Assembly: GCA_903952205.1 (NCBI GenBank)
Contig: CAJBEZ010000076.1
Span: forward strand, 1 to 64,000
DNA from: an uncultured Desulfomonile sp.
GTDB taxonomy: Bacteria > Desulfobacterota > Desulfomonilia > Desulfomonilales > Desulfomonilaceae
DNA: 64,000 nucleotides
Reading direction: 5' to 3'
The stretch's first letter is position 1, and each line of letters begins with the position of its first letter. Position numbers and translations under genes: made by a program. Shown here in pieces: positions 1 to 64,000 of this stretch. The notes below the pieces were generated by a model. It saw only the letters and a program-made list of their open reading frames with translations, did not search any database and was not told where the DNA came from.

Positions 1-22
1 ATCGACACAAGGATGTTCAGTC
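1..22 (-). repeat. Partial copy of tRNA-Phe (attachment-site-like)
   Basis: These bases match positions 11666-11687, which are the anticodon arm and variable loop of the tRNA-Phe gene, in 21 of 22 positions (mismatch at base 15). Similarity stops just past the anticodon loop. The window begins inside the match, so any extension toward the tRNA 3' end cannot be seen. The position and orientation fit the remote attachment site of an element integrated at the tRNA-Phe 3' side. This reading is inference. Confidence 0.55.
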
Positions 23-169
23 TAGCAAAGTAAGTTACTCACGGCCAATTTCCCCAATATCTTCTCAGTATTATGTTTTTGGTCATCATTTGAATTACTC
101 CTGAATACAGGTAAAAGATGATAGCTGTTATGAATCCTTCTTTTTTAACAGTCCATTCCTGTTTCACCC

Positions 170-1591
170 TTAAAATCTTACACCCCCACCAAAGCTGAGA
201 CTGCTGCCGCCTGGGTTTATGGTACTCTGAATATCATCCAGTCCGTGTTTGGTGGACAGATATGAGACAATATCAAAGGAACAGCCAAAGAAAGTATTAC
301 GCAAACTCACTCTCAGGTCCAAGCTTCCGAAAGCCCCAAAGCACCACTGGTCTTGGACACTGCTCCCTATGTTAGTATGTAGAACGATGTCAGGATTATC
401 TGGGTCAAGGATGATATTCTGGTAGTTTAACGTGGAGTGTACCAGCGTAGCTACAGGTCCTAGGGATATTCCCAACTCGTACGGAGGGAGAAACCGACCC
501 ATTAATAGAACCGCCAGACGGTTTTCATAACAATTGGCATTCAGACCTACTGAGAGGTTCTCTGTTACTGGAAGAGGGGGAACAGGAACTCCATTGTAGA
601 GGAATTCTCTGGCGCCACTGAGTGGGTTTATCGAGTAACTATACAGTTGGTTGCCCACCCCTGATGAACTCCCAATCTTTTTCGAACTGAAGTTGGGGGT
701 TATTGGATCGGGGTTTGGGACAGGGGTGCCGTCAGGTGTAAAACCAATGCTTGAGAAGTCATAAGAATCGGTCAGACTATTGGCAACGCGGTAGAAGGTT
801 GCAGGTATATTTTTCTGAAAACTGTTGCTAAAACTAAATCCTGAGAAACTATAAGCTATACTAATAACATTCCCTGACCAGAATCCGATTTCAACATAAG
901 GACACCAAAACGAATTATCAAAAGCCAGAGACAATCCACCATCAGTCACTGTCGGTCCTTGGGGATTAAAAGCGAGGTTGTAAGAAACTGAGGTAGCGTT
1001 ACCAAATCGTGGAGCTAAAGGGGGAATGGGAATAAGGGGAGCAAATTGGTTTATGTTATCAACAAAAAAACTTCCCACGTTATAGTAACTCCAATGAGGG
1101 GTTGTTGGGGTTGTGGATGGGTTTGTCCACTGAAAAACTTGGGCGCCCAGAGATGAAGAGTTTGTCCATGCACTGTCCCCAGGATTAGTCTGTAGCGTGA
1201 TAGTGTTTCCTCCCACGATGAATGTTTGAGATTGTTGTAGATTTAGCTGAGGGTTATTAGGGTCAATGTTCCCATTGTCATAAATCCACATCCCGGCGTT
1301 GTTACCGGCTCGTGTAAAGCTAAAGGTACTAGGTACTCGGGGTCCAAAAGGTACGCTGTAACCTCCCGAGTCAGTAGTTTTATCAAATGAAACTTTCTGT
1401 CCCTGCCGCCATCTTGCTCCACCAGCTATATACCAACGTCCACTACTCATCATCTGCGGAGTAAGCGGAGTAAAGGGAGCTTCGGTATATGGCAATCCCC
1501 ACTGTTGTGCATCAGCCATACTCCCTGTGATGGCCAGCATCAATCCTACAACAACAAAGACTCTAAGGGATTGAGGGATTGAAATTTTCAC
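170..1591 (-). CDS. Outer-membrane beta-barrel protein, unknown family
   Basis: The N-terminus is a typical signal peptide (KISIPQSLR, a hydrophobic stretch, then ADAQQ). The body is rich in Gly, Ser, Asn, Pro and aromatics in alternating patterns, and the chain ends in GGGVRF. A terminal Phe after a beta strand is the usual recognition signal for BAM-dependent barrels. I chose the GTG at 1591 because AGGTGG lies 8 bases upstream; an in-frame GTG at 1603 is possible but has no such site. About 473 residues. The substrate is unknown and I do not recognise a named porin family. It is the first gene inside the putative tRNA-Phe island. Confidence 0.6.
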   Translation of the reverse strand: MKISIPQSLRVFVVVGLMLAITGSMADAQQWGLPYTEAPFTPLTPQMMSSGRWYIAGGARWRQGQKVSFDKTTDSGGYSVPFGPRVPSTFSFTRAGNNAGMWIYDNGNIDPNNPQLNLQQSQTFIVGGNTITLQTNPGDSAWTNSSSLGAQVFQWTNPSTTPTTPHWSYYNVGSFFVDNINQFAPLIPIPPLAPRFGNATSVSYNLAFNPQGPTVTDGGLSLAFDNSFWCPYVEIGFWSGNVISIAYSFSGFSFSNSFQKNIPATFYRVANSLTDSYDFSSIGFTPDGTPVPNPDPITPNFSSKKIGSSSGVGNQLYSYSINPLSGAREFLYNGVPVPPLPVTENLSVGLNANCYENRLAVLLMGRFLPPYELGISLGPVATLVHSTLNYQNIILDPDNPDIVLHTNIGSSVQDQWCFGAFGSLDLRVSLRNTFFGCSFDIVSYLSTKHGLDDIQSTINPGGSSLSFGGGVRF

Positions 1592-2041
1592 TGTTAAATC
1601 CACCTGTGTGATTGACTCAAATCAGATGCCTACTAGCGAAAGACACCGACTGGGCAACACGTGAGTTTGGGATATATCTTAAAAATGCAATAATTACAAG
1701 AAGATTATTGATTTAATTAAAGTAAAGTTTTATAGAACGTGACGAGGATAACGACGCTGTAAAAACAGCAAATTCAAGGATTACACCAATCTACTGGTCA
1801 AGTTTTTTAACAAATAGCGGCAGATACGCCGTTTTTGGGGCTGAAATATACTTGAACGGGGGATTTACCAGCGGAGACGCGTTATAACGTCCTAACCCAT
1901 AAGCCAATATTAAAAGAAAAATTACACCAAAAAGTATTGAATTGAAACAGGTTTCTTCCAATTCATAATATCTTCCACTGTCCCTTTGATTAATTTAGAA
2001 TAGAATATAAGGAATTGAGATGGTTATAATGACGCCCAATC
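1592..2041. other. Gene-free stretch, 450 bp
   Basis: This AT-rich spacer holds the Shine-Dalgarno site and presumably the promoter of the barrel gene on the minus strand. I see no convincing ORF, RNA gene or strong terminator in it. Confidence 0.5.
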
Positions 2042-2824
2042 CTAAAGGGCCGATTGTGGGCTCGGTCTATATACCAACCCCTTAATCCAGTAGAATACGC
2101 GTCCGTAATATTCGTGTAAAGCTATCCGCGAAATTACAAGGGCATCTTCATACGGAATAAATGATTTGTAAGTCCAGACAAGAGTGTTGTCGAAATCACA
2201 AGGGCACGCAATCGGGTTGGTCCCTTCATTTTTAAAGAGCTCCATGGCCCTCGGGATGTGATAGGCTGAAGTGACTAACGCGAAGGGCCTAGCGCCAACT
2301 ATAGGTTTGAATAACTTGACCTCATCCACAGTGTCCCAAACTCCAGTCTTCAATATCATCACATCCTTCGGAACACCAAGTTGCAAGGGCAATTCAGCCA
2401 TAGCATCCGCCGAACTATAACCAGAGCCAGATAAAACTAGTTTGGCATCTGGATTCTCACGCCACAGACGGATTCCTTCCAAGAGCCTGAAAATTCCTTT
2501 TCCCCATCGGTCCACTGCGGTTGGACGATTCAAAATTGGTTCACCACTCAGGACTACAATATGTTTTACGCCAGCGTCTTTGAGCTTTACCGGGTCAGCG
2601 TACGTCCCGGCCTCTGACTGAAGGCGATGCAATAGAATTAAGTTTGGGAAACTGAGAGAAAAAACAAACAGAATGATTCCGGCAAGGTAGACAAAGACTG
2701 TTCCCAGTCTTTGTCGCCCCATGAACCGAAGGATGAGGGCTATCAGCAGGAGTAGTAACGTGGCTCCAAGCGGGTACATGGGCCATGGGAGTATGTGTTT
2801 TATGTAATAAATCAGATGACTCAT
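2042..2824 (-). CDS. YdcF/ElyC family (DUF218) membrane protein
   Basis: 260 residues. Two hydrophobic segments near the N-terminus (about residues 15-35 and 42-64) precede a soluble DUF218 domain. Family hallmarks are visible: VVLSGE near the start of the domain, KLVLSGSGY, and TSAYHIPRAMELF, which matches the conserved 'TSa.H..Ra...f' box. ElyC of E. coli supports envelope integrity and lipid-carrier-dependent polymer synthesis; the exact reaction of the family is not settled. It probably sits in the inner membrane with the domain outside. The ATG has AGGA directly against it, so translation may be weak or the start may be slightly different. Confidence 0.8.
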   Translation of the reverse strand: MSHLIYYIKHILPWPMYPLGATLLLLLIALILRFMGRQRLGTVFVYLAGIILFVFSLSFPNLILLHRLQSEAGTYADPVKLKDAGVKHIVVLSGEPILNRPTAVDRWGKGIFRLLEGIRLWRENPDAKLVLSGSGYSSADAMAELPLQLGVPKDVMILKTGVWDTVDEVKLFKPIVGARPFALVTSAYHIPRAMELFKNEGTNPIACPCDFDNTLVWTYKSFIPYEDALVISRIALHEYYGRVFYWIKGLVYRPSPQSAL

Positions 2825-2892
2825 TCCTGTTTTAGATGCTTTAATTATTCACTAGATGGCAGAGAATCCGGTTTTCCTTCTGGTTTAGTAAC

Positions 2893-3237
2893 CTATGATT
2901 TGGTTAGTAAATCTAAGCTCATCTTTCTATGTTCCAACTCTTGAATCTGCAATTTCAGTTTTGTTAATTCTTTGTTAATACTTTTCAATTCAGTTTTGGC
3001 TTTCTTTTTTAATAGTATGTCTCTCCCAAGTTTCTCTTCTCCTAATTTTTCAACTTCTGACCTTAATAACCTCAGATATGGGCTACCATAAATGCTTCCT
3101 TCTCGAAATTGGGATTTACCAGCATTAATCGCATCTATAATATCATCCTCTGTCAATCCAAATTCTTTTAATGCGGTATTATCGCTTAGTGTTCCGTCTT
3201 TTTGTGTCCATTCACTATTTGAATTATTTCGACTCAT
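2893..3237 (-). CDS. Small coiled-coil hypothetical protein
   Basis: About 114 residues from the ATG at 3237; a GTG at 3276 gives a longer but less natural N-terminus. The first half contains a helix-turn-helix-like stretch (ALKEFGLTEDDIIDAI) and a conserved-looking YGSPYLRLLRSEVE segment. The second half (about residues 65-105) is Lys/Glu/Leu-rich with heptad spacing, so a coiled coil is likely. No function is recognised. It lies between the ElyC-like gene and the pRiA4b ORF-3 gene on the same strand, inside the accessory region. Confidence 0.5.
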   Translation of the reverse strand: MSRNNSNSEWTQKDGTLSDNTALKEFGLTEDDIIDAINAGKSQFREGSIYGSPYLRLLRSEVEKLGEEKLGRDILLKKKAKTELKSINKELTKLKLQIQELEHRKMSLDLLTKS

Positions 3238-3313
3238 AGTGGCTTTCGTTTCGTATAAAGGTCCGTTGCAACGCACCGTTAGTTCATTGCCGCTATCTTG
3301 AACTAAGTCAAAA

Positions 3314-3868
3314 TTACTTTCTGATAGCCCTTAGTCTTATGTTTGTCTCCTCATTATCAAACAGCTCCGAGTCAAAATCCTTTCCAATCCATTCTGTCCT
3401 TTCATCATATTCAGGGTCATTTGGGTCATTGAGAACATCAAGGAGTTCCATATAGCCCCATGGTCCACCACAATCCTCAGGTGGGCAAGAGCGTTTACCA
3501 GCAAGACAAATGGGATATCGAGTCTTTTCATCCATTGGTAAAATCTTTTCTACTAAAATCACATGCTCCCAGTTGTCACCAAAGTCATACACATAAAGAA
3601 ACTTTTGTTTTTCCTGTAAATTCAACTGATTCAAACGGACTTTTGGCTCTGATGATGTTGCTCTGATGTCGAATTTATGAAGATGTCCATCCTCCCAACC
3701 CATAACTCTTTGTATTATGTTGTGAAGAACCTTGAGAGTAATGTCACCCTTGACCTGAATTCTTCTCCATATAGGGGGTTTGACCTCTTGAAGAGTAATC
3801 TTCATTTGATAAACCAGATTAGTTGGTCCAGTCCCAGTAACTGATTCTTTTTTCGGTTTCTTTGGCAT
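3314..3868 (-). CDS. Plasmid pRiA4b ORF-3-like protein
   Basis: 184 residues. It matches the pRiA4b ORF-3 / IS1096-passenger family (PF07929): YQMKITLQEVKPPIWRRI at the N-terminus, a VLHNIIQ.VMGWEDGHLH.F segment, the signature YDFGDNWEH, and a C-terminal CPPEDCGGPWGY box. The family is common on plasmids and islands and its biochemical role is unknown. The ATG at 3868 is well supported by GGAGGG five or six bases upstream. Its presence fits the mobile character of the region. Confidence 0.85.
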   Translation of the reverse strand: MPKKPKKESVTGTGPTNLVYQMKITLQEVKPPIWRRIQVKGDITLKVLHNIIQRVMGWEDGHLHKFDIRATSSEPKVRLNQLNLQEKQKFLYVYDFGDNWEHVILVEKILPMDEKTRYPICLAGKRSCPPEDCGGPWGYMELLDVLNDPNDPEYDERTEWIGKDFDSELFDNEETNIRLRAIRK

Positions 3869-3967
3869 TTATGCTCCCTCCAATCTATACTTGGATATAC
3901 AGGCACTGAAGAAAGTCACTTTTAAACCATGTTCAGTCATGTTGGCAATATTATGCTCTGTCATCAT

Positions 3968-4205
3968 CTAAATTTCAGAAGACTCATTCAGGATACAAAT
4001 CCTATCTCTTACTGCCTTGAAATCTCCTGGAGTAAGACATGAAATACCCTTCAGGGCCTTAGTTGTAAAAGCGTCAAGGGATTTACCGATTAGGGGCCCC
4101 AAAAGCTTTTCATAGAAAATTATATTTCCATCTGGTTTCAGAATCAGCCTCATCAAAGATTAGGACAGCCCCAAATACAGTAGAACACCCTTCAATTACA
4201 GCTAC
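3968..4205 (-). pseudogene. Remnant of an AAA+ ATPase
   Basis: The minus strand reads FGAVLIFDEADSE just above 4156, which is a clear Walker B segment of an AAA+ ATPase. In another frame it then continues through 4156-3968 as a C-terminal ATPase tail (KALKGISCLTPGDFKAVRDR), resembling the 'LtpGDFk.V' end of AAA proteins. The part normally between Walker B and the tail is missing, and the two pieces are out of frame. The N-terminal half, including Walker A, is absent. I read this as a deleted and frameshifted fossil rather than a functional 62-residue gene. Confidence 0.6.
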
Positions 4206-4239
4206 GAGTTTCAATGTCGTTGATTGCTGTAAAGAGAGA

Positions 4240-4668
4240 CTATTTCTGTCTCTTCCATACCCCTACGCCAATCACGATATCGAAGGCGGTAACATGGCGA
4301 TAAACAACCTCTATAGTGTCCTTGTCGATTATCTTGCCTTCAATAAAACCATCTTCATCTGCATAATATATGGTCTTGTTGTCCAGACCAATCCCAGCAA
4401 CGAATTTCTCAGTGGCCCTTTGAGACTTGAACGTGCCATGCATTATCCTTCCCTGTTGCTGGGTTATGACCGCTTCGGCGTTAAGAGTACTGAAAGCTTC
4501 TTTATGATGTGTCTTCGGGCCTGGTTCCTTTCCTTTTAGTAACACCCCGCCTTCACTCTTAACCACCCATGTTCCAACAAGGTTTGGGATGTCCGAGTCA
4601 GCCATACAGACTGACACACAGAATAGAGTAGCTATCAGCATGGACACGAAACAAATTGACTTCTTCAT
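4240..4668 (-). CDS. Small secreted protein, unknown
   Basis: About 142 residues. A signal peptide (MKKSICFVSMLIATLFC...MADSD) is followed by a small beta-rich domain with LVGTWVVKSEGG, typical of lipocalin-like or membrane-associated beta proteins in which G-T-W follows the first strand; this resemblance is weak. The ATG at 4668 is preferred because AAAGGA lies nine bases upstream; the ATG at 4677 would abut that site. A stem-loop (4692-4714) lies just upstream. Function unknown, periplasmic location likely. Confidence 0.6.
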   Translation of the reverse strand: MKKSICFVSMLIATLFCVSVCMADSDIPNLVGTWVVKSEGGVLLKGKEPGPKTHHKEAFSTLNAEAVITQQQGRIMHGTFKSQRATEKFVAGIGLDNKTIYYADEDGFIEGKIIDKDTIEVVYRHVTAFDIVIGVGVWKRQK

Positions 4669-4691
4669 TTTAATCATCCTTTCCTAACAAT

Positions 4692-4714
4692 ATTCCCTCA
4701 ATTTTGACTTTTGA
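4692..4714 (-). other. Stem-loop upstream of secreted-protein gene
   Basis: CCCTCAA and TTGAGGG form a 7-bp stem extended by A/T pairs. It lies about 10 bases before the Shine-Dalgarno site of the downstream gene. There is no T-tract, so it is not a classic terminator; a leader hairpin is possible. Confidence 0.35.
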
Positions 4715-4975
4715 GGGAGGTATAAGGCTCCTGTGCTATAGCATGAAATTTTACTCTGAAGAAGGGCGTGTAATTGAGAACGCTGTTTGCAGAATACTTA
4801 GTCATTAGGATAGAAAAGAGATACTGACAAAGATAATTATATATCTCATTTGAACCGGCCAGACTTTTAGCCACCCAATCCTTCAATTGGCCCGCTATAC
4901 AGCGAACCAATATTTTTTTGTGGATTATGAAATCATAACCCATTGGTTTATAACGAATTAACCCTACAACGTGAC

Positions 4976-5940
4976 TTAGTGGACATTCAAGACTTCAATC
5001 CCGCACTTCTTTCTGTGTGACAGGTCCTTGAGTGCCGGATCTGACGTCAGCAATTCCGGGACTATTTCCCCCTTGTCCAACAAACGAGCCAGGAATTCCA
5101 GCTCAGCGTCCGTAAAGGGCAAGACCAGGGACAAGGCATCCCTGCACTCGTTTACGAGTCGTGCGCCATAATCAACGAAAGCGCTTTGCTCCTGTATGGC
5201 TTGGAAGTGAAGGGTTGGGAAAAGTTGTCTCGCCAATTCCTCACGCTCAAAAGCCACATTCTCAACCACAACGGTCCTCCAATCCTTGCGGTTCATTGCA
5301 CCGAAGACCACGAAAGTGATGCGGAGCCGTTCCCTGTCGAGCCTGTCCAAACGAAGAATCTGATGACAATCAAACAGATCCCTCGCCTGTCGACGGGATA
5401 GAAGGGCAGCGAGCTTGCCTGCAGCCAGCTCATGGAGGTCGAGAACGGCAATGTTTCTGGCCTGGAAGTTTCCAAGGGGATGCGAGTCCGCATACCGAAT
5501 ATCCCAGAGCGGCAGTCGGAACATGAAATTCAAATCGACTTCGAGGTTGCTCGATTGACCGGTGAAGCTTCGGTAGCTCAGCCGCCATTTCCCGCCGGCG
5601 TGATCGTCCGGCGCTCTTTTGCCAATAAATCCTTCTCTGGAAAAAACCGCCTGGGCAGCTTGCTCTATTTTGGGGCGATCCGACAGCATTTTCTCACGAT
5701 TGAGCCCCCCACGTAATTGAGATCGATATCCACCGACAGTCTGGGCATGTTGAGCACGAAGAGGTTCACGGCCGTGCCGCCTTTCAATACAAGTTTCCCC
5801 TTGAGATAAGGATGCGAACTCAAAGCCTTTAGGAGATTCAACATATGGAGCACTTTTTCGACCACCTCCGGTTTGAACCCGGTCGATTCCGCTATCGGCA
5901 AGATCTCAGACGGTGAAAAATTCACAGCACTTCGCCCCAT
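4976..5940 (-). pseudogene. abiEii: AbiEii-type nucleotidyltransferase toxin, frameshifted
   Basis: The N-terminal part (5940 down to about 5710) carries the AbiEii nucleotidyltransferase motif LVLKGGTAVNLFVL followed by RLSVDIDLNYVG. The rest continues in another frame from NREKMLSDRPKIEQ to the stop at 4976, with the family's DLHELAAGKLAALLSR and ARDLFD segments. The break is at a run of six C on the plus strand (5705-5710); one more base restores a single frame of about 321 residues, a normal length. AbiEii enzymes transfer nucleotides to RNA targets in type IV toxin-antitoxin pairs. The gene may be truly broken, phase-variable, or affected by a sequencing error. Confidence 0.75.
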
Positions 5941-6281
5941 GACTTGTCCAGAATTTCGGTCGGGATCATCAAGTTCCAGTCCTTTACCCGCTGACCGCCT
6001 TTCCGTCCACCTCGCACCCAATAATGCGGCTGCCGAGGACGAAACTTCCGTAAAAGATTCAGATGGGCATCTTCAACCATTAATGTTTCCCTATGCTGCT
6101 CAAGGAAAAAACCCACCTTTGCAGAGGTAGTAGCGTTTTTCAAAAGCAGCGCATAGTCGACGACCTGATCCAAGTCGAAGAACTCAACCGATTCGAGAGA
6201 TCGCCATATCTCTTCCCAGCTTCCTGTCAGCTCCGGCCTAAGGCCGCCTACATCCCTCGGTTCGATGATGAACTTTGGGTT
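5922..6281 (-). pseudogene. abiEi: AbiEi antitoxin, C-terminal fragment
   Basis: The open frame encodes about 119 residues matching the C-terminal domain of AbiEi antitoxins (GSWEEIWRSLESVEFFD, KVGFFLEQHRE, QPHYW, DWNLMIPTEIL). It ends 19 bases inside the AbiEii start, the usual coupled arrangement. The N-terminal winged-helix domain expected of full AbiEi (about 200 residues or more in total) is missing: upstream the same frame runs straight into the TGA of the Doc gene. A TTG at 6173 could start an 83-residue product, but without DNA-binding domain it is probably non-functional. Confidence 0.65.
6221..6258. repeat. Possible third copy of dispersed GC-rich repeat
   Basis: This stretch resembles the 44-bp repeats at 7037-7080 and 7943-7986, sharing the blocks CCTGT, GCTC, GGCCT, GGCCGCCT and ATCCCT around a GGCC..GGCC palindrome, with a 2-base gap. 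It lies inside the AbiEi fragment reading frame. The similarity is weaker than between the other two copies and could be partly chance. Confidence 0.35.
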
Positions 6282-6713
6282 TCACCTGAACGTATCAGTA
6301 GAAATGATTCGATGGTTTATCCAATGAACAAATTCTTCAAAAGCCATTTTGTTCTCGGCTATGGAAAGAGCAACATTCACAATTTCCCTGCTCGTAACAC
6401 CTTTGAGATCTGCCGTGTTCAAATTCAAGAACCAAAACATGGCCGTCATTCCCGTCCGTTTGTTCCCATCCACAAATACATGTCTCGTAATTATATTGAA
6501 TGCGTATACCGCCGCTTTTTCCGCTAGTGTCGGATAAGGATCGCCCTCTATTTCTCCAATCCTTACCACATGAAGAAGATATTCCAAGCTGTTGGGGTTA
6601 TGTAAGACCCCTGCGAAACTGGTCTCTATCCCCTCTGAACTTAAATGCCGACGATGAATTTCTATGAGGTCGGAAAGCTCCAGATACTTTATAACTTGGC
6701 TAGTTTCTTCCAC
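6282..6713 (-). CDS. doc: Doc-type Fic-fold toxin
   Basis: 143 residues. The core motif HVFVDGNKRTG matches the Doc branch of the Fic fold (HxFxDGNKR), in which Lys replaces the Gly of AMP-transferring Fic proteins. Doc of phage P1 phosphorylates EF-Tu and stops translation. Other family features are the N-terminal LIEIHRRHL and the helix PTLAEKAAVYAFNIITRH before the motif. It overlaps the small gene 6689-6883 by 25 bases, as expected for an antitoxin-toxin operon. Its stop codon is directly followed, in the same frame, by the AbiEi fragment. Confidence 0.85.
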   Translation of the reverse strand: MEETSQVIKYLELSDLIEIHRRHLSSEGIETSFAGVLHNPNSLEYLLHVVRIGEIEGDPYPTLAEKAAVYAFNIITRHVFVDGNKRTGMTAMFWFLNLNTADLKGVTSREIVNVALSIAENKMAFEEFVHWINHRIISTDTFR

Positions 6714-6883
6714 GCTGACCGGTATTTTCTGAGAATGTTCTCGAGCATTTCATCTTTGGAGGTTTTGCCATCGGCGGGGCAGGCAACACTCTTTTCCTTC
6801 AATTTAAGATTCCCATGGGTAAGGCGATGAGTCTGGTCGGTTTTGCTGTAAGAGGGGTTGATTTCTGATTTTGTATTTGCCAT
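6689..6883 (-). CDS. Probable antitoxin partner of Doc
   Basis: 64 residues, highly charged, with an N-terminal disordered-looking part (ANTKSEINPSYSKTDQTHRL) and a C-terminal helix (KDEMLENILRKYRSAWKKLAKL). It precedes and overlaps the Doc gene, so an antitoxin role follows from position; it does not show the Phd fold signature. The ATG at 6883 has GGGA seven or eight bases upstream. It may neutralise Doc with the C-terminal helix, as Phd does, but that is inference. Confidence 0.6.
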   Translation of the reverse strand: MANTKSEINPSYSKTDQTHRLTHGNLKLKEKSVACPADGKTSKDEMLENILRKYRSAWKKLAKL

Positions 6884-7036
6884 TGGTGTTTCCCAAGCAG
6901 TTGCTAATGTTTCTTACAGTCTATCTTAATCTAAAGTTCGATAATGATCCAAATAAATATCAAGAAAGTCTCAAAATCATGGCGCTCATCAAAAATAAAA
7001 TTCTGGATTATTCCTCGACCGCTTCTTTGCGCTGGG

Positions 7037-7080
7037 CCCGCCTGTGACGGCTCTGGCCTACGGCCGCCTCTCTCCCTTCC
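7037..7080. repeat. Dispersed GC-rich repeat, copy A
   Basis: This 44-bp segment matches 7943-7986 in 38 of 44 positions. The core is a GGCCT..GGCC palindrome. Both copies are in gene-free DNA flanking the VapBC module, in the same orientation. The composition is far more GC-rich than the surrounding AT-rich spacer (6884-7108), which otherwise holds nothing recognisable. Confidence 0.7.
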
Positions 7081-7108
7081 AGTTTAAGCGACAATTAAAA
7101 AAAGGGAC

Positions 7109-7513
7109 TTAAAAAACTTCCCAATCAATGATCTCAAGGCCATCAACTCTCTGAATTTCTTTGATATTATGAGTAACCAGAATTGATGTGTTAGCAATAG
7201 CGATTGCAGCGATCATCAGATCATTTGGACCTATAATTGTCCCTTTGACTGACAGCCGTGTCCGCAAGTCTCCATAAATCCTTGCCGCTCGATCTCCAAA
7301 AGAAAAAGATACAAAACCTTTGAACAAATTTTCGATGACCGTCAGGTTTTCTTCTTTCCTGGCGCTCTTGTAAGCCCCAAAATACAGTTCAGCTTTGACT
7401 ACCGAGCACAGTCTAATGTCGTCAGGCCGCGTAACAATAAATCGGTCTTTGACAGGGCTGTCCCCTGGATTAAGCAACTTAATCCACACGTTGGTATCAG
7501 GCATGAGGATCAT
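7109..7513 (-). CDS. vapC: PIN-domain toxin VapC
   Basis: 134 residues, the normal VapC length. Acidic PIN residues are visible: D in MPDTNVWIK near the N-terminus, E in VVKAELYFGA, D in GPNDLMIAAIA, and the following THN segment. VapC proteins are Mg-dependent endoribonucleases that cut initiator tRNA or rRNA; the target here is unknown. The start ATG overlaps the stop of the upstream antitoxin gene (ATGA), so the two are translationally coupled. Confidence 0.9.
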   Translation of the reverse strand: MILMPDTNVWIKLLNPGDSPVKDRFIVTRPDDIRLCSVVKAELYFGAYKSARKEENLTVIENLFKGFVSFSFGDRAARIYGDLRTRLSVKGTIIGPNDLMIAAIAIANTSILVTHNIKEIQRVDGLEIIDWEVF

Positions 7514-7743
7514 TTAAGCGGTTCTCTGATCTCGTACTCGCCCTGTTCAGGCCGCGAGAGAGGTTCGCCCTTCCATGCCCCAAGGAACTCATAAGACAAT
7601 TTTTGTTTTTTCCGTTTCTTGTCCGGCTTGACGGGGGCTTCGTCCAACGGCAACAGAATTACCTCGACCGGTCGATTCTTTAGAGAATCCGGCATGTCTA
7701 GCGTTTCCGGGAGGCTTTCGTAAATTTGTCGAACAACGTCCAT
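7510..7743 (-). CDS. vapB: VapB-like antitoxin
   Basis: 77 residues. The first part (VRQIYESLPETLDMPDSLKNRPVEVI) fits the DUF2281-like or short VapB antitoxins that begin with 'P..L..eV..Fi.fL'; the second part is Lys-rich and ends with an acidic tail. The gene lies immediately before vapC with a 4-base ATGA overlap. The start ATG at 7743 has GGGAG eight bases upstream. DNA binding and autorepression would be expected of the pair but no operator is assigned. Confidence 0.75.
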   Translation of the reverse strand: MDVVRQIYESLPETLDMPDSLKNRPVEVILLPLDEAPVKPDKKRKKQKLSYEFLGAWKGEPLSRPEQGEYEIREPLK

Positions 7744-8176
7744 AATTTGTCTCCCATTTTAATCGGGTCTATGATACATCTATCTTACATCAATATAGTA
7801 TCTGTTTCCAGAAATCAGTTTTTTGCAGGGAATCCTCTACGTCAACTATTTGGTGCCTGATTGGCCCGAAATCTCAACAGTTGTTTCCGGATGATTTCTT
7901 GGAAACCTGTCTCTGAACAGGTTCCAGCCACGTCCCTGCCCACCCGCCTGTATCGGCTCTGGCCTGTGGCCGCCTCCATCCCTTCCCCCACATTTCATCT
8001 GACTAGCGATTCTCAAACATTAAGAATGTCAATTCTCTTTTGGACCTATTAGCGCTTCAAAAAAGTTGACATGAGAATTTCAAACTCTATAATAGTATTA
8101 AGACGGGTAAAGCCTACTACGTGCCTGAGGCGCTCCCATCCATCGGTTGGCCATGAGCCTCGGGAACTTAGACGTA
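7744..8176. other. Gene-free stretch with repeat copy B
   Basis: This spacer carries the vapBC upstream region, a short AACCTGT/ACAGGTT hairpin near 7908-7926 and repeat copy B. A 63-codon plus-strand frame crosses the repeat and has no coding features. Nothing else is recognised. Confidence 0.5.
7943..7986. repeat. Dispersed GC-rich repeat, copy B
   Basis: 38 of 44 positions are identical to 7037-7080. The two-base differences inside the palindrome keep the flanking GGCC arms intact, so a small hairpin is preserved in both copies. Confidence 0.7.
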
Positions 8177-8842
8177 TTAGGGGCCGTCTTCATTATTTCC
8201 AGGCAAATATTCGTCCTCAAAGATTATCCATTCACTGAAGAATGAGTACCATTCGTCATCTTGCCTTTCGTGTTTCCTAAAAATACCCCAACTAAAAAGA
8301 TCGGCGGCTTGAAGACCTGGATTATTCTGAGACAGCTCATGTGTAATGAACAGGGGCGTCTCCGCTGGTATCAATCCTTTTAGGTGATTCCCTATGTAAG
8401 TGTCAAAATCCTTGATCTCCTTCCTTGTTTTTGAACGGTCGATGATCAGGTTAACTGCGTTAGTAGTTGTTGGGATGTGCAACTGACCGATTAAGAATCG
8501 AGCAAGGCAATTGTAGAGTTCGGAGCGATTCAATTTCTTTTTCAAATGTCCGTAAGCGCGTTCTTTGTCAAGCACGACCGCATATATACGCCAGCCTGAA
8601 TAAGGTCTATACCTGAAAAAATAATGTTTGACCTCAAGTGATGTGGAGACGCCTTTTAGCTCCTCAAATCGCCATGAGGATCTACGGAGTTTATTCTTTT
8701 TCGCACGTAAAACAGCCCTACCAAATTGATTCACAACAGCACGATTATCGCAGACCAGGAGAGTAATGACGAATTTCTTGGTGGTATTCTCGTTATTGAA
8801 ATCAAATCCCAGATCCCCTGATTCATCTAAAAAAATAAACAT
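8177..8842 (-). CDS. DUF3800 family protein
   Basis: 221 residues. It begins with IFLDESGDLGF, the hallmark N-terminal acidic strand of DUF3800, contains NLIIDRSKT in the middle and ends with the typical NPGLQAADLFSWGIFRKHE segment with its conserved Gln-Ala-Ala-Asp. The family is widespread on islands and phage-like elements and is thought to have an RNase H-like fold with acidic residues; its role is unknown. It is transcribed alone on the minus strand. The start ATG has AAGG very close, so the start is moderately certain. Confidence 0.85.
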   Translation of the reverse strand: MFIFLDESGDLGFDFNNENTTKKFVITLLVCDNRAVVNQFGRAVLRAKKNKLRRSSWRFEELKGVSTSLEVKHYFFRYRPYSGWRIYAVVLDKERAYGHLKKKLNRSELYNCLARFLIGQLHIPTTTNAVNLIIDRSKTRKEIKDFDTYIGNHLKGLIPAETPLFITHELSQNNPGLQAADLFSWGIFRKHERQDDEWYSFFSEWIIFEDEYLPGNNEDGP

Positions 8843-9032
8843 TCCTTACCCTTTTCTGATTAACCCAATGCCGAAGATTTTTGTATCACAAATGGTCTTC
8901 TCAAATATATAAAGAAAAATTTAATTCAGGCCGCAGACTGTGTTCCAACTCCATGTCAACTTTTCGACATGATGGGAATTTCAGTTATTGGCCAAAAAAA
9001 CCCAATGACCTGGGAAAATCATTGGGCGTAAC
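8843..9032. other. Gene-free spacer upstream of the DUF3800 gene
   Basis: The segment contains the minus-strand terminator described separately. A possible coding remnant abuts it at 9033. No other feature is seen. Confidence 0.4.
8994..9026 (-). terminator. Rho-independent terminator
   Basis: CCCAATGA (9001-9008) pairs with TCATTGGG (9019-9026) and is followed on the minus strand by seven T. It lies below the GNAT gene remnant and would end its transcription. A paralogous hairpin occurs at 10229-10264. Confidence 0.75.
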
Positions 9033-9164
9033 TTAGGATGATACTTTTGCTATATCGACTTCGGATGCTCTTTCAAGCGCCCGTTGGCAATCAGTCAATT
9101 TAATGTAAAGATCAACAGTACTATCTCTTTTTCTCTCAAATTTTGTCCAAATTGAACTGAAACA
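9033..9164 (-). pseudogene. Possible coding remnant, 43 codons
   Basis: Between the GNAT remnant and the terminator the minus strand has an open stretch ending RALERASEVDIAKVSS. Its amino-acid composition looks protein-like (charged amphipathic helices), but there is no ATG in frame and a stop lies directly upstream. It may be the C-terminal end of a deleted gene. I do not recognise the family. Confidence 0.25.
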
Positions 9165-9228
9165 TTATAAGAGGATGATTTGGTTAGGATATTTTACGAT
9201 GTGTTGAGATTGAGGTTTTGCGACGAGA

Positions 9229-9787
9229 TTAAAAGAAAATTCCGGGGTCTTGGAAGCGTTTTAAATCATAGTACATCGTCCATGTGGATGCTTTTAGTTC
9301 CCTCTTGCTTTCTGAAATACGCCGAAATCCATTATCCTCATAAAACTTAACTGCATAGTCTCTTTTGTATGCGTCAACAGTAAGGATTCTACAACCAGTG
9401 CGATTTTGAGTCAGAAAGATCGATTTTGTCATGGTCAAGACAAGGTCTACAATATCATCCCCCTGGAAATCCTTATGCACTGCTAGCCGAGCAATCTTGG
9501 CGGCAGGAAGATATTCGTAATAGTTTACCCCTTCCAGTCTTTCAAAATCATTGGCTAAATTCACATGGATTGAGTCATTACAATAACAAATCAAGGCTAC
9601 AGGCGGGTTTTTTTCTGTGATTTGATAACCGTCTCGTGTTAGTAAGTACGTTTTTCCGAGAAGCTCTTACTCATTTTTTACGGCATCAATTTTGAAAAAT
9701 TCATTTAAGTCAGTATCGCCACAATCAAATTGTTTTAAGGAAATTGATGGACAAAGAGGTTCAAGAGTCCATTCTTGAAAAAAGAAT
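9229..9787 (-). pseudogene. GNAT acetyltransferase (toxin-like) with in-frame stop
   Basis: The N-terminal part reads WTLEPLCPSISLKQFDCGDTDLNEFF, typical of GNAT toxins of the AtaT/TacT type. The C-terminal part has the acetyl-CoA-binding region (ARLAVHKDFQG) and FYEDNGFR. The two are in the same frame but separated by a single TAA at 9667-9669, between KNE and ELLGKTYLLTRDGYQI. No clear start codon is visible after the upstream gene, so the 5' end may also be damaged. Intact relatives acetylate charged tRNA. This copy is probably dead unless the stop is suppressed. Confidence 0.75.
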
Positions 9788-9958
9788 CTATTTCTCTCGC
9801 CGTTTAGAGCGTTCCAGAATCTTTTTGCTAACATTTGCAAGTTTAGCGGAAGGACGCCAAACAGGTTCCTTGATATTTTCTTCTCTAGCAAGTCTTTCAA
9901 GGAACTTAATACCCTCTTCGTTTTCCAGAATAGGTGATGGAGCTATCGCAAGAGCCAT
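9788..9958 (-). CDS. Small antitoxin-like protein, partner of GNAT gene
   Basis: 56 residues from ATG 9958 to TAG 9788. It is too short for usual gene calling. The sequence starts MALAIAPSPILENEEGIKFLERL and ends with a basic tail (KKILERSKRREK). It lies immediately upstream of the GNAT reading frame on the same strand, the arrangement of GNAT toxin operons. The fold (RHH or other) is not recognisable by eye. Function as antitoxin is inferred from position only. Confidence 0.55.
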   Translation of the reverse strand: MALAIAPSPILENEEGIKFLERLAREENIKEPVWRPSAKLANVSKKILERSKRREK

Positions 9959-10767
9959 TTGACACCTCTGTTTCGGCCTTTCCTTTTTGTTTATTTTAAG
10001 TGGTTTGTTGAACTAATAGAATCGTTAATCCGTAAACGTTTTCAGCGTCTATCATAAGAAACTGGTCAATTCAATTTATATTACTTTATTCTGATGCCAT
10101 TAGTCAATTTTTGTTTCCTTCTCACCCCCAACGCCCATCCTTTGTGTTTTCGAAGCGTAGGGTTCTTTTCTTCAGCCACTTTTGATATCCTTGGTCCATC
10201 GTGTGGTCCAAAGAAACCACATCGCTGCAAAAAAAACCCCAATAACCTAGGAGAATTATTGGGGGATAATGACTATGCGACGTGGCATCATCATTGAAAC
10301 AGGTTTTTATTTATAGACCTTATCCCCAAATGTCCCAAGCGCCTATGCATGGATCCTCATTTTATCCGGTCCCCCATCATAGGTTATGGGGAACAACGTC
10401 CGAGCGCAAGCGAAAATGTCTCAGATATGGCAATTGCGATGTTAGGTTTTACACTCGACTGAAAGGTCGTCCATTTTATTGAGGTCGCCAGATCTATCCA
10501 AGGGATCGCTTAGACCACTAGACATAAATAATGCATGTCCGTCTGGCCGAATAGATTAGGTAGGGACTGCAACGCAAGAGTCAACAGCTTGCTGTGTGGG
10601 ACTCCTCATCGGGATTGTGGGTGTTACGGCATTCAGAGGCGTTGATCAAGACGCTGTTCCTTTTCAGCGACGATGATGATGTCAAAAAAACCAGCCATCA
10701 AGTTGGCGGTATGAACCCCGGAAGATGATGAGTGATCTTCCTCTAACCTTTTCTTAGGATACATCAT
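9959..10767. other. Gene-free stretch, about 800 bp
   Basis: No supported gene is seen on either strand. Two plus-strand frames of 66-67 codons (10094-10297 and 10282-10482) cross the terminator hairpin and look non-coding. The region may hold the promoter of the rhomboid gene and, given the minus-strand terminator at 10229-10264 with no gene above it, a lost gene or small RNA. Confidence 0.5.
10229..10264 (-). terminator. Rho-independent terminator without an obvious gene
   Basis: CCCCAATAA (10237-10245) pairs with TTATTGGGG (10256-10264), followed on the minus strand by eight T. It has the same layout and loop as the hairpin at 8994-9026, with compensating stem changes. No minus-strand gene lies upstream of it before the plus-strand rhomboid gene. 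Confidence 0.7.
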
Positions 10768-11460
10768 GTGATGATACCACTGCGAGACAAGAATCCGTCG
10801 GGAACCTTTCCCTTCGTCGTCACCGGCATCATTATTCTGAATCTTATTGTTTGGTTCTTTGAATTGTCTCTTAAGGCCAACGTAGAAGTTTTCTTTTTGC
10901 GCTACGGATTGATCCCAAAAGATTTCATGTTGGCTCTCGATCAACATGTGGGACTTTTTGCGAAAACAATAGTACCGGTTTTCTCTTCCATGTTTATGCA
11001 CCAGTCATGGTTACATATAATCTTTAACATGTGGTTTTTGTGGATTTTCGGGGACAATGTGGAAGACCTTCTGGGTCACAGGGGTTTCCTCGCCTTCTAT
11101 TTTACCTGCGGTATCGTGTCGGGCCTTGCCCACGTGTTTGTTCATCCTCATTCGACTCTTCCCATGGTGGGCGCTAGCGGTGCTGTATCAGGAGTGTTGG
11201 GGGCATATGCGTTGCGTTTCCCCAGGGCTCTTATTCTGACATATTATGCAGTCTGGCCATACGAAGTTCGCTCTTACGTATATTTCATAATCTGGTTCGG
11301 ATTACAGTTGGTTCCGGGTCTACTCGAGCTTGGAGGCAATCGGGATGGTGTGGCTGTGGCCTACTGGGCCCACATAGGCGGATTTGTCATAGGGATGGGT
11401 TTGCTCTGGGTCTTTCCGAAGAGGCCCCGTTTTGTGGATCGGTCCCTGAGAGAAACCTGA
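10768..11460 (+). CDS. Rhomboid family intramembrane serine protease
   Basis: About 230 residues with six or seven membrane segments. Catalytic features are present: Ser in GASGAVSG (after PMVGAS), His in AYWAHIGGFVIGM, the HQSWLHIIFNMWFLWIFG stretch with the conserved Asn, and the WxxxG-like region near the N-terminus. Rhomboids cleave transmembrane substrates within the inner membrane; the substrate here is unknown. The start may be GTG 10768 or ATG 10771; AGGA lies 9-12 bases upstream. It is the only plus-strand gene before the tRNA-Phe and may be island cargo or the native neighbour. Confidence 0.9.
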   Translation: MMIPLRDKNPSGTFPFVVTGIIILNLIVWFFELSLKANVEVFFLRYGLIPKDFMLALDQHVGLFAKTIVPVFSSMFMHQSWLHIIFNMWFLWIFGDNVEDLLGHRGFLAFYFTCGIVSGLAHVFVHPHSTLPMVGASGAVSGVLGAYALRFPRALILTYYAVWPYEVRSYVYFIIWFGLQLVPGLLELGGNRDGVAVAYWAHIGGFVIGMGLLWVFPKRPRFVDRSLRET

Positions 11461-11584
11461 AATACGACCCGGCATGGATGGCAAAACAGTGCGACGACCG
11501 GCAAAGTCGAACCGTTGTCTGCCCGATCACACGGCTGGCTCGGCAGCGGTCCTGTTTTTTCGGTGTAATCCCTTCCGAATTAAG

Positions 11585-11628
11585 AAAAAAACCACTCCGA
11601 GTTGTTAATGGCTAACACCCTGGAATGG
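11585..11628 (-). terminator. Terminator of tRNA-Phe
   Basis: On the minus strand CCATTCC pairs with GGAGTGG (one wobble) around an inner GTTA/TAAC stem, followed by seven T. It begins 13 bases after the tRNA 3' CCA. Confidence 0.7.
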
Positions 11629-11640
11629 TTTTGGAATCTG

Positions 11641-11716
<76 letters not shown>

Positions 11717-11815
11717 GACCGATTCCGATACTACCTTTTGACACAGATTGTGTCAACGTGTTTTAGCTAAATTGAATCCCGTATGGCGCCAATCCAGAGT
11801 AGGAACAGCTCGTGT

Positions 11816-13669
11816 TCATCTCTTCAAATAATCACTCGCAAAATTCCGCACTCCTTTATTCCTTAACAGGTGAAATGTTCTCATCTTCCTTACGTGAATA
11901 GGATTCAATGATCCAAGTGGTATATAAACAATCCGGCGTCCCATACTTTTCGCGAGTTTTTTCCATCTGGGAAGGGGAGGCTTTTTGGCCGCGTATACTA
12001 TTCCCGGTTTTTCAGAATAGGCTATCCCAGCCACGAGGAGCCTCTCGTGACGGGTCTCAACAAAGTTAAAGGTTGGGTCTTTCCAAATATCAAACATTCT
12101 CAAAGGAGGGTAGGAAAGTACGAAGCCGCCGTGTTCCATTCTGCTGATACCTGGGCCTACCAAATCATTACCCGGCGCAGTGGAATAGAACGCCATATCT
12201 GATTCTTGCGAATGTTCACCCAACCAGTTCATTTCAAACGGGAAGTTCTCTTTTTCTGGGTCTTCGTCGAAGATTATCACGACTGAACCGAATTCCAGTG
12301 ATCCCTCATCCCGTACCTTCACATAGATCCGATTTTCATGGAATCTTCTCAGAGTCTCCCTAACATCTATACCCGCGCCAAAATCAGAAACAAAAGGTTC
12401 AGAGAGCGACTGGCTTACCTGCATGAGATTCGTGGCATGTTTTGCGAGGGCCTCCCCCCATTTTTCAATCTCGACATCTTCCGGAGGATAAGAACAAATA
12501 TCCACCTGGTCAGGATCGGAATCTTCCCATTTCTGTTTCAGATGATCTTTCCACTTGCGTGAATTTATGGCGTTGAGGCGGTAACGTCTGTTGGGGCCTA
12601 CGAACATCGACCGCAGTCTTTTATGCAGTGTGATCGTATTGCCGTAGTAACGAAGGCTGTCTTCGTCCAATTGAACCGTTGACGGGTCGTTCGGATCATT
12701 TTCCCATTCATAGTCCGCCAGGTATTCATGAACATGGTAGGCAAGATCCTCGTCCATCGCAGCCCTGGCAGATACAACCAGATGGAACAGGTCCGGCATA
12801 ATAAGCTTTTTGGCTTTCAACCACTTTCGAAGGAACTTGGACCATGTTGAACGGACGTATTCCGGTAATTTCTGCCTGGTGTGCCGGCCATAGTAATCAA
12901 TCGCCTCTTTCATGAGATCAACGATCTGTTCATGCCTATCGGCAGGGAAATCGGTATCCCCGTCCCGCCTCCAATTCTCGTAATTTTCCGTAATTCTGGG
13001 GATCTCTGTAAAACCCTTCTTTAGTGACTCCGGATGCAAGGGGGCTATGACAGACTTGGCATTGGCGACTTTCATCAGTGGGGTGGCCTGAGATTTTTCC
13101 AATAGTTCCGATATGAGCTGGATTGATCGGAAACGCCCCACGAATAATACCTTCTCATGGATTCTTGCGGCTTCCTGAAGTCGAGCCGCCATGAATATCC
13201 ATCGAAGTGGATTATCCAGACTGGCGCCTGATTTCAAAATCAAACCCAACTGACTTTCGAAGCAAGTTTTCTGACCTAACAAATCTATCGTGAAAGAATC
13301 GGGAAGATTGTCCGAAGGACCGCGCCGGTGTGTCAGGGTAGGATCGAGAAACCAGACGGGAACACCGAGTTCAACGCCGCTCCTGATAGCCTCGAAGATG
13401 CCATCTGACCCCTCTATAATGAATCCCGAATACTGGTTCGAATCGTTTCCATAGATAATTACAGAATGGTAAGGGAGTTGACGCACCCCTTCCAAAATGT
13501 TTTCACGCAGAGACACGGGAGATTCGACGCATATTACATTCGGTTTTTCATGGAGAACCAGCGACCTGACCTGAGTTGCAAACTCAATCCTATAATCTAT
13601 AGAGCCTACTAGAGTGATTGTTCCCGACCGAACAACATCAAACCAGCGTTGGCCCATCATATGCGACAC
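11816..13669 (-). CDS. Large TraB/DUF5682-like protein paired with MoxR ATPase
   Basis: 617 residues, no membrane segments. The N-terminal 230 residues resemble TraB/ChaN/EreA-fold proteins as found in DUF5682: TITLVGSIDYR, then PNVICVESP, GVPVWFLDP and later EKVLFVGRFRSIQLISELL, matching the order 'H.G..s / vE.P / p..fiD / vvG..H'. The rest is charged, helical and unrecognised. It overlaps the upstream MoxR-type ATPase by 32 bases, so they form one transcription unit. DUF5682 proteins are known beside MoxR and VWA proteins in poorly understood systems; no VWA gene is adjacent here. The similarity is weak and by eye; the activity is unknown. Confidence 0.5.
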   Translation of the reverse strand: MSHMMGQRWFDVVRSGTITLVGSIDYRIEFATQVRSLVLHEKPNVICVESPVSLRENILEGVRQLPYHSVIIYGNDSNQYSGFIIEGSDGIFEAIRSGVELGVPVWFLDPTLTHRRGPSDNLPDSFTIDLLGQKTCFESQLGLILKSGASLDNPLRWIFMAARLQEAARIHEKVLFVGRFRSIQLISELLEKSQATPLMKVANAKSVIAPLHPESLKKGFTEIPRITENYENWRRDGDTDFPADRHEQIVDLMKEAIDYYGRHTRQKLPEYVRSTWSKFLRKWLKAKKLIMPDLFHLVVSARAAMDEDLAYHVHEYLADYEWENDPNDPSTVQLDEDSLRYYGNTITLHKRLRSMFVGPNRRYRLNAINSRKWKDHLKQKWEDSDPDQVDICSYPPEDVEIEKWGEALAKHATNLMQVSQSLSEPFVSDFGAGIDVRETLRRFHENRIYVKVRDEGSLEFGSVVIIFDEDPEKENFPFEMNWLGEHSQESDMAFYSTAPGNDLVGPGISRMEHGGFVLSYPPLRMFDIWKDPTFNFVETRHERLLVAGIAYSEKPGIVYAAKKPPLPRWKKLAKSMGRRIVYIPLGSLNPIHVRKMRTFHLLRNKGVRNFASDYLKR

Positions 13670-14480
13670 GCCTGACTCCTGTAATTTGAAGTATCGCCTG
13701 GTCCAAAGCTCGATCTTCCGACAACCTGGATCTAAATTTCAACAGCCTGTGCGCATACCTCGATATATTCAAACCATCCCTTACGCTAAGGTCTTCATCT
13801 TTTTTGTGAGAATCCTGAAGCAAATCAACTACATTTTGGATGATAGAATCCGGGGGACCATCCAGCTTACCCCTGATTATTTTGAATTCCTCTTCACGGG
13901 TAGGATAATCCATCTGAATTCCGGGCTGTAATCGAGAGTAAATGTACTCTGGAACTTCAAATGTGGACGCGTCTTCATTCATGGTAACACATATCCGGAA
14001 CTCTGGTTTTGCCTTGATTTCTACACCGGCTATTATAGAATAGACTGATCGTCTCATATCCAGTAGTGAAGCAATTGAAGCCCAACTCTTCTCACTCATC
14101 CGGTTGCCTTCATCCAGCAGACATATCCCCCCCTTGATCATGGCCGTAACAAGAGGAGAAGCCACATAACGGATTTTCCCTTCCTCCGCTATAACTGGCG
14201 TAACAATAAGATCTTCGGGTTTGGTATCTACTGTGCATTGAAAAACGTATAATTCCTGCTTCATTCTCTTGGCTGCGGTAATGGCCAGTGAGGTCTTACC
14301 GACCCCGGGTTTACCCAGAATTCTAGGTTGCATAGGCGGATCATCACCGTCATCAGACCAGGCGGCCAGAAGTTGGATCAACGGCTCTTCCATTCCAACC
14401 CAGTCAACATTGAGATCAGGCGGATCAATCAAATGAATCTGAACGCCTTTAATTGATAAAACTTCGGATTGTTTCCCCAT
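13638..14480 (-). CDS. MoxR-type AAA+ ATPase
   Basis: About 280 residues. Walker A is GKPGVGKTS, Walker B is GGICLLDEGNRM, with the MoxR-typical Asn-Arg after the acidic pair, and a sensor segment FRICVTMNEDA. The lid region follows. MoxR ATPases remodel or activate partner complexes, often with VWA proteins. The ATG at 14480 has GGGGAAGAG eight bases upstream; a longer start at 14543 (TTG/ATG) has a poor site. The gene overlaps the large TraB-like gene downstream by 32 bases. Confidence 0.85.
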   Translation of the reverse strand: MGKQSEVLSIKGVQIHLIDPPDLNVDWVGMEEPLIQLLAAWSDDGDDPPMQPRILGKPGVGKTSLAITAAKRMKQELYVFQCTVDTKPEDLIVTPVIAEEGKIRYVASPLVTAMIKGGICLLDEGNRMSEKSWASIASLLDMRRSVYSIIAGVEIKAKPEFRICVTMNEDASTFEVPEYIYSRLQPGIQMDYPTREEEFKIIRGKLDGPPDSIIQNVVDLLQDSHKKDEDLSVRDGLNISRYAHRLLKFRSRLSEDRALDQAILQITGVRRVAYDGPTLV

Positions 14481-14618
14481 AGTATGACTCTTCCCCAAGA
14501 TTCGGAAGTTCTCCTGGAATATTCTTAAAATCAAGTCCATCAAATTCTATTCGACCGCACATAAGGTGTCAACCAGTCCAACGATTCTTAACCCAATCGT
14601 AGGGCTCATTACATTTGA

Positions 14619-15803
14619 TTACAGAAAATGGCTGAAAACAATATTCGAAAGTAGCCTTCCCCGGGGAGTCAATCTTATCATGTTTTTGTGTATTTCGTAG
14701 AGTCCTGCGGACTTGAGGTCATGGAGGGATTCATCTACAAATGAATACGCGTCAAACCCGTAATAATCGCCCATCAGTTCCAGATCCACACCATCTGTAA
14801 GCCTTAATCCCATGATCATGGCGTCCTTGAACCTGGTTAAAGCGTCCATATCCGTGAACGAATCAATTAAGGGACCCCCATGAGCTGTAATCTCCAGGTA
14901 TTTTTCAAGATCAACAATGTTGGAGTACCTAGCCCTTCCAGTCATTCCGTGAGCGGCAAGTCCAAGTCCCAGGAAAATCTTGTCAGACCAGTATTTCATG
15001 TTATGCCGAGATTCCATACCTTTCTTAGAGAAATTGGATATTTCGTACTGCTGGAATCCTGATTCCTGTATCTTTGAGCAAATTGTCTCGTAAATGTCGG
15101 CCAGAACATCATCGTCAAGTAATCTCAATCCTCCGTTTCTTGAATCGCGTTCCAGAGGCGAGCCTGTTTTTATCTCAAGGAGATAAACCGATATGTGGTC
15201 CGGTTCCAATTCAATAATGCCCTTTACACTTTTCATGATGGATTTAATAGTTTGCCCCGGATAACCAGCTAGCAGATCAACTGAAATGTTTTCGAATCCT
15301 GCTGACCTCGCCGCACTGTAGAGATTGGTGAAATCGCGACTCGAGTGCGATCGGCCCATTTTTTGAAGTTCAGAATCATTTAACGATTGCGCTCCGATAC
15401 TTAAGCGGGTAATTCCCGTACCGCGCAATACATCTAATTTATCCTTCCCGTAGGTTCCAGGATTGACTTCAATAGTTATCTCAATTGGGTTCGTAGGTAT
15501 TAATGTTTCCGAAACAGAGCGAAGTAATCTTCCAAAGGTATTGGGATCAAGAACAGAAGGAGTTCCACCTCCGAAATAGATGCTGTCAACTTTTTTGGGA
15601 AAGGAACCGCTAATGAGAACCGGAGAGGAATCGAGATGTTGGATTTCCCTAGTCAGGGCATCGATGTAAAGATTCTCCAACATGGTGTCGGAAGTGTATG
15701 AAACAAATCCACAGTAGTTGCATCTAGTCATACAGAAAGGTATGTGGATGTAAACGCCGATGGGGTCCAGGTCATCAGGGAATTTCTGAGGCTGGTTAGA
15801 CAT
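14619..15803 (-). CDS. hemW: HemW-like radical SAM protein
   Basis: About 394 residues from ATG 15803. It has the radical SAM cluster motif CMTRCNYC (C-x3-C-x2-C), the HemN/HemW signatures YIHIPFC, YFGGGTPS, SIGAQS and VDLLAGYPGQT, and a HemW C-terminal domain (YEISNFSKKG...HNMKYW, LGLGLAAHG). HemW is a heme-binding chaperone for heme insertion rather than a coproporphyrinogen dehydrogenase; the YEISNFA-type box and the length support HemW. A longer frame to 15965 is unlikely to be the start. Confidence 0.88.
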   Translation of the reverse strand: MSNQPQKFPDDLDPIGVYIHIPFCMTRCNYCGFVSYTSDTMLENLYIDALTREIQHLDSSPVLISGSFPKKVDSIYFGGGTPSVLDPNTFGRLLRSVSETLIPTNPIEITIEVNPGTYGKDKLDVLRGTGITRLSIGAQSLNDSELQKMGRSHSSRDFTNLYSAARSAGFENISVDLLAGYPGQTIKSIMKSVKGIIELEPDHISVYLLEIKTGSPLERDSRNGGLRLLDDDVLADIYETICSKIQESGFQQYEISNFSKKGMESRHNMKYWSDKIFLGLGLAAHGMTGRARYSNIVDLEKYLEITAHGGPLIDSFTDMDALTRFKDAMIMGLRLTDGVDLELMGDYYGFDAYSFVDESLHDLKSAGLYEIHKNMIRLTPRGRLLSNIVFSHFL

Positions 15804-16001
15804 TGTGTGGCTATCATAACATTGTATTATGCCGACATAAATGGTATTTTGTATAATTGGATGAATTGTAATCAAAGATAATGAAAGTGAATTTGTAGCG
15901 ATCTGCTGAATAGCCTTTCGATATTGGAAACAAGCGGTTCTGGACATAAATTTCGATCTACCCATACTAATTTTATTTTTAACTGTAAAGGAGTGAGGAT
16001 A

Positions 16002-16811
16002 ATGGAAAATGTCTTGACGCCAAGTGAATCCGGCGCTTTAACAAGCGTTCAGGTCCTGAAAGATATCGGGATCGTCACTATGAACAATCCTCACAAAGCC
16101 AACTGTTTAAGTTCTGAGCTTGTTTCCGGAATAATGGCGGCTTTTGATATGTTCGAGAAGTCATCGGTTCGCACCGTAATTTTGAGAGCTTATCCAGGGG
16201 CCAAAGTGTGGTCGGCCGGCCATGATATAAAGGAGATCCCTCTGGACAACCAGGATCCTCTTACATGGAATGTTCCTTTTGAAAAACTCCTCCGGCGAGT
16301 TCGTTGTTATGGTAGTCCAGTCATCGGAATGATAGAAGGAAGTGTCTGGGGAGGCGCATGTGATCTCGCCATGACATGTGATCTTTTGGTTGGAACCCAT
16401 TCAGCGAGTTTTGCGATAACTCCGGCTAAAATAGGCCTATCTTACAATACTTCGGGTCTGACTCATTTCCTGGGAGTCCTCCCTCTTCACATCGTCAAGG
16501 AAATGCTTTTTACCGCCAAACCTCTTCCATCAGAAGACGCTTACCGATTCGGCCTTTTGAATCGTCTGGTAGAACCGGATCAGCTTGAAACGATCACCTA
16601 TCAGTTGGCCGAAGATATAGCCAACATGGCCCCAAAGGTCATTCGTGTTCTGAAGCATGAACTTCGCGCCCTTACATCTGGTCCAAACCTCAGTCCCTAT
16701 GATTTTGAGGAGATACAGAACCTTCGCAGAGAGGCTTATCGTAGCGACGATTTCAAGAACGGAATTGCCGCTTTTTTCGAAAAACGAACACCGCAGTTTA
16801 AGGACGAATAG
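16002..16811 (+). CDS. scpB: Methylmalonyl-CoA decarboxylase (crotonase family)
   Basis: 269 residues. It follows E. coli ScpB/YgfG closely: VILRAYPGAKVWSAGHDIKEIP, IGMIEGSVWGGACDLA, ITPAKIGLSYN, HIVKEMLFTA and the C-terminal FEEIQNLRREAY...FFEKRTPQF. The enzyme decarboxylates methylmalonyl-CoA to propionyl-CoA. The start ATG has AAAGGAGTGAGG upstream. With the class III CoA-transferase downstream it suggests a succinate/propionate or methylmalonyl-CoA route; fumC lies between them. Confidence 0.85.
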   Translation: MENVLTPSESGALTSVQVLKDIGIVTMNNPHKANCLSSELVSGIMAAFDMFEKSSVRTVILRAYPGAKVWSAGHDIKEIPLDNQDPLTWNVPFEKLLRRVRCYGSPVIGMIEGSVWGGACDLAMTCDLLVGTHSASFAITPAKIGLSYNTSGLTHFLGVLPLHIVKEMLFTAKPLPSEDAYRFGLLNRLVEPDQLETITYQLAEDIANMAPKVIRVLKHELRALTSGPNLSPYDFEEIQNLRREAYRSDDFKNGIAAFFEKRTPQFKDE

Positions 16812-16820
16812 ACTCTCCAA

Positions 16821-16833
16821 GCCTTTTGCAAGA
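16821..16833. repeat. 13-bp direct repeat, left of fumC
   Basis: GCCTTTTGCAAGA, just after the scpB stop. The identical 13-mer occurs at 18391-18403 just after the fumC stop, and weaker similarity continues for about ten bases beyond both copies. Confidence 0.6.
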
Positions 16834-16978
16834 GTTTTATTGGGGCTTAAGCAATATCATAAATGAGATTCACGGGCAGGCCCATGGTCAAGACGCTCCA
16901 CCGGATTAGGACAAAGCGAGCCGCTGATTTTTTATTTAAGACTGCGGTTGGCTCACACGAAAAGCAGGAGAAAATAAA

Positions 16979-18385
16979 ATGACGAACATTCGACTGGAAA
17001 CCGATAGCCACGGTGAAGTCGAAGTTCCCTCTGACAAGCTCTGGGGTTCACATACTCAACGTTCGCTCAAGCACTTCAGCATCGGCAAGGACCTGATTCC
17101 GAGTGAGATGATTACAGCTTACGCCATTCTGAAAAAAGCGGCCGCCACCGCAAACTATACCAGCAGGCTTCTCGACGAGAGGCCATACAAACTAGTAGTT
17201 CAGGTATGTGACGAGATCCTCGCCGGCCGTCATCACGAAATGTTCCCTCTGCACGTTTGGATGACCGGCAGCGGCACACAGTTCAACATGAACGTGAACG
17301 AAGTTATCTCCAACCGCTGTTGCCAGCTCGCCGGCACACCGCTCGGGAGCAAGGATCCTGTTCATCCCAACGACCACGTCAACATGGCCCAGTCGTCCAA
17401 TGACTCATTTCCTTCCGCCATGTACATCGCTGCGGCGGTAAACGTGAAGCAGCGGCTGATTCCAGCCGTGAAGTCGCTACAAACCTCGATCGCAGCAAAG
17501 GCGGTGGAATGGAAAGACATCATCAAGATTGGCCGAACCCACATGCAGGACGCTACACCCCTTACGCTTGGTCAGGAATGGTCGGGCTACGCTGGGGCGC
17601 TAGCGGACAATCTGGAACGGATTGAAAGCGCTCTGGGAGGTGTCTACTTCCTTTCGCTCGGAGGCACGGCGGTAGGCACAGGCATCAACTCTGCGCCTGG
17701 TTTCGATGAAGCGGCAGCGGATGAGATCGCCAAACTCACGGGCCTGCCGTTTGCCACTGCGCCGAACAAGTTCACGGTTCAGGGTTCCCATGACGCTCTG
17801 GTGCAGCTTTCCGGCACGATGCGCACACTAGCCGTATCACTGTACAAGATCGCAAATGACATCCGGCTGATGTCGTGCGGCCCTAGGGCAGGCTTTTCCG
17901 AACTGGTGATCCCGGAGAATGAGCCGGGTTCCTCGATCATGCCGGGTAAGGTGAACCCGACGCAGGTAGAAGCGCTGACGATGATCGCCGTACAAGTGAT
18001 GGCGAATGACGTGGCGGTAGGCTTCGGAGGCGCCGGAGGTTATCTCGAGATGAATGTCTACAAGCCATTAATAATTTACAACATCATGCACTCAATTACG
18101 ATCATGACTGACGGGTGCATAAACTTCCGCAAATTCCTAGTCGAGGGCACGCAGCCGAATCTGAAGAAGATCAAGGAGTATGTGGACCACTCTCTGATGC
18201 TTGTGACAGCGCTGTCGCCGGTGATTGGCTACGACAAGGCGTCTAAGATAGCGCACTTCGCTATGGACAACGACCTCACTCTCAAAGACGCCGCACTGAA
18301 ACTAGGCTTTGTGACGGAGGAAGAGTTCAATCGCATCGTCGATCCGGCAAAGATGGTTTCGCCATACATCGCGACGAGAAACTAG
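16979..18385 (+). CDS. fumC: Class II fumarate hydratase
   Basis: 468 residues, the normal length. The superfamily signature [13 protein letters not shown] is intact. [35 protein letters not shown] and [17 protein letters not shown] match fumarase rather than aspartase. It interconverts fumarate and malate without an iron-sulfur cluster. AGGAG lies upstream of ATG 16979. Its codons look distinctly richer in third-position G and C than those of scpB and the CoA-transferase, and the gene sits between 13-bp direct repeats. Both suggest a separate origin. Confidence 0.95.
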
Positions 18386-18390
18386 CGCAG

Positions 18391-18403
18391 GCCTTTTGCA
18401 AGA
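18391..18403. repeat. 13-bp direct repeat, right of fumC
   Basis: Identical to 16821-16833. Together the two copies bracket the fumC gene with its upstream region (about 1570 bp per unit). Confidence 0.6.
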
Positions 18404-18427
18404 TTTAATACCCCAAGGGAGGATTTA

Positions 18428-19576
18428 ATGAGCGAGATACAAAAGAATAAGCCGTTAAGCGGGATACTTGTCATAGATTTTACCCACGTTTTGAGTGGTC
18501 CGTTTTGTACTATGATGTTGGCGGACCAGGGAGCGCGAGTGATAAAAATAGAACGCGCTGGAACAGGAGACGACAGCAGGGCCTTTGGTCCATTTTATGA
18601 CGATAATTCATCAGTCTATTTCGAGTTCATAAACAGGGGCAAGGAAAGCATAACGCTAAATCTTAAAAATGATAACGACCTGAATCTGGTAAAGAAAATG
18701 TTGTCCAAGGCTGACGTGGTTGTAGAAAACTTCAGGCCTGGAACGATGGAACGGCTCGGTTTGGCGCCGGATGTTCTCGTTAAAGATTATCCGCAGCTCA
18801 TTGTGTGTTCCATTTCCGGGTTTGGACAAACCGGTCCAATGAAATTTGAACCGGCTTACGACACGGTAGTGCAGGCGTTGTCGGGCTTGATGAGCGTCAC
18901 AGGCTTCCCCTCAGGTCCACCAACAAGAGTGGGAACATCAATTTCAGACCTTAGCGCCGGCCTATTTGCGTATTCAGCAATTGCAACGGCGCTCGTGGGA
19001 CGCCAGAGAACTGGAAAAGGCACGACTATTGATGTGGCTATGCTCGATGGGACGTTTGCTCTTCTGGAGCACGGACTTATGGATGCCCTGGCCGAACACA
19101 TAGACCCTCAGAGAATTGGAAATTCTCACCCATCTATCGCTCCGTTCGATACATATCAGTGCATGGACCGTATGATTGCTATTTGTTGCGGCAACGACCA
19201 CCTTTTCGGAAAACTTTGTGAGACTCTTAACCTAACTGACGCCAAGTCTGACCCACGATACGCAACCAACGAAAAAAGAATGGAGAACAGGGACCCACTC
19301 AAGAAGTCCATGGAATCTGTTCTTAAGACCGACAGCGCTACCGTATGGTCCAGCAAATTGCAGGACGCCGGGATTCCCGCAGGGCTAGTACAAACAGCGA
19401 CAGAAGCCGAACAAATGGACCAGATCAAAGAACGTAACATGATAGTCACAATCGGCGGCAGAGATGTACCGGGAAATCCGATCAAGTTTGGGAACTACGA
19501 TTCTTCCTGCGCAGATACTCCGCCCCCTGCGCTAGGGGCCGATAGTGACAGCGTTCGGGAATTCTTCGCCAAATGA
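18428..19576 (+). CDS. Class III CoA-transferase (CaiB/BaiF family)
   Basis: 382 residues. It carries LVIDFTHVLSGPFCTMMLADQGARVIKIE at the N-terminus, typical of family III (glycine- and Asp-dependent transferases), VVENFRPGTMERLGL, and SDLSAGLFA with the catalytic Asp before the GTGKG-like segment. It moves CoA between carboxylic acids through an aspartyl-CoA thioester. The acid pair cannot be read from sequence; position next to scpB and fumC favours a C3/C4 dicarboxylate or propionate-related substrate. GGGAGG lies upstream of the ATG. Confidence 0.88.
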   Translation: MSEIQKNKPLSGILVIDFTHVLSGPFCTMMLADQGARVIKIERAGTGDDSRAFGPFYDDNSSVYFEFINRGKESITLNLKNDNDLNLVKKMLSKADVVVENFRPGTMERLGLAPDVLVKDYPQLIVCSISGFGQTGPMKFEPAYDTVVQALSGLMSVTGFPSGPPTRVGTSISDLSAGLFAYSAIATALVGRQRTGKGTTIDVAMLDGTFALLEHGLMDALAEHIDPQRIGNSHPSIAPFDTYQCMDRMIAICCGNDHLFGKLCETLNLTDAKSDPRYATNEKRMENRDPLKKSMESVLKTDSATVWSSKLQDAGIPAGLVQTATEAEQMDQIKERNMIVTIGGRDVPGNPIKFGNYDSSCADTPPPALGADSDSVREFFAK

Positions 19577-19650
19577 CTTGGTGAACCTGTAATCGGAATT
19601 GGGATATTGCTGGGAGGCCTTGATCGATAGCGGCTTTTTTGTTTTGTTAT

Positions 19651-19724
19651 TGGCTGGGGGACGAGGATTCGAACCTCGGTTAACGGGGCCAGAACCCGTC
19701 GTCCTGCCGCTAGACGATCCCCCA
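19651..19724 (-). tRNA. tRNA-Gln (CTG)
   Basis: A 74-base tRNA on the minus strand. TGGGGGA pairs with TCCCCCA, the anticodon loop TTCTGGC carries CTG, the T-arm is CGAGG-TTCGAAT-CCTCG and CCA is encoded. Confidence 0.97.
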
Positions 19725-19784
19725 GCAACAACGTGCCTATATTAGGAATGATCGGTCGATTCTGTCAAGGATATTCGATTGCTT

Positions 19785-20432
19785 TCAGCCCAGGCCCTCG
19801 TCGCTCAATATTTTTACTATATCTCCTTCGGGGATTGCGCCGGCTCTCAGTATTTTCAGCCTGGAGCCGGAAACGGCAATCACGGTTGAAGGTAATCCAC
19901 CGGGACACGGGCCACTGTCTACTACAACATCTACCACCTGTATTATCTCATCAGGGATTTCAGACACATTTCTGGGCGGGGAAAAGCCTGTAAGGTTCGC
20001 GCTCGTAGCGGTTATCCAGCCACCTGTGAGGGAACTCAGGCAACGCGCAAGGCATTCCGGAGGCACCCTCACGCCTATGTGGCCGGAATCATCTAAAACA
20101 TATTTGGAAAATCCATTCCTCGCTTCCAGCAATATGGTCAAACTTCCCGGCCAAAAGGTCTTCATAAGAATTCCGACAGACTGGGACACATTAGTGATTT
20201 TTGATGTCACAAATTCTTGATTCGCCGCAATTAATGGAAGAGGTTTCGAGAAAGCCCTTCTTTTAGCGTAAAAGACCCTTTCTACCGCTTTATCTATAAA
20301 TGGGTTCGCCGCCAAAGCATAAAATGTCTCCGTTCCTATGACTACGGTTCCCCCTGACAGTATAGCTTCAGCGGCTTTTTCCATCCGGGAACCAACGTAG
20401 TTGGGAGTTCTTTCAGAACGGGTTATCAACAA
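19785..20432 (-). CDS. tsaC: L-threonylcarbamoyladenylate synthase (Sua5/YrdC)
   Basis: 215 residues, a single YrdC domain. Motifs are GGTVVIGTETFYALAA, KRRAFSKPLPLI, FWPGSLTILL, GVRVPPE and ITATSANLTGF. It makes threonylcarbamoyl-AMP from Thr, bicarbonate and ATP for the t6A modification at tRNA position 37. The start is TTG 20432 with AAGGAG nine bases upstream. MtaB, which adds a methylthio group to t6A, is encoded a few kb away at 25430. The usual KRxxxKP is varied (AKRRAFSKPL), which is within family range. Confidence 0.92.
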   Translation of the reverse strand: MLITRSERTPNYVGSRMEKAAEAILSGGTVVIGTETFYALAANPFIDKAVERVFYAKRRAFSKPLPLIAANQEFVTSKITNVSQSVGILMKTFWPGSLTILLEARNGFSKYVLDDSGHIGVRVPPECLARCLSSLTGGWITATSANLTGFSPPRNVSEIPDEIIQVVDVVVDSGPCPGGLPSTVIAVSGSRLKILRAGAIPEGDIVKILSDEGLG

Positions 20433-20659
20433 CTATTGGCGCTCCTTAAAGATATTGAAGACATAAGCTAAAAAGTCTATAGCCTTTAGATGTCAAGCTA
20501 TAACGTAATGTTAATACTGAGGAAACATATTTGTTACGCAATGGCGCGATCTGTTTGAGAGCCTCTGATGTTCTAATATGATGGCAATTATAAACAGCTT
20601 ATCACAACAGTTATCAACAACTCTTGGGGATTATTTCCGCATTGGCCGGGACAGCCTTG

Positions 20660-20914
20660 TCAAACCTTTACACCCAACGCTTCTTTGATTTCCTGCTCCT
20701 TGAACCCGACTATGACTTTATCGCCGATTACCACTGTGGGGAAGGCGCATCGTGAAGTCAGGTTCTTTATTTCATCCAGTACAGGTTTACGGTCTTCATC
20801 GGAAAGCAGGTCCACGTCTGTAAATTCAAACTCCACACCACAATCGCCGAGAAATTTCTTGCATGCCTTGCAGTGACTGCAAGTACTAAGCGAATATAGT
20901 TTGCACTGTTCCAT
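20660..20914 (-). CDS. Glutaredoxin-like thiol protein
   Basis: 84 residues with LYSLSTCSHCKACK (active site CSHC), FPTVVIGDKVIVGF (cis-Pro and GSH-binding-like segment) and a C-terminal helix. It fits small anaerobic glutaredoxins that act in thiol-disulfide exchange; the reductant is unknown. GGGAG lies seven bases before the ATG. It is transcribed alone toward tsaC. Confidence 0.88.
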   Translation of the reverse strand: MEQCKLYSLSTCSHCKACKKFLGDCGVEFEFTDVDLLSDEDRKPVLDEIKNLTSRCAFPTVVIGDKVIVGFKEQEIKEALGVKV

Positions 20915-21070
20915 GTTATGACTCCCTTCTTTGCATCGTCACGATCAATTAGTCTTTTCCGGGTAATGCAACGCGGTTCATCCAGTGATCAACACAGTGT
21001 TGCCTCCCAAGAGAAATTGTATAACTTACTTCTCGTCAAGGCCACTTTTTTCGAGAAACCATCACATGAG

Positions 21071-21093
21071 TTCAAGTCATTTTTTGACTTGAA
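21071..21093. promoter_or_regulatory. Inverted repeat upstream of gmd
   Basis: TTCAAGTCA and TGACTTGAA form a perfect 9-bp inverted repeat with a five-T spacer, 102 bases before the gmd start. It could be an operator or an RNA hairpin; no cognate regulator is visible. Confidence 0.4.
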
Positions 21094-21194
21094 ACAACAA
21101 CCAAACGCCTTTTTAGCGCGGCTTGACGATGGTTACTTAAAATGCTAATAATTTGGCATTCTAAAACACTTCTACAGATTTCAGGTCTTCAAAA

Positions 21195-22277
21195 ATGCCA
21201 CAAGATGATAACAAAAGGGCTCTAGTTACAGGTGTAACCGGCCAGGATGGAGCTTACCTGACAGAGTTTCTACTGCGTAAAGACTATGTCGTGTGTGGTG
21301 TCAAAAGACGCAGTTCTCTTATAAACACCCAGAGAATAGATAATTTTTACCAGGACCCTCACTTCCCTAGCCGAAGACTTATTCTGGAATATGGTGACAT
21401 GACGGATTCGACCAACCTGATCAGAATAATTCAGCAGTTTCAACCTACGGAGATATACAATCTTGCGGCGCAGAGTCATGTCAAGGTGTCGTTTGAATCA
21501 CCTGAGTATACGGCCAATTCGGACGCATTGGGAACGCTGAGGCTATTGGAGGCCATACGAATTCTGGGGCTTGGGGACAAGGTCCGTTTCTATCAGGCGT
21601 CTACGAGTGAACTCTACGGCCTGGTTCAGGAAACCCCTCAATCCGAAACAACGCCTTTTTATCCGCGGAGTCCATACGCCGTGGCCAAGCTTTACGGATA
21701 CTGGATTGTGAGGAACTATCGCGAAGCGTATGGGATGTTTGCGTCCAACGGGATACTTTTCAATCATGAATCGCCTTTAAGGGGCGAGACATTCGTGACG
21801 CGTAAGATCACCAGGGCCATTGCAAGAATCAAGCTCGAAATGCAGGAAAAGCTTTACCTCGGCAATTTGAACGCCAAGCGCGATTGGGGATACGCGTCCG
21901 ATTATGTTGAGGCAATGTGGCTCATTCTCCAGCACAAGGAGCCTGACGATTTTGTAATTGCCACCGGACAAAATCATTCGGTCCGGGAGTTTGTTGAAAG
22001 GGCGTTCAGAGAGGTTGGAATATCGATTGTTTGGAAAGGTTCAGGGTTGGATGAACGAGGGATAGATTCAGAAACAGGAAAAGAACTTGTTTTAGTCGAT
22101 CCTCGTTATTTTAGGCCTACAGAGGTCGACCAATTACTGGGAGATGGTTCCAAAGCAAAGGACCTTCTGGGATGGACACCAAAATGCAGTTTCTCTGAGT
22201 TGGTAAAACGAATGGTGGTTGCAGACCTGAAGGAGGCCGAAAAAGAACAGTTATGCCGAACAGCGGGGTTTAATTGA
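21195..22277 (+). CDS. gmd: GDP-mannose 4,6-dehydratase
   Basis: 360 residues of the extended SDR family. The Rossmann motif [10 protein letters not shown], the STSELYG segment, the [10 protein letters not shown] catalytic Tyr-Lys and [21 protein letters not shown] are all diagnostic. It converts GDP-mannose to GDP-4-keto-6-deoxymannose. Its stop overlaps the start of the next gene by four bases, so the two form an operon for GDP-fucose, destined for surface glycans. The Shine-Dalgarno site before ATG 21195 is weak. Confidence 0.96.
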
Positions 22278-23221
22278 TGTCGTCAAACAGACCCAGAGTA
22301 TTCGTGGCAGGCTCCACGGGAATGGTCGGTTCCGCAATATGCCGACGTCTGTTGTTGGAAGAATATCCTGTTATAAGACACCAGGGCCACCGGGTAGATT
22401 TGCGCAACCAGTCCGCCGCATTTGATCTTATTAAGAACTTGAATCCGCAGTGGGTTTTCCTGGCGGCCGCCCGAGTGGGAGGAATTTACGCCAACAACGC
22501 GTTTCCGGCAGAATTTATTTATGACAACTTAATGATACAGAGCAACATTATAAATGCCTGTTATGAGATCAACGTGGACAAATTACTTTTTTTGGGGAGT
22601 TCCTGCATTTACCCCAGGATGGCGCCTCAACCCATGAAAGAGGAATACCTGCTTACAGGGCCTCTGGAACCTACCAATACTCCTTACGCCGTTGCCAAGA
22701 TAGCCGGGATAGTCATGACTCAGTCGTATCGACGACAGTATGGGGCAAATTTTATTTCGGTCATGCCGTCTAATCTTTATGGGCCTTTTGACAATTTTGA
22801 TCTTAAGAAGTCGCATGTGTTGCCGGCGTTAATTAGGAAATTTCATGAGGCGAAAGTGGCCGGAACTGATTTTGTTGAAATCTGGGGAACGGGAGATGTC
22901 CTTAGGGAATTCCTGCATGTTGATGATTTGGCAGACGCTTGTGTATTTCTTATGAAGAATTACAACGATCTCGAAATCATCAATATTGGCTCAGGAAAAG
23001 ACCTATCTATTCTTGACCTTGCGAAATTGATACGTGAGGTGGTCGGATACCAGGGAGAACTCAAATTCCAGCCGGCAATGCCCAACGGGGTAAACCGCAA
23101 ATTGCTGGATATTTCCAAGATATCCTCTTTGGGATGGAAACCGAGTATAAGCCTAAGAGAAGGCCTGGAGTCTACCTATAGATGGTATCTAGAAAATATG
23201 GACCACCTCAGGAAATCATAG
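22274..23221 (+). CDS. fcl: GDP-L-fucose synthase
   Basis: 315 residues, SDR fold. [14 protein letters not shown] binds [28 protein letters not shown] and [10 protein letters not shown] carry the catalytic Ser and Tyr-Lys; [13 protein letters not shown] is also diagnostic. It performs epimerisation and reduction of the Gmd product to GDP-L-fucose. The coupled ATGA overlap with gmd supports joint expression. Confidence 0.96.
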
Positions 23222-23288
23222 CGTAAACTTATGGGTGAGCTGAAACCCCGTCCTGAATACGAAGTCGTCCCTATATCCAATTTTTCAA

Positions 23289-24734
23289 TCAATCTCTCTG
23301 GTATTTTATACCCAATTGACCTTGAATTTGTTCAAAAGCCTTTGCAATGAGTTGAGGAATCATTTGCGCTTGATTGTCCAAGAGTGTACGCGGATCAATC
23401 ATCACATAATCTTCCTTGACGATAGTAATTACAGGCGGAGATCCCAGACGCAGAGCCTTTTCCAAACGTGAGGCTGAGAAATCTCTGGGTCTTATACATA
23501 CTCTGGGACCTATCAGATCACTTGTGGGCAAAGCCCCTCCACCGACCCTGCCGGCGCCTTGCTCGATGACAACCTGCGCCCTATCTTGGAGTTCCGACTC
23601 CAATGAAGAAGATATTTGCCGAGCCTCATCCAGCAACTCTTCCATCCCCCTGGCAATCATGGCCAAAGCGGGAATTGACATAGCCGGGTTTGTCTGCCGG
23701 GCATACTCTTGAAGCGTGGCCTCCAGGCCTGCCAGAGTAAGTTTGTCCATTCTTAAGGCCCTCGCAAGAGGATTGACAGCCATCTTGTCTATCAATTCTT
23801 TCTTACCGGCCAACACTCCCGCTTGAGGTCCTCCCAGCAGCTTGTCCCCGCTGAAACTTACCACATCAATACCCTTTGCAATGACTTCCTGGACAGTGAC
23901 CTCTTCAGATAATCCAAAAGCGGACAGATCAACGAGGCAACCACTTCCCAAGTCCATCATGGTGGGTAAATCATGTTGCTTGCCTATTTGGACTAATTCT
24001 TCGACCGATACTTCGCGTGTGAATCCAACAATGCGATAGTTACTTGTATGAACCTTAAGGATCAGAGCGGTGTTGTCGTTGATGGCTTGCTCATAGTCAC
24101 GTGGATGAGTCCTGTTGGTAGCTCCAACTTCTTTCAGTATCGCTCCAGATTGAGTCATGACCTCTGGAATTCTGAACGACCCACCGATCTCTATTAATTC
24201 GCCCCTGGAAACTATCACTTCCCTGCCTTTTGCTAGGGTTCCCAGCGCCAGCAAAACGGCGGCGGCGTTATTGTTTACGGCAAGGACAGACTCAGCCCCA
24301 GTCAATTCCTTCATTAATGACTTTAAGTGAGCGTTACGTTTTCCGCGTTTCCCCTGTTCCAGATCGTATTCCAAATTCGAATAGGACGTCGCGATATCCA
24401 CTATCCTCTGGGCGACTCTGGTTGAGAGAGGAGAACGCCCAAGGTTAGTGTGCACTACAACTCCAGTGGCATTGACCAGTCGGCACAGTTTTGGAACGAG
24501 GTTGAGTTGTATTCGGATACCGATTTGATCAACCACACCATCCAGAGCAATTTCATTTGGCTCGACAGAACCTTTTTTTATTCGGTCACGTAATTCATTG
24601 AGTACTCCCTTGACCGCGCTTTTGACAAATGGCAAAGAGTAGACAACCAGGAAATCCTGAATTCTGGGTTGTGAAAGTATTTTATCAACTGAGGGAATTA
24701 GACTGAATAAAGAATCAGCTTTGCTGCCTGCCAC
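23289..24734 (-). CDS. selA: L-seryl-tRNA(Sec) selenium transferase
   Basis: 481 residues, PLP-dependent fold type I. The N-terminal PSVDKILSQP, NATGVVVHTNLGRSPLS, VNNNAAAVLL, the PLP Lys in VVSFSGDKLLGGPQAG and the C-terminal arm are typical of SelA. It converts Ser-tRNA(Sec) to Sec-tRNA(Sec) with selenophosphate, so the organism should use selenocysteine. The start is GTG 24734, 11 bases after the stop of the upstream gene on the same strand. SelB, SelD and tRNA-Sec are not in the window. Confidence 0.96.
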   Translation of the reverse strand: MAGSKADSLFSLIPSVDKILSQPRIQDFLVVYSLPFVKSAVKGVLNELRDRIKKGSVEPNEIALDGVVDQIGIRIQLNLVPKLCRLVNATGVVVHTNLGRSPLSTRVAQRIVDIATSYSNLEYDLEQGKRGKRNAHLKSLMKELTGAESVLAVNNNAAAVLLALGTLAKGREVIVSRGELIEIGGSFRIPEVMTQSGAILKEVGATNRTHPRDYEQAINDNTALILKVHTSNYRIVGFTREVSVEELVQIGKQHDLPTMMDLGSGCLVDLSAFGLSEEVTVQEVIAKGIDVVSFSGDKLLGGPQAGVLAGKKELIDKMAVNPLARALRMDKLTLAGLEATLQEYARQTNPAMSIPALAMIARGMEELLDEARQISSSLESELQDRAQVVIEQGAGRVGGGALPTSDLIGPRVCIRPRDFSASRLEKALRLGSPPVITIVKEDYVMIDPRTLLDNQAQMIPQLIAKAFEQIQGQLGIKYQRD

Positions 24735-24745
24735 AATTCTGCTCT

Positions 24746-25351
24746 CTAGGATGATTTGATCCTGATAGATTTGACAACTTCTTCAAATATAGGAGAGTAA
24801 GTCTTGAATTCTTTCGCCGGAACTGACAAATCAATATTAAGCTCGTGCTTTTCAGTGAAAATTTTGATGCCCCATGAAACTAGGCGATCCGGATCAGCCG
24901 ACATTTTTTCTTTGATCAGGATTCCCTTGGCATTGGTTATTTTCAGCGTCCTGGTTTGATCCAAAAGCTTGTTTCCAGCCGCGGCTTTTTTGAGGTTATT
25001 GATGATATCTTTAACGGAACCGACGAGTCTTTCCCCTACCACAACATATATTTCTGAAGAATTTTTGGTCCATTTGAAGATATGCGGTTCATCTACCGCC
25101 TCCGACCTGAAACCTGCCGGAATTTTCAATTCGAGGATACCATCGACTAGACGCACCTGGGATTCCGGCTTCTGGGTGGGCTGACAATAACCAATATGTG
25201 GAATGACTATCAGAGAAAATCCTAAGATTAGGAAAAATAATATGATAGTACGTCTGTAATCGATACCAGTCTTAAAAACAACCACGTAGTCCTTAATTCG
25301 ACTCCATGCTTGTCGCACTCTGAAAGAAATGGTTGTATTATTAATGGTCAT
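24746..25351 (-). CDS. Secreted protein, possibly PsbP/DcrB-like
   Basis: 201 residues. A hydrophobic signal-anchor (TIILFFLILGFSLIVIPHIG, about residues 35-54) is followed by a small alpha/beta domain starting LVDGILELKIPAGFR and ending YSPIFEEVVKSIRI. The opening 'g.f.l.iP..w' and the closing 'f..vv.Si' pattern resemble PsbP/DcrB-fold periplasmic proteins; this is a weak fold-level guess. It lies directly upstream of selA. AGGGA precedes the ATG by six bases. Confidence 0.55.
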   Translation of the reverse strand: MTINNTTISFRVRQAWSRIKDYVVVFKTGIDYRRTIILFFLILGFSLIVIPHIGYCQPTQKPESQVRLVDGILELKIPAGFRSEAVDEPHIFKWTKNSSEIYVVVGERLVGSVKDIINNLKKAAAGNKLLDQTRTLKITNAKGILIKEKMSADPDRLVSWGIKIFTEKHELNIDLSVPAKEFKTYSPIFEEVVKSIRIKSS

Positions 25352-25429
25352 TGTGTTCCCTGTCCGGAGGCCACGTCAAGAAAAGGACATCCAGACCGAT
25401 TTTAAGATTGATAGCATGGATGAGGCGCC

Positions 25430-26776
25430 ATGTCAAAAATCATTACAACTAACGAGACCTTGTCCCCTCTTAAGGCGCATCTGTATGTCCTGGGTTGTAA
25501 GGTCAACCAGGCCGAGATTTACAGCGTATCAAACATGCTGGAATCATTAGGTTTAAAAGTGGACCAACAATCTCAACACCCGGCCCTGATTTTTGTAAAT
25601 ACTTGTTGTGTAACGGATTCCGCAGCCGGCAAATCGCGTCGCCTTGTAGGAAGATTAGCCGAAAAGTACCCTGACTCAAAAATAGTCGTCGCCGGTTGCC
25701 TGGCGGAGATCAATCCTACCATGGTTAACCAGGCGGCCCCAGGGGCCATAGTCCTTGGAACATACGCCAAGGATCATCTCCTGGAGATTTTGTCCGGACG
25801 AAACACAGATGTTGACTTTTTGAATTCAATTCCCGCTTCATCCTGCTCGGAATTTTCTGCAGCCTGGGTTCCGGCGCCGTCCTTCAGAAGCAGGGCGTTT
25901 CTGAAGGTTCAGGACGGATGTTCTCATCGGTGTTCTTATTGCATAGTGCCCATAGCCAGAGGACCGTCACGCAGCATGGAGTTGCGGAAAGCGGTTGAGA
26001 ATGCAAAGTTTCTTGTTGATGCGGGGTATTCAGAGATAGCTCTTACAGGAATTCATTTAGGAGCCTATGGACGCGACCTGTCGCCAAAAACCGGACTTGA
26101 AAACCTTGTTGAGGAAATACTGGCCGGCGCCTCAGATTGCAGACTCAGGCTCAGTTCAATTGAACCACAGGAATTTTCGGATAGATTGATTTCCCTGATC
26201 AAACAAAATTCAAGAATATGCAAACATTTTCATATTCCCGCACAGAGTGGCGATGATGAAATATTGAAAAGGATGTTCAGACCGTACAACCAAGAGCTAG
26301 TTGCTGAACTGACGGAAAAAATTCTGGAATCAGCCCCGGACGCATGTGTAGGCATGGATGTCATGGTTGGGTTTCCTGGTGAAACTGACGCTTCCTTTGA
26401 GAAAACTGTTGAATTTATTATGACAACTGGATGTGGCTATCTTCACGTGTTTCCTTTTTCACCCAGACGGGGCACAGTAGCGTATGGTTTCTCCGATAGA
26501 ACTCCTGCGAGATCTTCCCGCTACAGAGTCGAAATTCTCCGAAAATTGTCGAATGAATTTCGTTCAAAATTTTATGGTAAGTTTGTGGGGCGCACTTTGC
26601 ACGCTCTGGTGGAATATGCAGGGCAAAGCAAGGATGAATGGGGAAAGGGACTGACCGGCAACTATATTTCGGTACAAATTAAAGGATTGGACAAGACGCA
26701 TGAGGGTAAAGTCGTTCCGGTTCTGATTGACACCGTCAGGAATAACGAGGCGTACGGATTGCTTACGTTTGAATAG
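25430..26776 (+). CDS. mtaB: tRNA t6A37 methylthiotransferase
   Basis: 448 residues. The UPF0004 domain has the three Cys (LGCKVNQAE, NTCCVTDSA, VAGCLAE). The radical SAM motif is CSHRCSYC. SSIEPQEF, HFHIPAQSGDDEILKRM and MVGFPGETDASF follow, and a TRAM-like C-terminus ends the chain. The order and the GCKVNQ variant mark the MtaB/YqeV class, which turns t6A into ms2t6A in tRNA. GAGG precedes ATG 25430 by five bases. Confidence 0.93.
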   Translation: MSKIITTNETLSPLKAHLYVLGCKVNQAEIYSVSNMLESLGLKVDQQSQHPALIFVNTCCVTDSAAGKSRRLVGRLAEKYPDSKIVVAGCLAEINPTMVNQAAPGAIVLGTYAKDHLLEILSGRNTDVDFLNSIPASSCSEFSAAWVPAPSFRSRAFLKVQDGCSHRCSYCIVPIARGPSRSMELRKAVENAKFLVDAGYSEIALTGIHLGAYGRDLSPKTGLENLVEEILAGASDCRLRLSSIEPQEFSDRLISLIKQNSRICKHFHIPAQSGDDEILKRMFRPYNQELVAELTEKILESAPDACVGMDVMVGFPGETDASFEKTVEFIMTTGCGYLHVFPFSPRRGTVAYGFSDRTPARSSRYRVEILRKLSNEFRSKFYGKFVGRTLHALVEYAGQSKDEWGKGLTGNYISVQIKGLDKTHEGKVVPVLIDTVRNNEAYGLLTFE

Positions 26777-26835
26777 CTTGCTCGCAACAAATCCAGTCAT
26801 ATATATTTCTTAAAATCTTGCATTTTGTACAACTG

Positions 26836-28203
26836 TTAGGTTGAACCGTTAGTTTTTCTGGTTAATTTTATAATTTCTCTTGCCTTCATAAGATGTTCAT
26901 TCACCTTACGCAAATCTTCAAGTCTCGAATCCTGAAAATAATTGGAGATGGATTCACAAGCTAAATATGTGTGTGAAATGGACTGTCTGATTAAATTATG
27001 AAATTCCGAGTAATTGGCAGGTGGAATTATGGAAAATATCTTTGAGTCAAGTATCCTAAGCTCCCTCTTCATCGATTCCAGTTTCAAAGCAAGATCCTGC
27101 GGAGCGATCACTGTGTTGATTTCCGACGGATCATAGTCCGCGAGGCTCAAACTTGGGGCCCTGGCCATCAGCAGAGAAAGTTCTTCAAGTACCGGAGTTG
27201 TTTCCGATAAATACAATCTCATTCCCTTTTCGGTCAAAGCCTGTTCATCGAGCGGCGAGGGTATCTGTTCCTTCGGCGCAACACTCACCGCAATTTGGCC
27301 TCCAGTAACTTCACCGGAGTCATCCTTAGGTTCCTGAACAACATGTTTTTCTTTTTCCACAGCCGCAACCGGTGTCTCAGCAACTGGTTGTCTCTGGTCC
27401 TCTCCCTCTTTTTCAAATGATTCTTTAACGAGATTTTCTGGAGTTTCCGAGGGTTCTGGCTGAGGGGCTCTGACTACAGCTTCGGTTGTTGATTCCTCTA
27501 ATGGTAATTCCTCTGGATTCTTCCTCGTCTGAAGGTCTATCCAATCCTCAGGCGCCAAAGGATGTTGATCTGCCAGAGGCTTTATCGGAGAAACCTGCGT
27601 TTGAATTTTGGCGGCCTGTAATTCCTTGATCTTAGGGACTACAGCCGAGTGACGTTTTGGCAACAGCTCTTTCCTGGGCTCCGGCAGCGCCTCCGTAATG
27701 TTTATTGGAGCTACTGGCGGTCCTAGTAGAGGTGTTTCACGGTCTATCGTTTTCTTAAAATCATGCGAGAGATCTTGTTTGGCTGGAGAGGGGGCCATCT
27801 TTCTAGCGCTATGGTCGAATGGCAACCGGGCAATTGCGCTGTCCTCAGTCTCCGTAGTATGGGGTCCTGCTAAATCTGAACCATGCTCTTTCTGATCTGG
27901 CCCGACGCCTTCAAGAGGCGCTGTTGTGGTTTGAGCCGGCTCAGGTTCAACCGCCTGTGGCTTGGGCTTAGGCTTAACCTGACCTATGATCTGGTTCATC
28001 TTTATCTCAGGAATCAGCACCTTATATCCGGATGGACCGACGGGAGCGTAGGTGGCTGATTTTTCTTCTGCATGGCTGGTTGAGGCTTTTATTTGAGGAG
28101 CGTCAGAAGAAAACGACTGTCCAAAACTAGAGGAGTTTAAGACTTGGATCAAGCATGCCACCAATGCGGATAATACGATATTTGAGGCTTCCGAACTCTT
28201 CAT
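26836..28203 (-). CDS. Secreted, Pro/Glu-rich protein with helical tail
   Basis: 455 residues. A signal peptide-like N-terminus (ASNIVLSALVACLIQVL) is followed by about 290 residues of low-complexity Pro-, Glu-, Lys- and Thr-rich sequence, likely disordered. A folded helical domain takes the last 110 residues (DLALKLESMKRELRILDSKI, SISHTYLACESISNYF). I do not recognise the domain. The architecture suggests a periplasmic spacer or cell-wall-spanning protein with a C-terminal helical module. It is a monocistronic minus-strand gene. Confidence 0.55.
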   Translation of the reverse strand: MKSSEASNIVLSALVACLIQVLNSSSFGQSFSSDAPQIKASTSHAEEKSATYAPVGPSGYKVLIPEIKMNQIIGQVKPKPKPQAVEPEPAQTTTAPLEGVGPDQKEHGSDLAGPHTTETEDSAIARLPFDHSARKMAPSPAKQDLSHDFKKTIDRETPLLGPPVAPINITEALPEPRKELLPKRHSAVVPKIKELQAAKIQTQVSPIKPLADQHPLAPEDWIDLQTRKNPEELPLEESTTEAVVRAPQPEPSETPENLVKESFEKEGEDQRQPVAETPVAAVEKEKHVVQEPKDDSGEVTGGQIAVSVAPKEQIPSPLDEQALTEKGMRLYLSETTPVLEELSLLMARAPSLSLADYDPSEINTVIAPQDLALKLESMKRELRILDSKIFSIIPPANYSEFHNLIRQSISHTYLACESISNYFQDSRLEDLRKVNEHLMKAREIIKLTRKTNGST

Positions 28204-28318
28204 GATTCATCGCTCAAGGCGCAGTTTCCAGCGCCGACGGAATATGATTAGGGTGACGCGCAACAAGGAGCCAATCTCAGGCTATAATATATACATTATT
28301 TTAACTATTTAATTAATA

Positions 28319-28795
28319 TTAGTCAAGTTTATCATCAGCACTTGACGAATCTCGATGGAGCAAGAATTCCAAACCAACTGACCTGATTCTATCCAGCACA
28401 CCATTAATGAACGAGCCTGAATTCTCAGCGCCATATTTTTTTCCAATTTCTATGGCTTCGTTTAGGATCACTGCGGTGGGAGTTTCAGGAAATGCCGACA
28501 TCTCTGCTATGGCCATTCTTAGAATATTGCGATCTACTTGATTTATTCTGTGTAGTTTCCAATTTTCCGAGAATTCAGATATCAGACGATCAATAGAGCT
28601 TTTGTGGTCACAGACTGCTCTTACGAGAGATATTGCGAAGTCTGAAGAGACTTTATCAATTTGAACTATTTTTTCCGTGTCCAACGCAAAGTGGGATTCC
28701 AAGAAATTGAGAATCTCAAGTGGGGATTGGTTCAGTGTCTCCGCAGAGAACAAGACCTGCAGGGCAAATTCGCGTGTTTTCCTTCTGGATGGCAC
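28319..28795 (-). CDS. nusB: Transcription antitermination factor NusB
   Basis: 158 residues. RRKTREFALQVLFSAE, INQVDRNILRMAIAEM and AVILNEAIEIGKKYGAENSGSFINGVLD are the standard NusB signature regions. It binds boxA RNA with NusE for rRNA antitermination. The start is GTG 28795 with a poor ribosome site, so it probably depends on coupling to ribH 64 bases upstream. The ribH-nusB order is common. Confidence 0.95.
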   Translation of the reverse strand: MPSRRKTREFALQVLFSAETLNQSPLEILNFLESHFALDTEKIVQIDKVSSDFAISLVRAVCDHKSSIDRLISEFSENWKLHRINQVDRNILRMAIAEMSAFPETPTAVILNEAIEIGKKYGAENSGSFINGVLDRIRSVGLEFLLHRDSSSADDKLD

Positions 28796-28859
28796 TTTTG
28801 GACTGATTTTTTCTCAAAGCCGAGAATTTGAAAAGCCTGATTTTTTCATGATAAACAGG

Positions 28860-29324
28860 CTATATTGATCTTAACAGCCGGGCCATCTCAATAGCGGACA
28901 TAGCTGCTTCAGCTCCCTTATTGCCGGCCTTGGATCCCGCCCGTTCGATAGCTTGTTCAAGTGTATCAGTGGTCAAAACCCCAAAACTGACCGGTATCGT
29001 GGAAGCCAAAGCCGTTTGAGCAACACCCTTGGTAACTTCCGAGGCAATATATTCAAAATGTGGGGTAGAACCTCTGATGACTGCGCCAAGAGCAATGACC
29101 ATGTCATATTTCTTGGATTGTGCGGCGGCGCTGACAACCTGAGGGATTTCAAAAGCGCCTGGGACTCTTGCTATCGTAATATCTTCCGACGCCATCCCAT
29201 GCCTTACTAATGCATCCACAGCCCCGTCTATAAGCCGCGAAACTACAAAATCGTTGAATCTGCTTGCCACTAGCATTGCTTTAAGACCAGAGGCGTCAAA
29301 CACGCCCTCAATCAATATTGTCAT
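28860..29324 (-). CDS. ribH: 6,7-dimethyl-8-ribityllumazine synthase
   Basis: About 154 residues. [52 protein letters not shown] and [26 protein letters not shown] are diagnostic. It condenses the RibBA and RibD products to lumazine. ATG 29324 follows GGAGG closely. It is the third gene of the ribE-ribBA-ribH run. Confidence 0.97.
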
Positions 29325-29387
29325 CAAGCCTCCAAGACCTAGTCAAGGTATGGCCCCGTCATTACTAAAACGGCGAGGCCTATTTCA

Positions 29388-30602
29388 TCAACAACTAGAC
29401 AATTCGTACAAATGACCCATTTTTTCCTTTTTGGTCTTCATATACCTTAGATTAGTCGCGCAAGGTTCAATTACTATCGGGACCTGTTCGACAACTTCAA
29501 GCCCGTAACCCTCCAGACCGACTATTTTTGTTGGGTTGTTGGTCATCAATCGCATCTTTTTAACACCCAGGTCGGCGAGCATTTGAGCGCCTAACCCATA
29601 ATCTCTCAGGTCAGGCTTGAATCCCAGTCTCAAATTGGCTTCAACAGTGTCACACCCCTGATCTTGAAGGGCGTATGCTTTAATCTTGTTTAACAGACCA
29701 ATGCCACGTCCTTCCTGTTGCATGTATAGTATGACGCCTTTCCCAGCCTCTTCCACCATGTGCATGGCCTTTTCCAACTGGTTTCCACAATCACATCTCT
29801 GCGAACCAAAAACATCCCCTGTCAAACACTCGGAATGGACCCTTACAAGAATCGGTTCATCCGGGTGAATTTCACCCTTGACGAGAGCAACGTGATTATG
29901 GCTGTCAACTTCATTTTCATAGACTATTAGTCTGAAATCACCGCCAAATTCGGTGGGCAATACAGTCTCGGCGCCTTTTCTGACGAGTTTTTCGTTGCGC
30001 ATCCTGTACTGAATGAGATCCTTAATCGTGCAAATTTTCAAATTATGTCGTTCCGCCATTACCATTAGGTCCGGCAACCGCGCCATAGTTCCGTCTTCAT
30101 TGAGTACTTCGCAAATTACTCCGGCGGGAGTTAATCCAGCCAGCCTCGCCAAGTCCACGCTGCCTTCTGTTTGGCCCGCTCTCACCAACACCCCACCCTT
30201 CCTAGCCCTCAAAGGAAAGACATGCCCAGGGGATATCAGGTCGCTGGATGTCGCGTTCTCGTCTACGGCGGTCAAGATGGTAACTGCTCGATCATATGCT
30301 GAAATCCCTGTGGTAACACCTCTAGTTGCTTCAATGGAAACTGTGAAGTTGGTTCCAAAAGGAGACTTGTTGTCAGAAACCATCATTGGAAGATCCAGAG
30401 ACTCAATTTTTTCTCTGGTCATGGAAAGGCAGAGTAGTCCCCGACCATACTTGGTCATGAAGTTGATAGCTTCCGGCGTCACTTTCTCCGCTGCCATCGT
30501 TAAGTCGCCTTCATTTTCACGATCCTCATCGTCAACGAGAATCACTATATTACCCTGTTTTATTTCTCTAACAGCTTCTCCTACACCTACAAGCACGCCC
30601 AT
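29388..30602 (-). CDS. ribBA: Bifunctional DHBP synthase / GTP cyclohydrolase II
   Basis: 404 residues. The N-terminal half is RibB ([41 protein letters not shown]). The C-terminal half is RibA with the zinc site [18 protein letters not shown] and the [19 protein letters not shown] segment. Both active sites look intact. It supplies the two early precursors of riboflavin. GGGAGG lies eight bases before ATG 30602. Confidence 0.97.
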
Positions 30603-30615
30603 TCAGGCATCCTCC

Positions 30616-31257
30616 CTAAATAAATCCGTATTTTTGCAAAGTCTGTTCATTTAACCCAGGCTTGCTTGACCAAACGTCAACAAATTTTTCAACGTATTTA
30701 CCTATTATATCAAATTCAATATTAACAGTATCATTGATCTTTTTATCGGTCAACCCAGTCCAACTTGAAGTATGCGGGATAATCATGACCCAAAATTGAT
30801 TGTTCTCGACCTTGTTAACTGTCAAACTTATCCCATCAACAGCTACGCTTCCTTTTTCCACGAGATAATGAGACGAATCAACATGAAAACTCAGCAAGAA
30901 ACCTCGACCAACCCGACGATTCTCAGCTATCCTTCCAATACAATCAATGTGCCCAGAAACTATGTGCCCACCAAATCTGGAATCGGCTCTCATTGCCTTT
31001 TCCAGATTCACAGGATTCCCCGGTTTGGACTGTTCGAATGTGGTCACTCTAACCGTTTCAGGAGAAATGTCCACGGCAAACTGTTTCTCACTAAGAAAAA
31101 TTCTTGTCGCTGTTAAACATACACCGTTCACACAAATCGAGTCTCCTTCTTTTACATCCGTCAAATCCATATCAGCGCCTATTATCATCCTGACAAAAGA
31201 CTGCTTTGTCTCGATGGATCTGATCACTCCTCTGCTTTCAACTATTCCTGTGAACAT
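30616..31257 (-). CDS. ribE: Riboflavin synthase alpha subunit
   Basis: 213 residues with the internal duplication of two lumazine-binding domains: [14 protein letters not shown] with [12 protein letters not shown] in the first, [13 protein letters not shown] with [13 protein letters not shown] in the second. It dismutates two lumazines to riboflavin. It begins the rib part of the operon, 25 bases after ttcA and 13 before ribBA. No FMN riboswitch is visible upstream, and ribD is not in this cluster. Confidence 0.96.
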
Positions 31258-31282
31258 GCTAAGACCTTGTTCATCTTCATAA

Positions 31283-32131
31283 TTAATTGAAATGGCTGAT
31301 TTTTCGTAGAGAATTCCACAGATGCCGCTCGTGCACCCTACCCATTGACGATAAAATGCTTGATTTTATATTTGGAACGTCTTTCTCCAAGTCTGCAAGC
31401 AATTTTTTCACCCAGTTTCTTTTTGACGCGACTTTCGGTTCGAATATGCATCCACAGTGTGTAACGGGTAGTAGCATTTCATTCGTCATTTCAAGCGTAT
31501 TTTCCTCTCGCACGTAAACAAGCGGTCTGATCACTGTGTTCTTGCCGTCATCAGCTTTAAGCTTCGGACTCATACCCTTTATGGATCCGTTGAAGAATAG
31601 ATTCAACAATAACGTCTCTACAAAATCATCCAGATGGTGACCCAAGGCAATTTTATTCCAGCCGTGCCTCAAAGCAAAGGAATATAAGACGCCTCGTCTT
31701 ATTCTGGAACAGAAAGAACAAGGATTAGTACCCTTAGTAAGACTCGCGGAAATTATTGAATTAATGTCTGCAACGACAAAATGATGTGGAACGTCGTCAG
31801 CCCGCAATCGTTCTTTCATCTTCATTAGATGGTCAGCATGCAAATCCGGGGCTATGGTTACCGCTCCCAGTTGGTAGTTTATCGGAGCCTTTTTCTGGAG
31901 CGCAAGCAAGGCATATAAGAGGCTCCAAGAATCTTTCCCCCCGGATAGGGCGACCAGTATTCGATCATTTTCTTCAACCAGCGCAAAGTCTCCAATGGCC
32001 TTGCCTACCAGTCTAACAATTTGTTTAGAGGCCGAAACATTTGACATTAATTTTCCAGATTCGTTCGAACCATTACTATGATCCTTAGGCTTAGGACACT
32101 TTGCAAAGATGTACGATATCAATTCGCACAT
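31283..32131 (-). CDS. ttcA: tRNA 2-thiocytidine synthetase TtcA-like
   Basis: 282 residues as written. The PP-loop SGGKDS, the CSFCSRIRRG pair of Cys and GHHLDDFVETLLLNLFFNG are typical of TtcA, which thiolates C32 of tRNA with an iron-sulfur cluster. The third Cys lies in the C-terminal HCGC segment. An internal ATG near 32046 (MSNVSASKQ) with GGAA upstream would give a shorter, more typical N-terminus and may be the true start. It heads the ribE-ribBA-ribH-nusB run. Confidence 0.9.
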   Translation of the reverse strand: MCELISYIFAKCPKPKDHSNGSNESGKLMSNVSASKQIVRLVGKAIGDFALVEENDRILVALSGGKDSWSLLYALLALQKKAPINYQLGAVTIAPDLHADHLMKMKERLRADDVPHHFVVADINSIISASLTKGTNPCSFCSRIRRGVLYSFALRHGWNKIALGHHLDDFVETLLLNLFFNGSIKGMSPKLKADDGKNTVIRPLVYVREENTLEMTNEMLLPVTHCGCIFEPKVASKRNWVKKLLADLEKDVPNIKSSILSSMGRVHERHLWNSLRKISHFN

Positions 32132-32352
32132 AGAGACTATCTAAACCAATCTTTGTTTCAAAATAATTCTAGAATTCTTTCAATCTCACTTGATTATAAT
32201 GCTTGTTAGCATAAAGTATTAGGTCGTTATGAAAATTTTCAGAGTCAGGACGCAACGAGTAACGGACCGTTTCAAAACCCTTTTCAAGGGTATATTTAGT
32301 TCAAAATTCAATATAACTTGTGTACCAAATAGCATATTCAGGGAGACGATGA
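32132..32352. promoter_or_regulatory. Divergent intergenic region ttcA / ABC-F
   Basis: This 221-bp spacer must hold the promoters for both divergent genes. A TATAAT hexamer lies at 32195-32200 on the plus strand, but no matching -35 box is clear. No FMN riboswitch fold is visible. Confidence 0.35.
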
Positions 32353-34347
32353 TTGATATTTTTAAACAACGTAGCAAAGTATTTCCAGGGTAAGGCGCTT
32401 TTCGAACAGTTTAATCTAAATGTGCATAGAGGAGACAGGGTCGGAATTGTCGGGCCAAATGGAGCTGGAAAGTCTACTCTTTTGGGGATGATGGAGGGGG
32501 TAATAGAACCTGACAAAGGCGAAGTCACCGTCGAGAAAAAAATGTCTATCGGCGTGCTTCATCAGCAGATTATAGAAGCAAGCGATGGGCCTATCCTTGA
32601 AGAAGTGATGAATGTCTCCGATCGATTGAGGCAGATAAAGACGAGATTACGAGAACTTGAAGTTGACCTCGGTAAAGCGACTCAGGATTCCGAGAATGCA
32701 AAAGATTTTCTTGAAGAGCATGGTCGACTTCTAAATGAATTTGAACAACTGGGCGGTTACTCACTGGAAGCCAGAGCCACCAAGACACTCCAAGGATTGG
32801 GATTCAGCTCTGATGACTGGAAGCGGAGATGGAGCGAATTTTCGGGTGGATGGCGGATGCGTGTGGCTTTGGCAAAGATCCTGTTGTCCGAACCTGACGC
32901 TCTTTTGCTGGATGAGCCAACAAACCACCTGGATCTCGAAAGCCTGTTGTGGGTAGAGCAATACTTAGCGGATTTTAGGGGGGCTCTTGTCATAGTTTCT
33001 CACGATCGGGCCTTTCTGAACAAACTCGTGAACAGGGTGGTAGAGGTTGATGCAGGCAGAGTAATTACATGTTCCGGCAATTATGATGAACACGAAAGGA
33101 CCAAGGAAGCGCAACAGGAAATTCTGGTCGCGTCATATAAGAATCAGCAGGAGAAAATTAAGAGAATTCAGAAATTTATCGACCAGAACCGCGTAAAAGC
33201 CAGAACGGCTAGCCGTGCTCAAAGCAGACTAAAAATGCTCGACAAGATCGAGAAGATCGACCTCCCCACAAAACCCAAGCGCGTCAAGTTCACTTTTCCA
33301 CAACCGCAAGCGTCTGGAAGACGCGTGCTCGAAATTACCGGTCTAGTGAAGAAATTCGCTTCCAAAACCGTTTATGATGGCTTTGATTTCAAGATTGACA
33401 GAGGAGAAAAGATAGGATTGGTTGGGCCTAATGGAGCGGGAAAATCTACCTTACTGAAAATAATGGCCGGTGTTTTGCCGTTTGACGATGGAGAGGTTCA
33501 ATTCGGTCACAATGTTAAGGCGGGGTATTTCGCTCAACACCAATCAGAAAGCCTCAATTCAGAACTCACAGTCCTGCTGGAAGCCTACTCTGTGGCCCCT
33601 GCTGTAACCGAACAAGAAGTTAGGAACGTCCTCGGCGCGTTTCTTTTCTCCGGGGATGATGTTTTCAAAAAGGTTAAAGTTTTGTCGGGCGGAGAAAAAA
33701 GCCGTCTGGCCCTCACAAAGATTTTACTCTCACCTCCGAATTTTCTGCTCATGGACGAACCCACCAATCATCTCGATATTCCTTCATGCGAAATTCTTGA
33801 AGAGGGCTTGAGGAAATTTACAGGCTCTGTAGTCTTGATCACTCACGATCGGAAACTCATGAATAGCGTCTGTACCGGGATCCTGGAAATTCACGACGCT
33901 ACCGGGGATTTTTACCCTGGAAATTATGATGACTACCAGTTCAAGAAGAACCTCATGAGCAAAGAGAGCCTTGGATTTCAAACGGGCTCTGAATATAGTT
34001 CGCCTGTCAATATAAGCGTTGACCCCATCTCAATTAACAAGGATCTGAAAAAAGACAAAAAGAGAAGAGACGCCCAAATACGACAGGCTCTTTACAAGAA
34101 AATCGGTCCGATCAAAGAGCAAATTAAGAAAATCGAAGCGGATCTTGAAAAGAAGGAAATACGAAGTAGGGAAATTCAAGATTTTATCGCTGATCCAAAA
34201 AATTACACCGATAAAGAATCGTTCCTCGCAGTTTTGACTGAGGAACCCATTATCTCTAAGGAAGTATCCGAGTTGGAAGAGAAGTGGGAAAAACTGCACT
34301 CTGAACTCGAATCCTTTGAGACCGAATTCAGCCAAAATGCGCTCTAG
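32353..34347 (+). CDS. ABC-F family ATPase
   Basis: 664 residues. Two ABC domains carry Walker A (GPNGAGKSTLL in each), signature loops FSGGWRMRVALA and LSGGEKSRLALT, and Walker B LLLDEPTNHLDL and LLMDEPTNHLDI. There are no membrane segments. The linker has the ABC-F basic helix region (FIDQNRVKARTASRAQSRLKML) and a coiled-coil tail ends the chain (about residues 560-660), as in the Uup and YheS-type groups. Such proteins act on ribosomes in translation. The start is TTG 32353 with GGGAGA six bases upstream. Confidence 0.93.
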   Translation: MIFLNNVAKYFQGKALFEQFNLNVHRGDRVGIVGPNGAGKSTLLGMMEGVIEPDKGEVTVEKKMSIGVLHQQIIEASDGPILEEVMNVSDRLRQIKTRLRELEVDLGKATQDSENAKDFLEEHGRLLNEFEQLGGYSLEARATKTLQGLGFSSDDWKRRWSEFSGGWRMRVALAKILLSEPDALLLDEPTNHLDLESLLWVEQYLADFRGALVIVSHDRAFLNKLVNRVVEVDAGRVITCSGNYDEHERTKEAQQEILVASYKNQQEKIKRIQKFIDQNRVKARTASRAQSRLKMLDKIEKIDLPTKPKRVKFTFPQPQASGRRVLEITGLVKKFASKTVYDGFDFKIDRGEKIGLVGPNGAGKSTLLKIMAGVLPFDDGEVQFGHNVKAGYFAQHQSESLNSELTVLLEAYSVAPAVTEQEVRNVLGAFLFSGDDVFKKVKVLSGGEKSRLALTKILLSPPNFLLMDEPTNHLDIPSCEILEEGLRKFTGSVVLITHDRKLMNSVCTGILEIHDATGDFYPGNYDDYQFKKNLMSKESLGFQTGSEYSSPVNISVDPISINKDLKKDKKRRDAQIRQALYKKIGPIKEQIKKIEADLEKKEIRSREIQDFIADPKNYTDKESFLAVLTEEPIISKEVSELEEKWEKLHSELESFETEFSQNAL

Positions 34348-34754
34348 AAATTATTTTTCCGGAATTTCCGGACCGACCACTGATCCTTTGCTTGGATCTT
34401 CGAGGCGACTTGTAAATTATTTGCAATCTTATTTACATGTCGTGATCAATCGAACTAAATAGTAGATTTAAAGAATATCTATTATCGCATTAAGATCTTT
34501 GGACTGGCTGAGGCTCGGCCTTCCCAAGAATAACAGCCGATCCCGGTTGTCGAAAGTAATCGGTGTATATAAATTTGAGTAATTAGGTCTCGTTGGGTTT
34601 TGGAATATGACAAAAGATGCGCCTATGCGTTACAGCAAGAAAGCTCACAGACAGTGATAGGTTTCAGAGTAGCAATTTTTGATTTGCACTCACTAGGCCT
34701 CTCGGAGATGGCTATATATATTTGGCGCCAAAATCAGGCGTTTTCGGGGAATTT
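34348..34754. other. Gene-free stretch, about 400 bp
   Basis: The spacer between the ABC-F gene and the kinase holds a short CGGAATTTCCG palindrome near 34361 and otherwise nothing I can name. The kinase promoter is presumably here. I looked for a riboswitch-like conserved core and did not find one. Confidence 0.45.
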
Positions 34755-37700
34755 ATGACTAGCCATAGATCCATGTTTTCGGATTGGCGAACAATAATTG
34801 TTGCGGCTGGAGTTGTGGCGGCGGTGTCAGGCCTCGGCTGGTGGGCTGCGGAATCGAGAGGAAAGAGTATAGATCTTGAAATGCGCGAGCGCCTACTAAG
34901 GCAACTTGTGGATATTGCACGTACAATAAACCCGGCCTTAGCGAAAAAACTTTCTTTCACCTCTGTTGACAAGGACTCGCCTGCCTTCAAAACCATTCGA
35001 GAACAGATGATAACGCATGCAGCGCACATACCTCGCTCGGGTATTTACAGTATGGCCCTTCGTGACGGTGGGCTTGTGTTCGGACCGGAGAATTATCCTG
35101 AAGACCACCCAATGGCAAGCCCGCCAGGAACACTATACAAAGAGCCTCCTGAAGAATTTCTCAAAGTTTTTAAAGACAAGCGCCCTGTGACTGTTGGTCC
35201 ATTCACAGACGAATATGAGACTTTTGTTTCCGCTGCGGCCCCAGTTCTTGATCCCGAAACTGGAAACGTCGTCATGGTGCTGGGTCTGGACATTTTGGCT
35301 CACGATTGGAAGAAAAGAGTCGATGAGGCCCGTCTTGAGCCTGTCGTAGCAACATCTATTGTGCTGCTAGTATTGCTGGGAGGAGCTCTTGCCGTTAGAT
35401 GGCGTAACCGTCAGAGATCTTATATGGACTTGAAGCTCAAGGAATGGATTGTAGCCCCTGTGGCGGTGGCTATGCTGGCAGGATTGATTTCCTGGGTATT
35501 ATATCAGCAAAGACAATCCGGAGAAGAATTGCGTAGGGATATGCGCCGTACCGTCGAGCAGTCCAGTAGCGCATGGAATCGCCTCATTGCGTCTCAGGCT
35601 CAAATGCTGAGGGCTCAAATCGATCGCCTTTCGGACCATCCAGACCTCTTAAAGCAATGGAGGGATAAGAATTTTGATCAACTCAAGACACTTGCGCAAC
35701 CGATTTTCGCAGAATTGAACAAAAAATATAAGATCACTCACTTCAATTTTATTCAGCCCGATCGAACCAGTTTCTTGAGACTCCAGAAACCGGATGTTCG
35801 AGGGGACCGGATAGATCGAGTCACAGTTCAAACTTCTCAAAGAACAGGCGAGGACGCATGGGGCGTTGAACCCGGAGTCGTAGGACTTTTCACACTTCGT
35901 TACACACGGCCGTATTTTGAGAATGGACAACTTGTCGGTTTTGTGGAGTTAGGCACTGAGCTTCAGTTGCTGCTTGGTGATCTGGGAGCAAACCTGAATC
36001 TGGACCTCATAAATGTGGTTCAGAAGAAATTTACCACCAAAGAGAATTTTGAATTTTCTCGAGGGATTTTTGGCTTTTCCGGCAATTGGGATGATTATCA
36101 GGATCTCGTTGTGACTCACAAGACTTTGAGGGACGTCCCGGAAGACTTTGTCAAAAGGATCAGCAGGGGTTACCCGTCATTTACAGTTGACGACACGTTT
36201 TTCATGCGCCAAGGGGACAAGACACTTGAATGCGGAGTTATTGATCAGTTCGACGCCGCAGGTGAAGATGTCGCAGATATACTGGTCATAAGGGATGTTA
36301 CCGCTCAACTGAGAAAATCACGTGACACATTGATCCTCAATCTGGGATTGTTAGTTGCCGTTTTTGCTGGGATTCTCGCCCTCTTGTGGTCGGTCACAGG
36401 CAGAGCTGAAAATCAACTCTCGGAAACTTTTCATAAACTCAAAGATAGTGAAGAAAATTTTCGAAACATGTTCTTGAAGCACGCCGCAATAATGATGCTT
36501 ATCGACCCGGTCACCGGCAAGATTATTGAGGCAAATACTTCGGCTATCGCATTTTACGGTTACGCTGAGACTGATTTGATTGGAATGAACTTTTCAGATC
36601 TCAACACCTTGCCTCCCGACAATATATGTGATGCGACGGCTACTGAGGCAACTCTGCAAGATCAAAAATGCTTAGTTTTCACGCAGTCTTTATCCACGGG
36701 GGAAATCCGCAATGTGGAAGTACATTCATCCCCGATTGATCAGCATGGTAAGATGATCCTCTTTTCAATAATTCATGACATCACAGAACGTAAACGCGTT
36801 CAACAGGAATTGATCGACACCAACCGCCATCTCCAAGAAGCTAACGCTAAAGCCACAGAGATGGCGGCTAAGGCCGAACTGGCGAATGCGGCCAAAAGTG
36901 AGTTCCTGGCTAACATGAGCCATGAAATTCGTACTCCTATGAACGGTGTAATAGGCATGACAGGGCTTCTCATGGATACGGAGTTATCATCCGAACAACA
37001 GAAATATGCCGAGATAGTTCACTCGAGCGGTGAAACCCTGCTGGCCCTAATCAACGACATTCTAGATTTCTCCAAGATCGAGGCTCGCAAGCTCGAACTT
37101 GACCTTTTGGATTTTGACCTAAATGTCACTATGGAAGAAACACTTGGAATGCTCGCCAACAGGGCCCACTCCGCAAACCTGGAACTGATATGTGATATTT
37201 CCCAGGAAGTCCCTGATTCACTCCGGGGAGACCAGGGTCGCTTGCGACAGGTAATAGTAAACCTGGTGGGAAACGCCATCAAATTCACCTCAGAAGGAGA
37301 GGTAGTAATTAGAGTGCGTTTGCTATCCGAGACCGAATCTAAGGCTGTATTGCTGTTTGAGATTGAGGATACCGGCATAGGCATACCGGAGGACAAAATT
37401 CATTTATTGTTCGCGCCCTTTACTCAAGTAGACGGAACCACAACGAGGAAATATGGCGGAACAGGACTGGGTCTTGCGATCTCCAAACAACTTGTCGAGT
37501 TAATGGGAGGCCGGATTGGAGTCAAAAGCAACGAAGGATCCGGCTCCACCTTTTGGTTCACAGCCACTTTGGAGAAACGATCCGGATCAAATCGCGTAAC
37601 GGACAAAAAACTGGGGAACCTTCAAAACATTAAAGCCTTGGTTGTAGATGACAACGAAACAAACAGGCTTCTCTTAGCAGCGTTACTTAAATCCTGGGGT

Positions 37701-38447
37701 TGCAGGTTTGAAATGTCACATGACGGAACACATGCGCTGGAATTACTTCGTCGGGCATCTGCATCCGGCGCGCCTTTTGAAGTTGCAATTTTGGACATGG
37801 CAATGCCGGGGATGGATGGCGTCGAGCTTGGACGTAGAATCAAAGCGGATCCTAGTATTGCGGAAACTCCAATGATTATGATGTCTTCTATGGAAGGGGC
37901 CGCAAATGAGAGCAATGTCAAGGAAATGGGCTTCTCTGGTTACTTAAATAAGCCTGTTCGACAATCAGAGTTATTTGATCTCCTGGCCACTGTCTTGGGT
38001 CGTGCAGCGGTTACTGAAAATCGGCGGATTGTTAACATTCCAGAAATTAACGCAGTTCCTGTATCCGAAAAACAAGATATTCAGATCCTGCTGGTTGAGG
38101 ACAATCCGACTAACCAAGTCGTAGCCCTCGCCATGCTCAAGAAACTTGGTTACAAGGCAAAAGTGACTTCAAATGGACGTGAAGCCATAACCGCGTTGCA
38201 GAATATGCGATACGATATTATCCTTATGGACTGCCAGATGCCAGAAATGGACGGTTTCGAGGCAACACGAAGAATTCGGCAAGGCGAGTCAGGCCGTAGA
38301 TATACTAACGTCCCGATCATAGCCATGACCGCTCATGCTATGAAGGGAGACAAGGAATTATGTTTGGAGGCTGGAATGAATGATTATCTCGCCAAGCCGG
38401 TCAAATCTGAGGAGTTGTCTAAATTGATTGCGCAGTGGACGCGTTAG
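34755..38447 (+). CDS. Hybrid sensor histidine kinase with two receiver domains
   Basis: About 1230 residues. A first membrane helix (near residues 13-36) is followed by a Cache-like periplasmic domain, two helices near 205-257, a second periplasmic sensor region and another helix near 535-555. Then come PAS (about 560-690), HisKA with phospho-His 723 in MSHEIRTP, HATPase with GTGLGLAI, and receivers with Asp 1014 (DMAMPGMDG) and Asp 1159 (DCQMPEMDG). No Hpt or DNA-binding output domain is present and none is adjacent, so the phosphorelay partner is elsewhere. ATG 34755 with GGGGA is preferred over TTG 34722. A link with the aromatic cluster downstream is possible but unproven. Confidence 0.92.
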
Positions 38448-38903
38448 GGAGCCTCCAAACATTGGCTAAAGTTGTCACTTTTGAAAGAAAAGAACATTTG
38501 AGATACATAAAAAAAGGGACAATTCGTTAGATCTATTTTTCACTTGAATGAAAAACTGAGATCATTCAGTATTTAATAAAATAGACACATAATTGATCTG
38601 TAATTAATTACTATAGCCACTTATGAACATGTGACTCTCTGTTGCGGGTTGTTCATAAATTCAGTATAGGGTACAAATTCCTGTTGCGTATAAGGTTAGA
38701 AGAGGTTAAAATGCGATGTGGGCAAATGACTTTGCCCTGATGTTCTTTGGACCCAAGCTGGAAAGAGCGCGAACCCAAAGCTGAAGTTTCAGACAGTTTT
38801 TGGCAATAGTTGAAACTTCTGAAAATTAGTTGTGGATGTTGCTCTAGGCTATTCCCGAATCACCATTTTTCAAACCAGATCTATAATCCGGAGGCATTTA
38901 TTC
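38448..38903. promoter_or_regulatory. Upstream region of the aromatic-degradation operon
   Basis: No gene is found in this 456-bp region. It contains a 7-bp perfect hairpin at 38720-38737 (GGGCAAA/TTTGCCC, 4-base loop) and a 9-bp perfect inverted repeat at 38783-38819. The GGAGG ribosome site of the thiolase lies at 38890-38894. Confidence 0.5.
38783..38819. promoter_or_regulatory. Inverted repeat, possible operator
   Basis: GAAGTTTCA and TGAAACTTC are perfect complements separated by 19 bases. The element lies 85 bases before the thiolase ATG. The spacing could suit a dimeric regulator binding two sites or flanking a promoter. No regulator gene is adjacent. Confidence 0.4.
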
Positions 38904-40079
38904 ATGGATCGTAACGTTTGCGTTATCGCCGGAGGAATGTCGAAATGGGGGGTAAGAGACGGCAGCCAAAGGGATTTCTTTCAAGAAGCCGCCAAGGCCT
39001 GCTACGATGACAATCCCCTGTTGAATCCCAAGGAGATCGACGGATTACTCGTCGCATCAGCTTACACTGAAAGAACTTCTTACCAGACTCATCTTGCTCC
39101 ACTCGTTGCAGAGTATGTTGGCGTCAAACCCAAGAATATTTGCGCCCGTGTGGAATTGCTGTGCGCAAGCGGTAGTTCCGCTATAATTCTGGCTTTTGCA
39201 ATGATCAAGTCTGGTCAGGCTGACATAGTCATGGTCGCTGGAGGAGAAAAACTGTATACGCCTCAGAAATGGGAAGTTTTTTACAGCGAGTTGGCCTCCG
39301 TGGATCACGACTGGGATGGCGGTCAGGGACTTGGCCTGCCACCTCCTGTGTTTGCAATGGTCGCCAAGCAGCACATGCTCAAATACGGCACCAAGAAAGA
39401 ACATCTGGGGACTGTCTCCGTCAAAAACAGGAGAAACTCAGCCAAAAATCCTAAGGCCCAGTTTCAAACTCCTGTAACGATGGAAGAGGTCATGTCCGGC
39501 AGGATGATTGTTCCTCCCCTGACGCTGTACGATTGCTGTCCAATTACTGATGGAGCCGCATGCCTTGTCCTCGCCGCCGAAGATAAAGCCAAAGACCTCA
39601 CCGACAAGCCTCTGGTTTATATACGAGGCACCGGACAAGCTTCTGTAAACAACATGTCAGGCAATATGCCCAACTGGACTACGTGGGAAGCTCTTAAGAT
39701 AGCGGCTCATCAAGCTTATTCAAAAGCAAAGGTAGATCCCAAAGAAGTAAATGTCGCTATGACACATGACTGTTTTACGATTTCCGAAATAATCGAGATG
39801 GAAGATCTGGGTTTCTGCGAAAAGGGCGAAGGCGGATTCTTTGTGGCTGACGGACAGAACGATTTTGGTGGCCAAGTTCCCACGAACACGGATGGAGGAT
39901 TGCTCGGATGCGGGCATCCGTTCGGTGGGACTGGCATAAGACAGGGTATGGAGGTAATGCGACAGTTGCGCGGGGACGCTGTTCAGCAGGTTCCAAACGC
40001 CATGACAGGCCTTACCCACAACCTTAGCGGTTTTATTTCCGCTCATACTGTACTCATTTACGGGAGGGAAGTCGCATGA
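38904..40079 (+). CDS. SCP2-type thiolase, partner of DUF35 protein
   Basis: 391 residues. The nucleophile is Cys 87 in ELLCASGSSA; THDCFTISE and GCGHPFGGTG supply the thiolase His residues. The last motif reads GLTHNLSGF instead of the CIGGGQG of classical thiolases, as in SCP2/lipid-transfer thiolases. It overlaps the DUF35 gene by four bases; such pairs form complexes, for instance BbsAB in benzylsuccinate oxidation. Here it probably performs thiolytic cleavage in beta-oxidation of the ring-opened product. ATG 38904 has GGAGG nine bases upstream; the longer frame to 38832 is not needed. Confidence 0.85.
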   Translation: MDRNVCVIAGGMSKWGVRDGSQRDFFQEAAKACYDDNPLLNPKEIDGLLVASAYTERTSYQTHLAPLVAEYVGVKPKNICARVELLCASGSSAIILAFAMIKSGQADIVMVAGGEKLYTPQKWEVFYSELASVDHDWDGGQGLGLPPPVFAMVAKQHMLKYGTKKEHLGTVSVKNRRNSAKNPKAQFQTPVTMEEVMSGRMIVPPLTLYDCCPITDGAACLVLAAEDKAKDLTDKPLVYIRGTGQASVNNMSGNMPNWTTWEALKIAAHQAYSKAKVDPKEVNVAMTHDCFTISEIIEMEDLGFCEKGEGGFFVADGQNDFGGQVPTNTDGGLLGCGHPFGGTGIRQGMEVMRQLRGDAVQQVPNAMTGLTHNLSGFISAHTVLIYGREVA

Positions 40080-40564
40080 GCACTCCTGGAATTTCCATTC
40101 TAGAGGGGAAATATATGGTCACCATGGACTTGTTCCCTCAACAGTCCAAGGAATTTAACCAGATATACGAATTTTATGAATATCTCAAAGAAGGTAGATT
40201 TACCACTACCAAGTGTAAAGACTGTGGATCGGAACCTTTTCCTCCAAGGGTGATGTGTCCCGATTGCTATTCAACCAACATGGAATGGATAGACTGGCCT
40301 ACCGTTGGAACAGTGATTGACGTCACTGAAGAAGCTGTGGGGGTTCCTTTGGGCTTTGGTAAGCCGCCTATGATTCACGCTTTGGTCGATCTTGACGGAA
40401 AAAGAACTCTTTTTCTCAGAATTATTAATTGTAATGCTGGACAACTCAAATCGGGCGACAAAGTTAAACTGTCTGTTTTCGATGTTGATCCTGTTCCTCA
40501 AGAGGTCGGTCGAGAAGTGGTTCAGATCGCAAGAGTGTTTTACGCGTTTGAACCCATGAAATAG
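40076..40564 (+). CDS. DUF35 zinc-ribbon/OB-fold protein, thiolase partner
   Basis: 162 residues. A rubredoxin-like zinc ribbon has Cys 47, 50, 61 and 64 (CKDC and CPDC), followed by an OB fold with the typical 'GTV...T' opening and 'GDKVKL' end. DUF35 proteins are non-catalytic partners of SCP2 thiolases that help bind the acyl-CoA. Translational coupling to the thiolase (ATGA overlap) supports a complex. Confidence 0.9.
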   Translation: MSTPGISILEGKYMVTMDLFPQQSKEFNQIYEFYEYLKEGRFTTTKCKDCGSEPFPPRVMCPDCYSTNMEWIDWPTVGTVIDVTEEAVGVPLGFGKPPMIHALVDLDGKRTLFLRIINCNAGQLKSGDKVKLSVFDVDPVPQEVGREVVQIARVFYAFEPMK

Positions 40565-40657
40565 TTGGATGCCGCAGCGAAGTATCAGCAAATACTTAAA
40601 GTTATTTTACTTGGACCGGGTAACGCCTGTCTCAAAACAAATAATCAGGAGGATCAA

Positions 40658-41788
40658 ATGACTTTGGAGTGGTTGCCTCGAGATAATGGTTCGAAGAATC
40701 ATATCTTAATCGGATCAGAGCACTGGGGAACGGAAGCCCCTTGCACGGTTTATGAAAAGAAACCTTTGACAAACCCAAAGGGAGAAGAAATTCCAGGTCT
40801 GTATGTAGCGTGGATCCGCCTCAACAACCCAAACCAGTACAACTCCTACACTACGGAAATGGTCAAGGGAGTGATTGCCGGGTTCACTGCCGCCAGTCAG
40901 GACCGTTCAGTTATTGCGGTAGTTTTTACAGGGACTGGCGACAGAGCGTTCTGCACGGGAGGCAATACCAAGGAATACGCCGAATATTACAGCAAAAGGC
41001 CACATGAATACGGCGAATACATGGATTTGTTCAACGGAATGGTCGATTCCATACTTGATTGTAAGAAACCTGTCATTTGTCGTGTCAATGGAATGAGAGT
41101 CGCCGGCGGCCAAGAAATCGGAATGGCTTGCGACCTAGCCATATCGAGTGACCTTGCGATATTTGGTCAGGCCGGAGCAAGACACGGTTCGAGCCCCGAC
41201 GGTGGTTCTACGGACTTTTTGCCTTGGTTTCTTTCTATGGAAGACGCCATGTGGAATTGCGTAAGTTGCGAGATGTGGAGCGCCTACAAGATGAAAGCGA
41301 AAAACCTCATCTCTAAGGCTATTCCTGTCCTGAAACAGGGCGACAAGTTCATTCGGAATCCGCTCATCATAACAGACAGTTATGTTAAAGACGGCGAAAT
41401 AGTTTATGGTGAATTCAAGACTGGAGACGAAGCCAAGGCGTCAAAAGAACTAATGAAAGAGCTTCCTATAGATTTTACGTTACTTGATCGGGAAGTTAAT
41501 AGAGTCATCTGGACATTCGCCAACCTGTTCCCGGGGTGTTTGATTAAAGCTGTAGACGGAATCAGGGCCAAGAAGAAATTCTTCTGGGATCAATCGAAAC
41601 TACCCAACAGACACTGGCTCATGGCAAATATGAACTATGAGGCTTTCCTGGGATTCAACGCTTTCAACACCAAGAAGATCACAGGAACAGACGTGATTGA
41701 CTTCATTAAATGGCGACAGTTGATTGCAGAAGGCGCTCCGGCGATAGCTGAAACTTTTGCGGAAGTCTTAGGAAAACCTAAACAATAG
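40658..41788 (+). CDS. bamA: 6-oxocyclohex-1-ene-1-carbonyl-CoA hydrolase
   Basis: 376 residues from ATG 40658, matching the usual length; AGGAGG lies directly upstream. The crotonase-fold features are NPNQYNSYTTEM, FTGTGDRAFCTGGNTKEYAEYY, RVNGMRVAGGQEIGMACDLAIS and GARHGSSPDGGSTDFLPWF, which are the BamA/Oah signatures. The enzyme hydrates and opens the ring of the 6-oxo intermediate to 3-hydroxypimelyl-CoA. BamA is a marker of anaerobic aromatic degradation by way of benzoyl-CoA. The frame to 40565 without a start is not used. Confidence 0.93.
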   Translation: MTLEWLPRDNGSKNHILIGSEHWGTEAPCTVYEKKPLTNPKGEEIPGLYVAWIRLNNPNQYNSYTTEMVKGVIAGFTAASQDRSVIAVVFTGTGDRAFCTGGNTKEYAEYYSKRPHEYGEYMDLFNGMVDSILDCKKPVICRVNGMRVAGGQEIGMACDLAISSDLAIFGQAGARHGSSPDGGSTDFLPWFLSMEDAMWNCVSCEMWSAYKMKAKNLISKAIPVLKQGDKFIRNPLIITDSYVKDGEIVYGEFKTGDEAKASKELMKELPIDFTLLDREVNRVIWTFANLFPGCLIKAVDGIRAKKKFFWDQSKLPNRHWLMANMNYEAFLGFNAFNTKKITGTDVIDFIKWRQLIAEGAPAIAETFAEVLGKPKQ

Positions 41789-41815
41789 TGTGTTGAGTTC
41801 AATTAAATTGTTTTG

Positions 41816-41853
41816 AACGGTCCACTCAAATCAGCTTTCAGTGGACCGTTTTC
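41816..41853 (+). terminator. Terminator between bamA and dch
   Basis: AACGGTCCACT (41816-41826) pairs perfectly with AGTGGACCGTT (41840-41850) and is followed by a short T/C tract. It lies in the 92-base gap between bamA and the dienoyl-CoA hydratase gene and would at least partly separate their expression. Confidence 0.7.
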
Positions 41854-41880
41854 CTTCTGATTGACTTGAGGATCCAAAAA

Positions 41881-42660
41881 ATGGAACATCGTTTGATAAG
41901 GGTTGAAAAACACCATGATGGTTCTGTCATAAAAATCGTCCTGAACTCTCCCAAGGCCAACATTCTGGAAGCCGCCATGTTGAGAGAAATACTCGATGTG
42001 ATTCAAGGAAATTTTGGAAACAATGACCTGAAATTGATTGCGTTTGAAGGCGAGGGCAAGCATTTTTCATTTGGCGCCAGTGTACCGGAACACACTAAAG
42101 ACAGAGCGGCCATGATGCTCAAATCATTTCACGAAGTATTCTATCAACTCGCCGCCATGGGAACACCTACCATGGCAATTGTTAGAGGCCAATGCCTCGG
42201 TGGTGGGATGGAACTAGCCATTTTTTGCAATTTTATCGTGGCCGACTCAACCGCTGTGTTTGGTCAGCCCGAGATCGTTCTTGGAGTTTTTCCGCCCCCG
42301 GCTTCTGTAATTTTACCTCTAAGAGTTGGCCAGACATTTGCTGACGAAATAGCATTGACAGGTCGGTCCTTAAACGCAAGAGAGGCGGATAGGATAGGCC
42401 TTTTGAATCTGCTATGCGAAGAAGGCGAGGACGCTTGGGAAATGGCTGCTAAATGGATAGTGAAACATATCCTACCTAAAAGCGCGTCAAGTTTGCGTAT
42501 TGCAAACTTTGCAGTCAGAAACCAGTTTTTCCGATCAATCAGAGAAGAACTACCTAGAATGGAAGGCCTCTATCTCAAGAATTTGATGGAAACCCTGGAC
42601 GCTAATGAAGGGATTACCGCTTTTCTTGAAAAACGAAAACCCGTTTGGAAAAATATTTAG
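41881..42660 (+). CDS. dch: Cyclohexa-1,5-dienecarbonyl-CoA hydratase
   Basis: 259 residues from ATG 41881 (GAGGA eight bases upstream). The crotonase fold shows LNSPKANILEAAMLREI, FGASVPEH, IVRGQCLGGGMELAIFCNFIVAD and GQPEIVLGVFPPPAS, which match the Dch/BamR group. It hydrates the dienoyl-CoA product of benzoyl-CoA reductase to the 6-hydroxy compound. BamQ, the dehydrogenase acting between this step and BamA, and the reductase subunits are not in the window. Confidence 0.87.
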   Translation: MEHRLIRVEKHHDGSVIKIVLNSPKANILEAAMLREILDVIQGNFGNNDLKLIAFEGEGKHFSFGASVPEHTKDRAAMMLKSFHEVFYQLAAMGTPTMAIVRGQCLGGGMELAIFCNFIVADSTAVFGQPEIVLGVFPPPASVILPLRVGQTFADEIALTGRSLNAREADRIGLLNLLCEEGEDAWEMAAKWIVKHILPKSASSLRIANFAVRNQFFRSIREELPRMEGLYLKNLMETLDANEGITAFLEKRKPVWKNI

Positions 42661-42686
42661 CTGTCACTGATAACAACGGCTGGAAT

Positions 42687-43679
42687 TTATTTCATCCCAA
42701 TCACTAGTTGATCCATACGAAGACCTTCACGTATAAGTCGCACACGATCGAAGCCTGCGATTTCGAGGTCTTCGTAAATTTCTTTGAGGGTATAGGTGTT
42801 TCCCTCTCTGGTCGCTACCAGCATATTGACCGCGAAGATAGCTCCACCTTCCGGATGAGTCCTAGAGTCATCCATCATGTAATCTCGAATTATTAGGATA
42901 CCACCTGGTTCCAATACTCCATGAATCTTTGAAAATAGTGATCGATTTTTCTGACGGCCATTCATGTGAATAATAGCCGACAGAAGAGCTATGTCATGAC
43001 CTTCCGGCAATATAGAGCTATTAAAGTCCCCTTCGACAAAACTTACCCGATTTGTTAGTTCTGAATCCTCAAATCTCTTTCTGGCCATCTCAATGACTAT
43101 GGGAAGATCGAAAATGGTAGAGGATAACTCTGTGTTTAATTCCAGAAAAGCCCTTGAATACACCCCAGACCCACCTCCAATATCCAAGAGACTTTTCCTG
43201 CCTTCGAGATTCGTTTCTCTGGCTATCTCGTTTGCCCTTTGGCGTCCCGTAACTTCCATAGCCCCTATAAAGGCCCTCATATCTTCGTTTGATCTTTTAA
43301 CCTTAACAAGAGACTCCACATCTAATTTGCCGGAAACAATAGAAGTCAGGTTAGACCAACTATTCCACATTCGGACTCGATGGAGTAGCATTGGGAGGAT
43401 GGTATCGGTAGATTCAGAATCCAAAAGCTTTAAAACAGGAGGGTCGACCGAGTAAACGTCGGCGTCTTTTTTCACAAATCCCATTGCCGTTAGGGCGTCG
43501 AGAAGAATCCGCAAGCCTCTTGGATGCCAATTATTAGCGTTACAAAGTTGCTCAACTGTCCTTGATCCTTGTCTAAATTTTGAGAAAATATCAAGTTCAG
43601 CAGCGGATAGGATTATACGCGCCTTTTGAAAACTAGCCCCCAAAGAGTCAAGACTTTGGAAATTGAATTCTGAATTCAT
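42687..43679 (-). CDS. SAM-dependent methyltransferase (acetylserotonin OMT-like)
   Basis: About 330 residues. An N-terminal winged-helix dimerisation domain (AELDIFSKF, RGLRILLDALTAMGF) is followed by the SAM motif LLDIGGGSGVYSRAF and the GGILIIRDYMMDD segment. It belongs to the O-methyltransferase superfamily 2 type. The substrate is unknown. ATG 43679 with GGAG is preferred. It converges on dch and lies 20 bases from the small membrane protein gene upstream, so these two may be co-transcribed. Confidence 0.8.
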   Translation of the reverse strand: MNSEFNFQSLDSLGASFQKARIILSAAELDIFSKFRQGSRTVEQLCNANNWHPRGLRILLDALTAMGFVKKDADVYSVDPPVLKLLDSESTDTILPMLLHRVRMWNSWSNLTSIVSGKLDVESLVKVKRSNEDMRAFIGAMEVTGRQRANEIARETNLEGRKSLLDIGGGSGVYSRAFLELNTELSSTIFDLPIVIEMARKRFEDSELTNRVSFVEGDFNSSILPEGHDIALLSAIIHMNGRQKNRSLFSKIHGVLEPGGILIIRDYMMDDSRTHPEGGAIFAVNMLVATREGNTYTLKEIYEDLEIAGFDRVRLIREGLRMDQLVIGMK

Positions 43680-43699
43680 TCTTGATACTCCATGTGAGA

Positions 43700-44101
43700 T
43701 CAATGAGATAAATTTTTGAGGAGTTCCAGGGCAGCGGAAGTCAGAACTACCAATATGGTTCCGAGCATCACGTAAAACCCTAGCGAGGGCAACGAACCCG
43801 TGTAGGCCCTGTAGCGTCTCACAACGCAGAGTTTAGCAAGCAAAAGAACAAAAACAGCCACGGCTATCAGACCATGAAAAAGATAATTCACGGGAACATT
43901 AGCGAAGAAGGCTAGACGGGGCAGCATGTAAATAAACAGGGCTGTAAAAATTCCTGTAAAAAATAGACCAAGCCACCTGTGCAATGATTTAAGAAAACTT
44001 GACCCGCGTTTTCTACCCAAGACTTCAAACATAACGATAGAGTTCACTATACCAGTTAGGCCTACAATCATTGCTCCACCAACAACGGCTGACTCAAACA
44101 T
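43700..44101 (-). CDS. Small four-helix membrane protein
   Basis: 133 residues with about four membrane helices (residues 5-25, 45-62, 72-92 and 108-128). Two His residues, in LHRWLGLFF and LFHGLIAVAVF, lie inside or at the edge of helices, as in b-type heme proteins such as DUF4405/b561-like groups; heme binding is a guess. It precedes the methyltransferase on the minus strand. Function unknown. Confidence 0.55.
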   Translation of the reverse strand: MFESAVVGGAMIVGLTGIVNSIVMFEVLGRKRGSSFLKSLHRWLGLFFTGIFTALFIYMLPRLAFFANVPVNYLFHGLIAVAVFVLLLAKLCVVRRYRAYTGSLPSLGFYVMLGTILVVLTSAALELLKNLSH

Positions 44102-44350
44102 TGAACTTACTCCCTTATCATTGATGAAATGCTTCGGACTATCTTTTCACTTATAGAATAGTTCTTTTCACAAGACAGATAAAGAATAGTTCGAACAGAA
44201 ACCTGGGGAAATTTGATCTGATAACTTTAAATATATAGTCTTATACACTGTTATTAATTGACAATATATCTCAGCAATAATATCTTGCACCCCGCGTAAG
44301 TGATCCATTCGAGCATCTTAATGGCATACTGAAAATGATCAGTAACAAAA

Positions 44351-45172
44351 ATGAAACCACATAGAAAAGTCCAAAGAGGATTCAGAGTCCATCCCGATTG
44401 GGCTAACACCTTAGGGAATGTTCGTATTGTGTTGGTCGGGACGACTCACCCAGGGAACATTGGTGGAGTCGCGCGTGTCATGAAAAATATGGGATTAAAA
44501 AATCTTAGGCTTGTTTCTTCAACTTCATGCGGACCCGACACCGAGGCATTTTCGATGTCCTCCGGAGCTTACGATGTTGTTTCCAAAGCTCAAACTTTCA
44601 AACATCTGGCTGACGCTCTCGCTTCATCCGTGATGGCGGTAGCCACATCGGCTCGGCTAGGGGGAAAAAGGACTTCGGCCAAGACTCCATCTGAGATAAC
44701 TCCTGAAATCATGGCAAAGGCCCGCGACGGAGAAGTATCCATAGTCTTTGGCCGAGAATCTCGAGGTCTGACTAACGAAGAAATTAAACTCTGCGACCAA
44801 CATGCTATTATACCTACTGACGCCGATTTCGCTTCCATGAATCTTGCCCAAGCCGTTGCCATAATGTGTTACGAAATTTTTAAGGTAGCCTGTCAACCTG
44901 TTGGTTTCAAGGCCATTTCGTTCCGTCCGGCCCATATAGAATCTCGTGAACAAATGTTCACACATATTGAACAGGTTTTGGTTCAAACCGGGTTCCTACC
45001 TACTAATAATTCACTAAGAATGATGAGGGATATACGTAGAATTCTCAACAGCGCATCTATGGATGAACGAGATGTCAGGATAATAAGGGGCATTTTTAGA
45101 AAACTCGACAACTCGGCTCGATTGGCGTCGATTAACCGGACGGTGGAGGCGGTCAGAAATGAGTCCGCCTGA
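44351..45172 (+). CDS. trmJ: tRNA/rRNA methyltransferase, TrmJ-like SPOUT
   Basis: 273 residues. NVRIVLVGTTHPGNIGGVARVMKNMGLKNLRLV, SIVFGRESRGLTNEE and DFASMNLAQAVAIMCYE are the three SPOUT motifs of TrmJ, which 2'-O-methylates position 32 of tRNA. A C-terminal helical tail follows, as in TrmJ dimers. It overlaps lgt by 14 bases. Confidence 0.9.
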   Translation: MKPHRKVQRGFRVHPDWANTLGNVRIVLVGTTHPGNIGGVARVMKNMGLKNLRLVSSTSCGPDTEAFSMSSGAYDVVSKAQTFKHLADALASSVMAVATSARLGGKRTSAKTPSEITPEIMAKARDGEVSIVFGRESRGLTNEEIKLCDQHAIIPTDADFASMNLAQAVAIMCYEIFKVACQPVGFKAISFRPAHIESREQMFTHIEQVLVQTGFLPTNNSLRMMRDIRRILNSASMDERDVRIIRGIFRKLDNSARLASINRTVEAVRNESA

Positions 45173-45962
45173 ATACATGCTTATCGATCCTGTGATTTTC
45201 AGATTAGGGCCGCTTGAATTTCGCTGGTATGGATTAATGTACCTGTTTGCATTTGGGGTCGCCTACTTAATCATCAGGAACGAGGTGAAGAGAAAGAACG
45301 GCCCTATTCCGGTAGAAGCCTCCGGTGACTTCCTGTTTTATCTTGTCTTAGGACTATTGCTCGGCGCACGAGTTGGTTATGTGATTTTTTATAATTTGCC
45401 GGTTTATATTCATCGCCCTTGGGAAGTTTTTGCTGTTTGGCATGGAGGCATGAGTTTTCACGGTGGGCTAATAGGGATGATTCTCTCTGGTTTGATTTTC
45501 TCGATCAAGCGAAAGGCCTCGTTTCTTGAGCTTGCCGACATAGGAGCCCTAGCTGCTCCATTGGGTCTAATGCTGGGACGAATCGGCAATTTTATCAATG
45601 GCGAGTTGTTTGGCCGAGCAACCTATCTTCCATGGGGAATGGTTTTTCCGGAAGGTGGGAATATCTCTCGACATCCATCACAACTCTATGAGGCTTTACT
45701 GGAAGGCCCAATATTGTTTGCAATCCTTTGGGTGATGCGAACAAAAGTTAAAAGTCCAGGAGATATTTTAGCAATATTTTTGTTTTGCTATGGAATTTTT
45801 CGTTTTACTGCTGAATTCTTTAGGGAACCCGATCCTCAACTTGGTTTCATCCTGTCAGGTTTAACCATGGGTCAAATCCTCTGCGTTGCTATGAGTTTTA
45901 CAGGATTTGCTTTGTTTATTTATTTAAGACCTAAAACCGGCAGCGATGGGAAAAACACTTAG
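45159..45962 (+). CDS. lgt: Prolipoprotein diacylglyceryl transferase
   Basis: 267 residues with seven membrane helices. FRWYGLMYL, the HGGMSFHGGLIGM segment with the essential His, GRIGNFINGELFGR and HPSQLYEALLEG are the Lgt signatures. It adds diacylglycerol to the lipobox Cys of prolipoproteins in the inner membrane. The 14-base overlap with trmJ suggests one transcript. A lipoprotein substrate is encoded at 56109. Confidence 0.96.
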   Translation: MSPPEYMLIDPVIFRLGPLEFRWYGLMYLFAFGVAYLIIRNEVKRKNGPIPVEASGDFLFYLVLGLLLGARVGYVIFYNLPVYIHRPWEVFAVWHGGMSFHGGLIGMILSGLIFSIKRKASFLELADIGALAAPLGLMLGRIGNFINGELFGRATYLPWGMVFPEGGNISRHPSQLYEALLEGPILFAILWVMRTKVKSPGDILAIFLFCYGIFRFTAEFFREPDPQLGFILSGLTMGQILCVAMSFTGFALFIYLRPKTGSDGKNT

Positions 45963-46028
45963 GACTGGGACTGAAAGCCTTTGAGGCTATTAGATTCGGT
46001 TTGGGACTGACCTCGAAAATTACAGAAC

Positions 46029-49000
46029 ATGGTGGAGTTCATGAAAAAATATTTCTGGCTTGTTTTTGGGCTGTTAACGTTAATTCTATTACCGATTTAT
46101 GATAGCGCATCATTAGGTTTCATTGGGGATATTATTGCTTCTGAACACGCAGAAAGCAATGATGTCTATTCCGGTTCAAAAAATGAGCAAAATTTGAATA
46201 GTATTGATTTCGAGACGCCGATTATTCCGAAAGACTCTTTTGGATGGGCTTTGGCTGCCGGATCAACATCCTCGGAGAAAACAACGTCTGACGCCGAACC
46301 GGCCGCAAGAGAAACAGTATCTTCTGAAGGTAAGCCACACAATGATTCGAATCAAGCGCCACCTAGAAACGATTCCACACAGTCAACCTCGACTGTAGAA
46401 AATATTCCGCAATCGGAGTCCGAATCACCAGATGACACGAAATCCGGCAAAAGCACCCACGAGACCGTTACCAATCTCCTGAAATCTGTAGAGACATGTG
46501 AACAAAATGGCGAATGGGAGTCCATGTTAATCTCAAGCAGATCAGCTCTGCTAAAGTCAAGATCGATAAGTGACCCCAGGTTGGAAGCAATTGCATTGAG
46601 AGGGGCGGCAAAGGCGAATTTTGAGTTAGGACGGAATGAAGAGGCTTCGCGCCTAATCGAGAAAGCAATTGCAATCAATCGGGAGTTGAAGAACGCCAAA
46701 GGGCGAGCGTTGGACCTGATTCTCGCAGGCCAGATTTCAATGGTTCAAACAGAATATTTGAAGGCCTCATCCCAGTTTGAGGAGGCTCAAAAGATCCTGC
46801 CTTCGTCGGAATCGGGCCAATTTCCTATATTGTTAAAGAATCTTTCTCAATCCTACATAAAATTACAAAGATTTCCCGAGGCGATCTCAATCCTCAACCG
46901 CTTGTCAAATATCTATTCAAAGAATAACAACGCGGACCAGGTAGCCACAATTCGGCTAAATATTAGCGACATATACATTTCCAAAGGTGATTTCAAAAAC
47001 GCTGGTGTGGAACTCAAGAAATCCGAGAAAACATTTCGTGAAACGAACCAGCCGAAATTACTCAGTCAAACGCTGTTTCGTTTGGCTTATCTAGGCATAG
47101 TTGCCGGCGATTTTAAGGGAGCGCAATCCAATCTTGACGAGGCCACAAAACAAACCGCCACCTCGGAAGTTAAATGGGCCCAAGCTCTCCAGGCAACGAT
47201 AAGGGGAATGGATGAACATGAAAAAGGAAACCTGAATAATGCTTCCGAGCAATTCACGCAGGCTCTTTCTCTACTTGAAGAAGGGCAGCACGTGTTGTTC
47301 AAAACTCGTGTAAAACTCTTGCTCGCCAAAGTTCATCTTGAAAAAGCTGATTGGGAGAGAGCGTTCGAGCTGGCATCCACCTCGCTCGATGATTTCAAAA
47401 GCTCTGCGTTCCTGGATGGTGAAGCTGATTCTGAGGAAATCCTTTCCCAGATCATGTTTCGGCAAGGAGCTCTGAAAAATGCTGTCGAACATTCTCAAAA
47501 GGCATTTGATATTTATAGGAAACTAAAAAATAAAGATCGTATGGTTGAAAACAGAATACTGTCCGTGGAGATTAACGAAGCTTTGGGAAATCCATCCGAA
47601 TCATTAAAACAACTCAAAGAGGCTATCGATATCTCAAAGACTGGAATAGATCGAAAGACATCGAATTACCTGCGACTGGCGGTGGCCAGGTTTCGTCTGA
47701 CCAGGGAAAACACTGACAAAGGGCTGGAAGCCGCTCTGGAGGCTAAGAAAGATTTTATGGCTATGGATCATGTTCGGGGAATCGCTGAAGCTGATTTTAC
47801 CCTTGGATTAGGTTACGAACTTGGAGGAAATACTTCTAAGGCCAAAGAGCTGATAGAAGTAGCACTGAATAAGCATCGGCAAATTGGAGACCGATATAAC
47901 GAGGGAAAAGATTTGACGGCTTTAGGCGTGATGTTTAAGAACGCAGGTTCAATTGATCTGGCTGAGCAAACGTTTCATCAGGCATTAGAATTACGAAAAT
48001 CAATCGGTGATTTGAGAGGTTATGCCGCAAACCTCGTAAATCTGGCAAATATATATCGACGCAAATCCACGAACTCAAAAGCGTCCGAGAATTTACAGAC
48101 CGCCCTTGGAATATATCGACAGGTGTCTGACAAAAAGGGAGAAGCCGACGCTCTAACGAATTTGGGCAATCTAGACGCATTAGATGGATTGTACCAGGCT
48201 GCGATGGAAAAGTTCAAACTTGCTCTGGAACTTCATAAACAAACATCCGACATCCGAGGCATTGCTACAGATCTTATCAGCATCGGCTCATTGCACCTTG
48301 TAGCAGGGGATATGGAAAATGGCGCGTCCGCTCTTAAGGAAGCGGAAGAGTACAACAAACGTATACACAATCCTTCAGGGACCCTCGCGATACTTTCTGA
48401 GACAGCTACAATTTACAAGGCCCGAAAAAATTACGCCGAAGCCCTTGCCTATTTGAACAAGGCTATGGAACTCGCCAGTGTCGATAAAGATCCTAAATCT
48501 ATCTCCTCGATTAATCTCAGAATGGCGTCAGTCTTTGAAGAAATGGGGGATTTCCAAAAAGCCCTGGGAATATTCGAACAATCTCGAGATCAACTCTCCA
48601 AAACCCAGGATATCAAGGGGTTGGCTTGGGCTCTCGGATCGATTGGCATTATTCAGGCAAAAATGGAAGATTATGAAAACGCGATTAAAAATCTAACTGA
48701 GTCTAATCGCTTAAGAAAAGAACATAGTATTTTATCCAGGCAAGCCCAAGAAATTGACTTCTGTCTAGGGGAAATTTATCAGGGATTCAAGGACTATGAC
48801 CGTGCCCTCGATCATTTTCATAGGGCCCTGGCGGTCTCCCAGACAACAGGAAACGACAGATATACTGGAAAAATTTACGATCGAAGTGGGAATATTTATT
48901 TCAGGATGGAGGACTACTCAAAGGCCAGAGATTTTCTCGAAGACGCTTTACGGATAAGTTCAGAAAACGGAGAAACAAATGCCCAGAAAACTCAGTTAAT

Positions 49001-51152
49001 ACGTCTGGCCGATGTGATGAGTAAGCTAAAGGATCCTGAAAATGCCATGAAATATCTCCAGAAGGCGCTAGTAATTACGAGAGAAACCAAGGATATGGCA
49101 AACGAGTCCAGGGTTTTAACGAGGATAGGAACCATTAACCAGGTCCTTGGACGACCGAATTCAGCCATGGAAAACTATGCTGAGGCTATGGATATTAGAA
49201 CCAAACTTGGAGATCGACGAGGAATGAATGAAAACCTGCTTCAAATATCTCTTGTGAACTCAACATTAGGGGATTTTGAAGCGTCGGTTACAGATCTTAA
49301 AAAAGGGCTTGACATAGCCCAGGCGTCTGAAGACAGGAGCATGATTTGGAAAGCCTATTTCATTATGGGACGAACTCTGGAAGAAAGGAAAAATTTTGGA
49401 GAAGCTCTTGAAGCTTATAGAAAGGCCTTAACCATAGTTGACAGAATGGACGCCGACTACTCAGAAGAATCTGAGGAAGATGATTTTATTTTCGGGGGAA
49501 CTTCGTCTCTGTTCGAGACCACATTACGAGTTCTGATGAATCTCGCCAAAAAGGACCCTGAAGGAGAGTATGATAATCAGGCCCTTAGACTTGTTGAACG
49601 ACTCAAAGCGGCTTCCTTCGAAGATACTTTGTCCATGATAAACATCCCAAGTTTTTCAAATGTCCCAGATGACCTTCTCTTAAGGGAAAAGAGCCTTAGG
49701 TTGAGCCTTAACCGCTTGAACGTAAAACTGATGGAGCAACGGTCCAAGAATCATCCCAATAACGAATTAATTAAGAAACTCTTAAAGGAAAGACGCAAAA
49801 AAGAACAGAGCTTTGCCGTCTTGAGGGATCAACTATCGAGAGATTACCCCGCCTACGTCAACCTGACTAAACCTAAGACAATGTCAATTCATCAGGTTCA
49901 AAAACATCTAGATCCTGAAGAAGTATTGCTGGAATACATGGTGACTCGTGGCCGAACATATATCTTCGCCATAGACAAATACCGATTCCACACTTTTTCC
50001 ATTGACTACCCTCTTTCTGAAATGGACAGGGATGTAGAACTCCTTATTCGGCCCCTGCATAAGCACGAGACGCTAGCAAGTTGGGATCCATCGGTGGCTT
50101 ACAAGATTTATTCAAAGATTGTGAAACCCGTCGAGTATGCGATGGCAGGCAAAAAGATTGTTACCGTAATACCTCATGGGCCATTGAGTTGGGTCCCATT
50201 TGAGATTCTGGTTGACTCAAAGTCTCATGAAACCAAAAGATTTTGGTCCGCTAACGACAAACCCAGTTACTTGCTGGAAAAATACACATTTTGTTATGCC
50301 GAATCTACATTCTCGCTTTGTCTCTACAGAAACAAACCATCTGAAATAAAACCTGGATGGAATCTGGTGGCTTTTGGCGATCCTGTGTTCAATGACCCCA
50401 CCAAGACACTGGAGCTTAACCCAGGCACTCAAAAATTAATCTCCCTTGTAAACATGCCCCAGAACCTTCCTCTTCGAGAAAACGAAATGCTTAGACCTTT
50501 ACGCGAAACCCGTAAGGAGATACTGGAAATATCCAAGATAGTCGGTGGCCCCACTCAGACCTATCTGGACAGGCAGGCAACTGAAACCCTCTTTAAGAAA
50601 GCGGATCTAAGCCGTTACATGTACATCCATCTCGGTACTTATGGAGTTCTAACTAATGGTTTTGGGCGTTCTCGACAACAGCCCGCCATTATTTTCTCTT
50701 TATTCGGTGACAAGGAAAGTGATGGATTCCTACAGTTGGGAGAAGTATTTGGACTAAAACTCAACGCGGATCTGGTCGTCTTGTCGTCATGCATCTCTCC
50801 GGCAAACATCCTGAATTCAAGCTCTAACGGACCCTTTGATTTGGCGAAAGCGTTTCTTTTTGCCGGGACAAGCTCTATGGTACTTAGCTCCTGGCAGGTC
50901 AACGAGGAACACGCTGAGAGATTGCTACTCGAAATGTACAGGAACCTTAAAGACGACTCAAAAGCCGAAGCGCTTAAAAAGGCTCAGATATCCCTACTGC
51001 AAAGTCCTGGAACTTCTCATCCCTATTACTGGGGGTCTTATATACTCGTCGGAGACTGGCGTCACAAGTTTCTTTCAGCCAACAATAGATGGGAACCGGA
51101 AAGCGTAGGATTCAAGGGAGTCTCGACGTGGAGAAAGCTGTTTAACATGTAA
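46029..51152 (+). CDS. Giant TPR-CHAT protein
   Basis: 1707 residues. A signal peptide or anchor (KKYFWLVFGLLTLILLPI), a low-complexity Ser/Glu/Asp-rich linker to about residue 145, then a very long run of tetratricopeptide repeats (NLG..Y...G....A...). A basic linker (about 1230-1290) leads to a C-terminal CHAT domain (TVIPHGPLSWVPFEILVD onward). CHAT enzymes are caspase-like proteases with a His-Gly and a Cys. The Cys is present (residue 1588, VVLSSCIS), but the HFATHG position reads HLGTYG, with Tyr 1538 in place of His. The C-terminal SSWQVNEEHAERLLLEMY and YYWGSYILVGD are typical CHAT. The start may be ATG 46041. Exported location is inferred. Confidence 0.85.
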   Translation: MVEFMKKYFWLVFGLLTLILLPIYDSASLGFIGDIIASEHAESNDVYSGSKNEQNLNSIDFETPIIPKDSFGWALAAGSTSSEKTTSDAEPAARETVSSEGKPHNDSNQAPPRNDSTQSTSTVENIPQSESESPDDTKSGKSTHETVTNLLKSVETCEQNGEWESMLISSRSALLKSRSISDPRLEAIALRGAAKANFELGRNEEASRLIEKAIAINRELKNAKGRALDLILAGQISMVQTEYLKASSQFEEAQKILPSSESGQFPILLKNLSQSYIKLQRFPEAISILNRLSNIYSKNNNADQVATIRLNISDIYISKGDFKNAGVELKKSEKTFRETNQPKLLSQTLFRLAYLGIVAGDFKGAQSNLDEATKQTATSEVKWAQALQATIRGMDEHEKGNLNNASEQFTQALSLLEEGQHVLFKTRVKLLLAKVHLEKADWERAFELASTSLDDFKSSAFLDGEADSEEILSQIMFRQGALKNAVEHSQKAFDIYRKLKNKDRMVENRILSVEINEALGNPSESLKQLKEAIDISKTGIDRKTSNYLRLAVARFRLTRENTDKGLEAALEAKKDFMAMDHVRGIAEADFTLGLGYELGGNTSKAKELIEVALNKHRQIGDRYNEGKDLTALGVMFKNAGSIDLAEQTFHQALELRKSIGDLRGYAANLVNLANIYRRKSTNSKASENLQTALGIYRQVSDKKGEADALTNLGNLDALDGLYQAAMEKFKLALELHKQTSDIRGIATDLISIGSLHLVAGDMENGASALKEAEEYNKRIHNPSGTLAILSETATIYKARKNYAEALAYLNKAMELASVDKDPKSISSINLRMASVFEEMGDFQKALGIFEQSRDQLSKTQDIKGLAWALGSIGIIQAKMEDYENAIKNLTESNRLRKEHSILSRQAQEIDFCLGEIYQGFKDYDRALDHFHRALAVSQTTGNDRYTGKIYDRSGNIYFRMEDYSKARDFLEDALRISSENGETNAQKTQLIRLADVMSKLKDPENAMKYLQKALVITRETKDMANESRVLTRIGTINQVLGRPNSAMENYAEAMDIRTKLGDRRGMNENLLQISLVNSTLGDFEASVTDLKKGLDIAQASEDRSMIWKAYFIMGRTLEERKNFGEALEAYRKALTIVDRMDADYSEESEEDDFIFGGTSSLFETTLRVLMNLAKKDPEGEYDNQALRLVERLKAASFEDTLSMINIPSFSNVPDDLLLREKSLRLSLNRLNVKLMEQRSKNHPNNELIKKLLKERRKKEQSFAVLRDQLSRDYPAYVNLTKPKTMSIHQVQKHLDPEEVLLEYMVTRGRTYIFAIDKYRFHTFSIDYPLSEMDRDVELLIRPLHKHETLASWDPSVAYKIYSKIVKPVEYAMAGKKIVTVIPHGPLSWVPFEILVDSKSHETKRFWSANDKPSYLLEKYTFCYAESTFSLCLYRNKPSEIKPGWNLVAFGDPVFNDPTKTLELNPGTQKLISLVNMPQNLPLRENEMLRPLRETRKEILEISKIVGGPTQTYLDRQATETLFKKADLSRYMYIHLGTYGVLTNGFGRSRQQPAIIFSLFGDKESDGFLQLGEVFGLKLNADLVVLSSCISPANILNSSSNGPFDLAKAFLFAGTSSMVLSSWQVNEEHAERLLLEMYRNLKDDSKAEALKKAQISLLQSPGTSHPYYWGSYILVGDWRHKFLSANNRWEPESVGFKGVSTWRKLFNM

Positions 51153-51277
51153 CATCGAAGATTGATCCAGTCCTACAAATATATTTTACGTATGTGCCAT
51201 AAGTCGCTGGTTCCTGTGATTTCTTAACCACCAAAATCATTTGGGAAATCGACTTTCAAAATCTCTAGGATTCATTT

Positions 51278-52492
51278 ATGAAAATCTTGGTTCTTAACAG
51301 TGGCAGCTCTTCGCTCAAATTCACTTTGTTTCAAATGAGTGATGAAACTGTGCTGATCTCCGGAACATTTGAGAGAATTGGACTTCCTCAATCAATATTC
51401 AGTTTTCAGGAATTTGGAGCTCCCAATGAAACAGTTGTTGCCGATATCCCGACTCAGGGGGCGGCATTGGATACATTATTTGAAGCCTTGACTGCGGCTC
51501 CGATATCTGCGCTGGCAGATATCCCGGCAGTAGCCCACCGACTTGGGCATGGCGGAAAATATCGCGAAACAAAACTCATAGACACAGAAGTAATGGATGA
51601 GATCCGTAAAGTGACTCCATTTTTCCCACTTCACTACCCGGCAATGATTCTGGAGATAGAGGAATGCATGAAGAAAATGCCTCAGGCTCTTCATGTGGCT
51701 GTCTTTGACTGTTCATTCCATCGCAACATACCTGATGAGGCTGCGATATACGGACTGCCCTACAGATTCTTCTCTGAAAAAGGTTTCAGGAGGATCGGTT
51801 ATCACGGTAATTCCCATGCCTTTTCCGCGATTGAATCGTCCAACTTCCTGGGTCGGCCCTTGACACAGTTGAGAATAATTACCCTTCACCTGGGAAATGG
51901 ATCAAGCTCGTGCGCCATCAAGTACGGCAAATCTATAGACACAACAATGGGGTTTACAACTGTTGAGGGCCTTATCATGGGTACGCGGTCGGGGGACATT
52001 GACCCCGGGCTTATCCCATTTATAATGGATGATGAAAAGCTCTCAACCGATCAGATTTCAGACATGCTGGTCAATCATTCTGGGTTGCTTGGAATAAGCG
52101 GATTAAGCCGTGACATGAGAGAAATCGAGAAGGCGGCGATCGAGGGACATGAGCGTGCGTCGCTGGCGCTGAACGCGTTCTGTTACAAGGTCAAGAGGTC
52201 CATAGGATCAATGTTGCCGGCGCTTGGCGCTTGCGATGTTCTTGTTTTCACAGGAGGTATTGGTATAAACAGTTCCACTGTGAGGTCAAAATGTCTTGAG
52301 GGGACACAAGAATTGGGCTTTATTATTGACCACGAGAAAAACCTTAACTTGGCTCCTCCAACTATGGCGCATCCTGTCGCAGAGATTTCAGCGCATTCAT
52401 CTCCCATTAGAATCTTAGTAATAAGGGCGAATGAAGAAATCATTATGGCCAGAGAATGCCATGATCTGGCAAAGGCTGTCCTTAAAATATAA
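51278..52492 (+). CDS. ackA: Acetate kinase
   Basis: 404 residues. The N-terminal LVLNSGSSSLKF, AHRLGHGGKYRET, FDCSFHRNIPDEAAIYGLP, HLGNGSSSCAI, GTRSGDIDPG and FTGGIGINSSTVR are diagnostic. It makes ATP from acetyl phosphate, the last energy-yielding step when acetyl-CoA from beta-oxidation is excreted as acetate. AGGA lies eight bases before the ATG. No phosphotransacetylase gene is adjacent. Confidence 0.97.
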   Translation: MKILVLNSGSSSLKFTLFQMSDETVLISGTFERIGLPQSIFSFQEFGAPNETVVADIPTQGAALDTLFEALTAAPISALADIPAVAHRLGHGGKYRETKLIDTEVMDEIRKVTPFFPLHYPAMILEIEECMKKMPQALHVAVFDCSFHRNIPDEAAIYGLPYRFFSEKGFRRIGYHGNSHAFSAIESSNFLGRPLTQLRIITLHLGNGSSSCAIKYGKSIDTTMGFTTVEGLIMGTRSGDIDPGLIPFIMDDEKLSTDQISDMLVNHSGLLGISGLSRDMREIEKAAIEGHERASLALNAFCYKVKRSIGSMLPALGACDVLVFTGGIGINSSTVRSKCLEGTQELGFIIDHEKNLNLAPPTMAHPVAEISAHSSPIRILVIRANEEIIMARECHDLAKAVLKI

Positions 52493-52550
52493 GGCGATCT
52501 TATTCTCATTGTATTGAGGGGCGCCGCTCGACAATCTAATGGAGGCTTCT

Positions 52551-53126
52551 TTGGACAAATTAGGTGTTGTTTCAGGAAGATTTCAGGTGTTTCACAATGA
52601 TCATCTGGAGTATCTCCTTGCCGGACTTTCTCTTTGTGAAAACCTTATAGTGGCGATAACCAACCCCGATCCTTCAATGACCGGCATTGACCCCTGTGAC
52701 CCTAATAGGCATTTGATAGAGTCTAATCCCCTCTCTTATTTCGAAAGATACACTTTGATTAAAGCAGTGCTTTTCGAACATGATGTACCATACAATCGAT
52801 GTTCCGTTGTCCCCTTCCCTATCAATATTCCTAAGCTTTACGAATCCTATGTTCCACTGGAGGCAATTTTTTATCTCACTATCTATGATTCCTGGGGCCG
52901 GCGAAAAATGGAACTTCTTCAGAAACATGGATTCAAAACTCATGTAATCTGGGAAAAATCTCCGAATGAAAAAAAAATCTCCGGTTCAGATGTGCGATGT
53001 CTGATCGCCTCGGGAAAACACTGGGAGCATCTTGTTCCCAAAAGTGTGGCCAAACTGATAAGGGAATGGAATCTCGGCAGGAGGTTACAAAATAGACATC
53101 TTGAAATCGGCCAATCTTCTCATTAG
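52551..53126 (+). CDS. NMN adenylyltransferase-like nucleotidyltransferase
   Basis: About 191 residues. GRFQVFHNDHLEYL is the nucleotidyltransferase (T/H)xGH-like box of the NadM type, and ISGSDVRCLIASG is the C-terminal ISxTxxR-like motif. The family joins NMN and ATP to NAD. Archaeal-type NadM lengths are similar (about 170-190). TTG 52551 with GGAGG five bases upstream is a better start than ATG 52539, which lacks a site. It follows ackA on the same strand after 58 bases. Confidence 0.75.
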   Translation: MDKLGVVSGRFQVFHNDHLEYLLAGLSLCENLIVAITNPDPSMTGIDPCDPNRHLIESNPLSYFERYTLIKAVLFEHDVPYNRCSVVPFPINIPKLYESYVPLEAIFYLTIYDSWGRRKMELLQKHGFKTHVIWEKSPNEKKISGSDVRCLIASGKHWEHLVPKSVAKLIREWNLGRRLQNRHLEIGQSSH

Positions 53127-53136
53127 AAATTCTAGT

Positions 53137-53886
53137 TCACTTCAACTTTGCATAAATGTCCCCCTGAAGAGTTCGGTAAGACAATTTCCTCAACGTATCC
53201 AACAATTCACTCGATTCTACCCATAACGGGAGATGTAGCCTGGGCCTCTCACCGATAGTGAAGTTATACGTGTAAGCGCCCAGTCCCGAGAGTCTATTTA
53301 TGCAGGATTCAAATTTAGAAAAGAATTCCACGTGATATTCAAATGACAACTTTCCAATTGGCGAATTTAGACCACACAGAACTTCATGATCATAACCCTC
53401 AACATCGATTTTACAAAAAGAAGGCAGTCCATGCTTTTTGATGAGGTCGTCCAGACAGGCTAATTTAACCGTCTGTGTTTGCCGCCATTTAAAGTGTCTG
53501 AATCTACCACTCTCCTTTACTGCCTTGATCCAATCAGTGGACATTGATGAAATTGGACTTCTTACATCACTAAGATATAACAACCCAACTCCCCGATGAT
53601 TTCCAAGAGCCATTGTCTCAAGCCTAAAATTTGAGTTGTGTCGGAACCTGGACGCCAGCAACTTCACACAAGCAGGTTGGGGCTCTACAGCCACGACTCT
53701 TGCGCCCAGTTCCAGACAGAGAGATGTATAATCCCCAACGTTGGCGCCAATGTCAAAAACCAGGTCGTCGTGTCGTATAAATTGTGAGAGAAAAGATAGC
53801 GTTTCTGAGCGGTTAAAAGATCTTTTAGCAGCCTTGAAAACCTTTCTTACCCTTGAATACATTCTAAGAACCGACTGTGAGTCCAA
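53137..53886 (-). CDS. FkbM-family methyltransferase
   Basis: 249 residues. LVFDIGANVGDYTSLCLELGARVVAVEPQP is the SAM-binding motif of FkbM proteins, followed by CKIDVEGYDHEVLCG, also typical. The substrate is unknown; many members O-methylate sugars or lipids. The start is TTG 53886 (GGGGA ten bases upstream); ATG 53862 is an alternative. It is a single gene facing nadM. Confidence 0.82.
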   Translation of the reverse strand: MDSQSVLRMYSRVRKVFKAAKRSFNRSETLSFLSQFIRHDDLVFDIGANVGDYTSLCLELGARVVAVEPQPACVKLLASRFRHNSNFRLETMALGNHRGVGLLYLSDVRSPISSMSTDWIKAVKESGRFRHFKWRQTQTVKLACLDDLIKKHGLPSFCKIDVEGYDHEVLCGLNSPIGKLSFEYHVEFFSKFESCINRLSGLGAYTYNFTIGERPRLHLPLWVESSELLDTLRKLSYRTLQGDIYAKLK

Positions 53887-54004
53887 ATTTTAGAGATCCC
53901 CTTTTCAAATCAGAAACGGGTCATTGATTACCTCTCAAGCTCAATGCCAAGAAAGGTCGGTTTATTTTAATGTTGTAAAAGATTGACGGTATCAACATCT
54001 GTAA

Positions 54005-55102
54005 CTAACTGTGGCTTGAAATAAAAGCCTCCGTTAAATCAAAAGCTTGATCATCTGAGAACTGTGTTCGCGGCTTTTTCATGAAGTAGGCTGAAGGTCC
54101 TTCCAAAACCCCTGAAACTCCTCTTTCCATAGCTAGCTTGCAACAACGAATTGCGTCAATCACTACACCCGCTGAATTGGGGGAATCTTCGACGGATAAT
54201 CTCAATTCCAGATTAATTGGGACGTTTCCAAAGATTCTCCCATCTATTCTCACGAAACAAATCTTGTTGTCTTTGAGCCATGGAACATAATCACTTGGTC
54301 CAACGTGAATCTGGGCATCCGGCAGTCTATTAGTGATTACCGCCTGTACAGCTTCGGTTTTGGATATCTTCTTAGATTTAAGTCTGTCTCGGTTCAGCAT
54401 ATTCAGGAAATCCGTGTTGCCTCCTACATTTAATTGATAGGTGTTGTCGATTTTTACTCCCCGGTTACTCAAAAGATGCGCAAGAACTCTGTGAACAATG
54501 GTCGCTCCTAATTGTGACTTTATATCGTCCCCTATTAGAGGTAGACCGGCGTCTTTGAATCGATTGACCCACTTTTCGTTACTGGCGACAAAAACGGGAA
54601 TGTTGTTGATGACACCCAAACGGGCTTCTAACGCGCACTCGACGTAAAACGCTGTAGCCAATTCTGAACCAACGGGAAGATAATTCAGCATAATTTCAGA
54701 TTTGGATTCCTTTAGGATTGATACTATCTCTTTCCGTTCCAATTCTTTTTCACCGGACAGCACAAATGTTTCCGCTCCGGAATAATCTCTCATGTGGGAA
54801 GATATTCCGTCCAGTGGCGCTCCCATTTGTACAATGACTCCCGTTGGTGGACAGTCACTCATTATGTTCATGCAGCAATTTGGCTGGCTGAATATAGCTT
54901 CGGACAAGTCCTTTCCGACCTTTCTGGCGTCAACGTCAAACGCGGCTGCAACTTCCACATCAGAGGCGGTGTATGGACCGATTTTGGGGTGCATAAGACC
55001 GATGGCGGTGTTAGCGCCTTCTGATTCATAATATCTGATACCTTGAATTAATGAGCTTGCGCAATTTCCCACACCGACAATTGCGATCCTTATTTTTTTC
55101 AT
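54005..55102 (-). CDS. ino1: Inositol-3-phosphate synthase
   Basis: 365 residues from ATG 55102 (AAGG five bases upstream). The NAD motif IAIVGVGNCASSLIQG, DVDARKVGKDLSEAIF, NYLPVGSELAT, GDDIKSQLGATIVHR and NVGGNTDFLNM with the following RLKSKKISKTEAV are characteristic of bacterial/archaeal-type MIPS. It cyclises glucose-6-phosphate to inositol-3-phosphate. It diverges from a CDP-alcohol phosphatidyltransferase gene, which implies inositol phospholipid synthesis. A longer frame to 55228 lacks support. Confidence 0.92.
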   Translation of the reverse strand: MKKIRIAIVGVGNCASSLIQGIRYYESEGANTAIGLMHPKIGPYTASDVEVAAAFDVDARKVGKDLSEAIFSQPNCCMNIMSDCPPTGVIVQMGAPLDGISSHMRDYSGAETFVLSGEKELERKEIVSILKESKSEIMLNYLPVGSELATAFYVECALEARLGVINNIPVFVASNEKWVNRFKDAGLPLIGDDIKSQLGATIVHRVLAHLLSNRGVKIDNTYQLNVGGNTDFLNMLNRDRLKSKKISKTEAVQAVITNRLPDAQIHVGPSDYVPWLKDNKICFVRIDGRIFGNVPINLELRLSVEDSPNSAGVVIDAIRCCKLAMERGVSGVLEGPSAYFMKKPRTQFSDDQAFDLTEAFISSHS

Positions 55103-55264
55103 GAGCCCTTCTTCCTGTCCTTGAGTCTGTCCCGGCGGTGTGCGTTCCAAATTCATATCCGGTATAGTTTGCGTGGACAGTTGTCCAAGTTTTTTGATAT
55201 CTTTAAAAATAGCATAGTATCGACTCAATTCAATCGATTGACTTCTATATCGCAGGGTAATTTG

Positions 55265-55912
55265 ATGTCGCTTGAATCCGAATCAGTGTGGATGACCAAA
55301 CCCACGGACCGGTTCATATTGAGGTGGATCAAAGTCCACCTTTCCGCAGGCATAACCGTATCTCTTGTTGGGCGTAAATGGATCAGACCATGGATGATCA
55401 CACTTGTTTCCATGACCTTTGGGATCGTAGCCGGTATATGGTTCGCAGCCGGTTCCGGATTCGCTGCTGGTCTCTTTGCTTCGCTATCGCAAGTATTTGA
55501 TGGTGTAGATGGACAATTCGCTCGGCTCACCGGTAGGGTGACAAGATTTGGAAGCTTCTTGGATTCGGTTTTGGACAGGTACGCCGATGGTTTTTTGGTC
55601 ATGGGACTTTCCGTCTTCTGTTTGCGTAATGACACTGGCTTGGGGTTCAGTTTTTTGGCTGTATTAGGAGCCATGGCAGTGGTTGGTAGCAGCTTGGTAA
55701 GTTATACAAGTTCTCGAGCCGAAAATTTAGGAATTGACTTGGGATCTCCGACGCTGGCCAGTAAAGGATCACGAACCGCTGTGGTTGCTATTTCAGGTCT
55801 TTTGAGCCCCATAAGTCACTCGATTCCTTTGGTGGCAATGTTTTACCTAGTCATTCATACCACAGCGGTTGTTGTGTTTAGAATACATAAGGCCGGCGCC
55901 TCAACAGATTAG
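55265..55912 (+). CDS. CDP-alcohol phosphatidyltransferase (probable PI-phosphate synthase)
   Basis: 215 residues with about six membrane helices. The catalytic motif fits D-x3-DG-x2-AR-x8-G-x3-D-x3-D: it begins at DGVDGQFAR and ends FGSFLDSVLDR. The family transfers a phosphatidyl group from CDP-diacylglycerol to an alcohol. The divergent ino1 next door makes inositol-3-phosphate, the acceptor of phosphatidylinositol-phosphate synthases, so that activity is the best inference. An alternative is another polar acceptor. ATG 55265 with AGGG upstream was chosen. Confidence 0.8.
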   Translation: MSLESESVWMTKPTDRFILRWIKVHLSAGITVSLVGRKWIRPWMITLVSMTFGIVAGIWFAAGSGFAAGLFASLSQVFDGVDGQFARLTGRVTRFGSFLDSVLDRYADGFLVMGLSVFCLRNDTGLGFSFLAVLGAMAVVGSSLVSYTSSRAENLGIDLGSPTLASKGSRTAVVAISGLLSPISHSIPLVAMFYLVIHTTAVVVFRIHKAGASTD

Positions 55913-56108
55913 AAATGCGCCAGGGTTGAATCACACGTCAAGAAATTCGGGCTATTGTATGATTTAAGTTTCAACTGTTTCATATATGTATTAATCTTGG
56001 TTGGCGCGGTTGTGGTCCCCTAAATCAGGGAAAGAATTGTCTTTCTCTCTCTAGGCGAATTTGGTTTCAAACTTACGGGTTTTACCAATTATCGTGAGAC
56101 GTGTAGAT

Positions 56109-56399
56109 ATGTATCGTTATCTTGGAAATCGATTAATCCTTATCCTGTTTTTAATAGCGATCCTGGGATGCGCCGCAGTGGAACCACAACGTAAAGAAGA
56201 TTTTCAGTCTGCGCCAAAAGTTAAAGAAGAAGACCTAATTGATGACAAATCCAGCAGTCAGCCCAGCCAATCTACTCAAAACTCAAACCCGTATAGTTTA
56301 CCTGGTTTGGGCCAACCTGGGAGCAACTCTCCTGAACCACCTACCGATTCTACAACCGGCAGATCGCCCAGAAGGTTCATTTGGAAAGACAAGAACTAG
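56109..56399 (+). CDS. Small lipoprotein
   Basis: 96 residues. A signal peptide (MYRYLGNRLILILFLIAI) ends in the lipobox LGC-AAVEP, so it should be lipidated by Lgt and signal peptidase II. The mature part is hydrophilic, rich in Ser, Pro, Gln and Asp, and probably disordered. I do not recognise a family. The longer frame to 56061 is not needed. Confidence 0.65.
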   Translation: MYRYLGNRLILILFLIAILGCAAVEPQRKEDFQSAPKVKEEDLIDDKSSSQPSQSTQNSNPYSLPGLGQPGSNSPEPPTDSTTGRSPRRFIWKDKN

Positions 56400-56581
56400 A
56401 AATACCGGAATTTTAGGGCGACTTGTTGCAGTCCGGCATGAATAAATTTAATCTCGATCTTATTGATTTGGGTAATATAGGTACGGCGGCAATATGGAAA
56501 CTGAAACTTTTTCACGGCAAGTTGATCATTAATGTTGATTCTTTGTAGATCAAAATTGCTAGAGATACGGATTGCCGCATT
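56400..56581. other. Spacer before MFS gene
   Basis: The 180-bp gap carries no feature I can name beyond the expected promoter of the transporter. Confidence 0.3.
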
Positions 56582-57769
56582 ATGATGGAATTGGTTTTTA
56601 ACCCCAAATTTCTTGTACTGGCTGGATCGAATTTCTTTTTGTTCATGGTTGTGTCTGCCTGGAGTTTTCTTTCTTTCTATGTTACGGAACTTGGGTCGGA
56701 CACTGCTGACGTCGGATTATTTATGGCTTGCGCCGGAGTCACGTCGCTGGGTTCGCTACCGTTCATAGCCCCGTTAATAGACAGGTATGGACGTAAAAAA
56801 TTTATGTCGTGGGGAATGTTCTTTGTTGGATTTTCGAATCTTGGATTTGCGTTGTTTGACGGCTACTTTCCGTGGTTGCTGTCCATAAGGCTTTTACAGG
56901 GAACGGCTTTTGCGGCATGCTTCAACGCATGTTCCACCGCGCTTGTAGACTTGCTTCCCTTTGAAAAGAGAGTCCAAGGAATTGGGCTTTATGGGATATC
57001 TGGTTCACTTGCGGTAGCGATTGGCCCCTTTTTAGGAGAAACGGCGCTAATTCAGTTCGGTTTTAACGCCTATTTTATTTTACTGGCGACATTTGGTCTC
57101 ATAGGAACGGCGCTAGTTTTGACCTATAAAGAGTCCCCTAGGTTGACCACGTCAAAGAGCGCTCCCGTCAAATTCTTCCCCACCGTTATTAAGGGAAAAC
57201 ACATTGCAATGATGTCTCTAGTGGCTGTGTTTGGTAGTGGGTTCGCAGCCATGAACATCTTTTTCCCTCTTTTCGCCAGAGACCTGGGCATGAGAGCCGG
57301 TATCTTTTTTACTTCCTATGGAATCACCCTAATTGTCGTTCGTCTAATTCTTGGATCGATCGTGGATCGCCTTGATAGGGACAAACTCATTCTAATGTGT
57401 CTGGTTGGTTTTGGGGTCCTACTAATAGGCGCATCCCAGGTTGTTTCCCAGATCCATACAATTTTATTGGGAGCCCTGTTCGGATTTTGCCAGGGTCTGT
57501 CCTACCCCGCCATGATGGCGAGAATGCTCGATAGATCGAACACGGATAATCGGGCCATTGTTGTCTCACTTTTTACTGGTTCCTTTGGTGTAGGCATAAA
57601 TGTCTCTGTTCTCATCTGGGGCTTTGTGGCCCAGTTGAAGGGTTTGTCGTTCATGTTTGTGTCCGGGGGATCAGTAATATTGATCACAGCGTTATTGTAC
57701 GCCGTAATTGGCTTATGGCATGGGACTTTACCCAAGACAAGTGAAACTGTTACCCAAAAAGAGGCGTGA
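56582..57769 (+). CDS. MFS transporter
   Basis: 395 residues, twelve predicted membrane helices. The motif-A segment between helices 2 and 3 reads PLIDRYGRKKFMSWGM, and GSIVDRLDRDKLI is the equivalent between 8 and 9. It belongs to the drug/sugar-type MFS groups; substrate unknown. ATG at 56582 or 56585. It is monocistronic and ends before the bidirectional terminator at 58034. Confidence 0.85.
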   Translation: MMELVFNPKFLVLAGSNFFLFMVVSAWSFLSFYVTELGSDTADVGLFMACAGVTSLGSLPFIAPLIDRYGRKKFMSWGMFFVGFSNLGFALFDGYFPWLLSIRLLQGTAFAACFNACSTALVDLLPFEKRVQGIGLYGISGSLAVAIGPFLGETALIQFGFNAYFILLATFGLIGTALVLTYKESPRLTTSKSAPVKFFPTVIKGKHIAMMSLVAVFGSGFAAMNIFFPLFARDLGMRAGIFFTSYGITLIVVRLILGSIVDRLDRDKLILMCLVGFGVLLIGASQVVSQIHTILLGALFGFCQGLSYPAMMARMLDRSNTDNRAIVVSLFTGSFGVGINVSVLIWGFVAQLKGLSFMFVSGGSVILITALLYAVIGLWHGTLPKTSETVTQKEA

Positions 57770-58033
57770 CCTTTAAACGATGAACTCGGTTAGGCGTCAT
57801 CTTGGCTGGTCTACTCAACTGTGGCGCCCATGACGACTAAGCCTGACTGTTGAAATAGAAATGCCATAATCTTTCGTTTATGCTTGTAGACTTTTAATTG
57901 TCCGGTAACATTCGTCAGCGAAAGATTAATGGATATCAGTGTCATGTTCAGACAAGAGGATTGAGCGTCGTCATTGGGTTTTGTGGTCGCAGTTGTGGGA
58001 ATGAATTTAGTCAGCTAATCAAGATGGCGAAAT
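57770..58033. other. Spacer after MFS gene
   Basis: About 260 bp without a recognisable gene or RNA. It ends at the terminator shared with the secreted-protein gene on the other strand. Confidence 0.4.
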
Positions 58034-58064
58034 AAAAAAGGCCGGGATAAACCCGACCTTTTTT
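58034..58064. terminator. Bidirectional terminator
   Basis: GGCCGGG pairs with CCCGACC (one wobble) with a short loop, flanked by six A on one side and six T on the other, so it can end transcription of the MFS gene and of the minus-strand secreted-protein gene. Confidence 0.85.
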
Positions 58065-58090
58065 AGAAAAAGACTAACTCTTATTCTGAA

Positions 58091-58483
58091 TTACCAGCCT
58101 CTCGGCGCAGTGTAGATGTTAACCGGTGTGCAAGGAACAGCGGCTGTCACATAAGCTGCATCACCCAATTCTATGGGGCAGCAGCTGTTGTTAGGAAGAA
58201 GCTGACCGGTGACTATTGGCGACACAACTAGTCCAACAGCTCTAAAAGGAATACTCAAGGCTGCGTGAATAACGCCGGGAATCAACGGGGGCTCACAAGC
58301 TGGAGCAACAGGTCCCCTAAGAGTGACGTCTTCAGGAGCCACTAGACAGGAAGAACCTCCACCAAAAGTTGTGTTCGGAATACCAGGAACCGGCCACTTG
58401 CTTACGGTGTAACCCCAGGACATTCCCACGCCAAGCATCAGCACAGCCAGGATTCCAAGAGCTACAACGGATTTTCTAACCAT
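58091..58483 (-). CDS. Small secreted protein, leader-sharing pair member 1
   Basis: 130 residues. Signal peptide (MVRKSVVALGILAVLMLGVGMSWG) then a mature part with five Cys and hydrophobic Pro/Gly/Val-rich stretches (IPFRAVGLVVSPIVTG). AAGGAGG precedes the ATG. The 26 bases around the start are identical to those of the gene at 58730-59188. I do not recognise a family; it looks like an envelope or surface-associated protein. Confidence 0.6.
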   Translation of the reverse strand: MVRKSVVALGILAVLMLGVGMSWGYTVSKWPVPGIPNTTFGGGSSCLVAPEDVTLRGPVAPACEPPLIPGVIHAALSIPFRAVGLVVSPIVTGQLLPNNSCCPIELGDAAYVTAAVPCTPVNIYTAPRGW

Positions 58484-58502
58484 ACCCTCATCCTCCTTTC
58501 AT
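58477..58502 (-). repeat. Leader repeat, copy 1
   Basis: Twenty-six bases identical to 59182-59207. They cover the first codons (MV) and the upstream leader with the AAGGAGG ribosome site. Confidence 0.75.
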
Positions 58503-58673
58503 TCAAGACGTTCCAGTTAACATAACCGGACATCAAGATTATATTTCCCTAATATTAGCGCATATATTTTGCGCTATTGTTACCTCATGTTAAAAGGGTT
58601 GTCAAGATTTTTTTGGTTCATAAAACCGCATTTACCGAGTGAGTCACGCATCACCATTCCAGAGTTAACTATA

Positions 58674-58702
58674 GGACCGGACTCAGACAAGTAATCCGGT
58701 CC
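58674..58702 (-). other. Perfect 8-bp stem-loop after secreted-protein gene
   Basis: GGACCGGA (58674-58681) and TCCGGTCC (58695-58702) pair perfectly around a 13-base loop just after the stop of the gene at 58730. There is no strong T-tract, so it may be an RNA 3' end stabiliser or a weak terminator. Confidence 0.5.
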
Positions 58703-58729
58703 GAAATGATAACGCGTTAGGATCTTCCT

Positions 58730-59188
58730 CTACCAAAGAGCTCCGAAGATCGTAGAGTCGCCGGATAGCATCGCCGTGCCAGCGCCGAAAAAACCACCAA
58801 GGCCACCACCAAACGGTGAGCCACAGGGGCTGGCGTTCGCTCCGCCGAAAGCAGGCAAGCAACCATATACGCCATCAAAACCGCCAAAAAGCATCTCACA
58901 CGGGTGGGCGATCGCCGTAAGCAAAGAGACCAACATTCCTGGTCTAGGCTCACTCTTGCATGAACCACCACCACCAGGCATAGGCGCTGGGCAAGGACCC
59001 TCAATCTTACATTCCCATGTTGTCACTATGGTCTTTGAAACACCAGTGTCAGGGCAATCAACCGGAACATAAAGCGGCGCAGTATTGCATTGAGCGCCAC
59101 AGCCTCCACCGATGAAGCCGAAAGAAGTCCCCGCCACCATGAGCGTCAGAGACAAAACACTGAGAACGACTAATGTTCTCTTAACCAT
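58730..59188 (-). CDS. Small secreted Gly/Cys-rich protein, pair member 2
   Basis: 152 residues. Signal peptide (VKRTLVVLSVLSLTLMVAGTSFG) followed by a mature part with about nine Cys, and a Gly-rich C-terminal half (AHPCEMLFGGFDGVYGCLPAFGG, then GGGLGGFFGAG). Cys spacing suggests disulfides outside the cytoplasm. It shares its leader with 58091-58483 but little sequence in the mature part. Unknown family. Its ending (GDSTIFGALW) has an aromatic C-terminus but the protein is too short to be a normal barrel. Confidence 0.6.
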   Translation of the reverse strand: MVKRTLVVLSVLSLTLMVAGTSFGFIGGGCGAQCNTAPLYVPVDCPDTGVSKTIVTTWECKIEGPCPAPMPGGGGSCKSEPRPGMLVSLLTAIAHPCEMLFGGFDGVYGCLPAFGGANASPCGSPFGGGLGGFFGAGTAMLSGDSTIFGALW

Positions 59189-59207
59189 ACCCTCATCCTC
59201 CTTTCAT
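59182..59207 (-). repeat. Leader repeat, copy 2
   Basis: Identical to 58477-58502, at the same place relative to the second secreted-protein gene. Confidence 0.75.
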
Positions 59208-59615
59208 CAATCCTTTCCAAAGGAAGCTTCAATACCAGATTTGGATAGCCTCCAAAAAAATATAGCTCTGGATATGTTTTAACTTTATTACAGAAATCCG
59301 CAACGTTGTCAACCTTTTTTTCGCGCTGTCAAACGTTGCTTTCACAAAAACTTAAGTTCATGCTTGACTCGCGTACCTTAGTCAGCCTTTATGTTTATTG
59401 TCAAGCCAAAAAATTCCCTTCGGCGAGCCCTATCTTATTCCACATATTGGAGAGCCCCCCAAAATATGCTTGTTGACTCTTGAGGAAGACAGTAATAAAG
59501 ATTTTTCATGACTTTTTTGATAGAAATGGACTGGACATCTTAATTACCACTTTTTGACAAATGGAAAATCATGTTCTTCTCAAATCTTTTCGGAAGAAAA
59601 AAGGAGTTTAAGTTT
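59208..59615. other. Gene-free stretch, about 400 bp
   Basis: This spacer separates the minus-strand secreted-protein gene from the plus-strand MoxR gene and must contain both promoters. I see no RNA gene or ORF. Confidence 0.45.
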
Positions 59616-60467
59616 ATGTCTCTCGAATCCTCGCCTACGGCGTTCACTGGCGCATCGAAATACGTGCTGGACGAAGAATTGGCGCAAATAGTCAATATTT
59701 CAATAGCGTTGGAAATGCCGTTGCTTCTTAAAGGCGAACCTGGTACCGGCAAAACCATGCTGGCGCACGCAATCGCGCAGGCCCAAAACATGACTCTGAC
59801 TGTTTTGAACGTAAAATCCAGCCTTAAACTGGTCGACGCTTTATATCAGTATGATACTCTGACCCGTCTTAACGACAGTAGATTTGGAGATTCAAAGCGT
59901 GACGTCAGCAATATCGAAGAATACATTCGTATGGGCAAGATTGGACAGGCCTTTGTCTCCGATGTTCGAGTGGTGTTATTGATTGACGAAATAGACAAGG
60001 CCGACACTGACTTCCAGGATGACATGCTCGATGTTCTGGATCAAATGGAATTTGATATTATGGAGATAGACAAAACCATAAGAGCAAAAAACAGGCCTGT
60101 GATAATCATTACATCTAACGCCAAGAAAGATCTGTCGGACCCATTTCTCGGAAGGTGCAATTTCCACCATATTGCATTTCCTGACCCGGACATGATGCGC
60201 CGGATCATAAACGTCCATTTCGATGACCTAGACAAAGAGTTGCTGGAATTGTGTGTAAAGACATTTTACAAATTGCGCGATTTTCAGGGGATTGAAAAGA
60301 AACCTGCGACGAGAGAACTGATCAATTGGGTCAGAGCTCTACGAAGAGACCCGGACTTCAGGCCCAAAGACCTGATTCAGGGGAAAATTCCCTTCCTCGG
60401 TATCCTTTTCAAGAAGAGTTCAGATTATCAACTTTCTGTTCAGCATGCACGGAGACTCAGATCGTAG
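59616..60467 (+). CDS. MoxR-type AAA+ ATPase
   Basis: 283 residues. Walker A GEPGTGKTMLA, Walker B VVLLIDEIDKAD and the sensor PVIIITSNAKKDLSDPFLGRC are intact. It is the MoxR class found beside CoxE/VWA genes. ATG 59616 is chosen because GGAG lies nine bases upstream; an upstream ATG at 59571 would add an unlikely basic N-terminus. The VWA gene follows after 30 bases. Confidence 0.92.
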   Translation: MSLESSPTAFTGASKYVLDEELAQIVNISIALEMPLLLKGEPGTGKTMLAHAIAQAQNMTLTVLNVKSSLKLVDALYQYDTLTRLNDSRFGDSKRDVSNIEEYIRMGKIGQAFVSDVRVVLLIDEIDKADTDFQDDMLDVLDQMEFDIMEIDKTIRAKNRPVIIITSNAKKDLSDPFLGRCNFHHIAFPDPDMMRRIINVHFDDLDKELLELCVKTFYKLRDFQGIEKKPATRELINWVRALRRDPDFRPKDLIQGKIPFLGILFKKSSDYQLSVQHARRLRS

Positions 60468-60497
60468 GGGCGCTCCCCGTCGCGCAGGTGATTAAAA

Positions 60498-61691
60498 ATG
60501 TTTATTGATTTTTTTTATATCCTTAGAGAATCTGGGATACCCGTATCACCAACCTCTTTTCTGAGGCTTCACAAGGCCTTGGACCTCGGCCTTGTCAATG
60601 GTCTGGGAGATTTCTACACAGCCGCCAGATCAATACTTGTAAAGAGCGAAAGATATTTTGACATATATGATAGGGTATTCGCCCATTTCTTTCACGGGGC
60701 GGAACTGCCTGATTTCAAGGGCCTAGATTTGGAAGCCGCTGCAAGGGAACTCCTGGACGAATGGTTGAAACAGCCCGAAGCATTGGCGCAAGCGCTTGGA
60801 ATTCCCAAGGATAAAATCCAGTCAATGTCGCCTGATGAACTATTGAAGTATTTTACTGACCGTTTGAAAGAACAGACAGAGGCCCATCACGGGGGTAGTC
60901 GATGGATTGGAACAGGAGGAACTTCTCCCGTCGGACATTCAGGTTATCATCCTGGAGGCATGAGAGTTGGAGGAGTTTCCATGAATAAAAGCGCTATCAA
61001 GGTAGCGCTCGACAGAAGATACAGGGATTATTCCCTTGAAGCGCCCCTCACTGCAGCGCAAATGGGTGAAGCGCTTAAGAGGTTGAGAAGAATGGCGCCT
61101 GCAGGGCCAAAGGACCTTATAAACGTTGATAAAACCATAGTGGCTACGACAAAGAACGCTGGAGAGATCGAAATAGTTTTTGACAGAAGTTTGAGAGACA
61201 GGCTGAAAGTCATATTGATGATAGACAATGGTGGCTGGTCTATGGAACCCTACATTGATATCGTCCAAACATTGTTTAACTATGCGCGAGCGCAGTTCAA
61301 AGACGTAAAGATTTTCTTTTTTCACAACACCATATATGATTTCGTGTGGGAAGATCCCCCTAGAAGATATAAGCCCCAACGGGTTGCGGATTTTTCAACC
61401 TGGGATCGAAAATCGAGACTGATTGTAGTTGGGGACGCGAGTATGGCGCCGTATGAACTGATGGCGACAGATGGGTCGATCCATATTGAAGAAAGAAGCG
61501 GATTGCCAAGCATTGATCGTTTGAACCTTCTAACCCAAATATTTCCCAAAAACGTTTGGTTGAATCCAACACCTCTTAGATTATGGCCTCTAACTAGAAC
61601 CATAGGGGTTGTCGCTTCAATTTTTCCCATGTTTGAACTGACTCTGGATGGTTTGGACCGCGCAATAACTCAAATGATGTCAAAGAACTGA
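60498..61691 (+). CDS. CoxE-like VWA-domain protein
   Basis: 397 residues. The N-terminus (FFYILRESGIPVSPTSFLRL) and a linker with Gly/His-rich patch (about 135-160) lead to a VWA-like C-terminal half from about residue 230. The metal site reads LMIDNGGWSM, so the first MIDAS motif is D-x-G-x-x-S rather than D-x-S-x-S. Later THR/Asp residues are not certain. MoxR-VWA pairs act as chaperone-like complexes for enzymes or envelope functions; the client is unknown. AGGTGA precedes ATG 60498 by about seven bases. Confidence 0.82.
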   Translation: MFIDFFYILRESGIPVSPTSFLRLHKALDLGLVNGLGDFYTAARSILVKSERYFDIYDRVFAHFFHGAELPDFKGLDLEAAARELLDEWLKQPEALAQALGIPKDKIQSMSPDELLKYFTDRLKEQTEAHHGGSRWIGTGGTSPVGHSGYHPGGMRVGGVSMNKSAIKVALDRRYRDYSLEAPLTAAQMGEALKRLRRMAPAGPKDLINVDKTIVATTKNAGEIEIVFDRSLRDRLKVILMIDNGGWSMEPYIDIVQTLFNYARAQFKDVKIFFFHNTIYDFVWEDPPRRYKPQRVADFSTWDRKSRLIVVGDASMAPYELMATDGSIHIEERSGLPSIDRLNLLTQIFPKNVWLNPTPLRLWPLTRTIGVVASIFPMFELTLDGLDRAITQMMSKN

Positions 61692-61789
61692 TTTTTCATA
61701 AACCTTGATTGCCTCCAACCGACAGTGGAAGCTTTGGACCTCAACAATCATTCAGTGACACACAACCTTAACATTCAGTCAGACTTGAA

Positions 61790-63955
61790 ATGACCTCCAG
61801 AAATCGAAACAGCTTTAGGTTGTTTTTCCGGAAACTATTTATTGGTTTGCTCGCCTGCGCGTTTATCGTCATGGCCGCAGTCAGCGCGCTTGTCGTCTGG
61901 ACTTTCGAGGTAAGATTACAGAGATGGCCTATTGTGATCTTTGGCGCGCCGACAACCATCAGAGTCGGAGATAATCTTACCGATCTTCAGTATTACGCAC
62001 GCCTGACAAGGTTGGGGTATTCGAAGGGAGACTCTATTTCTCTCGACCCGGGAGAATGGATGCAGTCCGGATCAAACTTAAGGATTGTTCTCCGATATTC
62101 ACCTTTTATAGACCAAGGTGTCATTGATGGTCCCGTTACGCTGTCTCTCGATGGGGACACCATCAAATCGATACGTCTCATGCGTTCTCTTCAGGAAGTC
62201 AAGAGTTTTGACCTCGAACCGGAATTGCTGGGAGTCTTTCCAGTAAAAGGGCAAACGCCGGAGCTTTGTATCCCGGTCAAGCTCGACCAAATGCCTCCAC
62301 TTCTGCTGGATTCCGTATTGCTGACCGAAGACAATCGATTTTATACACATAATGGGATCGACATTGTCTCAATTTACAGGGCAATAATTTCAAATGTTCA
62401 GGCGGGGCGCTATGTACAGGGAGCCAGCACCATTACACAGCAACTCATCCGAATGACTTTGCTAAACCCAGAGAAAACCTTGTGGCGAAAATTCAATGAA
62501 GTCATACTTTCGTTGGGCGCTGACGCTATTTACAGCAAGAAAACCATACTGGAAGCCTACTTGAATCGGGTCTACCTTGGACAGGCGGGTCCTCTGCCAG
62601 TTCAGGGAGTTCATGAAGCCGCTCGTAACTTTTTTGGAAAATCACTTAATCAACTCGACGCGTCCGAGTGCGCGCTAGTCGCCGCTATCATAAGAGCCCC
62701 CAATATCATTAATCCATTTCGTCACCCCGAACGTACACTGGCTAGACGTAACATGATCCTCGGATTACTTCTAAAATATGGCAAGATTTCCAGGGACACC
62801 TATGAAGAGGAAATTGCTAAACCCGTTCAGATGCTCAGGGCAAGCTTTTCTCCGCCTAGGGCTTCAGTCTTCCTTGAAGTAGCGAAACAGGAGTTACGTT
62901 ATGGCAATTCAGGAGCCGACAATGGTCGGAATTTTTTTGCAACATCCCTGGATGTCGCCATGCAGGCTTTTGCTGAAACCAAAATGCGAAGATTCGGAGA
63001 GTTGGGGCTACAGTCCCATGTCATTATTGTTAATCCTGAAACAGGGTCACTACTCGTATATTTGACACCGGCGTCGGAAAAATGGGATGGCCAGGGAGGG
63101 AACCTGGGGCTCTTCGCTCCAATAGCCCTTATCCCAGCTTTTACTCCCCAACGAGTTAGTGATCCACTTTACACACTGGCTTCTCAGGTCACTCTGGACG
63201 TCACGGATCCCAGAAGGATGGCCTTTACTGAGGCATTCAGGCTAAATCGAGAGACGCTGCTTAGTCGAATTACCGAAGTAATTGGCTCTGACAGGATTGT
63301 TTCCGCGTTGAACGATTTTAGAATCAGAGCCAAGGTATTAAATGGATCGGAGACATTCATCCAACCAATGAATCCACTGGAGGTGGCCCAAAGTTATTCA
63401 GCTCTTGCAGGTCTCGGATACACTCGGCTCATAAATTGCCGCAGGCCTCCTCTCTCCATCGACCTTACGCGGGCTAACACCCCTGACGAAATCAGAGTTT
63501 CTACCCCGGCCGCGGTAATTTTCATTGTCAACAGTCTGACCAGGGACGGGCAAAATTCCCAGGACATGACTGACAACCCGCAAAAACTTTTACTTAGCCC
63601 ATCATGCATCGTAGATCATGACAAAAGGGGAGTATGGGGTGTGGCATATCACAAAAACTCCTTGGCGTTGATTCGTATTCCCTCCGCCGCCCTCAATCCA
63701 AAGCTGGTTAGAAAAACTATTTTGGAGATATTGCCTTCTCCAAATCTTGGTTTTAACAAAGATTTTTCGATCCCCTCAGGCCTTGTCTTTCGAAAACTTT
63801 GCGCCGAATCCGGGCTTAGGGCTACATCAACCTGTCCAAAAATAACCTTGGAGCCATTCCTTACTGGAACACAACCAGACGAATGGTGTAGTTTAAGACA
63901 CGAAAAGGCTCAAAAGACTGAAAACCCTCAAAAACAGTTTATTCGGCCGAGGTAG
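61790..63955 (+). CDS. Class A PBP-like transglycosylase with degenerate transpeptidase
   Basis: 721 residues. A cytoplasmic start and membrane helix (about 15-40) precede a UB2H-like region (to about 130), as in PBP1b. A GT51 transglycosylase follows with LLTEDNRFYTHNGID (catalytic Glu), GASTITQQLIRMTL, and KKTILEAYLNRVYLGQ. The C-terminal half aligns with a transpeptidase domain but shows no SxxK (the segment reads GGNLGLFAPIALIPAFTP), no clear SxN and no KTG. The extreme C-terminus, SGLRATSTCP, GTQPDEWC, resembles the PBP1 tail. It probably polymerises glycan strands only. The start lacks a good ribosome site. Confidence 0.85.
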   Translation: MTSRNRNSFRLFFRKLFIGLLACAFIVMAAVSALVVWTFEVRLQRWPIVIFGAPTTIRVGDNLTDLQYYARLTRLGYSKGDSISLDPGEWMQSGSNLRIVLRYSPFIDQGVIDGPVTLSLDGDTIKSIRLMRSLQEVKSFDLEPELLGVFPVKGQTPELCIPVKLDQMPPLLLDSVLLTEDNRFYTHNGIDIVSIYRAIISNVQAGRYVQGASTITQQLIRMTLLNPEKTLWRKFNEVILSLGADAIYSKKTILEAYLNRVYLGQAGPLPVQGVHEAARNFFGKSLNQLDASECALVAAIIRAPNIINPFRHPERTLARRNMILGLLLKYGKISRDTYEEEIAKPVQMLRASFSPPRASVFLEVAKQELRYGNSGADNGRNFFATSLDVAMQAFAETKMRRFGELGLQSHVIIVNPETGSLLVYLTPASEKWDGQGGNLGLFAPIALIPAFTPQRVSDPLYTLASQVTLDVTDPRRMAFTEAFRLNRETLLSRITEVIGSDRIVSALNDFRIRAKVLNGSETFIQPMNPLEVAQSYSALAGLGYTRLINCRRPPLSIDLTRANTPDEIRVSTPAAVIFIVNSLTRDGQNSQDMTDNPQKLLLSPSCIVDHDKRGVWGVAYHKNSLALIRIPSAALNPKLVRKTILEILPSPNLGFNKDFSIPSGLVFRKLCAESGLRATSTCPKITLEPFLTGTQPDEWCSLRHEKAQKTENPQKQFIRPR

Positions 63956-64000
63956 CCTTTTTGGCGCTCTCGCAATATTTTTTTGATCATGTGTCATCAA
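63956..64000. other. Window end, no feature
   Basis: Forty-five bases after the stop codon with a short T run (63980-63986) but no clear stem. Nothing else can be said. Confidence 0.3.

Follow-up and report, generated by a model that had tools for sequence, protein, structure and literature searches.

Two overlapping genes of an uncultured Desulfomonile sp. code for a MoxR-type AAA+ ATPase and a 617-residue partner protein. The two are obligately co-inherited. As the pair is co-inherited in dozens of bacterial families and is absent, as a pair, from family databases, it looks like an undescribed machine. The preferred reading, to which we give about an even chance, is that of a dedicated, vertically inherited two-component MoxR remodeling system, with a Tiki-fold protein in the place of the VWA co-chaperone. 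MoxR ATPases are widespread, few of them have known targets, and a VWA partner is usually assumed. The pair described here is uncharacterized, tightly co-inherited and VWA-free, and it occurs in several hundred genomes, including those of culturable Geomonas and chlamydial relatives. It offers a test case for MoxR rings that work without VWA.

Gene Layout and Genomic Context

The pair lies on the minus strand of the window, the whole stretch of 64,000 nucleotides that was analyzed. Its features, with the adjoining tRNA as context, are as follows:

13638–14480, minus strand: gene of the MoxR-clade AAA+ ATPase, 280 aa from the ATG
11816–13669, minus strand: gene of the 617-aa partner protein (the large protein), without a named family, GTG start
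12950–13669, minus strand: N-terminal domain of the large protein (residues 1–240), TraB/Tiki/ChaN/EreA fold by AlphaFold model, fold rows and profile matches
13595–13597, minus strand: codon 25 of the large protein, Asp (the first Tiki-type His, GxxH, in 52 of 58 relatives)
13124–13126, minus strand: codon 182 of the large protein, Ser (the second Tiki-type His, GGxxH, in 52 of 58 relatives)
12515–12949, minus strand: middle region (residues 241–385), mainly helical, model confidence partly low
11819–12514, minus strand: C-terminal alpha/beta domain (residues 386–617), the best-conserved part, fold matches non-significant
11641–11716, minus strand: tRNA-Phe, approximately 100 bp downstream of the pair and outside the system

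Both open reading frames and the 32-base overlap reported in the initial annotation are present. The overlap spans positions 13638–13669 and recurs in most family relatives. The ATPase frame could also be opened from a TTG at 14543 (13638–14543, 301 aa). The ATG at 14480, which fits the end given in that annotation, is the better start, and the sequence GGGGAAG lies upstream of it. An Rfam search of positions 11400–16500 returned the tRNA and no further element.

Of 11 family loci examined, nine have tRNA-Phe after the pair, and many have a HemW-like gene before it. Since the pair lies 5′ of the tRNA, in a synteny common to its relatives, it belongs to the core genome and is not island cargo. 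The initial annotation had placed the pair beside a tRNA used by an island; the tRNA-Phe does adjoin it and an island is possible, but the pair lies outside that island. Positions 1–11640 may represent an island whose insertion site was the 3′ end of tRNA-Phe, as a cluster of AbiEii (apparently split over two frames), Fic, PIN, DUF3800 and GNAT genes (4976–9594, minus strand) lies 3′ of that gene and a fragment of tRNA-Phe, 22 bp long (95%), occupies window positions 1–22, in direct orientation, at the start of the contig. A 38-bp copy of tRNA-Phe was also seen on another contig of the genome (C95).

Co-Inheritance and Distribution

The large protein was found in 21 of the closest 60 genomes. 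The copies of 13 same-family relatives are full-length and 57–76% identical, each beside an AAA gene. A single-protein search of viral and genome contigs gave no match; an alignment-based scan of GTDB genomes yielded 573 relatives of the large protein. For the best 80 of these 573, 74 loci contain the AAA gene, and in approximately 70 it lies directly upstream; adjacency was counted by tblastn because a greedy ORF caller had overlooked the pair at some loci rich in G+C. Across 148 Desulfobacterota genomes, the large protein and the AAA subfamily occur in an identical set of 25, one copy each, and neither gene is found alone in any of them. Even where the two genes are non-adjacent (ten genomes), the AAA gene is still carried in nine; of these nine copies, one is a stop-containing fragment, and two share a contig with the large-protein gene at a distance of a few kb. 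The distance matrices of the two proteins correlate with an r of 0.94, a value reached in none of 999 permutations. Recurrent pairing with MoxR, on which the initial annotation had made its case depend, is thereby established. That annotation had also singled out the pair as the best candidate in the window for an undescribed system; the conserved pairing and the lack of a named family for the large protein agree with a putative undescribed system.

Relatives are distributed among the Desulfobacterota, Geobacterales, Chlamydiae and Bryobacterales. A Neochlamydia plasmid carries the same pair, annotated merely as an AAA family ATPase and a hypothetical protein. The distribution is patchy, with approximately 16% of Desulfobacterota genomes holding the pair.

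The absence of a VWA gene from the locus, as first annotated, is borne out: none stands beside the window pair, which is therefore not a MoxR-VWA pair. The host genome (99.99% complete) contains only two VWA genes, both on other contigs, and their products are long, VIT-VWA-like proteins with signal-like N-termini. In 1.04 Mb of sequence flanking 80 copies of the pair, no YehP-type VWA, SWIM, DUF5691 or DUF4132 gene was detected. As the YehP-type VWA profile missed the VIT-VWA proteins of the host, this search excludes the YehP type alone. The rest is covered by a recurrence count over the 80 loci, in which no gene family besides the pair was present in more than 10.

The MoxR-Type ATPase

The ATPase of the window matches the AAA_5 model at 7.7e-19. 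It carries the features by which MoxR-clade AAA+ proteins are recognized (an AAA_5 or AAA_3 match, Walker A, Walker B, sensor 1 and an arginine finger), in the form of GKPGVGKT, LLDE, a sensor-1 Asn and an Arg finger. Residues G77–T84, D144–E145, N189, R204 and R255 are invariant across relatives. The relatives with solved structures are midasin, CbbQ and NorQ. The model match, the full motif set and these relatives together confirm the MoxR-type identity first proposed. Remote profile similarity links the protein to YehL (E 1.4e-5), whose type carries a GxPGTAKS P-loop in contrast to the GKPGVGKT seen here. A PADLOC scan of the ATPase gave weak generic matches only. The AAA protein would form a hexameric ring and hydrolyze ATP.

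The Large Protein

The large protein of the window on its own matched no model of Pfam, NCBIfam, PADLOC or PHROGs, in keeping with the initial view that it could not be placed firmly. A Pfam scan of 58 members gave weak DUF5682 matches in 37 (best 1.1e-5) and TraB matches in seven, with the ChaN and erythromycin esterase models matching one member each; the NCBIfam TraB model matched five. Alignment of the family to DUF5682 by hhalign gave a probability of 95.9% and an E of 5.9e-9 over residues 16–416, mainly in the N-terminal domain. The AlphaFold model (pLDDT 80) placed residues 1–195 in VIA-align rows with ChaN (2g5g; Z 7.1, rmsd 5.2, 156 aligned), HopBA1 (Z 7.1), EreC (Z 6.2) and BcR135 (Z 6.0), individually moderate scores that the Pfam and NCBIfam sequence models support. 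The C-terminal region of the Pasteurella toxin and RRSP also aligned over these residues. At the top of the rows for the model stands a complex IV subunit of Tetrahymena (Z 10.6). A Foldseek search with this full-length model found no PDB or BFVD match at E < 0.001, and a PDB sequence search with the whole protein found no credible match.

The Tiki-fold rows are for the most part members of the TIKI superfamily as listed in PMC6254334, and the parallel-sheet core fold of TIKI/TraB is present in the window protein. The N-terminal domain thus has the TraB/Tiki/ChaN/EreA fold and is remote kin of DUF5682. Given the weak DUF5682, TraB and ChaN matches, the profile comparison and the fold rows, the TraB-like N-terminal third suggested in the initial annotation holds. 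The annotation also compared the protein with DUF5682, a family to which it does not belong, as the likeness is confined to the N-terminal part, with an unrelated C-terminal domain, and the operon partners are absent. Through this pair, DUF5682/YehM, a group so far unstudied, is connected with the Tiki superfamily.

TIKI enzymes have a 2His/2Glu active site, and a Tiki-fold protein without this site has been described (PMC6254334). The corresponding positions in the family, assigned from motif position and not by superposed coordinates, are His25, Glu49 and His182. Glu29 and Glu49 are invariant in all 58 members. Both histidines are retained in 52, and the other six have lost both together. 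These six include the genus of the window (D25, S182), a Desulfomonile relative (L036) and a Bryobacterales copy (L106), and the joint loss spans three lineages. With Asp25 and Ser182, the window protein lacks the catalytic 2His/2Glu set and is predicted from its sequence to be inactive as a TIKI hydrolase. As the Tiki histidines are lost in this bacterium, its N-terminal domain most likely binds a target and does not cut it. This natural loss separates the scaffold from the enzyme function.

Hydrolase activity of the N-terminal domain is possible in most relatives, and the large protein could be a Tiki-family hydrolase or protease that is fed or activated by the AAA ring. The GxxH, Glu49 and GGxxH of the 52 members do follow the Tiki/TraB active-site pattern (PMC6254334). 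We nevertheless consider this role unlikely for the pair. The window copy and two more lineages lack both histidines and retain the pair, and conservation is higher in the C-terminal than in the N-terminal domain; hydrolysis at the Tiki site is therefore not the common essential function.

Median identity is 57% in the C-terminal domain, compared with 42% and 40% in the other parts of the protein. Its conserved motifs are CSYPPED, DGIDxRETIR, FDED, WLGEHxQESDMAFY, GPGI and YPPxRxYDIW. The domain was modeled alone with a pLDDT of 82. A match to the C-terminus of DUF5682 was tried and rejected (hhalign E 0.25). Searches with the domain gave nothing at E < 0.001 in PDB or BFVD by Foldseek (best E 0.4) and no credible match in a PDB sequence search. 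Weak structure rows, every one with Z < 3, are mostly RNase H-like folds, and the order of strands and helices is compatible with an RNase H-like core (beta-beta-beta-alpha-beta-alpha-beta). This likeness serves as a lead only. It is conceivable, though we lean against it, that the pair defines a VWA-free MoxR class in which the Tiki-fold partner is dead in some lineages and the C-terminal domain, a new fold or a diverged RNase H-like one, provides a new activity.

Proposed Function

In the two-component remodeling system favored here, the large protein would be the obligate partner of the ATPase ring and would fill the role that a VWA co-chaperone has in NorQ-NorD, CbbQ-CbbO or YehL-YehP. A protein or small-molecule target may be recognized by the Tiki-fold N-terminal domain, and the highly conserved C-terminal domain may carry the essential output or dock on the ring. 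The system would most likely mature or reshape some cellular target in normal physiology, as opposed to acting in mobile defense. Two observations stand against this proposal. The patchy distribution is unusual for a housekeeping function, and one genome of the same class has a remote pair among TIR, RyR-AAA, SLOG and NB-ARC genes, which suggests that this copy, if no other, acts in conflict.

An anti-phage or conflict system would account for that locus. The AAA protein would set the threshold and the large protein would act as sensor and effector, as has been proposed for the MoxR-vWA ternary systems, which are known conflict systems (PMC7159879). The locus in question (L028, genome G020) encodes a remote homologue of full length (hhalign E 2e-27), which a homologous AAA gene adjoins. 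Together with a ThsB-type TIR gene, this remote pair probably forms an operon; RyR-AAA, SLATT, SLOG and NB-ARC-TIR genes lie beside it, and the patchy distribution also fits defense. Positions 435–15278 of the locus hold SLATT, RyR-AAA, ThsB-TIR, the remote pair, TPR, SLOG and TIR-NB-ARC, in one direction around the pair. Such a conflict type was rejected as a recurrent class, being found in one of 395 genomes and in no plasmid match. None of the 58 large-protein members has a PADLOC match. Matches to the large protein numbered none in phages, one in plasmids and two in viral contigs. The neighbors across the 80 loci are diverse and ordinary, without recurrent defense genes, and the pair co-evolves within a conserved core synteny. 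Island cargo or mobile defense is at odds with where the pair lies and how it is distributed, and a defense role for the pair appears improbable.

There is a similarly small chance that the pair is a chaperone for the insertion of heme or metal cofactors, akin to CbbQ and NorQ. The AAA protein resembles both, and the best fold rows include ChaN, which has the Tiki fold and binds heme. Certain neighbors of the AAA gene point the same way: a HemW-like gene in Desulfomonilaceae, a ferrochelatase-like gene in Geobacterales and an XdhC-like gene in one family, all named by eye except the HemW-like gene of the window. The ferrochelatase-like and HemW-like genes precede the AAA gene; the XdhC-like gene follows it in L184 and L187. 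L182, L191 and L068 are among the further loci with such neighbors. However, the neighbors are unrelated in most lineages, the link was spotted after the fact and a common target enzyme gene is absent.

The idea that the pair is a divergent DUF5682 (YehM) system is very improbable: the gene order, AAA before a DUF5682-like protein, is that of E. coli yehL-yehM, and the profile match covers residues 16–416, but this match lies mainly in the N-terminal domain, the C-terminal domain bears no relation to that of DUF5682, the P-loop differs, VWA (YehP type), SWIM, DUF5691 and DUF4132 are absent from the 80 loci, and Pfam DUF5682 matches none of 60 relatives, nor the window protein at its curated cut-off.

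Comparison with Known Systems

With the MoxR-vWA ternary conflict systems (VMAP, iSTAND, FtsH, beta-propeller; PMC7159879), the proposed remodeling pair shares a MoxR switch and a large partner. It differs in having no vWA, no recurrent third component and no effector modules, and in a conflict neighborhood limited to the one remote case. The NorQ-NorD, CbbQ-CbbO, RavA-ViaA and CoxD-CoxE systems likewise combine a MoxR AAA protein with one dedicated partner gene, but the partner here is a Tiki-fold protein without a VWA domain. The N-terminal fold is that of the TIKI/TraB/ChaN/EreA superfamily, as is the order of motifs (GxxH, the Glu of VELP, GGxxH) in most members. Unlike this superfamily, the large protein has additional helical and conserved C-terminal domains, and in the genus of the window both histidines are missing.

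The E. coli YehL-YehM-YehP-YehQ system consists of a MoxR ATPase, a DUF5682 protein, a VWA protein and a SWIM protein. None of the papers searched mentions DUF5682, and at least two of the yehLMPQ genes together come up in only two papers, incidentally. Most annotated DUF5682 reference loci contain several of VWA, SWIM, DUF5691 and DUF4132, compared with none of the 80 loci here. A Streptomyces plasmid locus (L113, 4796–11594) contains an AAA gene, a 1257-residue DUF5682 protein and a hypothetical gene, with no VWA or SWIM annotated. As in the Yeh system, a MoxR-type AAA gene directly precedes that of a large protein whose N-terminal domain is TraB-like, and both proteins show remote profile similarity to their counterparts. 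The pair differs from it in the four missing partner families, an unrelated C-terminal domain, another P-loop and a shorter partner protein. The pair is not a member of the Yeh system; its closest analogue is E. coli YehL-YehM minus the VWA and SWIM components.
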